The notes under the pieces: generated by a model | Told to the model about the DNA's origin: nothing | Seen by the model: only the letters and a program-made list of their open reading frames with translations | Databases searched by the model: none | Program-made: the position numbers and the translations under genes | In this document: piece by piece, positions 1 through 32,083 of the stretch | Layout of the letters: every line of letters begins with the position of its first letter | How positions within the stretch are numbered: position 1 is the first letter of the stretch | Assembly (NCBI GenBank): GCA_937927825.1 | Contig: CALFWV010000117.1 | Span: 1-32,083, forward strand | Direction of reading: 5' to 3' | Length of the DNA stretch: 32,083 nucleotides | Origin: an uncultured Caulobacterales bacterium | GTDB lineage: Bacteria > Pseudomonadota > Alphaproteobacteria > Caulobacterales > Maricaulaceae

Positions 1-1
1 G

Positions 2-3000
2 GGTTCACAAAACCCGGCGTTGACAATTGAAAAATCCTCGCCCGCCACCTCTATCTCCTTGGCAGGCGAAACCGTGCGCTATGATTACTTAGTGACGAAT
101 GCGGGTAATGTCGTGCTCACCTCTGATATTACGGTTACAGATGATAAGATTGCCGATGTAATTTGTCCGGCAGCACCCGAGGGTGGGTTATTGCCTGGCG
201 CGTCGCTGACCTGTTCAGCGGAATATATCGTCTTACAAGCGGATCTAAATGCGGGTGCCGTTACAAATATTGCGACGGCGAGTGCTGACCTAAACGGCCA
301 GCCTGTGACCTCTGCCCCTGACACAGTTACGCTTGCGGCTGACATTACCCGCGCCCTGAGCATGGTGAAGACAGCGACGACCGAGAGTTTTGCGGTGCCG
401 GGCGATGTGGTGAGCTATACTTACGTTGTGACCAATACAGGTAATGAGACTCTCACAGCGCCCATTACGGTTGCGGATGATAAAATTGCCGTGGTGTCTT
501 GTCCGGCGCTTCCTGCGGGCGGTATTGCACCGGGCGGCAGCTTGACGTGTACCGCCGACTATACGGCGACACAGGCGGATGTGGACGAGGGGTCTGTCAC
601 CAACCTTGCGACAGCAAGCACAACGATTGACGGCGAAAGCGTTACGTCCCCGGAAGTCTCCGAGACGGTTGAAGCAAATGCAGAGCCACGTTTGGATGTT
701 GTTAAAACAACCGTCGCCAGCCGCCAGCTTTTTGGTCCAATATTCGAAGTCGAATATGCGCTGAGTCTTGAGAACAGCGGTAATGTGACATTGACCAATG
801 TCCAATTGGACGATGATTTGGCAGAGGCCTTTGCGCCAGCAACCGTCGTCGGGACGCCAGTTGTCGAATCTTCGGACTTCGCCGTGAATGCAGATTATGA
901 CGGTGTGACCCTCATTGACTTGCTCACCGGAACTGACAGCTTGGCCGTGGGTGCCGATGGACGCCTGACCCTCGTTGCGCGCCTCGACATTACCAATGGT
1001 GGTCCGGCACAGGGTAACTCCGCCTATGGTCAATCCGACCAATTGCAGACCCGCATTCCGTCGAATGACCCGAATGTTACGCCGGGCACGCCTGGTGATG
1101 TGAACCCGGCGCCATTGTCACTTATCGACACAGATGGCGACGGCGTTCCGGATAATTTGGAGAGCGCGCAAACGGACCGTGATGGTGACGGAATCCCTGA
1201 TTCGGAAGATTACGACCCAACCGGATATTTCTATTGCGAAGAAAACGGCGCAATTTTACCGGGTGGTAGCATCAGTGTCACCGGACCGGCTGGAACAAAT
1301 AACGCGGTTGGCCTCTCTAATAATATTAATATTGTTCAGGACGGATCTAATGGCTTCTTCCAGTTCTATGTGACGGAGCCGGGGCTCTACACTCTAACAC
1401 CGACTTATCCGGATAGCGGCGAGCCGTCTCTGGGGCGTCTACCGTCTCCAGATCCTTTGGATGTGTCCACGCGGACAGATAACCCGGCTATTTTGGGTTC
1501 ATCTGAGGTTGCAAACACAGGGCTCATCGCTGATTTTAGTGCAGATGCGAACGCTCCGTTTTACTTTGCCTTTGATATAGAAGCGGGTGATCCATCAATC
1601 TTAATGAACAATATCCCAATGCGTTCATGCGGTGTGCCAAGTCTCGACTTGACGAAAACCGCGTCAAATGGCCCGGAACGTTTGGATGACGGACGCCAAC
1701 TTGTAACCTATGACTTCACGGCAACGAACACGGGCGAAACGCTTCTCGAGGACCTGCGTATTTCTGATGATCTCGCCTCGGTCTTTGGCGCCGGCCGAGT
1801 CGAAGTTCGCAGTTTGACAATCACGGATAGTCCGACCGGTTTCGCCGGGATTGTTAACCCCGCTTTTGACGGCGAGACCGATGTGCAGTTCCTCACGGGA
1901 GCTGGAGATTTAAATGCGGGCGAAAGCTTACAAATGAATTTGACGGCAGCGGTAAACCCGGAAGCGGAAGGTGAGTACATCAATACCGCGACCGCTTCGG
2001 CCACAGGTCCCCTTGCGACAGGCGAAATTACGGGGAGTGGCGACGCGACGATGACTCTCTTACCATTCTCTGATGCCAGCTTCCTGCGTGTTACCAAAAC
2101 TGCGAGCCCGCGGACGGTCCAGATTGGGGATCCGGTTCTCTACACAATCTCTGTCACCAATGAGAGCGCCTCCACCTTGAGCGGCGTCGACATTGTCGAC
2201 CGTTTGCCAGAAGGCTTTGCCTATGTCCCGGACTCCAGCAGTGTGTCTGACGGTGCAGAGTTCGTCGGTATTGAGCCAACTGTTCGGGGCCGCGGTGTCT
2301 TGAGCTGGTCTCTCGGCGGCGGACAGCCTGCACCTCTGGATGCTTTGCTTCCAAATGAGACTGTCTCTGTGACCTTGCGTTTGTTGGCCGGTCCGAATGT
2401 CACATTCGGCGCGCATGAGAACCAAGCCTTCGCTGAGAATACTGCGGACGGATCGCGCTCCGATATTGCGACGGCTACCGTGGATTACATTCCGGAACCA
2501 AGTTTCGATTGTACCCCTGTGATTGGCCGTGTTTACGATGATGTGAACGTTAACGGGTATCCGGACGATGGCGAGCCGGGTCTACCGGGCGTGCGTCTGG
2601 TCACCGTGAACGGCGACATTATCACGACTGATGAATATGGCCGCTATCACATACCATGTGCCGCGATTGCGGATGCAGAAAATGGATCTAATTTCCTCTT
2701 GAAGGCTGACACGCGTACTTTGCCGCTCGGATATGCACCGACGACTGAGAACCCGCGGGTTGTCCGCGTCACGCGGGGTAAATTCGTCAAGATGAACTTT
2801 GGTGCAGGCTTCCGGACGAAGTTACGCGTCGACTTCCAGATAGACGACTTTAATGCTGATGGAACGGGTATCGCTGCGGCGAAAGTCGCGGAGCTCGCGA
2901 GCTTCTTGGCCCAGAACCAGACGGCTGAACGGGCTGTCTTGGTCTATCATGCTGATAAAGAGATGAGTGTTGACGCAGCGCAAGCGCGTTTACAAACGGC

Positions 3001-6000
3001 GCTTGAAGCTGTGCGCGATTTAGGTCCTAATTCGTTGAAAGATATCGCGCTCGAAGCTCTCTGGACGGGGTCAGAATGTGACGTCTGTGGTGACCTAACG
3101 GATCGCCGCGAGCGCTTGATTGAAGAATATGGCTCTGTCGGCGGTGTCGCGGGCGAGGTGTTCGGACCGACAATCTCCGGTGAAGCAATCAAGGATAATG
3201 CGCGCCGTGACGGAACGGATAGACAAGTCTTCGGCGTAAACGCCGATGGCGACGTCCGGCCAATCTCTCGGGATGAAATTCCGAACCGTTCAGAAGCTCG
3301 TCGTTGGAACCGCAATGCGGGTCTGCGGGATACCCATGGGGATGAAGATGGCGATAAGCTGTCGGGTGACCCGCGTCACAACCGGGCCTCTGTTCTTGGC
3401 CGCCGTGACCATGTCGGCGAAAGAGATCGCAGTCCCGCTCCGGGTCGCTTACAGCGCTGGCTCGGCTGGGGGAATTCGACTTCCGCCTATGTCGATGCCA
3501 TGGAAATCGAGACAACCGTCGATAGTCTGGACCCTGTAAAACGTTTGAACGCACAAATGGATATTGTGTCCTATAACGGCCAACGCGTGCTGAAGGCGGC
3601 GAGCTATTCTAATTATGTTGCCTTTGCGAATGCTTTGGAAATCCGGGTTTTTGATGCCAAACGCTCGGCCCGCGGCGAACCGCTTATGGTTATTCCCGTC
3701 CGCGGCAATGTGGCGACGGCCGTGCTGCCGCAAGGTTTGCCTGATGAGCTGCAATATGTCTTGCGGGCGACAGCAACCGATGGGGCTTTTGATCAGACAG
3801 CGCCGAAAGGTCTTCGTGTCGGTGATCCTGATTTTGATCTGACGCCATCCGAGTGGCTGGAAAGCGCGTCGGGCACCTATGGGCAGAACACGTTAGAGAC
3901 CTCTAACGTGCGGGTCCGAGGTGGATCAGTACGGGTCTATGGCCGCAATGTGCCGGGTGATGCCGCCGTTGTTATGGGCGAGACCGTGCGTATTGACCCG
4001 GATGGCCGATTTGTTGCTGAACAGCTTTTACCTGCCGGACCACAGTCTGTCACCGTTGAAGCGGGACTTCAGAAACTTGTTCGCTCCGTCGATGTAAAAG
4101 CAAAGGACACCTTCTATGTGGCGCAAATTGAAGCCACTATTGGGGAGCGGATTGGATCTGATGACCTCTTTAATGAAGGCCGCGTGGCGTTTTATGTTCG
4201 CTCCCGTCTGAATGACCGCTGGACTGTGACGGCTACGGCTGACACGGGTGAAGCCGGTTTGGGCGACCTTATCTCCAATCTGGATGATAAAGACTTGAAC
4301 CAACTGCTTCGCCGCTTGGACCCGGACCGTTATTACCCGACTTACGGCGATAATTCTGTCATCGAACAGGACGCTCCGACGTCAGGCCGCATTTATGCGC
4401 GTATCGAACGCGATGATGATTATGCGCTCTGGGGTAATTATCAGACGAATTTCAATGATACGGAATTCGCTCGGGTTAACCGCACGCTCTATGGTGCCAA
4501 GCTGCATTGGGATGAGAATGCGTTCACGACACTGGGTGATGCCAGAACAGAACTCACAGCTTTTGTCGCAGAGGGCGGATCCCGCCAAGCGCGTGATGAG
4601 CTGCGCGGTACGGGCGGTTCGGTGTATTACTTACGCCACGGCGATATTTCTATTGGTAGCGAACAGCTCCGTATCGAGACCCGGGATTCTGTTTCCGGCC
4701 TCGTCCTCGAAAGCCGCCGCCTGCAATATGGATCGGATTACGATCTCGACTTTATCCAAGGCCGTGTCATCCTAACGCGTCCATTGGGTAGCACGGGTGA
4801 TGACGGACGTCTGTTCCGTGACGGTAGCCAGTCAGGCAATGCCCAGGTGCTGGTCGCAGATTACGAGTTTACGCCTGTCTTTGGCGCGAATGATAATGGT
4901 GCCGTCTTTGGCGGCCGAGCCAAGCGCTGGTTTGGTGACCATGTTAAGCTCGGAGCGACCTATAATCACTCTGATGATGGCGGCGTGGAATCTGACCTCT
5001 ATGAGATGGACCTGACCCTGCAATTTGCAGCCGGGACTTACATCAAAGGCGAAGTTGCGCGCAGCGAGGGTATCGGGGTTGAAACCTTCTCCTCATTGGA
5101 TGGCGGCTTTACATATAATGCTGCGGACCGCGGTGGATTGACGAATGTGGATGACGTCGCAGCTATGGCCTATGCGGTAGAAGCTGCAATTAATTTCGCT
5201 GACGTGTCAAGCATGGACGGGAATGCCTATGCGTATTGGCGTAAGCGTCAGGCCGGATTCGCAGGCTATGCCGAGGCAACAAACCAATCCGTTGAGCAAT
5301 TCGGCGGTGGGTTAGAATTGGCATTGGCCAGAGGTCTCGATATCGGTGTCCGTGCGGATATTTCTGACAGCGAATTGATTGGCACAAACAGCTTTGCTGA
5401 AGCGCGCCTAGACTATGCCCTTAGTCGAAGCACCACCGTGAGTGCAGGTGTGTCATATAATGACGACGCACGCGGCAATGCGGGAACTTCATTTGGCCTG
5501 CGTGGTGAAGCGAAGGTCGGCAATGACGGCAAGATTTACGGCTTCGGTCAGGTCGGCATTACAGGTGACAATACGCGAACAACAGATCGTATCGGTGTCG
5601 GCGCAGAAGTGCGCTTGTCCAAGACACTTCTTGGCGGCGGCGAAGTTTCCACCGGTGAAGATGGTCTGGGTCTGCGGGCATCCTTGCGCCGGGAAGAGGA
5701 AGATGGCGATGAGTATTACCTTGCCTATGATCTTCCGCTCCGGGCGCAACCGACCGGCAACTTCGGCACGTTGAATGTTGGGGCGCGTAAGCGTTACACT
5801 GACGCGCTCTCCGTCTTTGGCGAGGAACGTATGCAGTTCAATGACCGCGGTCTAAACGGTATCACGCACGCCTATGGTATTGATTGGAACCCAGGCAAAT
5901 GGAACCTCGGATTCTCTGGTGAAGTTGGCCGGATCGATAATCTGGACCGCGAGGCTATCGCGCTCTCGACCGGATTTGCCAATGAACGTTTCAAGGCTGG

Positions 6001-6709
6001 ATTTGCGGCAGAATATCGCCAAGATGAGAACATCGATACCGAAGATAAGCGCAATACCTGGTTGTTGCGCTGGACATCCCAGTACCAGGCCAGTGAAGAG
6101 CTTCGGTTGCAAGGTAAGTTCAACCGTGCATTTTCTAAGCAAACTGAAAATGGTGACTTTGGGCCCCTAGACTTTAACGAAGCCGAATTCACCGAAGGCT
6201 CAATTGCGGCGGCTTACCGCCCAATCTGGGACGACCGTTTTAACTTGCTGGCGAAATATACCTACCTTGAAGACTTGTCTCCAACGAGCCAGCGTTTTGG
6301 CGGAGAGACATTGAACTATCGTCAGAAGTCCGAAATTATCTCGGTTGATACGGCCTTTGACGTCACGCCGAAATGGACGTTAGGCGGGAAATACGCGCAT
6401 CGTTCAGGTTCGGTTACGTCGAACCGCGAGAGCTTGGACTTTACGAAGTCGAACGCCGACCTCGGTGTTCTGCGTCTCGACTATCACATGAGCCATCGTT
6501 GGGACGCGCATTTGGAAGGCCGTTATCTCGATATTGGTGACGGTGTTATCACCCGTCTCGGGGGTCAGGCCGGTGTTTATCGCCATATGAACGATAATGC
6601 GAAGCTGGGTGTTGGTGTGACATGGGGCGGAATCGAGGAGGAATATCTTGGCGCACTCGACAATGCAGACGATATTGGCTGGTATCTAAACCTTGTCGGT
6701 AAATTCTAA
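2..6709 (+). CDS. Giant DUF11-repeat surface protein with C-terminal outer-membrane barrel (5' partial)
   Basis: The reading frame is open from base 2, so the true start and any signal peptide lie to the left of the window; the TTG at nt 20 is not a convincing start. From left to right it shows two near-identical DUF11-type repeats (about nt 20-340 and 350-680, each with a 'YxxVTNxGN' core), a third repeat (about 690-1050), a TSP3-like calcium-binding stretch (about 1127-1216, 'DTDGDGVPDN' then 'DRDGDGIPDSEDYDP'), more DUF11-like repeats (about 1640-2060 and 2090-2490), an SdrD-B/carboxypeptidase-regulatory-like module (about 2515-2690, 'GRVYDDVNVNGYPDDGEPG'), a charged linker, and a long region rich in alternating hydrophobic strands (about 4120-6709) that ends in 'LVGKF', the terminal-Phe signature of outer-membrane barrels. 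Such proteins act at the cell surface; adhesion or matrix roles are inferred, not shown. The more than 2,230 visible residues are intact. Confidence 0.85.
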   Translation, partial: GSQNPALTIEKSSPATSISLAGETVRYDYLVTNAGNVVLTSDITVTDDKIADVICPAAPEGGLLPGASLTCSAEYIVLQADLNAGAVTNIATASADLNGQPVTSAPDTVTLAADITRALSMVKTATTESFAVPGDVVSYTYVVTNTGNETLTAPITVADDKIAVVSCPALPAGGIAPGGSLTCTADYTATQADVDEGSVTNLATASTTIDGESVTSPEVSETVEANAEPRLDVVKTTVASRQLFGPIFEVEYALSLENSGNVTLTNVQLDDDLAEAFAPATVVGTPVVESSDFAVNADYDGVTLIDLLTGTDSLAVGADGRLTLVARLDITNGGPAQGNSAYGQSDQLQTRIPSNDPNVTPGTPGDVNPAPLSLIDTDGDGVPDNLESAQTDRDGDGIPDSEDYDPTGYFYCEENGAILPGGSISVTGPAGTNNAVGLSNNINIVQDGSNGFFQFYVTEPGLYTLTPTYPDSGEPSLGRLPSPDPLDVSTRTDNPAILGSSEVANTGLIADFSADANAPFYFAFDIEAGDPSILMNNIPMRSCGVPSLDLTKTASNGPERLDDGRQLVTYDFTATNTGETLLEDLRISDDLASVFGAGRVEVRSLTITDSPTGFAGIVNPAFDGETDVQFLTGAGDLNAGESLQMNLTAAVNPEAEGEYINTATASATGPLATGEITGSGDATMTLLPFSDASFLRVTKTASPRTVQIGDPVLYTISVTNESASTLSGVDIVDRLPEGFAYVPDSSSVSDGAEFVGIEPTVRGRGVLSWSLGGGQPAPLDALLPNETVSVTLRLLAGPNVTFGAHENQAFAENTADGSRSDIATATVDYIPEPSFDCTPVIGRVYDDVNVNGYPDDGEPGLPGVRLVTVNGDIITTDEYGRYHIPCAAIADAENGSNFLLKADTRTLPLGYAPTTENPRVVRVTRGKFVKMNFGAGFRTKLRVDFQIDDFNADGTGIAAAKVAELASFLAQNQTAERAVLVYHADKEMSVDAAQARLQTALEAVRDLGPNSLKDIALEALWTGSECDVCGDLTDRRERLIEEYGSVGGVAGEVFGPTISGEAIKDNARRDGTDRQVFGVNADGDVRPISRDEIPNRSEARRWNRNAGLRDTHGDEDGDKLSGDPRHNRASVLGRRDHVGERDRSPAPGRLQRWLGWGNSTSAYVDAMEIETTVDSLDPVKRLNAQMDIVSYNGQRVLKAASYSNYVAFANALEIRVFDAKRSARGEPLMVIPVRGNVATAVLPQGLPDELQYVLRATATDGAFDQTAPKGLRVGDPDFDLTPSEWLESASGTYGQNTLETSNVRVRGGSVRVYGRNVPGDAAVVMGETVRIDPDGRFVAEQLLPAGPQSVTVEAGLQKLVRSVDVKAKDTFYVAQIEATIGERIGSDDLFNEGRVAFYVRSRLNDRWTVTATADTGEAGLGDLISNLDDKDLNQLLRRLDPDRYYPTYGDNSVIEQDAPTSGRIYARIERDDDYALWGNYQTNFNDTEFARVNRTLYGAKLHWDENAFTTLGDARTELTAFVAEGGSRQARDELRGTGGSVYYLRHGDISIGSEQLRIETRDSVSGLVLESRRLQYGSDYDLDFIQGRVILTRPLGSTGDDGRLFRDGSQSGNAQVLVADYEFTPVFGANDNGAVFGGRAKRWFGDHVKLGATYNHSDDGGVESDLYEMDLTLQFAAGTYIKGEVARSEGIGVETFSSLDGGFTYNAADRGGLTNVDDVAAMAYAVEAAINFADVSSMDGNAYAYWRKRQAGFAGYAEATNQSVEQFGGGLELALARGLDIGVRADISDSELIGTNSFAEARLDYALSRSTTVSAGVSYNDDARGNAGTSFGLRGEAKVGNDGKIYGFGQVGITGDNTRTTDRIGVGAEVRLSKTLLGGGEVSTGEDGLGLRASLRREEEDGDEYYLAYDLPLRAQPTGNFGTLNVGARKRYTDALSVFGEERMQFNDRGLNGITHAYGIDWNPGKWNLGFSGEVGRIDNLDREAIALSTGFANERFKAGFAAEYRQDENIDTEDKRNTWLLRWTSQYQASEELRLQGKFNRAFSKQTENGDFGPLDFNEAEFTEGSIAAAYRPIWDDRFNLLAKYTYLEDLSPTSQRFGGETLNYRQKSEIISVDTAFDVTPKWTLGGKYAHRSGSVTSNRESLDFTKSNADLGVLRLDYHMSHRWDAHLEGRYLDIGDGVITRLGGQAGVYRHMNDNAKLGVGVTWGGIEEEYLGALDNADDIGWYLNLVGKF

Positions 6710-6716
6710 AAACTGG

Positions 6717-6749
6717 AAAGCCCTCGACAGTGTCGGGGGCTTTTTTTTT
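6717..6749 (+). terminator. Rho-independent terminator after the giant surface protein gene
   Basis: Eight bases after the stop codon, arms AGCCCTCGA and TCGGGGGCT can pair (one G-U wobble) around a short CAGTG loop, and are followed by nine T residues at 6741-6749. This is a textbook intrinsic terminator and separates the surface-protein gene from the phosphate operon. Confidence 0.9.
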
Positions 6750-6772
6750 GGGCGCCTTATGATTGGAAGTAA

Positions 6773-6825
6773 CCGTTATAAAACTGTCATAAAACTAATA
6801 TCTATTTGTCACTTTTCTTTGTCAT
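6773..6825 (+). promoter_or_regulatory. Pho-box array (PhoB binding sites) before the porin-pst-phoU operon
   Basis: Seven-base units spaced exactly 11 bp apart lie at 6773 (CCGTTAT), 6784 (CTGTCAT), 6795 (CTAATAT) and 6806 (TTGTCAC), separated by four-base spacers that are mostly A or T. The unit at 6784 is a perfect match to the enterobacterial PhoB half-site and the 6773-6790 pair matches it at 12 of 14 positions; another TTGTCAT sits at 6819, off the 11-bp register. PhoB dimers bind such direct repeats in place of a -35 element. The position, about 70-120 bp before a porin and pstSCAB-phoU, fits phosphate-starvation control of the whole operon. The -10 element could not be fixed. Confidence 0.75.
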
Positions 6826-6894
6826 TGGCCTGCAAACGGGCTCGACTGTGGAATCGCTATGGCCAGCCCTCATCGTCAAATAAAGAGGTGAGTG

Positions 6895-8025
6895 ATGACG
6901 AATACAAAAAAGGCTCTCGTGGGCGTTTCTACAATAGTATTGTCCTTGGTCGGCGCTGATTTTGCCTTTGCCCAAGATGCCACGATCAAGGTGGGTGGGC
7001 GCCTGATGCTCGACTATACAATCGCAGACTTTGACGAGCCTAGCTCCACCATTAATAACAGCCGAGTCAGACGCGCACGTCTTTTTGCAAGCGGAAACTA
7101 CGGGGACAGCATAAAATACAAGGTTGAATTCAATAAATCGACAGGTTCTTCAGTCGAATTGACAGATGCCTATATCCAATTTGTGCCACAGAACAGCAAG
7201 TTCAAAGTTAAAGTGGGCCAGTTCAAAACTCACAACTCGATGGAAGAAGAAACGTCATCCCGCTTCACGACAACATTAGAACGTGGAGCCTATACGGATG
7301 CATTTGGTTTGGATCGCCGAATTGGTGTGTCTGTGAATACCTCCGGCGACAATTACGGGTTTGATTTAGGCGTTTTCGGTACAAATGTTGAATTACAAAG
7401 CGGTATGGAAGAGGGCTATGCGCTGGCCGGGCGGGGATATTACAACCCCGTCAAATCCGACGACACGGTCGCACATTTGGGGGCATCCTGGCGCTATAGA
7501 AATCAAGGCGATACGGAATCAGACATTCGCTATCGCCAACGGCCTTACACGAATGTCGCCGCTGACCGGATTATCAACACGGGTCGATTTGCCGAAAGTG
7601 ATAATTTTTATGCCGGTGAGGCGCTTTATATTAAAGACAACTTTTGGGCTGCCAGTGAATACTCCTTCCTGCAGGCAAATGGGTCAGACGGTAATGAAGA
7701 CGCAGATTTTTCGGGCGGGTATGCGGAGATCGGCGTCGTAATCGGTGGACGGCAGACCTATAAAGGTGGCCGTCTCAACCGACCCCAAGTTGATAATCCG
7801 GTGGGTGAGGGCGGTATGGGCGCTTTATCGCTGGTCGCACGTTACGACACTTTGGATCTCGAAGACGGTCCTTATGTCGGTCAACTTGACACATTCGTTT
7901 TGGGAGCAGACTGGTGGGCGACTAAACAGGCGAGATTAGGACTAAATTTCTTTAACGTCGAAGCGGAAGACGGGACAGCCGAAAGCGGTTCAGGTGTTCT
8001 CGGACGCCTCTCAATCGACTTTTAA
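6895..8025 (+). CDS. OprO/OprP-type phosphate-selective porin
   Basis: An outer-membrane beta-barrel porin of 376 residues that probably lets phosphate or polyphosphate cross the outer membrane. The N-terminus is a Sec signal peptide (basic MTNTKK, hydrophobic core, cleavage likely after FAFA before QDATIKVGGR). The mature part has the OprO/P-type opening 'IKVGGRLMLDY', 'SRVRRARLFASGNY', 'VELTDAYIQF' and the 'KVKVGQFK' strand, and ends in an aromatic residue ('GRLSIDF') as barrel proteins do. I prefer ATG 6895 over the in-frame GTG at 6892 because AGAGGTG at 6884-6890 sits at a better distance. It is first in the operon, 22 bp before pstS and downstream of the Pho-box array, which supports phosphate over a general anion substrate. 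Confidence 0.88.
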   Translation: MTNTKKALVGVSTIVLSLVGADFAFAQDATIKVGGRLMLDYTIADFDEPSSTINNSRVRRARLFASGNYGDSIKYKVEFNKSTGSSVELTDAYIQFVPQNSKFKVKVGQFKTHNSMEEETSSRFTTTLERGAYTDAFGLDRRIGVSVNTSGDNYGFDLGVFGTNVELQSGMEEGYALAGRGYYNPVKSDDTVAHLGASWRYRNQGDTESDIRYRQRPYTNVAADRIINTGRFAESDNFYAGEALYIKDNFWAASEYSFLQANGSDGNEDADFSGGYAEIGVVIGGRQTYKGGRLNRPQVDNPVGEGGMGALSLVARYDTLDLEDGPYVGQLDTFVLGADWWATKQARLGLNFFNVEAEDGTAESGSGVLGRLSIDF

Positions 8026-8047
8026 GCAAAATTCTAAGGAAGAAAAA

Positions 8048-9136
8048 ATGATGAAAAAATTACTTTTATGCGGCGTTGTAGCAGTTGGTTTGGCGGCTTG
8101 TGGCGGCGGAGATAGTTCAACAACTGACGCGCCGTCGGCAGGTGAAAAAGCCGCCGTAACGAGCGGTCGTGACCAAATTAAAATTGTCGGCTCCTCGACA
8201 GTCTATCCGTTTTCAACAACGGTTGCGGAGAATTTTGGGCGCAGCACATCCTTCAAAACACCGATTGTCGAAAGCACGGGCTCCGGTGGCGGGTTGAAGC
8301 TGTTTTGTTCAGGCGTCGGTGCAAACCATCCGGATATGACGAATGCGTCCCGCCGCATCAAAGCCTCTGAGATTAAACGCTGCGCGGACAACGGCATTAA
8401 TGATATTATCGAAGTTAAGGTCGGTTATGACGGGATTGTCCTGGCAAATTCGCGCAAGTCAGATCAGTTCAACATCACATTGCGGGAGCTCTATTTGGCG
8501 CTCGCTAAAGACATTCCGAATGGAAATGGCGGTACGAAACCCAATGACCATCAACGTTGGAATGAAATCAATCCAGCTTTACCTGATACTAAAATCGAAA
8601 TTCTTGGACCGCCTCCAACATCTGGAACGCGTGATGCTTTTGTGGAGCTTGCGATGGAAGGCGGTTGTCAAACCTTCGATTGGATTGCGGCGATGGAAAA
8701 GACAGATAAAGACACATATAAAGCCATTTGTCATAGCTTCCGCGAAGATGATAATTTCATCGAGGCGGGAGAGAATGACAATTTGATTGTTCAAAAACTG
8801 AACGCTAACCCGAATGCGCTTGGTATTTTTGGTTTTGGTTTTCTGGACCAAAACGCCGATTCCGTGCAGGGAACAGTTATCAACGACGTTGTCCCCACAT
8901 TTGAGAACATTTCGGATGGTTCTTATCCGGTTTCTCGTTCATTGTTTTTCTACGTTAAGAAGGACAACATTGGTGTGGTTCCGGGAATTGAAGAATTCTT
9001 GAATGAATTCACGAGCGAGCGTGCCAGTGGACAAGATGGTTATTTAGCTGAAAAAGGTTTGATTCCAATGAAACCAGAAGAACATGCAGCTCGCAAGGCA
9101 AGTGTCTTGGCGCTTGAGACAGTCAGCCTCGATTAG
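8048..9136 (+). CDS. pstS: Phosphate ABC transporter substrate-binding lipoprotein PstS
   Basis: The phosphate-binding component that delivers Pi to the PstCA channel, 362 residues. It starts with a lipoprotein signal peptide whose lipobox is L15-A16-A17-C18, so it is likely anchored to a membrane by lipid instead of being freely periplasmic. The phosphate-binding hallmarks are present: 'IVGSSTVYPF', 'ESTGSGGGLKLFCSG', 'DMTNASRRIK' and 'PPTSGTRDAF'. Start ATG 8048 follows AAGGAAG at 8036-8042; an immediately following ATG (8051) is equally possible. An upstream in-frame extension to 7994 would run into the porin gene and precede the signal peptide, so it was rejected. The stop TAG shares its G with the GTG start of pstC, suggesting translational coupling. 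Confidence 0.95.
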   Translation: MMKKLLLCGVVAVGLAACGGGDSSTTDAPSAGEKAAVTSGRDQIKIVGSSTVYPFSTTVAENFGRSTSFKTPIVESTGSGGGLKLFCSGVGANHPDMTNASRRIKASEIKRCADNGINDIIEVKVGYDGIVLANSRKSDQFNITLRELYLALAKDIPNGNGGTKPNDHQRWNEINPALPDTKIEILGPPPTSGTRDAFVELAMEGGCQTFDWIAAMEKTDKDTYKAICHSFREDDNFIEAGENDNLIVQKLNANPNALGIFGFGFLDQNADSVQGTVINDVVPTFENISDGSYPVSRSLFFYVKKDNIGVVPGIEEFLNEFTSERASGQDGYLAEKGLIPMKPEEHAARKASVLALETVSLD

Positions 9137-10092
9137 TGTCTCAATCCAGAGATTTAACGCTGCGGCGGGCGAATCGCCGTAGCCAATTGAGAGAGTATGC
9201 CATTCAGGGTCTCCTGATAGCTTGCTCTTTCGTTGCTATTTTTACCACGATTGGGATTGTTGCTTCTCTCGCATTTGAGGCGATCCGGTTTTTTGGTAAA
9301 ATTCCGATAACCGAATTTCTGTTCAGCCTCGAATGGAGCCCGCAAACGGCAATCCGCGCAGACCAAGTTGGCGCTAGCGGTAAGTTTGGTGTTTTACCAT
9401 TGCTGTCAGGGACGCTGCTCATCAGTTTTATCGCCATGTCAGTGGCGACGCCCCTTGGTCTGTTATCGGCCGTATATCTTGCAGAATTTGCTAAACCCAA
9501 AACCCGCAACATGATTAAACCCTTGCTGGAACTTCTGGCGGGTATCCCGACTGTTGTTTACGGATTTTTTGCGGCACTCGTTGTGGCGCCGATTATTCGG
9601 GGAATGGGGGCCGGAGCCGGCTTTGAGATTTCCTCAGAGAGCGCGCTGGCTGCCGGCTCCGTTATGGGCATTATGCTTGTCCCTTTCATCTCATCATTGT
9701 CTGACGATGTTATCAACGCGGTTCCCCAGGCTTTACGTGACGCATCTTATGGAATGGGCGCGACACACACCGAGACCGTGACGAAAGTGGTCCTGCCCGC
9801 CGCGACACCGGGTATCATCGGCAGTCTTTTATTGGCGGTTTCCCGCGCCATCGGTGAGACAATGATTGTGGTGATGGCGGCCGGGCTGGCGGCGAATTTG
9901 ACAGCGAACCCATTCGAAGCGGTGACCACCATGACCGTGCAAATTGTGACTTTGCTGACAGGAGACCAAGAATTTGACAGTGCGAAGACCCTTGCGGCCT
10001 TTGCGATTGCGCTCTTCTTGTTAGTCTTGACGTTGGGCTTGAATATTGTCGCGCTGCGCACTGTTGACAAATATAAGAAAAAATATGCCTGA
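9136..10092 (+). CDS. pstC: Phosphate ABC transporter permease PstC
   Basis: One of the two inner-membrane permease subunits of the PstSCAB high-affinity phosphate importer, 318 residues. It shows an N-terminal membrane span (residues about 22-50), a periplasmic stretch, then a cluster of five further hydrophobic segments. The cytoplasmic EAA loop that docks on PstB is visible as 'DASYGMGATHTETVTKVV' followed by 'LPAATPGI', and the 'SRAIGETMIV' segment is typical of PstC. The start is GTG at 9136, overlapping the pstS stop by one base (TAGTG); no better ATG is close. Its end overlaps the start of pstA by 8 bp. Confidence 0.95.
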   Translation: MSQSRDLTLRRANRRSQLREYAIQGLLIACSFVAIFTTIGIVASLAFEAIRFFGKIPITEFLFSLEWSPQTAIRADQVGASGKFGVLPLLSGTLLISFIAMSVATPLGLLSAVYLAEFAKPKTRNMIKPLLELLAGIPTVVYGFFAALVVAPIIRGMGAGAGFEISSESALAAGSVMGIMLVPFISSLSDDVINAVPQALRDASYGMGATHTETVTKVVLPAATPGIIGSLLLAVSRAIGETMIVVMAAGLAANLTANPFEAVTTMTVQIVTLLTGDQEFDSAKTLAAFAIALFLLVLTLGLNIVALRTVDKYKKKYA

Positions 10093-11362
10093 TTATTTGT
10101 TGTCAACATCGCCGGCCATGGCCAAGCGTCATGCGCGCCATACCCGTTTTCAGTGGTATGGCCGTATCGCGATTGCGATTTCTATTTCCTTTATGTTGCT
10201 CATGTTCACCGCGATTTTCTTTCGCGGTATCGGCGCCTTTCAGAAAACGATGATTGCGGTGGACGTACAGTTCACAGAGAGCCAGATTGATCCGTCTGGT
10301 ACGCGAGATGAAAATTCCCTTAAGCAAGCCAATTATAAACCCATTCTGCTGCAGGGTTTGCAGCAAGTAATCCCGGGAGCCACAGAGCGGCGGGATAGAA
10401 ATAACCTCTATAAACTTTTGAGTAATGGCGCCACATTCGATCTCGGCGAACGCGTTGCGCGGAAGCCTGAGCTCATTGGTACGTCCCAACGCGTCTGGGT
10501 GGCGGCCTCCTCCGAGGTTGACCTTTATGTCAAAGGCAAGATTGACCCTGACGTCCCAGAAGACTTACGCCGACTTAAAGATCGGGACATCGCTTGGATT
10601 GAAACCTTGCGAGCCTCCGGGCAGGTAAAGAAACAGTTCAATAAAACGTTTTTTACAAGCGGAGACTCTCGGGCGCCTGAGATGGCGGGTATATTGAGCG
10701 CGGCTCTTGGGTCATTTTTCAGTCTGTTGATTTGCTTTTTGATTGCTTTTCCACTCGGTATTCTGACGGCTGTTTATCTGGAAGAATATGCCAGAAAAAG
10801 CCGCCTTACCGATTTGATCGAGGTCAATATTAATAATCTCGCAGCGGTGCCGTCCATTGTCTTTGGTTTGTTGGGATTGGCTATTTTCTTGAACTTCTTC
10901 AACCTGCCGCGCTCTACGCCGCTTGTTGGCGGGATGGTATTGGCGCTCATGACGCTGCCAACAATTATCATCGCGTCCCGCTCAATTTTGCGCTCCATAC
11001 CGCAGGCCACACGCGATGCCGCGCTCGGCCTTGGCGCCAGTAAGACACAAACGACCTTCCATCATGTCGTGCCGCTTGCAATGCCGGGGATGCTAACGGG
11101 TACGATCTTGGGTATGGCTCGCGCGCTTGGCGAGACTGCGCCGCTGTTGATGATTGGTATGGTGGCATTTATCGTTGATGTGCCAAAGGGCGTGACGGAT
11201 GTGGCCACTGCGCTGCCCGTGCAAATTTTCCTTTGGGCAGATAGTCCGGAAAAGGGTTTTGTTGAATTGACGTCGGCGGCCATCATGGTCTTGCTCGTCT
11301 TTTTGATTTTGATGAATGTTTTCGCCGTTTACTTGCGGAAGAAGCTGGAACGACGTTGGTAA
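10085..11362 (+). CDS. pstA: Phosphate ABC transporter permease PstA, long form with periplasmic insert
   Basis: The second permease of the phosphate importer, 425 residues, which is long compared with the usual roughly 280-300. The extra length is a soluble stretch of about 150 residues between the first membrane span (about 28-50) and the permease core (from about 205), matching the DUF3333-type N-terminal insert common in alphaproteobacterial PstA. The core has the EAA loop '[19 protein letters not shown]' and the '[15 protein letters not shown]' segment. ATG 10085 overlaps the pstC stop by 8 bp (ATGCCTGA); the longer frame back to 10046 lies inside pstC and was rejected. The stop TAA overlaps the pstB start by one base. 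Confidence 0.93.
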
Positions 11363-12165
11363 TGGACACGACAATGAACACAGACGCCCTAAGCGCTGAG
11401 ACTGGCGCAAAGCCTATTATGACGGCCCGCAACGTTGATGTTTTCTATGGAAAAAAACAAGCCATTGATAATGTCAGCCTCGATATTCCGGAAAACCAAA
11501 TCACGGCGTTGATTGGCCCATCAGGGTGTGGGAAGTCTACATTCCTACGCTGTTTCAACCGCATGAATGACACGATCCAGATTTGTCGCGTCAAAGGTGA
11601 TATCAAATTTGCTGGACAAGATATTTATGACCCCAAGGTCGATGTTGTGGCGCTTCGGTCCCGCATCGGGATGGTATTCCAGAAGGCGAATCCATTCCCA
11701 AAGTCAATTTTTGAAAATGTTGCTTATGGTCCCAAAATTCATAGCTTGGCGGAGTCTAAAGACCATTTGGAAGATATTGTCATCACCTCCCTGAAGCGGG
11801 CGGGTTTATATGATGAGGTTTCTGATCGTTTGGACGAGCCGGGGACAAGCCTGTCGGGCGGTCAGCAACAGCGTCTGTGTATTGCGCGTGCTATTGCCGT
11901 TGATCCGCAAATCATCTTGATGGACGAACCGTGTTCAGCCCTGGATCCGATTGCGACAGCCATCATTGAAGAGCTGATGGACTCCATGAAAGAGAAATAT
12001 ACGATTGTCATCGTTACTCATTCTATGCAGCAGGCCGCCCGTGTGTCTCAACAGACCGCTTTCTTTCATCTGGGAGAATTGGTTGAGAGCGGTGATACAC
12101 AAGCAATTTTCACAAATCCCGAAAAAGAGCGGACCCAGAACTATATTTCCGGTCGGATTGGCTAG
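11362..12165 (+). CDS. pstB: Phosphate ABC transporter ATPase PstB
   Basis: The cytoplasmic ATPase that powers phosphate import, 267 residues. Visible motifs in order are Walker A 'GPSGCGKST', the PstB-type 'RCFNRMND', the Q-loop '[20 protein letters not shown]', the signature '[16 protein letters not shown]', Walker B '[13 protein letters not shown]' and the switch His in 'IVTHSMQQA'. ATG 11362 reuses the last base of the pstA stop (TAATG); an ATG four codons later (11374) is an alternative. It is followed two bases later by phoU. In the Pst system it also takes part in phosphate signalling together with PhoU. Confidence 0.96.
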
Positions 12166-12167
12166 TT

Positions 12168-12884
12168 ATGAGCGAAGAACACATTGTTTCCTCTTTCGAT
12201 GAAGACATGTCCCGTTTGCGAGACTTGTTTCTGGAGATGGGCCGCAGCGTATCAGCTCAGCTGCAGGCTGCGACGCGGGCGCTTCGTAAAGAGGATCGAA
12301 GTTTGGCCAAGCAAGTAATCGCTGGAGATAAACAGCTCAATAAACTTGAAGCGGACCTGAATGATCTTTCGATCAAAATTTTGGCGCTTCGTCAGCCTTT
12401 TGCAGGTGACTTGCGTAAAGTCGTGGCAACGCTGAAAGGGGCCGGGCATTTTGAACGCATGGGTGATCTCGCGCGAAATATAGCGCAACGGACGAATACG
12501 ATTACAAAAGCTGAGGCTGAAACCGGGTCCATCGACACCTTGATCCGCATGAGCGAAACTGTTCAAGTCATGACGAATTCTATTTTAACGGCCTATGAGC
12601 GGTCCGACATCGAGATAGCCGAAGAGGTGAGGGCGCAAGATGAAACCGTAGATCGGCTCCACAACTCACTTTTTCGAGAAATGTTGACCTATATGATGGA
12701 GGACCCCCGCAATATTTCAGGCTGCATGCACGTTATGTTCATGGCGAAGAATATTGAGCGGATGGGTGACAATGTCGCCGATATTGCGAAAGAACTCATC
12801 TATATGGTGAGCGGCGAATGGCCCGAAGGCGGCCGTGTCAAGAAAGATAAAACCAGCCGGATGATTGCTGACCTCGACGCTTAG
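12168..12884 (+). CDS. phoU: Phosphate signalling regulator PhoU
   Basis: A cytoplasmic, all-helical protein of 238 residues that links the Pst transporter to the PhoR/PhoB two-component system and prevents phosphate over-uptake. The N-terminal 'FDEDMSRLRDLFLEMG' opening, the two repeated three-helix halves and the metal-binding type segments 'GHFERMGDLARNIAQR' (first half) and 'NIERMGDNVADIAKEL' (second half) are diagnostic. It starts two bases after the pstB stop and is the last gene of the operon. phoB and phoR are not in this window. Its stop codon overlaps the stop of the convergent epimerase gene by four bases, with no terminator hairpin evident between them. Confidence 0.96.
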   Translation: MSEEHIVSSFDEDMSRLRDLFLEMGRSVSAQLQAATRALRKEDRSLAKQVIAGDKQLNKLEADLNDLSIKILALRQPFAGDLRKVVATLKGAGHFERMGDLARNIAQRTNTITKAEAETGSIDTLIRMSETVQVMTNSILTAYERSDIEIAEEVRAQDETVDRLHNSLFREMLTYMMEDPRNISGCMHVMFMAKNIERMGDNVADIAKELIYMVSGEWPEGGRVKKDKTSRMIADLDA

Positions 12885-13852
12885 GTGTTTTGCCTTTCGA
12901 GCCACTCACGATACCAGCCGACAAATTCTGATATACCCGTTTGAAGTTCGGTTTTTGGCGCAAATCCAAATTCTCGTTTCGCAGCGGATATGTCCGCAAA
13001 GGTACTTCGAACATCCCCGGGTTGCTGGGGCAAAATTGTGGCTTCGGCTTTTTGACCGCAAGCCGTTTCGACAGCCTCGACTAATTCATGCAATGTGTTT
13101 GGTGCAGAATTGCCGAGATTATAGATGATGTGTCTAGGCGGGGTCTTGGCCAATAAGGACGGCAGCACACCCACAATGTCATCGACATAGGTAAAATCTC
13201 GTTTCATCAAATCCGGCGCAAATAACGTTATGGGCTCACCCGCTAATATTTTCTCGGTAAAAATCCAATAGGCCATATCCGGCCGCCCCCAGGGTCCATA
13301 TACTGTGAAAAACCGCAAACCCGTCTGACGAATATCGTAGAGCCGAGCGTAGCTCTCGGACAGCATTTCCCCGCTTAATTTGGTCGCAGCGTAAAGGGAG
13401 GCGGGTTCGCGGACACGGTCGGTTTCCTTAAATCCAACCTCCGCTTCCCGTTCGCCGTAGACAGACGAGCTACTGGCATAGGCGACATGCTCAACTGTCT
13501 TACTGTGGCGGGCATATTCCAAAACATTCAAATGCCCCACTACATTGGATTGGATATAGCTATGCGGGTTTTCGAGACTGTAACGCACCCCGGCTTGTGC
13601 GGCGAGGTGCAGGATATGCGTAATGGGAGTCCGGCTCAGCGCCGTATCAATTGCCCCTTTTTCGGAAATGTCGAGAGCGATGAATGTAAAGTTTGGAAAA
13701 GGAGTCAGCTGTTCAAGTCTCGCGAGCTTTAAATCCGTAGAATAATAATCATTCAGATTATCGACACCGACAACGGTGTGCCCTTCGGCCAAAAGATGTT
13801 TGGCGGCATGGAAGCCAATGAAGCCCGCGGCACCTGTCAATAATATATTCAT
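12881..13852 (-). CDS. UDP-glucuronate 4-epimerase (extended SDR)
   Basis: Probably interconverts UDP-glucuronate and UDP-galacturonate for surface polysaccharide synthesis. The 323-residue protein has the NAD-binding 'LLTGAAGFIGFHAAKHLL', the 'YASSSSVYGE' segment with the catalytic Ser/Thr, the Y-x-x-x-K pair in 'SLYAATKLSGE', and the block 'RFFTVYGPWGRPDMA', which is characteristic of UDP-glucuronate 4-epimerases (CapI-like) within the SDR superfamily. The start at 13852 was chosen because the Rossmann strand normally begins two or three residues from the N-terminus; the frame opens 12 codons earlier (13888), so that start cannot be excluded. It lies convergent to phoU and divergent from glmM. 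Confidence 0.88.
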   Translation of the reverse strand: MNILLTGAAGFIGFHAAKHLLAEGHTVVGVDNLNDYYSTDLKLARLEQLTPFPNFTFIALDISEKGAIDTALSRTPITHILHLAAQAGVRYSLENPHSYIQSNVVGHLNVLEYARHSKTVEHVAYASSSSVYGEREAEVGFKETDRVREPASLYAATKLSGEMLSESYARLYDIRQTGLRFFTVYGPWGRPDMAYWIFTEKILAGEPITLFAPDLMKRDFTYVDDIVGVLPSLLAKTPPRHIIYNLGNSAPNTLHELVEAVETACGQKAEATILPQQPGDVRSTFADISAAKREFGFAPKTELQTGISEFVGWYREWLERQNT

Positions 13853-13999
13853 GCGCGCGCGATACCCTGTTGAACCTAACATATCCAATTCAAATCATGT
13901 CATCTATCATGTGCTTGCCAGAGATTTTCTCTACACACATTGTGCGCTGCAAGCTATGGCGGAAGACTGAACTCAGGCAGCGGTTAAAAGGCATCACTC

Positions 14000-15343
14000 A
14001 TGGCGAAATTTTTTGGAACGGATGGCGTCCGCGGATTGGCAAATACGGGTAAAATGACACCGGCCAGTATGTTGCATTTGGGTCAAGTCGTGGGTCAGTA
14101 TTTTGCATCGCAATCCGGCGGCCGGCCTTCTGCTGTCATCGGGAAAGACACCCGTTTGTCCGGCGATATGATTGAAGCTGCCCTCATTGCGGGCCTGACC
14201 TCCGTTGGTATTGATGTGAAGCGGGCAGGTGTTTTGCCGACATCAGGTGTGTCGTTAATGACCAAAGGTCTTCGTGCAGATTTAGGCGTAATGATTACGG
14301 CCTCACACAATAAATATCCCGATAATGGCGTGAAATTCTTTGGCCCAGATGGGTGTAAGCTGTCAGACGAGGCGGAAGCGGAGATAGAGGCGTTATTATT
14401 GGGTGATTCAGATGCGGCCGTGCCATCGGTTGATTTAGGGCGCGTGAGTATCCCCAAGGGTCTACAGGCCCGATATGTTGAGCTTTGCAAAGCGACTCTG
14501 CCCGCGAGCCAGAGACTCGACGGAATGAAGATTGTGATTGATGCGGCGCACGGGGCGGCTTTTGCCACTGCGGCTGAAACCTTTTGGGAGTTGGGCGCCG
14601 AAGATGTAATCTCAATTGGGGCGTCGCCGACGGGTGACAATATCAATGCCGGATGCGGTTCGACGGCGACTGACCTGCTCTCCAAGACTGTACTGGCCGA
14701 AGGCGCAGATGTCGGCGTTGCCTTGGACGGCGATGCAGATCGTTTGATTATGTGCGATGAAACAGGGAAAATTATCGACGGGGATCAACTTTTAGGATTG
14801 ATTGCGACCAGTTGGAAAGCGCAAGGTCGTTTGCGCGGAAATGGCATTGTGGCAACAGTCATGTCTAATTTGGGATTAGAGCGCCATCTTGAAGCCAATG
14901 ATATGCACCTCATCCGAACGCAAGTTGGAGACCGAAATGTCGCGTCGCGGATGCGGGCAGATGGTTATAATGTCGGCGGGGAACAATCCGGTCATTTATT
15001 GATGACTGAATATAGTCCGACGGGTGACGGGACAATGGCGGCAATACAAATTTTGGCCGAGATTAAGCGCCAAAACCGCGCCGCGAGCGATGTCTTGAAT
15101 GTCTTTGAACCAGTGCCGCAGTTGCTCAAAAATGTGCGCTACTCAGGCGACAACCCGATGACGCATCCCAAGCTTCTTGCTGCGATAGAAAAGGCTCAAT
15201 CCGATTTGGCCGGGCAAGGGCGCGTGCTCATCCGGGCCTCAGGGACCGAACCTCTTATTCGCGTCATGGCAGAAGGAAATGACCTGGTGAAAGTAGAGGC
15301 GATTGTCGATGGTTTTATAGCGCTTATTGAAACGCTGGTCTGA
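14000..15343 (+). CDS. glmM: Phosphoglucosamine mutase GlmM
   Basis: Converts glucosamine-6-phosphate to glucosamine-1-phosphate on the way to UDP-N-acetylglucosamine, hence to peptidoglycan and lipopolysaccharide. The 447 residues match the family length. It has the GlmM opening 'FGTDGVRGLAN', the phosphoserine loop 'TASHNKYPDNG' (phosphorylated Ser102), the magnesium loop 'DGDADR', the sugar-binding 'GGEQSGHL' and the phosphate-binding 'RASGTEPLIRVM'. ATG 14000 is preceded by AAAAGG at a suitable distance. The gene is separate from its neighbours: divergent from the epimerase with 147 bp between the two starts, and convergent with the AGE-epimerase gene. Confidence 0.97.
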   Translation: MAKFFGTDGVRGLANTGKMTPASMLHLGQVVGQYFASQSGGRPSAVIGKDTRLSGDMIEAALIAGLTSVGIDVKRAGVLPTSGVSLMTKGLRADLGVMITASHNKYPDNGVKFFGPDGCKLSDEAEAEIEALLLGDSDAAVPSVDLGRVSIPKGLQARYVELCKATLPASQRLDGMKIVIDAAHGAAFATAAETFWELGAEDVISIGASPTGDNINAGCGSTATDLLSKTVLAEGADVGVALDGDADRLIMCDETGKIIDGDQLLGLIATSWKAQGRLRGNGIVATVMSNLGLERHLEANDMHLIRTQVGDRNVASRMRADGYNVGGEQSGHLLMTEYSPTGDGTMAAIQILAEIKRQNRAASDVLNVFEPVPQLLKNVRYSGDNPMTHPKLLAAIEKAQSDLAGQGRVLIRASGTEPLIRVMAEGNDLVKVEAIVDGFIALIETLV

Positions 15344-15389
15344 GTTTGAAATCCACGTCACAAGTTATTCTGTGATATGTGCGGACACT

Positions 15390-16490
15390 CTATTGTAGGA
15401 GGGCGGCCACGCGTTCGCTTTCTGCGGCCATACATAAAATATGATAAAAGGTACTGACCGGAATGGTCTTGGCGATATTCACGTCGCAGGCATTAATCTG
15501 GTCATTCCACATGCCCTCTTGTGTGAGATAGGTCGGAAAAAGCGCATCAATCGTCGCCGCAGCCATATCCCCTGCGCCCTGAGTTCCGGCCTCTGCCATC
15601 GCTAAGTGGGCTTTTATGACTTCGGTTTGAACCCATAATCGTTTGGTTTCTCGTCGAATTTGGCCGGCTTTATCTTCTTCATCGTTCAAGAACCAGCCGC
15701 GTCCGCGTAGCACTGTATTATATAGGGCCGATTGGTAATGAGAGACATGTTGGCCTGTTGCTTTGTTATATTGTCCTAACAGCCATATCCATTCTACCGC
15801 GTGACCGGGTTCGGCGGTCTGGCCTGTTGCGCCGTTGGCGAGTGTCCAGTCCGATTCAAAAAACTCGCTAATTGTACCGTCGTCAAAGAAGTAGGATTCG
15901 AATAATCCGAAGATCGTCTCAGCATACTGGAGATGTTTTTTGTCCTTTGTCACGCCGTAAAGAAACAGGCTTGCTTCAAAAAGATGCATATGCGGGTTTT
16001 GGCGGCGCGCGGCTGTATCATCAACTTGGTCTGTTTCCCGCCAACCGCCCTTTGGGTGTGAGAGAGACGCATCAATCCAATTCAGCAGAGTTTCTGCCTC
16101 ATCCAAATATTTCCGGTCTCGCGTTAAAGCATAGAGACTGCTCGCAGCCAGGATATAAAATGCGTGATCATAAAGATCCCGCATTGCATTGGTGACGTCG
16201 CCCTCAGTATTCACGCGGTGGACATAGCCTATCTCCGTCATTTTTTTATATGTCGACACGGCAATGCCTTTTCCGTCAAACCAATCCAACGAACTCGCCT
16301 TGGCATAAACATAGACCTGCCTGGCCAAAACGCGCCATCGCCGCTCTGCTACATGGTCAGCGGTGCCGTTAAGGTGAAGATGCTCGGCCCAGCTCCCGTC
16401 TGGATTTTGCGCGCGCTCGGCCCACAGCGGCAGGGCTTGATTTACACACCAAGCGCGTAATCGCGCCGCGCTTTGCTCCAACGCGTGCAT
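15390..16490 (-). CDS. AGE-family sugar epimerase/isomerase (N-acylglucosamine 2-epimerase superfamily)
   Basis: A 366-residue (alpha/alpha)6-barrel enzyme of the AGE superfamily, whose members interconvert free or phosphorylated hexoses or hexosamines (for example mannose/fructose or GlcNAc/ManNAc). Conserved blocks seen are 'RQVYVYAKASSLDWF', 'GWRETDQVDDTAARRQNP' with 'HMHLFEASLF', 'EPGHAVEWIWLLGQY' with a catalytic-type His, and near the C-terminus 'STFYHILCMAAE' with the second expected His. I cannot tell the substrate from sequence. The start ATG 16490 follows the galU stop with one base between (TAATATG); a longer frame to 16562 lies inside galU and was rejected. It is last in a minus-strand set PMM/PGM-galU-AGE, so a mannose or glucose-phosphate role is plausible by context. 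Confidence 0.85.
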   Translation of the reverse strand: MHALEQSAARLRAWCVNQALPLWAERAQNPDGSWAEHLHLNGTADHVAERRWRVLARQVYVYAKASSLDWFDGKGIAVSTYKKMTEIGYVHRVNTEGDVTNAMRDLYDHAFYILAASSLYALTRDRKYLDEAETLLNWIDASLSHPKGGWRETDQVDDTAARRQNPHMHLFEASLFLYGVTKDKKHLQYAETIFGLFESYFFDDGTISEFFESDWTLANGATGQTAEPGHAVEWIWLLGQYNKATGQHVSHYQSALYNTVLRGRGWFLNDEEDKAGQIRRETKRLWVQTEVIKAHLAMAEAGTQGAGDMAAATIDALFPTYLTQEGMWNDQINACDVNIAKTIPVSTFYHILCMAAESERVAALLQ

Positions 16491-16491
16491 A

Positions 16492-17388
16492 TTATTTAAG
16501 CTTTGCGGATTTGTTGATAAGGTTTTGCGCGTCCTGACCAATATCCGGATGTGCGCGCGCAAAAGCTATAACGGCCTCAAAATATCCCAACTTTGATCCA
16601 CAATCGTAGTCTTGTCCGTCATAGATGAAGGCGTGAAAATCCTGTGTTTGCATCAGGCGAGCCATCGCGTCTGTGAGTTGGATTTCCCCGCCTGCACCGG
16701 CCGCTTGGTCTTTTAAAAGGCCCATGAGCTCGGGTTGTAGAATATAACGACCGGTGATTTTTAAATTTGAGGGCGCATCTTCAAGGGCTGGTTTCTCGAC
16801 CATACCGTCCATTTCTATCAGAGACTTATTACGTGCAGTCTTTGGGTCTTTGGGTCTGATAACACCATAATTTGACACGCGATCATCCGGCACCGGGTCT
16901 ACGGCAATAATATTGCCACCGACCTCATAATAGGCGTTCATCATTTGTGCGAGACAAGATTTGACATCTGTCTGTATCAGAACATCCGGTAAGAGAACGG
17001 CGAAGGGGTCATCTCCAATAATATCGCGCGCACACCAGACCGCATGCCCTAAGCCTTTGGCTTGTTGTTGGCGGACGAAGCTCATTGTGCCTTCGAGCGG
17101 TTGTTTCGCTTTCAATTCGCTCAATAGTTCTATTTTACCTTTGTTTTGCAGAGCGTCTTCCAGTTCATAAGCACTGTCAAAATAGTCCTCTATCGCAATT
17201 TTTCCGCGGGCTGTGACGAAGACAAAATGCTCAATGCCGGCTTCAACCGCCTCATCGACCACATATTGCAGGGCAGGACGGTCAACAATCGTCAACATTT
17301 CCTTTGGCACGGTTTTGGTCGCAGGTAGGACGCGTGTTCCAAATCCGGCAACGGGGAGGACGGCTTTTTTGACGGGTTTCATTTTCAT
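16492..17388 (-). CDS. galU: UTP-glucose-1-phosphate uridylyltransferase GalU
   Basis: Makes UDP-glucose from UTP and glucose-1-phosphate, the precursor for UDP-glucuronate and many surface glycans. The 298-residue protein has the nucleotide-binding opening 'VLPVAGFGTRVLPATKTVPK', the 'DRPALQYVVDEAVEAGI' segment, 'GLGHAVWCARD', the 'VLLPDVLI' metal-site region, 'MVEKP' and 'GRYIL', all typical of bacterial GalU. A GAGGATC stretch lies about 6 bases before ATG 17388, supporting this start over the ATG at 17382. It sits between the PMM/PGM gene (50 bp upstream) and the AGE epimerase (one base downstream), which together would feed glucose-1-phosphate into UDP-glucose. Confidence 0.96.
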   Translation of the reverse strand: MKMKPVKKAVLPVAGFGTRVLPATKTVPKEMLTIVDRPALQYVVDEAVEAGIEHFVFVTARGKIAIEDYFDSAYELEDALQNKGKIELLSELKAKQPLEGTMSFVRQQQAKGLGHAVWCARDIIGDDPFAVLLPDVLIQTDVKSCLAQMMNAYYEVGGNIIAVDPVPDDRVSNYGVIRPKDPKTARNKSLIEMDGMVEKPALEDAPSNLKITGRYILQPELMGLLKDQAAGAGGEIQLTDAMARLMQTQDFHAFIYDGQDYDCGSKLGYFEAVIAFARAHPDIGQDAQNLINKSAKLK

Positions 17389-17438
17389 TTTCCGATCCTC
17401 AGGTCAGGCTGGTTTCGCACTTTTTCGGTGCTTCCTCG

Positions 17439-18959
17439 CTATATTTTCTGGTCAAAAGCGCCGATTTCAGAATAGCCCGCTAATCGGCGTTCTATCTCTC
17501 TAAACATACCAATCATGTTCGCTTCGGACGCAGGGCTTTCAACGACGACCACAAGGTTGGGTGTGTTTGAACTGGCGCGCATAAGGCCCCAAGTTCCGTC
17601 CTCTAAGGTTAAGCGGACTCCATTGACCGTATTGACGTCAACAATTGACTGACCAAGAATTTTCATGCCTGCATCCGCATCGGACTGAACCTCCGCAATA
17701 ATGCGGTCGATGACGCCATATTTTTCTTCATCGGAACAAAATGGGCTCATCGTTGGGCTACCCCAGGTTTTAGGTAAGGCCTCGCGGAGATCAGCCATTG
17801 TCTTGTCCGGATTGCGGTCCAGCATTTGTAAAATTGCAATGGCGGATACCAAGCCGTCATCATAGCCGCGTCCGATGGGCGCATTGAAGAAATAATGGCC
17901 GGATTTTTCAAATCCAACTAGGGCGTTTAAATCATGGACCCGACGTTTAATATAGGAGTGTCCGGTTTTGTAGTAGTCAGTCTTTGCGCCGTTTTTCTGT
18001 AAAACCGGGTCCGTATGATAGAGACCTGTTGATTTTACATCGACAACGAACTGGGCGTTTTCATATTGCGCGGAGAGGTCGCGCGCTAACATAACGCCGA
18101 CTTTATCGGCAAATATTTCTTCGCCTTCATTATCTACGACCCCGCAGCGATCGCCGTCACCGTCAAAGCCTAAGGCTACTTCGGCCTTATTCGTCAAGCA
18201 GGCATCCCGCATAGCGTGCAACATGTCCAAGCTCTCGGGATTTGGATTATAATTTGGAAAACTCCAGTCCAAGTCACATTCGACGGGCACAACGTCCGCG
18301 CCAATCCGAGTCAAGACTTCCTCTGCAAAAGCGCCAGCTGTCCCGTTTCCGCAGGCGGCTACAATTCGAATGGGCCGAGAGAGTTTCACATTTTTGGTGA
18401 GGTCCGCAATGTAAGCTTCGCGAACACCGTCTATATATTTGTAACTCCCGCCTGCGCGCGGCTTTGTCTCGCCGTTCAAGACGATTTCTTTTAACCGTGC
18501 CATCTCGCCGGGACCGAAGGTGAGGGGGGCTTCGATGCCCATTTTGACACCTGTCCACCCATTTGAGTTATGACTGGCCGTGACCATCGCCACTCCGGCG
18601 CAATTGAGATGAAATTGTGCAAAATAGGCCATTGGCGATAAGGCCAGGCCAATATCATGAACCGTGACACCCGCATTCATGAGACCATTCATAAGCGCCA
18701 TTTTTATACCGAGGGAGTAATGTCTGAAGTCGTGTCCAACGGCTATATTGGGGTCCACGCCGCGCTCATGCATGAGGGTTCCAAGACCTTCGCCGAGGGT
18801 TTGGACGCCGTAAAGGTTTAATTCAGAGGGTTTTTCTTCAGAAGGTAAGCCAAACCACCACCGCGCATCATATTCCCGAAACCCTGTGGGTTTGACGAGA
18901 GCCTCTGTTTCAAACTCTAATGTATTGGCCGCAATATTGGGCCGCGGAAGACGCGTCAT
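17439..18959 (-). CDS. Phosphomannomutase/phosphoglucomutase (alpha-D-phosphohexomutase family)
   Basis: Moves phosphate between C6 and C1 of mannose or glucose, supplying mannose-1-phosphate and glucose-1-phosphate; the latter is the GalU substrate. The roughly 506-residue protein has the phosphoserine loop 'TASHNSNGWTGVKMG', the metal loop 'GFDGDGDRCGVVDNEG', the sugar-binding 'GFEKSGHYFF' and the phosphate-contacting 'RASSNTPNLVVVVES'. It belongs to the long PMM/PGM type with an extended N-terminus ('GFREYDARW') rather than to GlmM. Two consecutive ATGs are possible; AGAGGT at 18965-18970 is 5 bases from 18959 and only 2 from 18962, so I chose 18959. It is first in the minus-strand set with galU. 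Confidence 0.92.
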   Translation of the reverse strand: MTRLPRPNIAANTLEFETEALVKPTGFREYDARWWFGLPSEEKPSELNLYGVQTLGEGLGTLMHERGVDPNIAVGHDFRHYSLGIKMALMNGLMNAGVTVHDIGLALSPMAYFAQFHLNCAGVAMVTASHNSNGWTGVKMGIEAPLTFGPGEMARLKEIVLNGETKPRAGGSYKYIDGVREAYIADLTKNVKLSRPIRIVAACGNGTAGAFAEEVLTRIGADVVPVECDLDWSFPNYNPNPESLDMLHAMRDACLTNKAEVALGFDGDGDRCGVVDNEGEEIFADKVGVMLARDLSAQYENAQFVVDVKSTGLYHTDPVLQKNGAKTDYYKTGHSYIKRRVHDLNALVGFEKSGHYFFNAPIGRGYDDGLVSAIAILQMLDRNPDKTMADLREALPKTWGSPTMSPFCSDEEKYGVIDRIIAEVQSDADAGMKILGQSIVDVNTVNGVRLTLEDGTWGLMRASSNTPNLVVVVESPASEANMIGMFREIERRLAGYSEIGAFDQKI

Positions 18960-19421
18960 CATTTACCTCTGTAGAGCTAGGGTTGTTCTCAACGCCCCGA
19001 GATTACGCACAGAGACCTTAAACTAGCGTTATAATCGGATGGTTTTTCTTCACATTAAAGGTTGTAGCTGGAAGCGTGGATATCCAATCCGACCAGTCAG
19101 TCGGGTGTCAAAAATCGAAATAGCGATTAGCCATGAGCTATAAAAACCCTTTTAAGCTCCTTGCCGCTTGTCGGATGCGGTGTTCAATTTCCACGAGGGC
19201 CATGCGGACATAGCCTTCGCTGTTTTCACCGAAGCCAACCCCGGGAGAGACAGCCACGCCGCAGCCCCTGCAATCACGAAACCTTAAGCATGAAGCGAAT
19301 AGGACGGATTGTCATTTGCGTCTTGCCATGATTAATTTTGAACACTTGACTGTCTGAAGAGCTTGCAGAAAATGCGCAAAAAACCGATGTTAAGGCTTAA
19401 GGATTTCTAAAAGGAATACAG
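18960..19421. other. Gene-poor gap, 460 bp, containing an aminotransferase remnant
   Basis: No intact gene is seen between the PMM/PGM start and the lipoprotein start. It holds the 3' remnant of an aminotransferase gene on the minus strand (listed separately) and presumably the promoters of the two divergent flanking genes. TATAAT occurs at 19030-19035 on the plus strand but without a fitting -35, so no promoter is called. Confidence 0.6.
19138..19266 (-). pseudogene. 3' remnant of a class I/II aminotransferase gene (AlaC / LL-DAP aminotransferase-like)
   Basis: Read on the minus strand, the frame ending in TAG at 19140-19138 encodes about 40 residues that look exactly like the C-terminus of the AlaC/LL-diaminopimelate aminotransferase group: '[18 protein letters not shown]', then '[19 protein letters not shown]' and a final GFL. 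In intact members this block follows some 350 residues including the PLP lysine. Here the similarity stops at about nt 19263 (upstream residues read 'DCRGC', unlike the family) and no start or PLP domain is present. This is therefore a truncated, non-functional fragment, most likely left by a deletion. The conserved residues are still intact in this short stretch, which suggests a fairly recent loss (inference). Confidence 0.7.
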
Positions 19422-19895
19422 ATGCAAAAATTAACTTTGATGGGCGTGCTTGCCGCAAGTCTCTTGACGGCCTGCTCTCAAGAGCAGCCAAACAAAATTG
19501 ACGCTCCAGTCGCAACGGAGAAAACTGAAAAAAAGGTCGCTGAGACCTCCGTCGTTACGCCGCCTAAGGCTCGTATGAATTTTGCTGTGGGCAAGGGCCT
19601 AATCGTTCAGCGCGCAAAACCAAGTCAATTGGGGGCTCGGTGTGAAAACATAGCGGATGTAAGAGGGTTTAGACCATCTTGCCGTGGAGCGATAAATGAA
19701 ATGGCCAAAGCCGCACATTTCAAGCCCAGTACCTGTGAAGCGAAAAACTTTAAATCGGATGGCATTGTTGTCTGTAACGGGTTGGTCGAAACAAAAATCG
19801 GATCTGCGAAGGTTGCGGCGACTTTCCGTCAGGTCGATGAGAAATGGCAGAGTGAAGAAATAGCGATTGTAAAGGGCTCTTGGACACCAAGTTGA
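19422..19895 (+). CDS. Small lipoprotein of unknown function
   Basis: A 157-residue protein I do not recognise. It has a clear lipoprotein signal peptide with lipobox L15-T16-A17-C18 followed by Ser, so it should be lipid-anchored. Next comes a charged low-complexity linker (about 20-50, rich in Glu, Lys, Thr), then a globular part with four cysteines (in 'GARCENIAD', 'RPSCRGAI', 'PSTCEAKNF' and 'IVVCNGLVE') that could form two disulfides in the periplasm. AAGGAA lies 7 bases before ATG 19422. It stands alone, with a 211-bp gap before the glycosyltransferase gene, so a role in polysaccharide export cannot be inferred from position alone. Confidence 0.75.
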   Translation: MQKLTLMGVLAASLLTACSQEQPNKIDAPVATEKTEKKVAETSVVTPPKARMNFAVGKGLIVQRAKPSQLGARCENIADVRGFRPSCRGAINEMAKAAHFKPSTCEAKNFKSDGIVVCNGLVETKIGSAKVAATFRQVDEKWQSEEIAIVKGSWTPS

Positions 19896-19899
19896 ACGG

Positions 19900-19921
19900 A
19901 AAAATTGTATTCAATTTTTTT
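19900..19921 (+). terminator. Possible weak AT-rich terminator after the lipoprotein gene
   Basis: AAAAATTG and CAATTTTT can form an 8-bp stem around a TATT loop, starting 5 bases after the stop codon, and the descending arm runs into a T tract. The stem has a single G-C pair, so it is thermodynamically weak. Confidence 0.35.
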
Positions 19922-20106
19922 CAACAAAGCTGAGTTAGGTGTACCATCCTCCCTAGCATTTTTACCTCATCCATGTAAGGACGCCTCAGATATACGATGG
20001 GCGTAGAGTATTGGCGAAGTATGTCTCATTTTAATGAGCGCGAGCCAAATCTGGTGACCTCCGTCTGCAATCTGAGAATAACCTGTTAGCATTTCAGAGA
20101 TTTAAC

Positions 20107-22413
20107 GTGAGTAAAACGACAGACCGTATCTTAGGCACCTCTCGCCGCGTGATTGACCGCGATCCTTTAGTTTGGGTTGACGTTAAAAACTTCTTCAGGG
20201 CTCGGATTAAGCGTAAAGTTGCCAAGCAGACATCCCGTGTGAAACAAATCACGGATGAAACGATTAAGAACTATAAGGTTAGTCGATATATTGCTCCGGA
20301 TTATGGCGTGGGTGCGCTGGTCGATCTTGAATTTTACTCCGAGCAAGCGGGGGAGGAATTCGCCTCAGTCTCCGATGCTTTAGCGCATTACAGGTCGAAA
20401 GGCGCAAGTGAGGGGTTGTCTACACACCGTCTATTTGACCCAGAGTATTACGCCGAAGAAGTTTCAGGTCCGATTCCGGCCACGACACTTTTGGATCATT
20501 ATTTCGACGAAGGTGGCAGCGCCGGTTTGTCTCCAAGTCCTTATTTCAACAGTGCGTATTACCTGGAAAAATACCACTGGACCGCGAGCCAAAACCCATT
20601 AGCCCATTATCTTTGTTATGGCGTAAAAGAGGGTCATGATCCGCTTCGCCTATTTGACTCTAATTACTATATCAGGAAGTCGGTTGGGGGAGATTCAACG
20701 CACCGCTCTCCAATTGAACATTATATTTTAGAGGGCTGGCGCGAAGGAAGTGATTGTCATCCATTAGTCGATCTGAAGCATTTGGCGTCTCAAATTTGGC
20801 CCGGTAAAAGCGTTTCAGAGTGGGAAGAAGATCCTTTCAAACTATATTTGACTGATACGTCGATAAAGACAGTCTCTCCTCACCCTTTATTTGATCCACA
20901 TTTCTTTCGCCAAGCTCTGCATGATATTGATGAAAGCCTCGTCGGCAGTGGGAGTGTTTTCGATCCAGACAATAAACAAACGCCTTTAGACTACTTTTTA
21001 TGCCCTACCTCGCCGCGCGTGAATCCGTCACGCGAATTTTCTGTAGAGCAGTATAAATTTCAACATCCGGATTTAGGCCCGATGAATGGGCTTTATCATT
21101 ACGCTCGATATGGCCAAGACGAAGGCAGACCCGCCTATCCGTCAATGCGGGCGGCCATGAATGATGACTTGTTGCTCCAATTGGATAATGAACCAACGCT
21201 ATTAGCGCCCCATCAATCCGTTAAAGATATGTTTGTGGCATTTATGCCTCGCGAGTTTGAACCAGGGTTGGATTTGCTTGAGACTCTGCTGGATGAGTGT
21301 GTCGATTTTCATCCGGATATCGTTTTTTGCTTGCCGCAATTTTTCCGTGGTGGTGCTGAAAAATATGGATCGAAGCTCGTGAACACGCTCGCCGCAGAGG
21401 CGCCTGATAGCAATATTTTGGTTATTGCCACGGACGGGAAGGGTGAAGAGTCGCGTGAGTGGTATGCGGACGTCCCAAATGTAAAATATGTCGCCTTCGC
21501 GAAAGAGAGCGGCGGTGATTTACTGACTAATGTCTTGTCCCGGTTCATCACCTTGATGCGCCCTAAGTGGGTTATCAATAATAACTCCAAAGCGTGCTGG
21601 CATGCTTATGAGAAGTTCGGCCGCTCAATGTCTATAAATAGTAATCTTACAGCTTGCCTGTTTTGCTATGATTTTGATGTGAATGGATCGCGAGTGGGAT
21701 ATGCGCGAGACCATATTCGAGATGTTATCCCGTACATGCATTCGGTGTTGATTGACAATAAAGGGTTTTGCGAGACGCTTCATTCAGACTTCAGCCTTCA
21801 TCCGGCCGATGCCAAAAAACTGAAGTATCTATATCAACCTTTTGATATCGGAAATGATGAGACCGATGTGAAAGCGAAGTGGCCTGACCTGTCAGAGACC
21901 GTTAAGTCACCGAGAGTTCTTTGGCCGTCACGGTTTCATAAACAGAAGCGACCTGATTTATTGCGCGAAATTGCCGTCGCGATGCCTGACGTAGATTTTC
22001 TCGTTTGGAGTCCAGACAAATGGTCCAACAAGTTGGCCGGCGGAGACATGCCTAAAAATATAACGTTTAGCAAAGAAGAGGCACAATTCGCGGATATGGC
22101 GCGCCGCAATGTCTCAGCCTTGCTTTTGGGCTCAGCTTGGGAAGGGTTGCCAACGGTTTTGATTGAGAGCGTGGCTGCGGGACTGCCAATTGTCGCGAAT
22201 GATGTTGGCGGCGTTTCAGAAATTGTGAACGTGAAAACAGGCTACCTCGTAGACAAGCACGCGACTGCGGAAGCATATTGCGAGGCGATTTCAGCGTTAC
22301 TTGCATCACCGGAAGAAGCCTCTAAACGGAGAGACGTCGCGTTTCAAAATGTAAAAGACCAACATAGCCCCGAGGCTTATGTCTCGCGCTTGAAGTCCAT
22401 TGGATTGCTTTAA
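20107..22413 (+). CDS. GT4-type glycosyltransferase with N-terminal 'FD-YY-HY' repeats
   Basis: A 768-residue protein with two parts. Residues about 60-350 hold five to seven divergent copies of a 35-50-residue unit of the form F-D/N-x-x-Y-Y ... P-L-x-H-Y ... G-x-x-E-G, clearest at 'FDPEYYAEEV', 'FNSAYYLEKY' and 'FDSNYYIRKS'; this repeat is known in front of glycosyltransferase domains in polysaccharide clusters. The C-terminal half is a GT-B fold of GT4 type, with 'FCLPQFFRGGAEKYG' opening the acceptor domain, 'RVLWPSRFHKQKRPDLL' opening the donor domain, and the EX7E motif E679-GLPTVLI-E687 followed by 'VANDVGGVSEIV'. Donor sugar and acceptor are unknown. The start is GTG 20107 with only a weak AGAGA ribosome site. 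A GT2 gene follows after 11 bp. Confidence 0.85.
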   Translation: MSKTTDRILGTSRRVIDRDPLVWVDVKNFFRARIKRKVAKQTSRVKQITDETIKNYKVSRYIAPDYGVGALVDLEFYSEQAGEEFASVSDALAHYRSKGASEGLSTHRLFDPEYYAEEVSGPIPATTLLDHYFDEGGSAGLSPSPYFNSAYYLEKYHWTASQNPLAHYLCYGVKEGHDPLRLFDSNYYIRKSVGGDSTHRSPIEHYILEGWREGSDCHPLVDLKHLASQIWPGKSVSEWEEDPFKLYLTDTSIKTVSPHPLFDPHFFRQALHDIDESLVGSGSVFDPDNKQTPLDYFLCPTSPRVNPSREFSVEQYKFQHPDLGPMNGLYHYARYGQDEGRPAYPSMRAAMNDDLLLQLDNEPTLLAPHQSVKDMFVAFMPREFEPGLDLLETLLDECVDFHPDIVFCLPQFFRGGAEKYGSKLVNTLAAEAPDSNILVIATDGKGEESREWYADVPNVKYVAFAKESGGDLLTNVLSRFITLMRPKWVINNNSKACWHAYEKFGRSMSINSNLTACLFCYDFDVNGSRVGYARDHIRDVIPYMHSVLIDNKGFCETLHSDFSLHPADAKKLKYLYQPFDIGNDETDVKAKWPDLSETVKSPRVLWPSRFHKQKRPDLLREIAVAMPDVDFLVWSPDKWSNKLAGGDMPKNITFSKEEAQFADMARRNVSALLLGSAWEGLPTVLIESVAAGLPIVANDVGGVSEIVNVKTGYLVDKHATAEAYCEAISALLASPEEASKRRDVAFQNVKDQHSPEAYVSRLKSIGLL

Positions 22414-22424
22414 AGGGTATCGAC

Positions 22425-23237
22425 ATGGCTCGGAAAACAGTGAAATCGACCAAAAAACCCAGAGCGAAAGCCAAGCCCAAAACCAAAAGGGCGCCTGCGA
22501 AAAAGCTGGCGCCTCGGTTGGATATAACTTTGGTTGTAAATGCCCATGCTGAAGGGGCGATTTTGATCCCGACACTTAAATCTGCTCGCATGGCGGTCGC
22601 AAAGGCTCGGAGTGCGGGCTTGTCAGTAGAATTCCTATTGGTGGCCGATAACCCCAATTCAGAGACTTTAGAAATCTGCAAGTTGATGGCCCCGGAAATG
22701 GATTTCGAAATAAAGAAAATTTCTGTCAAAGACTTGGGTCTGGCACGGAACGCGGGTTTGGGTTTTGCGAAAGGTGAGATTGTCGCATTTATGGACGGCG
22801 ATGATCTCATGTCAGAAAACTGGCTCTTGCAGGGGTTTCGCGTGGCGAAAGACTTGGGCCCGGGTGTCGTGTTGCATCCTGAGATGAACTATCTGTTTGG
22901 TAATGGCCCCACGTACATTTACCTGCACCGTGATATGGATTCGCCGTCGTTCAACCAGAAAGTCTTAGTGCTTCAGAATTATTGGACGGCTCTCACAATT
23001 GGGCATCGCGAGACCTATGCGAAATATCCATATGAACCCAATACGATGAAAGATGGGTGGGGATATGAAGATTGGGGTTGGAATATTCTGACAATTTCAG
23101 AAGGCATTAAGCACAAAACCGTCCCGAACACTGCACATTATATTCGCAAGAAAAAATCGGGGTCGTTGCTTGACACGACTCTCGCAAATAACTGTTTGCC
23201 GAGATTATACCCGCTACAAAAAACTTTGGTGCAGTGA
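22425..23237 (+). CDS. GT2-type glycosyltransferase with Lys/Ala/Pro-rich N-terminal tail
   Basis: A 270-residue GT-A-fold glycosyltransferase. After a very basic 30-residue tail ('ARKTVKSTKKPRAKAKPK'), the fold starts with 'LDITLVVNAHAEGAILIPTL', continues with 'LARNAGLGFAKGEIVAFMDGDDLMS' split around the metal-binding D-x-D (D124-G-D126-D127), and has a C-terminal 'GWGYEDWGWN', whose E-D pair is the probable catalytic base region of family 2 enzymes. No membrane span is visible, so it is cytoplasmic, perhaps held to membrane or nucleic acid by the basic tail (inference). It follows the GT4 gene by 11 bp and is probably co-transcribed. Sugar specificity cannot be read. Confidence 0.87.
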   Translation: MARKTVKSTKKPRAKAKPKTKRAPAKKLAPRLDITLVVNAHAEGAILIPTLKSARMAVAKARSAGLSVEFLLVADNPNSETLEICKLMAPEMDFEIKKISVKDLGLARNAGLGFAKGEIVAFMDGDDLMSENWLLQGFRVAKDLGPGVVLHPEMNYLFGNGPTYIYLHRDMDSPSFNQKVLVLQNYWTALTIGHRETYAKYPYEPNTMKDGWGYEDWGWNILTISEGIKHKTVPNTAHYIRKKKSGSLLDTTLANNCLPRLYPLQKTLVQ

Positions 23238-23254
23238 GACTTTTCTTGCTTATC

Positions 23255-23283
23255 AGATATCGCTCTGTTTGAGAGCGATATCT
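23255..23283. terminator. Strong inverted repeat between convergent genes
   Basis: AGATATCGCTCT and AGAGCGATATCT form a perfect 12-bp stem with loop GTTTG, located between the stop codons of the GT2 gene (+) and the double sulfotransferase gene (-). Its position fits a bidirectional transcription end, but neither flank has a U-rich tract, so ordinary intrinsic termination is not assured. Confidence 0.55.
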
Positions 23284-23298
23284 CTAGGTCAGTTTGAC

Positions 23299-25041
23299 TT
23301 AACTTATTGTAGTCGTTTTATATCCGAAAGCCGCAAAGTCATTTGCATATAATTTTTGGACTAATTTTTTACAGTCATCATCATAATATGCGTTTAGCTC
23401 TTCCATGGCTTTCGTTTTGTTCCGGGGTCTTGGAATATCAAATTCGAACGCGTCTGGTGAGATCTTTTTGATAATGTGATTTAGATCTGCGGCGAAATTC
23501 TCATAGCGCCCGATGAAATCATATTTGACTAAATCAATCATGGTTTGATCGACTTGTGGGCGCCAATGAATATCCATATCTTTGCTGTCTTGCGTGCTGA
23601 TAAGCTCCAGAAATTCCCTAAAACTGATATGCTTTGTTAGGTCCGCGTCTTCTGGTTTTACACCATCACGCATGGCGATCAGGTGTTTTTTCGGGCCAAT
23701 TCCAACCTCAACTTTACTTTTATAACAAGACAGTGCCCGGGAGAATGGGTTTCTAACAAAGGTGAAAATCGTCATATCCTTGCCGGATAAGCTTCTCGTT
23801 TTATCTTTCTTTGTCATTTCTCTGAACATCGGGAGTGGGGACTGGTTTCTGAAATGTACATGGGACCCGACTTTAACCCGGTCTTCGGGCACGCCTCCAT
23901 TACTTTCCCACTCAATTTTCTGCACCAAATGTTTGACGGTTGTACAGCCGGTTTTTGGAACCTCAACATAGGTAAAGCCGTGCTTCAGGGAAGTGTGCAA
24001 GCAGTAGTTTGAAATTTTGGAAGGCATGTAAGCTTCCAGCTTATCTTCCAGAGAACCTCTTAGTTTGGGTCGATTATTCAACTTTCCCAGAACTGACTTG
24101 CCGGGCGCCTTTGTCAACGAAGCCGCAGAAACTTTCCCAATTGGCGCGGGCGCTTTAGCAACTGGTTTCTTTACAGGTTTCTCAACCGACGGTTTGCCTT
24201 TAGTCGCGGGCTTTTTTTTTGCAGCCGCTTTTACGGTCTTGCGGCCTTTGTAGCCGACAGGCAGAGCGAACCCGTAGGATTGCATGTAGCTATCGCAAAG
24301 CTTGATAAACAGCTCTTGCTCTTCTGATGTCCATGCATCCCATGCAGCTTGTAATCGTCCTTCAAAATGTTTGACAGCGTTGATGTTCTCATTTGTGTTG
24401 TCAAAGGATGAGTTGAAAATATTGCTTTGGATATATTCGCCGGGTTTCGGGTCTCTTGCCATCCCAATTTCCGCAAAGGCGTCGCCCAGCACTTCAACAG
24501 GGTTGGTGACCATGTCGTGATGTTTTATAAAGGCGACATCTGCTCTGTTTTCCAAAAAATTATTGGCTTGGATACTTCCGGCCCACCGCCGGCAACAGTC
24601 TTCAAAGGTCAGATTACTAAATCCGTGAAAATTACGCGTGGAGTTAACGACTTCGATGCCATTACGCATAATGTACATCATCTTCATGCCGGGAAAAATA
24701 TTCTTGAAAGCGCTATAATTTTTGCGATTTGGGAAAGCTTTAGCAGGCCAGTATTTTGCGGCTGCGGTTTTTGCCTTCTCTTTATTTTTTGGTGCAATAT
24801 GGAGCTTGTAGAGCATCTCGCCAAAGGCGTCCGCCCTTTCTTCTGTACCCAATTTATAATTCTTGAGGCGATATTCGCGATCTGTCCCGTTTTCATAATT
24901 ATGAATGAAATTCACGAAATGGCCAATAAACGGGGCCTCGCCAAGAACCTCAGGTTCTATAACGTTTTTGTGGTACACCAGGCATTTCAGAAGAGCACTT
25001 GTGCCGGACCTGCCAATCCCTGTCACGAAAATAGGCTGCAT
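23299..25041 (-). CDS. Two-domain sulfotransferase (fusion of two PAPS-dependent domains)
   Basis: A 580-residue protein that carries two sulfotransferase domains and probably adds two sulfates to a glycan. Domain 1 (residues about 1-255) opens with the PAPS 5'-phosphosulfate loop 'VTGIGRSGTSALLKC' and has the 3'-phosphate site near 'YIMRNGIEVVNSTRNF'. Residues 264-330 are a Lys/Ala/Pro-rich linker. Domain 2 (about 345-580) resembles carbohydrate sulfotransferases of the Sulfotransfer_2 type, with 'VEVPKTGCTTVKHLV' (361 onward) and 'FVRNPFSRALSCYKSK' (428-443). ATG 25041 follows AAGGAAAA. No signal peptide is present, so sulfation would be cytoplasmic. It is convergent with GT2 and divergent from the CDP-glucose dehydratase gene. 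Confidence 0.85.
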   Translation of the reverse strand: MQPIFVTGIGRSGTSALLKCLVYHKNVIEPEVLGEAPFIGHFVNFIHNYENGTDREYRLKNYKLGTEERADAFGEMLYKLHIAPKNKEKAKTAAAKYWPAKAFPNRKNYSAFKNIFPGMKMMYIMRNGIEVVNSTRNFHGFSNLTFEDCCRRWAGSIQANNFLENRADVAFIKHHDMVTNPVEVLGDAFAEIGMARDPKPGEYIQSNIFNSSFDNTNENINAVKHFEGRLQAAWDAWTSEEQELFIKLCDSYMQSYGFALPVGYKGRKTVKAAAKKKPATKGKPSVEKPVKKPVAKAPAPIGKVSAASLTKAPGKSVLGKLNNRPKLRGSLEDKLEAYMPSKISNYCLHTSLKHGFTYVEVPKTGCTTVKHLVQKIEWESNGGVPEDRVKVGSHVHFRNQSPLPMFREMTKKDKTRSLSGKDMTIFTFVRNPFSRALSCYKSKVEVGIGPKKHLIAMRDGVKPEDADLTKHISFREFLELISTQDSKDMDIHWRPQVDQTMIDLVKYDFIGRYENFAADLNHIIKKISPDAFEFDIPRPRNKTKAMEELNAYYDDDCKKLVQKLYANDFAAFGYKTTTIS

Positions 25042-25165
25042 GATGAATTTTCCTTGGCTTGGTGTGCACTTAAAATGAACAACCTACTTACAGCATGAAC
25101 CCTGTGCTGCAAATGAAAACGGCATCTTTTGCCATCGAAACCGAGGCAACAGACAGGTCATTTAC

Positions 25166-25193
25166 TTGACAGCTGTGAAACTAAATTTACTAG
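25166..25193 (+). promoter_or_regulatory. Candidate sigma-70-type promoter before the CDP-sugar/ACP operon
   Basis: A perfect TTGACA at 25166-25171 is followed 16 bp later by TACTAG (25188-25193), a partial -10 match. It lies about 70 bp before the first gene of the rightward operon in the divergent spacer. The -10 is poor, so this is tentative. Confidence 0.35.
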
Positions 25194-25259
25194 GCGGGGT
25201 AGCCTCTGTAGTTAAGCTCTGTCGGTATCTAGACGCGCAAGAAAGTGACGGTTTTTTCC

Positions 25260-26342
25260 ATGTTTGAAATCTATAAAAACAAGAATATCTTGGTGACTGG
25301 ACATAGTGGTTTCAAAGGCTCTTGGCTATGTGCGTGGCTCACGTCTTTAGGCGCAAACGTCAGAGGAATCAGCTTGGAGCCGTCGCAGACGCAACCCTCA
25401 TTATTTAAGCTTATCGGGGATGAAATTTGCCAGGATAGTTTTTTCGCCGATATTCGTGATTACCCACTGATGGAGAAGCTTATCGCGGATTTCAAACCGG
25501 ATTGCGTCATGCATTTGGCCGCGCAAGCGCTGGTGCGCGAGTCTTATGCAAACCCCCTTGATACGTTTTCAACAAATGTGATGGGAACGGCGAATATTTT
25601 GGAGGCCTGTCGTCATTTAGAAAAACCGCCTGCGATTGTCTGCGTCACCACCGATAAAGTTTATCACAATGCGGATTGGGCCTGGCCATATCGTGAAACC
25701 GACCCGCTGGGCGGTAAAGATCCGTATAGTTCTTCCAAAGCGGCCGCAGAACTTGTTGCAGGAGCTTATCGGGATACGATGTATAAGCTGAAGGGCGACC
25801 ACGGGCCGACACTCGCGACTGTTCGCGGCGGGAATGTGATTGGCGGCGGCGACTGGGCAGAGGATCGTATTATCCCGGATGCCGTTCGCGCGGCACAATC
25901 AGGAACGGCTTTGTCAATCCGGAATCCTGATGCGGTGCGCCCTTGGCAGCACGTGCTTGAGCTATGTCACGGATATATGGCTCTAGGTGAAAAATTATTG
26001 AGTGCTGATGCGACGAATTTTGTCGGAGCTTGGAATTTTGGGCCAAGCCCTATGGAAGTCGTGCCGGTTCATGAACTGGTTGCCACGTTGAAGAAAAGCT
26101 GGACAGATGTTGATCTGGAGGTCGAGTTTGGGGCGGACCCATCTATGCCCGAGGCGCGCTATCTGACATTGGATATATCGAAATCTATTCGTGACTTACG
26201 GTGGGGCCCGGCTCTTACAGTATGGGAAAGCATTCAGCTGACAGCGGATTGGTATAACGCCTATTTCGAAAGTCCTGAACAAGCTGTAAAAATGACCTAT
26301 GCGCAGATTGAAGCATATACTAAAAAGAGGACTGTGGCGTAG
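25260..26342 (+). CDS. rfbG: CDP-glucose 4,6-dehydratase
   Basis: Converts CDP-glucose to CDP-4-keto-6-deoxyglucose, the entry step to CDP-linked 6-deoxy and dideoxy sugars. The 360 residues fit the family length. The NAD-binding loop 'LVTGHSGFKGSWLCAWL' with its Gly-Phe-Lys-Gly-Ser is specific to this dehydratase subgroup of the SDRs, as are 'TTDKVYHNADWAWPY', the catalytic Tyr-Lys in 'DPYSSSKAAAELV' and 'RGGNVIGGGDWAEDRIIPD'. An in-frame GTG at 25245 is possible, but ATG 25260 gives the usual short lead-in to the Rossmann fold. The partner glucose-1-phosphate cytidylyltransferase is not in the window. A reductase/epimerase gene follows after 12 bp. Confidence 0.92.
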   Translation: MFEIYKNKNILVTGHSGFKGSWLCAWLTSLGANVRGISLEPSQTQPSLFKLIGDEICQDSFFADIRDYPLMEKLIADFKPDCVMHLAAQALVRESYANPLDTFSTNVMGTANILEACRHLEKPPAIVCVTTDKVYHNADWAWPYRETDPLGGKDPYSSSKAAAELVAGAYRDTMYKLKGDHGPTLATVRGGNVIGGGDWAEDRIIPDAVRAAQSGTALSIRNPDAVRPWQHVLELCHGYMALGEKLLSADATNFVGAWNFGPSPMEVVPVHELVATLKKSWTDVDLEVEFGADPSMPEARYLTLDISKSIRDLRWGPALTVWESIQLTADWYNAYFESPEQAVKMTYAQIEAYTKKRTVA

Positions 26343-26354
26343 GGAGCATCGGCA

Positions 26355-27281
26355 ATGCCTACACTCTTTATGACGGGGGCTTCCGGTTTGGTTGGACGGC
26401 ATTTTTTAGCGAAATATGCCGATAGGTTTGATGAAATAATCCTGCCCTTGCGGAAGGATCCGATTGAAAACTATTCCAAAAACATCATTGTCAAAAAAGT
26501 TCACGGCCAGCCGTCTGAAATAGCGGACCTCCTCACTGAATTTCCCTGTGATTACGTTCTCAATGGGGCTGCCTATGGCGTCTCCCCCGGCGCCCGCAAT
26601 CCCCAAGATATGGTCGCCGTCAACACCGCGCTACCCATCGCTCTTGCGAAGTCGGCTCAAACTGCAGGCGCGAAAAAACTTGTTCAATTAGGCTCGATGT
26701 CTGAATATTTACCGTCGGACACATATCAGCCGACGCTTGAGTCCGACCCGCTTGTTCAAAGCTCGGAAGGGTACGCCGGAAGTAAAGCTGAAGCGTCTCG
26801 GCGGTTAGAAGCGCTGGTAAATTCCGGAAACTTACAAATTTTATGTTTGAGGTTGTTCGGCATATTTGGACCCGGTGAAGGCCCGCATCGTCTGCTCGTA
26901 TCGTTATATGACACCTTATCCAACGGGCGCGTTGCGCCAATGTCAGCCGGCACTCAAGTTAGAGATTTCATTTACGTCCATGATGTCATTGATGCGATTT
27001 ATCTTGCCCTGACACAGCCAACCGAATTAAAATTCAAAGCGCTAAATGTCGGCAGCGGCCGCGGGATTTCTGTTGGGGATTTTGCCAAATTATTTTGCGA
27101 GATTGCGGGCTATAGCGAAGACAAACTCGACTTAGGCGCTTTGCCTATGCGAGATACGGATGTGGCATATATGGTTGCAGAGATTGGAGCCTCAAAGCGC
27201 GCCTTAGGTTGGACGCCAAAATGGGATGTAGAAACTGCCTTGGGAGACTATTGTGACTATCTGTCTAAGCGCTGTGACTAA
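26355..27281 (+). CDS. NAD(P)-dependent epimerase/reductase (SDR), probably acting on a CDP-deoxysugar
   Basis: A 308-residue extended short-chain dehydrogenase. It has the dinucleotide loop 'FMTGASGLVGRHFLAKY', 'LGSMSEYLPS' with the catalytic Ser region, the Tyr-Lys pair in 'EGYAGSKAEASRRLE', 'LRLFGIFGPGEGPHRLL' and 'VRDFIYVHDVIDAI'. Immediate coupling to the CDP-glucose 4,6-dehydratase (12 bp gap) suggests it reduces or epimerises the CDP-4-keto-6-deoxyhexose, as CDP-abequose/paratose synthases do, but the sequence does not fix the product. ATG 26355 has GGGAG about 8 bases upstream. No 3-dehydratase (RfbH-like) or aminotransferase is seen nearby, which argues for a simple 6-deoxyhexose over a 3,6-dideoxyhexose within the visible genes. 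Confidence 0.8.
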   Translation: MPTLFMTGASGLVGRHFLAKYADRFDEIILPLRKDPIENYSKNIIVKKVHGQPSEIADLLTEFPCDYVLNGAAYGVSPGARNPQDMVAVNTALPIALAKSAQTAGAKKLVQLGSMSEYLPSDTYQPTLESDPLVQSSEGYAGSKAEASRRLEALVNSGNLQILCLRLFGIFGPGEGPHRLLVSLYDTLSNGRVAPMSAGTQVRDFIYVHDVIDAIYLALTQPTELKFKALNVGSGRGISVGDFAKLFCEIAGYSEDKLDLGALPMRDTDVAYMVAEIGASKRALGWTPKWDVETALGDYCDYLSKRCD

Positions 27282-27338
27282 ATTTCGAATCCATGAATTT
27301 GGTTGATTTACAAGCTGATATTTGCCTGTGAGAAGTCC

Positions 27339-27435
27339 CGCTCGCGCTGAAAAATGGGGTTGTAAAACCCCGGAGCGAGATTTAAGGAAACTCAGCCTTA
27401 AAAGACGACTGTCGTCTGCTCAAATACTGGCTGAG
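27339..27435 (+). promoter_or_regulatory. Structured 5' leader before the sulfotransferase-ACP-ligase genes
   Basis: The 165-bp gap holds two nested stem-loops. First, GGGGTT-GTAA-AACCCC (27356-27371, a GNRA-type tetraloop) is flanked by CGCTC (27339) and GAGCG (27373). Second, AGACGA-CTG-TCGTCT (27403-27417) is enclosed by the perfect 7-bp pair CTCAGCC (27391-27397) and GGCTGAG (27429-27435). The second outer stem ends only a few bases before the GGAAG ribosome site of the next gene. This could be an RNA regulatory element; no known riboswitch class was recognised. Confidence 0.4.
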
Positions 27436-27446
27436 ATTGGAAGAAA

Positions 27447-28280
27447 ATGTTGTTTTTTGGCGCCAGTGCAGGGCGAAGCGGAACGATGTTATTGGCCAAT
27501 CTGCTAAATTCGGAGCCGTCCGTCACATGTGTTCATGAAGGTAAGTTTAGACTGGGTGAAGAATCCGGTGAACAAATCCTTCCGTTTTTGACATTGGAAA
27601 ACCGACGCGGATATGAATATCCGGAAACAAAATCTGAAATTATCGCCAGCAAACGCCCCGTTGATGTCCTGACATCGCTGCATGAAACACACGGGTTTTT
27701 GGGTGACATTGCCTATAATAACAGCGTCTTTGTGGAAGAGTTATCCACGCAGTTTCCTGACTCCAAATTTCTGATATCCATTCGCGATGGTCGTGATTTT
27801 GTTCGGTCGGCCACAGTCTTGAAAGGCGAAGATTTGACACCCGTCGGCTGGGGACCAAGAGAGAAAGAGCTAACACCGCTTGAACGCTATATTTCTTTGG
27901 GAAGACTCCAACCTCGGGAAGGCGACCCACTTAAAGCAGAGTGGAATGATTTGGATTGTTTTGAGCAGAATTGTTGGCTCTGGAATGAAACGAATAAAGT
28001 TATTTTTGACGCGTTGGAAAAGATACCGAGCACTCAATATCATGTTATTCGCCTTGAGGATTTTAAATCAGACGGTCTGCAAACCTATAAGAAAATAAGA
28101 GAATTTTTGGGCGTGCCCGGCGAGACCTCAGCCGCCACTGAAAAACTACTACTTTCGCCTCAAATTAATGTTAAAAGCACAAAAGACTTACCACATCATT
28201 CTAAATGGACCGATCAAATGAACGCGGTCTTTTGGAAGCAATGTTCGCCTATGATGGAGAAATTAAACTATGTCGGATAA
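27447..28280 (+). CDS. PAPS-dependent sulfotransferase, single domain
   Basis: A 277-residue cytoplasmic sulfotransferase. The 5'-phosphosulfate loop is 'GASAGRSGTMLLANLL' from residue 5, and the 3'-phosphate-binding segment is 'FLISIRDGRDFVRSATVL'; the helical C-terminal half with 'WNETNKVIFDAL' and 'HVIRLEDF' fits the Sulfotransfer_1/3 superfamily. The acceptor is unknown; by context it is a polysaccharide or its lipid-linked unit. GGAAG precedes ATG 27447 at good spacing. Its 3' end overlaps the acyl carrier protein gene by 11 bp, so the two are translationally coupled. It is distinct from both domains of the larger sulfotransferase encoded at 23299-25041. Confidence 0.85.
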   Translation: MLFFGASAGRSGTMLLANLLNSEPSVTCVHEGKFRLGEESGEQILPFLTLENRRGYEYPETKSEIIASKRPVDVLTSLHETHGFLGDIAYNNSVFVEELSTQFPDSKFLISIRDGRDFVRSATVLKGEDLTPVGWGPREKELTPLERYISLGRLQPREGDPLKAEWNDLDCFEQNCWLWNETNKVIFDALEKIPSTQYHVIRLEDFKSDGLQTYKKIREFLGVPGETSAATEKLLLSPQINVKSTKDLPHHSKWTDQMNAVFWKQCSPMMEKLNYVG

Positions 28281-28518
28281 CAACACATTTGAACGTCTTC
28301 AATCGGTTTTTTCGTCAGTTATCGGGGCAGGGAATGCCGCCACAATCACGCCTACGTCTACCATGGATGAGGTCGAGGGGTGGGATTCCATGAATTTCAT
28401 TAATTTGGTTATTGCCGTTGAAACCGAATATAAAATCAGAATTGATGGCCTTGATGCTGCGTCAATGGTTACCATCCCAAGCATTCTTGAGTACCTCGAC
28501 CGGCAGCTCGCGAAATGA
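28270..28518 (+). CDS. Dedicated acyl/aminoacyl carrier protein
   Basis: An 82-residue acidic carrier protein. The phosphopantetheine attachment motif is 'EGWDSMNFINLV' with Ser40; a tryptophan and Met around it (G-W-D-S-M) differ from the D-S-L of the fatty-acid ACP, as is common for specialised carrier proteins including DltC-like and secondary-metabolism ones. Four-helix ACP layout and length are normal. It overlaps the sulfotransferase gene by 11 bp and the amino acid:carrier-protein ligase gene by 4 bp (ATGA), so it is almost certainly the partner of that ligase, carrying the activated amino acid as a thioester. Confidence 0.92.
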   Translation: MSDNNTFERLQSVFSSVIGAGNAATITPTSTMDEVEGWDSMNFINLVIAVETEYKIRIDGLDAASMVTIPSILEYLDRQLAK

Positions 28519-29657
28519 CCCAAACAATCGTCCTTGATATTTCACCGGATATGAATTTCGGTGAAGCCGCTCAAAAGAACTTTTTGGAGGCTTTGCCTTA
28601 CGTGGTTCAGGGTGTCGGGACGATAAATGTAAAGGGGGATTCCGTCAGCCTAACTGTAGAGACAGCCGCTGAGTTGGAAGCCCGCAAAGATGAAATTATG
28701 AGTGTTTTGAGGCGCTCCTTGGAGACGGTTTCACGTGCAACCGAACAAACCCTCGATGAAAACGACACTGACTATACACTGCATCCAAATGTAACCGAGG
28801 CTCTATTGGAGCGGGGGGATATTTCGCAAACCGGGAATGGAAAATTTGTCTATAAAGGCCAAGTCGCAAAAGTGTTTCGCGGTTTGGACGATTTATTCCG
28901 CGCCTGGGCCGGAGAGCAATCTGCGTCTGAAGAGTTTTTCCCGATTTCGGTGAAAACGGAAACGTTAAAACGGGCAGGTTATTTCAAGACATTTGCTCAA
29001 CATGCTTTTTTTGTTTCGCCGTTAGAATTATCCATGCCCGCGTTAGAGTCAGCGCAAACAGGTGACGTCCGCCCGCATTTACAATCTCCGGATTGGGTCC
29101 TATCGCCAACCGTCTGTCATCATTGTTTCGAATCCTTGAGTGATGCGGCCCACAAGAGCCATCAAACGATTACGGCGCTAAACCAATGCAGTCGATATGA
29201 GGTTCACGATACCGGCGGCTTAAAACGTCTGCGCCATTACTGGATGCGGGAAATCATTTTTCTGCGTTCAACGCCCGAAGAAACACAATCTGCACTTGAT
29301 GACGTATTGAAGCTCACCACGGATTTACTCCGGAGCTGGGGTATATCTTTCAAGGTAAAATCCGCATCAGATCCATTTTTTTTGGATTCGGGTACAGGTA
29401 AGCGCATGTTCCAGACCGCATTATTGATGAAACGCGAGTTAGTGTTACCAGTCGAAGGTAAATCTATCGCCTGTGGATCGTTCAATAACCATATGAAGAC
29501 CTTAGTCGAGGCTTTCGACATCACGGCAAATGACGGCGAAATTGCCTCCGGATGTGTGGGTTGGGGTTATGATCGTCTGATTTTAGCACTCTTTTCCCAG
29601 CTTGGTCCCGATTGTGAAAATTGGCCGGAACAAGTTCGCAAAGACCTTGGTTTATAA
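28515..29657 (+). CDS. Amino acid:[carrier protein] ligase (class II aaRS / SerRS-like)
   Basis: Activates an amino acid with ATP and transfers it to the phosphopantetheine of a carrier protein instead of tRNA. The 380-residue protein matches the aa:CP ligase family in its conserved blocks: 'LSPTVCHHCFESL', a motif-2 region 'CSRYEVHDTGGLKRLRHYW' then 'MREIIFL', 'ASDPFF' with 'GTGKRM', 'IACGSFNNHMKTLVEAFDI' and motif 3 'GCVGWGYDRLILALF'. Candidate zinc ligands are Cys201, Glu246 and Cys320; Arg227, Glu229 and Arg354 are the class II ATP-binding residues. No tRNA-binding coiled coil is present. The first ~90 residues are a separate small domain I do not recognise. Known relatives use glycine or alanine; specificity here is open. 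It overlaps the ACP gene by 4 bp. Confidence 0.88.
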   Translation: MTQTIVLDISPDMNFGEAAQKNFLEALPYVVQGVGTINVKGDSVSLTVETAAELEARKDEIMSVLRRSLETVSRATEQTLDENDTDYTLHPNVTEALLERGDISQTGNGKFVYKGQVAKVFRGLDDLFRAWAGEQSASEEFFPISVKTETLKRAGYFKTFAQHAFFVSPLELSMPALESAQTGDVRPHLQSPDWVLSPTVCHHCFESLSDAAHKSHQTITALNQCSRYEVHDTGGLKRLRHYWMREIIFLRSTPEETQSALDDVLKLTTDLLRSWGISFKVKSASDPFFLDSGTGKRMFQTALLMKRELVLPVEGKSIACGSFNNHMKTLVEAFDITANDGEIASGCVGWGYDRLILALFSQLGPDCENWPEQVRKDLGL

Positions 29658-29674
29658 TTGTAAGAGAACCCAGG

Positions 29675-30811
29675 GTGACGCGTTTCAACATTAAACCTGC
29701 GAGTTTTTTCTTTGTCGCGATTTTGTGCCTAAGTGCACTCATGTTCTGGCACAGCTATCAACCGTCTGCACGCTATTCGACAATCATCGGAAATGAAACG
29801 AGCCGGGCTAAATTCGATTGTATCTATAATTCTCAAACGCAAACCGAAGATCCTGCAGACATTTTGATTTTCGGAAGTTCGCGTGCGGGCTCTTATTTTG
29901 ATGATCGTTTCATCAGCCGTTGGGTCAGTGAGTTTTCCGGAGAGCCCACATATGTTCAGAACTTGAATGTGGCGGGCGGCGACATCAGCCTTAGCTATAT
30001 TTTCTTAAAAGAATATTTGGAGAAAAACAATCCGGACATTGTATACGTCGAAGTCCTCCGAATTAAACCGCAAGTCTCTTTAATCCCATACGTCAATCGG
30101 GCCTTCTCATCCACCGCGGATTGGGACACTACAAACGACTTGTTACGAGACTTTGAAGACAATCGAAGTTTGTTCTTCCGCGCCGCAGACATGTTTCGTG
30201 TAATGATTGATAAAACAGACAAGTATCTCTCAAAATTATTAGTCCGGGAATATTCGATTACCGTTAAAAATCCTGAAGCTTGTATACGGAATGAGATGAT
30301 AAAGACGGTCAAAAATATTGACGTGGACGCTTCAAAAAAGAGATTCTCAGCCCTCTATAAGAGAGAGGTCGAAAATTTAGTCCAAAACGCGAAATCTGCG
30401 AATGCAATTCGAAGAGAAACGAATCTTCCGCGCCGAGAGAGGGCTTTAAAAAGGCATAGAGAGAAGATGGGTAAAGCCTGGGAAACGGCTGAGCCCAAAG
30501 GCTGGGATTATGACACCGACATGGCCAAGCGACAGCTTTACTATTTTGAGAAATTGGAAGAGTTGACAGCCGAGAAAGGTGTCGAACTTGTATATTTCCG
30601 GCCTTACGGATTATTTGATGCCGAATATACAGCTAATCTGATTGAAAAATATGAAGGCGTATTCGGGGCAGATATCATTTACCCCCCTTATGACATGGCA
30701 AAACTTGCCTATCCCTATTACGTCGATCCAAATCATGCCGGTAAACAATCCAGGCGAGCGTTTGCACTCTGGTTAACAGAAGATATCATGACCCGGACGG
30801 GTAAGTTCTAG
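29675..30811 (+). CDS. SGNH-hydrolase-like, DltD/AlgJ-type membrane-anchored protein
   Basis: A 378-residue protein with one N-terminal signal anchor (about residues 8-25) and a periplasmic domain. It has the SGNH block I 'ILIFGSSRAGSYFDD' (Ser68/Ser69), a block like II-III 'LNVAGGDISLSY', and near the end 'YVDPNHAGKQSRRAFALWL' with Asp351 and His354 in the D-x-x-H arrangement. This architecture is that of DltD and the alginate acetylation proteins AlgJ/AlgX, which work with MBOAT proteins to move acyl groups onto periplasmic polymers. The start is taken as GTG 29675 (17 bp after the ligase stop), since an upstream start at 29621 would overlap the ligase and put extra residues before the anchor. 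The stop shares a base with the MBOAT start (TAGTG). Confidence 0.72.
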   Translation: MTRFNIKPASFFFVAILCLSALMFWHSYQPSARYSTIIGNETSRAKFDCIYNSQTQTEDPADILIFGSSRAGSYFDDRFISRWVSEFSGEPTYVQNLNVAGGDISLSYIFLKEYLEKNNPDIVYVEVLRIKPQVSLIPYVNRAFSSTADWDTTNDLLRDFEDNRSLFFRAADMFRVMIDKTDKYLSKLLVREYSITVKNPEACIRNEMIKTVKNIDVDASKKRFSALYKREVENLVQNAKSANAIRRETNLPRRERALKRHREKMGKAWETAEPKGWDYDTDMAKRQLYYFEKLEELTAEKGVELVYFRPYGLFDAEYTANLIEKYEGVFGADIIYPPYDMAKLAYPYYVDPNHAGKQSRRAFALWLTEDIMTRTGKF

Positions 30812-31959
30812 TGTTGGCAGCCCATACAGCTCTGTTTTTTGTCGTTCTCACGGCGGCAATTTTTCATCTCATTCCTGCGAAGCATTGGAATTTAAGACTG
30901 TCCGTTGTCATTCTGACAAGTGTCTTTTTAATCTATGCGATTTATCCCCTAGCTGCCGTCGCGGGCGTACTTTTCGCTATTTACGCATGGGGAATTTACA
31001 AGCTTTCGAAATCTAACCCACTCATTCGAAAATACGCCCCTTTGACGTTGTTCATTCTCTTGGGGTTTTTCAGTTATTTCGACTTCAAAGTTGACCGAAA
31101 CTTTTACGCGACAACAATTATCAATTTCGGAATGTCTTTTTATACGTTCCGTCTCTATGGCGCACTCCGCATGGCGCCAAGGCTAAAGACTGAAACCACC
31201 TTGTGTGAATTTCTGGCTCTTACATTATTTTTTCCGATATTTGCGGCCGGGCCAATCGCTTATCAGGATGCCTTTCGCGCCGCCTTTGATAAGCCTTTTC
31301 TCTATTCCGATTGGGTGATGGGGTTTTTCCGAATTTGCGCGGGCGTCTTTTTCGTGCATTTTGTCTCAGCACAATTAACGGAACTTCTTTATGAGTTTTC
31401 AGTCGGACGGACTGAAAATTTTAGATGGCATAAAATGGAAGTCTGGGAAGTTTACGTCGTGATGATGTTGAAATTCTTGAACCTATATGCCGATTTTACG
31501 GGATATACGGAAATCGCAATCGGACTCGGCATATTTTTTGGGTTCAAAATTCCCGAAAACTTCAGATTCCCGCTCTTCACACGGAACATTCAAGACTTCT
31601 GGAAACGTTGGCACTTGTCCTTGTCCAGCTTCATTGTAACTTATCTCTATCTTCCTCTGGCCGTACAATTCCGTAAACCTAGATTAGCCTTGTTTATGTC
31701 CTTCACCTTGGTAGGGTTATGGCATCAGATATCTTGGCAATATCTGGTTTGGGGCGTGGGGCATGGAGCAGCTCTCGTATTCTACCAAGAGTTTTCTAAA
31801 CTGAAATTTCACAGCTCGATTCCCGCTGCTGTGAAAACAGCGATTGTGCCGTTTGCGACAATTTTAACGCTCAGTTATGTGGCATTCTTATCCACATTCG
31901 CAAATGAAGCAACGCTTTCGAAGTCCCTGTCTTTCCTTAAATCGCTGATTGGATTGTAG
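30811..31959 (+). CDS. MBOAT-family membrane O-acyltransferase (DltB/AlgI-like)
   Basis: A 382-residue polytopic inner-membrane protein, close in length to DltB and shorter than typical AlgI. MBOAT blocks are clear: 'FFPIFAAGPIAYQDAF', 'NLYADFTGYTEIAIGLG', 'FGFKIPENFRFPLFTRNI', 'FWKRWHLSLSSFI' with His268, and 'GLWHQISWQYLVWGVGHG' with the catalytic-type His305. The family passes an acyl group from a cytoplasmic donor to an acceptor outside the membrane; DltB takes D-alanine from the carrier DltC. With a carrier protein and an amino acid ligase two genes upstream, an aminoacyl donor is likely here (inference), although a plain acetyltransferase cannot be excluded. The start is GTG 30811. Confidence 0.88.
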   Translation: MLAAHTALFFVVLTAAIFHLIPAKHWNLRLSVVILTSVFLIYAIYPLAAVAGVLFAIYAWGIYKLSKSNPLIRKYAPLTLFILLGFFSYFDFKVDRNFYATTIINFGMSFYTFRLYGALRMAPRLKTETTLCEFLALTLFFPIFAAGPIAYQDAFRAAFDKPFLYSDWVMGFFRICAGVFFVHFVSAQLTELLYEFSVGRTENFRWHKMEVWEVYVVMMLKFLNLYADFTGYTEIAIGLGIFFGFKIPENFRFPLFTRNIQDFWKRWHLSLSSFIVTYLYLPLAVQFRKPRLALFMSFTLVGLWHQISWQYLVWGVGHGAALVFYQEFSKLKFHSSIPAAVKTAIVPFATILTLSYVAFLSTFANEATLSKSLSFLKSLIGL

Positions 31960-31961
31960 TC

Positions 31962-32083
31962 ATGAAACTCCAAGACAAGATTTTAGCTCTATTTAAACCT
32001 TATAATCGTACTGAAGTTACACTGAAAATTCTGAGTATGATTATTGGTTTCGGTTATGTTTTCTATGTTTATTTCATGGAAAC
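31962..32083 (+). CDS. Start of an unknown membrane protein (3' partial)
   Basis: ATG 31962, two bases after the MBOAT stop, opens a frame that runs off the right edge. The 40 visible residues have a basic, amphipathic start ('MKLQDKILALFKPYNRTE') and one hydrophobic span ('LSMIIGFGYVFYVYF'), as in a signal anchor. It is the next gene of the same operon; its identity cannot be judged. A second SGNH/DltD-like partner would fit the context, but nothing visible proves it. Confidence 0.6.
   Translation, partial: MKLQDKILALFKPYNRTEVTLKILSMIIGFGYVFYVYFME

Follow-up and report, generated by a model that had tools for sequence, protein, structure and literature searches.

A candidate Dlt-like envelope aminoacylation cassette with a SerRS-like ligase in place of DltA in a Gram-negative bacterium

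Gram-positive bacteria decorate teichoic acids with an amino acid by the Dlt relay (dltXABCD; D-alanylation). In Vibrio cholerae, the AlmEFG system glycylates lipid A and, as is proposed for the locus described here, directs a carrier-bound amino acid to a Gram-negative envelope molecule, although it does so with an ANL adenylation enzyme and an acyltransferase of a different family. Amino acid:carrier protein (aa:CP) ligases such as Bradyrhizobium Bll0957 (PDB 3mey, 4h2s) possess a class II SerRS-like core and are encoded next to a carrier gene, as is the ligase studied here. Finally, PatA/PatB and AlgI-type systems pair an MBOAT with an SGNH protein. According to PMC12148441, the donor in these pairs is an acyl-CoA and no carrier protein takes part; outside Dlt, it states, MBOAT-SGNH pathways have no carrier of this kind.

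How does the present locus compare with these systems? In the window (the whole 32,083-nt stretch of DNA that was analysed), four abutting genes at 28270-31959 encode a carrier, a SerRS-like aa:CP ligase, a membrane-anchored SGNH-like protein and an MBOAT (Table 1), and the spacings given in a preliminary description of this DNA, a 4-bp overlap, a 17-bp gap and a 1-bp overlap, were all found again. Two further genes had been absent from that description: a sulfotransferase gene, which overlaps the carrier gene by 11 bp, and a microprotein ORF that begins 2 bp past the MBOAT. Like Dlt, the window has a carrier, a tail-less MBOAT with both DltB histidines, a protein of probable SGNH fold and a microprotein that has a single hydrophobic stretch and a tyrosine in its C-terminal motif. 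Unlike Dlt, it has a SerRS-like ligase in place of DltA, an MBOAT whose 128 bits are far under the DltB cut-off of 375, an SGNH protein that is not recognisable as DltD, a microprotein ending in PRYAGY instead of the DltX-type motif FIYNEF, a Gram-negative host and an attached sulfotransferase gene. By these comparisons the system appears to function like Dlt yet not to classify as Dlt. With respect to Bll0957-type enzymes, the window ligase differs in an N-terminal domain of about 85 aa, an extra CxxC cysteine, a score below the family cut-off and its location in an operon of envelope-acylation type. The MBOAT-SGNH pair is shared with PatA/PatB and AlgI-type systems, but the window adds a carrier and its ligase and bears the motif on a separate microprotein; in related Hyphomicrobiales loci the MBOAT carries a fused FXYXXF tail.

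Table 1. Features of the cassette and of its surroundings in the window.
Feature	Position	Strand	Basis
Two-domain sulfotransferase (Sulfotransfer_3 + Sulfotransfer_2)	23299..25041	-	PF03567 E 2.5e-24, PF13469 E 4.1e-11; same polysaccharide-like locus
Two nucleotide-sugar epimerase/dehydratase-type genes, upstream	25245..27281	+	PF16363, PF01370
Sulfotransferase (Sulfotransfer_3)	27447..28280	+	PF13469 E 2.1e-11; first gene of likely operon
Acyl carrier protein, 82 aa	28270..28518	+	PF00550 E 3.6e-5
SerRS-like aa:CP ligase, 380 aa	28515..29657	+	PF00587 E 1.2e-9; PRK07080 E 1.2e-37
Membrane-anchored protein, probable SGNH fold, 378 aa	29675 (GTG)..30811	+	sequence; weak model + structure comparison
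MBOAT, 382 aa	30811..31959	+	PF03062 E 5.3e-15
DltX-like microprotein (53 aa), 5' part	31962..32083	+	141-bp exact contig overlap; microprotein scans

We consider it likely that the cassette encodes a relay, similar to Dlt, for aminoacylation of the envelope of a Gram-negative bacterium. The SerRS-like ligase would adenylate an amino acid with ATP and load it as a thioester onto the phosphopantetheine of the 82-aa carrier. The MBOAT, working at the inner face of the inner membrane, would then move the aminoacyl group from the carrier to the tyrosine of the DltX-like microprotein. From there the serine of the SGNH protein would accept it, for delivery to a periplasmic or cell-surface polysaccharide that the neighbouring genes would produce and that probably bears sulfate as well. 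We infer each of these reactions, as well as which amino acid and which polymer take part and that the polymer is sulfated; the relay reading is based on gene content and order, on the family or probable fold of each part, on the presence of the expected catalytic residues and on a syntenic cassette in another genome (locus L213, see below).

The carrier and the ligase had been recognised correctly in the preliminary description. The predicted phosphopantetheine serine of the carrier, Ser40 in GWDSM (codon 28387-28389), aligns with the serine of DltC and is invariant in an alignment of nine carriers that includes two DltC, in agreement with the PF00550 match. In the case of the ligase, which has the PF00587 domain, the top NCBIfam match is amino acid--[acyl-carrier-protein] ligase (PRK07080), at 129.6 bits against a cut-off of 357; in the PDB it matches 3mey (E 3.4e-22), and its structural model (pLDDT 76) matches aa:CP ligases and type-2 SerRS. 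By alignment, C201, E229 and C320, which we take to be the positions of the zinc ligands of aa:CP ligases, are in place, together with the CxxC cysteine C204. The N-terminal domain has no counterpart in the shorter canonical enzymes and aligns partly with type-2 SerRS chains. In profile searches, the window operon contained no DltA-type ANL adenylation enzyme, the SerRS-like ligase occupying that place, and the top DltA-profile match of the bacterium's own genome (92% complete) reached 115 bits against a cut-off of 560.

The assignment of the fourth gene as an MBOAT holds. DltB structures, 8jem (E 3.6e-19) and 6bug (E 5.4e-19), were its sole PDB matches at E ≤ 0.001, in addition to the PF03062 match. 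In the alignment with the DltB chain 6bug_C, its H268 and H305 fall on positions 289 and 336, H305 being by this alignment the universal MBOAT histidine, and the protein ends in FLKSLIGL, without a fused C-terminal FXYXXF tail of the PatA/AlgI type. On the DltB profile TIGR04091 it scores 127.9 bits, whereas a true DltB control reaches 545 bits. We rejected this profile match as evidence: at E ≤ 0.001, TIGR04091 has matches in 121 of the 398 phylum genomes, all below the cut-off, and because ordinary MBOATs match too, the two other MBOATs of the same genome scoring higher (180 bits), it says nothing by itself. In trees, the tail-less MBOATs group apart from the PatA-like MBOATs and from those presumably of AlgI-like type, as we label them. 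A quick tree of 66 rows was built after removal of near-duplicate or truncated rows (seven loci), and 27 of these rows plus four new ones made up a more careful 31-row tree, in which the window groups with L213 (support 99/96) and both with L038 (100/99). The L213 MBOAT forms a long branch. A constraint joining the window and L038 without L213, a group named after the tree was seen, was disfavoured (p-AU 0.028), and a single clade of the DltBs and the window group was neither supported nor rejected (p-AU 0.080). An unannotated gonococcal reference was treated as PatA on account of its tail, FIYANF, which is identical to that given for NgPatA in PMC12148441.

The membrane-anchored protein had been described as SGNH-type; its GSS and DPNH motifs are indeed present, with a helix predicted at 7-27, and the fold itself is only probable. 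The protein had no match in a Pfam search, its AlphaFold model is weak (mean pLDDT 51) and Foldseek with this model returned nothing at E ≤ 0.001. Re-comparison of the Foldseek candidates gave mostly SGNH/GDSL hydrolases with Z of 9.0-11.6, including PatB (7tjb, Z 9.9), although rank 1 (Z 11.8) and two more rows were designed scaffolds; from this modelling we regard an SGNH fold as probable. DltD chains appeared in the Foldseek list of this weak model at E 0.09 (3bma) and worse and were absent among the best 50 rows of the structural re-comparison, and kinship with DltD by profile was unsupported (hhalign probability 1.1, from shallow alignments).

The microprotein ORF leaves the contig end and continues on another contig, C172, which overlaps the window's contig (C117) by 141 bp, exactly; the last 120 bases of the window match the genome twice, in the window itself and in C172, which holds the last 40 bases of the gene, stop included (L126). 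The joined ORF encodes 53 aa with a single hydrophobic stretch and the C-terminus PRYAGY, which compared with FXYXXF keeps the tyrosine and differs at both end positions. By analogy, the microprotein sits where a DltX-like acyl-shuttle protein would be expected, and by completing the cassette it lends support to the proposal that a SerRS-like ligase serves a Dlt-like relay. Of 21 loci inspected, 16 encode, next to the tail-less MBOAT, a small protein that has a single hydrophobic stretch and ends in xxYxx[FY] (the window, L038, L081, L127, L211-L214, three Gram-positive DltB loci and five Gram-negative DltB loci); the search gave no such protein in L065, L066, L069, L140 and L161, with about 4 kb examined in the last two; L058 was left out of the count because the contig end cuts its MBOAT. 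A strict FXYXXF scan of nine loci gave a candidate microprotein in L039 and L081 only, the two other matches being stretches of 20 and 11 residues. The pattern was then relaxed to [FWYPVIL]xYxx[FWY], and since this was done after PRYAGY had been seen, the scan was not blind: in 1.48 Mb it returned four different loci (the window join, L038, L039, which is also L062, and L081) and three Gram-positive DltX controls, the remaining matches being tails of fused MBOATs, and a shuffled control gave 4 matches in 7.22 Mb. A later scan with the first position fully free also picked up the tail fused to the L215 MBOAT and, for L213, placed the start too far upstream.

The strongest evidence for the Dlt-like relay reading is a natural swap of the activating enzyme. 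Another alphaproteobacterial genome (G154, locus L213) carries, in overlapping genes and in the order of the window, a sulfotransferase, a carrier, an AMP ligase, an SGNH protein, an MBOAT and a microprotein. At the ligase position lies a DltA-like AMP-binding enzyme with the FDxS core motif of DltA, which scores 280 bits on an amino-acid adenylation model and 242 and 232 bits on DltA models, all below the cut-offs. The remaining parts resemble those of the window: 29% over 270 aa for the sulfotransferase, 27% over 377 aa for the MBOAT, 27% over 55 aa for the carrier and 33% over 75 aa for the SGNH protein. The activating enzyme differs by superfamily between two cassettes otherwise equal in gene order, and the earlier suggestion that a SerRS-like ligase stands in for DltA gains support from it.

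Is the association of ligase and MBOAT found elsewhere? Of 62 related ligase loci, 24 have an MBOAT gene on the same strand at a distance of at most 2.5 kb, and these are spread over several branches of the ligase tree. The 62 loci came from a scan with a single peptide pattern that includes CxxC, built from an alignment of seven ligases, five already known beside an MBOAT, and five of the 62 (L062, L073, L075, L098, L099) repeat earlier loci, three of them among the 24. The conservation of CxxC in L062-L123 is a selection effect, since the pattern held it. The MBOAT-bearing loci belong to Pseudomonadota and Planctomycetota, with a weaker case for Verrucomicrobiota; in L065, L066 and L069, the MBOAT-like gene was called by our own HMM, with no Pfam match in the two tested. 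These counts weigh against the idea that an ordinary acetyltransferase of AlgI/PatA type and an orphan ligase are neighbours by chance, as do the L213 synteny and the microprotein. MBOATs are frequent in the order (at E ≤ 1e-10, 184 of 398 genomes encode at least one) and the DltB profile matches ordinary ones, the genome's other two outscoring that of the window; even so, such a coincidence is already disfavoured and seems very improbable to us.

The co-occurrence expected in the preliminary description was found only in part. Among non-Bacillota loci, sorted by record title, 24 of 38 have the MBOAT, eight (L064, L067, L068, L070, L075, which is L050, L084, L109, L123) have none in the examined DNA and six (L062, L063, L072, L082, L090, L119) were not scorable, their DNA ending near the ligase on one side. 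All 24 Bacillota loci lack an MBOAT in the examined DNA, and in the canonical aa:CP ligase clade none lies within 2.5 kb (0/13). A carrier gene lies within 1 kb of the ligase in 43 of 62 loci. The preliminary description had named ligase/carrier pairs without the MBOAT and SGNH genes as counting against its reading, and pairs lacking an MBOAT in the examined DNA do occur. Judging from these neighbourhoods, the ligase, in most cases accompanied by a carrier gene, can be reused as a module and is not tied to the relay role. On the ligase tree, from which 16 near-duplicate or truncated loci and short rows were removed, the pairing needs at least seven state changes and was therefore repeatedly gained or lost. 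In the examined DNA of the closest relatives of the ligase, L050, L064, L070 and L068, no MBOAT is present; there the ligase accompanies its carrier in glycan-type clusters, that of L050 including NeuB, PIG-L and formyltransferase-like genes. This pattern would fit a cytosolic step for ligase and carrier, such as N-aminoacylation of a nucleotide sugar or nonulosonic acid, with the MBOAT and SGNH protein as a separate acetyl-CoA-dependent pair that merely shares the operon. We hold this to be improbable, given that in trees the tail-less MBOAT falls outside the PatA-like and AlgI-like groups, that the carrier, ligase, SGNH and MBOAT genes are interleaved in order, and that L213 has a DltA-like enzyme in the equivalent slot.

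If true, the Dlt-like relay would offer the orphan ligases descended from tRNA synthetases a concrete role. It would point to aminoacyl esters, perhaps serving charge control, on Gram-negative surface polysaccharides. Going further, and at somewhat under an even chance, tRNA-synthetase-derived ligases may be a general second way to power envelope amino-acid decoration, recruited independently on several occasions to MBOAT relays, both those with a separate DltX-like shuttle and those with a fused FXYXXF tail, across Pseudomonadota, Planctomycetota and, perhaps, Verrucomicrobiota; in the window subtype, a dedicated sulfotransferase would act in the same pathway, giving a polymer with sulfate and amino groups. 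In the open literature, most subscription journals lying outside it, we found nothing joining MBOAT, aminoacyl-tRNA synthetase and carrier protein, nor acyl carrier protein, MBOAT, SGNH, polysaccharide and aminoacyl, and by title or abstract the papers on MBOAT with a carrier protein ligase were all on Dlt. The carrier-using cassette widens the statement of PMC12148441 on carriers in non-Dlt pathways.

The relay might also be real and carry an aminoacyl group that has been modified, either by N-acetylation or by sulfation through the linked sulfotransferase; such a cargo would add no positive charge. A GNAT acetyltransferase gene does lie beside the ligase in L038, L045 and L069 (by Pfam), with an unscanned look-alike in L094, but none is found among the genes adjoining the window ligase. 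The sulfotransferase gene overlaps the carrier gene both in the window and in L213, and its homologues adjoin the carrier gene in L039 and L213 and lie within the ligase clusters of L050 and L068. Sulfotransferases are nevertheless expected in sulfated-polysaccharide loci, and we regard a modified cargo as unlikely; indeed, a second sulfotransferase is encoded at 23299-25041 of the window.

We consider it quite likely that the cassette acts as a relay in which the SerRS-like ligase would load an amino acid onto the carrier, the MBOAT would transfer it to a microprotein tyrosine and the SGNH-like protein would put it on a polysaccharide. Such a system would work as Dlt does, yet we do not class it as a Dlt system. 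The carrier, ligase, SGNH-like and MBOAT genes named in the preliminary description were all borne out. The structure model of the SGNH-like protein is poor (pLDDT 51) and this model gave zero Foldseek matches at E ≤ 0.001; re-alignment of the Foldseek candidates returned mostly SGNH/GDSL hydrolases (Z 9.0-11.6), PatB among them, together with three designed scaffolds, one of which ranked first.

Features in the window and at comparison loci
Locus	Feature	Coordinates	Remark
Window	Two-domain sulfotransferase	23299-25041 (-)	single protein; distinct domains, Sulfotransfer_3 then Sulfotransfer_2
Window	Sulfotransferase	27447-28280	11-bp overlap with carrier gene
Window	Carrier	28270-28518	above Pfam cut-off
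Window	SGNH-like protein	29675-30811	no family match
Window	MBOAT	30811-31959	above Pfam cut-off
L038	GNAT-type gene	9237-9935	beside ligase
L038	Second small ORF	12311-12466 (-)	51 aa
L045	GNAT-type gene	10534-11157	beside ligase
L050	Nonulosonic-acid-type cluster	2972-17404
L063	Polyangia ligase	7762-9744	DNA stops within gene
L069	GNAT-type gene	10002-10526	beside ligase
L094	GNAT-type gene	7630-8214	beside ligase; by resemblance only
L136	Metabacillus plasmid cassette	1859-6205
L211	Dlt-like cassette	8068-13441	Pfam
L212	Dlt-like cassette	7035-12351	by alignment

Where would the acceptor tyrosine lie? According to PMC12148441, the tyrosine of the C-terminal FXYXXF motif of DltX ferries D-alanine from DltB to DltD, and in PatA-type MBOATs the motif sits on the enzyme's own tail. 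The window MBOAT has no motif tail of its own. An ORF begins 2 bp past it and continues beyond the end of the window, itself the complete contig C117. The last 120 bases of the window have two matches in their own genome, the window itself and contig C172. C117 and C172 share an overlap of exactly 141 bp, and across the join the ORF codes for 53 aa, with a single hydrophobic stretch and the C-terminus PRYAGY. DltX controls annotated by name end in FIYNEF.

A comparable small protein stands beside a tail-less MBOAT in 16 of the 21 loci examined; the relaxed pattern gave 4 matches in 7.22 Mb of shuffled control and was loosened only after the window sequence had been seen. The C-termini read PRYAGY in the window, PVYGDF at L038 (36 aa, between MBOAT and ligase), FIYEGF at L081, WIYQGF at L127, FRYQNF at L211 and L212, APYVGF at L213, FRYLFF at L214, FIYNEF at three Gram-positive DltB loci and FEYQQF or FEYQKF at five Gram-negative ones. 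Motif scans found no microprotein beside the tail-less MBOATs of L065, L066, L069, L140 and L161. At L039 an FRYMGF microprotein lies upstream of the sulfotransferase, and the contig ends ahead of any MBOAT. L038 has an additional ORF between carrier and MBOAT, with one hydrophobic stretch and the ending LENTF, which lacks the motif tyrosine. In other Pseudomonadota, DltB-like MBOATs (L138, L139, L141, L142, L143) adjoin a 39-40 aa microprotein with FEYQQF or FEYQKF, and L142 also has a DltA-like gene.

In a class-wide search, the sulfotransferase had matches at E ≤ 1e-10 in 5 of 385 genomes, its own included. At locus L213 of genome G154, the order sulfotransferase, carrier, AMP-binding ligase, SGNH-like protein, MBOAT and microprotein is that of the window, in the same orientation, and every cassette gene overlaps the next. 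Window and L213 proteins match at 29% over 270 aa (sulfotransferase), 27% over 377 (MBOAT), 27% over 55 (carrier) and 33% over a 75-residue stretch (SGNH protein). By profile, the G154 ligase is a predicted amino-acid adenylation enzyme, with scores all under cut-off (TIGR01733, 280 bits; DltA models, 242 and 232 bits); its core motif is FDFS, whereas DltA has FDLS. A careful tree of 31 MBOATs places window and L213 as sisters (99/96) and groups both with L038 (100/99); grouping window and L038 without L213 was disfavoured (p-AU 0.028, for a group chosen after the tree had been seen). L213 is a long branch, and gene order therefore weighs more than the tree. More Dlt-like cassettes with AMP-binding enzymes occur at L211 and L212 (same taxonomic order; L212 by alignment) and L214 (same family). 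The L214 enzyme lacks the aspartate of FDxS and, on this sequence difference, may load a different acid. The L211 and L212 cassettes hold an SGNH-like protein (by place), a DltX-like microprotein, MBOAT, AMP-binding enzyme, carrier and sulfotransferase.

How general is the linkage of ligase and MBOAT? One scan across some 85,000 species genomes yielded 62 ligase loci: a same-strand MBOAT lies within 2.5 kb of the ligase in 24 and a carrier gene within 1 kb in 43. In the DNA examined around the ligase, MBOATs were present in 0/24 Bacillota loci and 24/38 outside Bacillota; the canonical aa:CP ligase clade had none in 13 loci. The pairing requires at least seven state changes on the ligase tree. 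The usual Hyphomicrobiales-type order is upstream protein (no Pfam match in 3/3 tested), MBOAT, ligase, carrier, and these MBOATs carry a fused C-terminal F[ILV]YYxF and fall among AlgI-like MBOATs in trees. Fused-tail MBOATs therefore do adjoin carrier and ligase genes, an arrangement unforeseen by the rule given in PMC12148441. On the Metabacillus plasmid, a Gram-positive case, carrier and AMP-binding enzyme genes accompany an MBOAT whose fused tail reads FIYGGF.

The window's own ligase clade (7 rows, SH-aLRT 99) includes L050, L064, L068 and L070, where no MBOAT was seen in the DNA examined around the ligase. The pair of ligase and carrier is thus reusable. At L050, the divergent ligase and carrier lie within a cluster of two NeuB, PIG-L, formyltransferase-like, DUF4910 and sulfotransferase genes. 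The Polyangia ligase (L063; 45% identity over part) appears to be fused behind a regulator-like N-terminal region.

C201, E229 and C320 of the window ligase occupy what we take to be the zinc-ligand positions of aa:CP ligases. The enzyme aligns with Bll0957 (PDB 3mey; E 3.4e-22), and its N-terminal domain is predicted, at modest confidence, to be a small alpha/beta unit. C204 marks a CxxC that occurs in the divergent group and in none of the 13 canonical ligases; CxxC was a selection criterion for the scanned loci, so that its conservation there is by selection.

Glycine, alanine and serine are plausible cargoes from family knowledge. The polymer may be sulfated, and the transferred group may bring positive charge. 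The GNAT-type enzymes could N-acylate the carrier-bound amino acid, and the presence of their genes beside some ligases is a warning that certain lineages may carry a blocked amino group. No paper joining MBOAT, aminoacyl-tRNA synthetase and carrier protein was found in the open-access literature, subscription journals lying mostly outside the search. The window's genome also holds two near-identical other MBOAT genes (L058 and L059, contigs C113 and C41), one truncated by the contig end; the pair either arose by recent duplication or is an artefact of the assembly.
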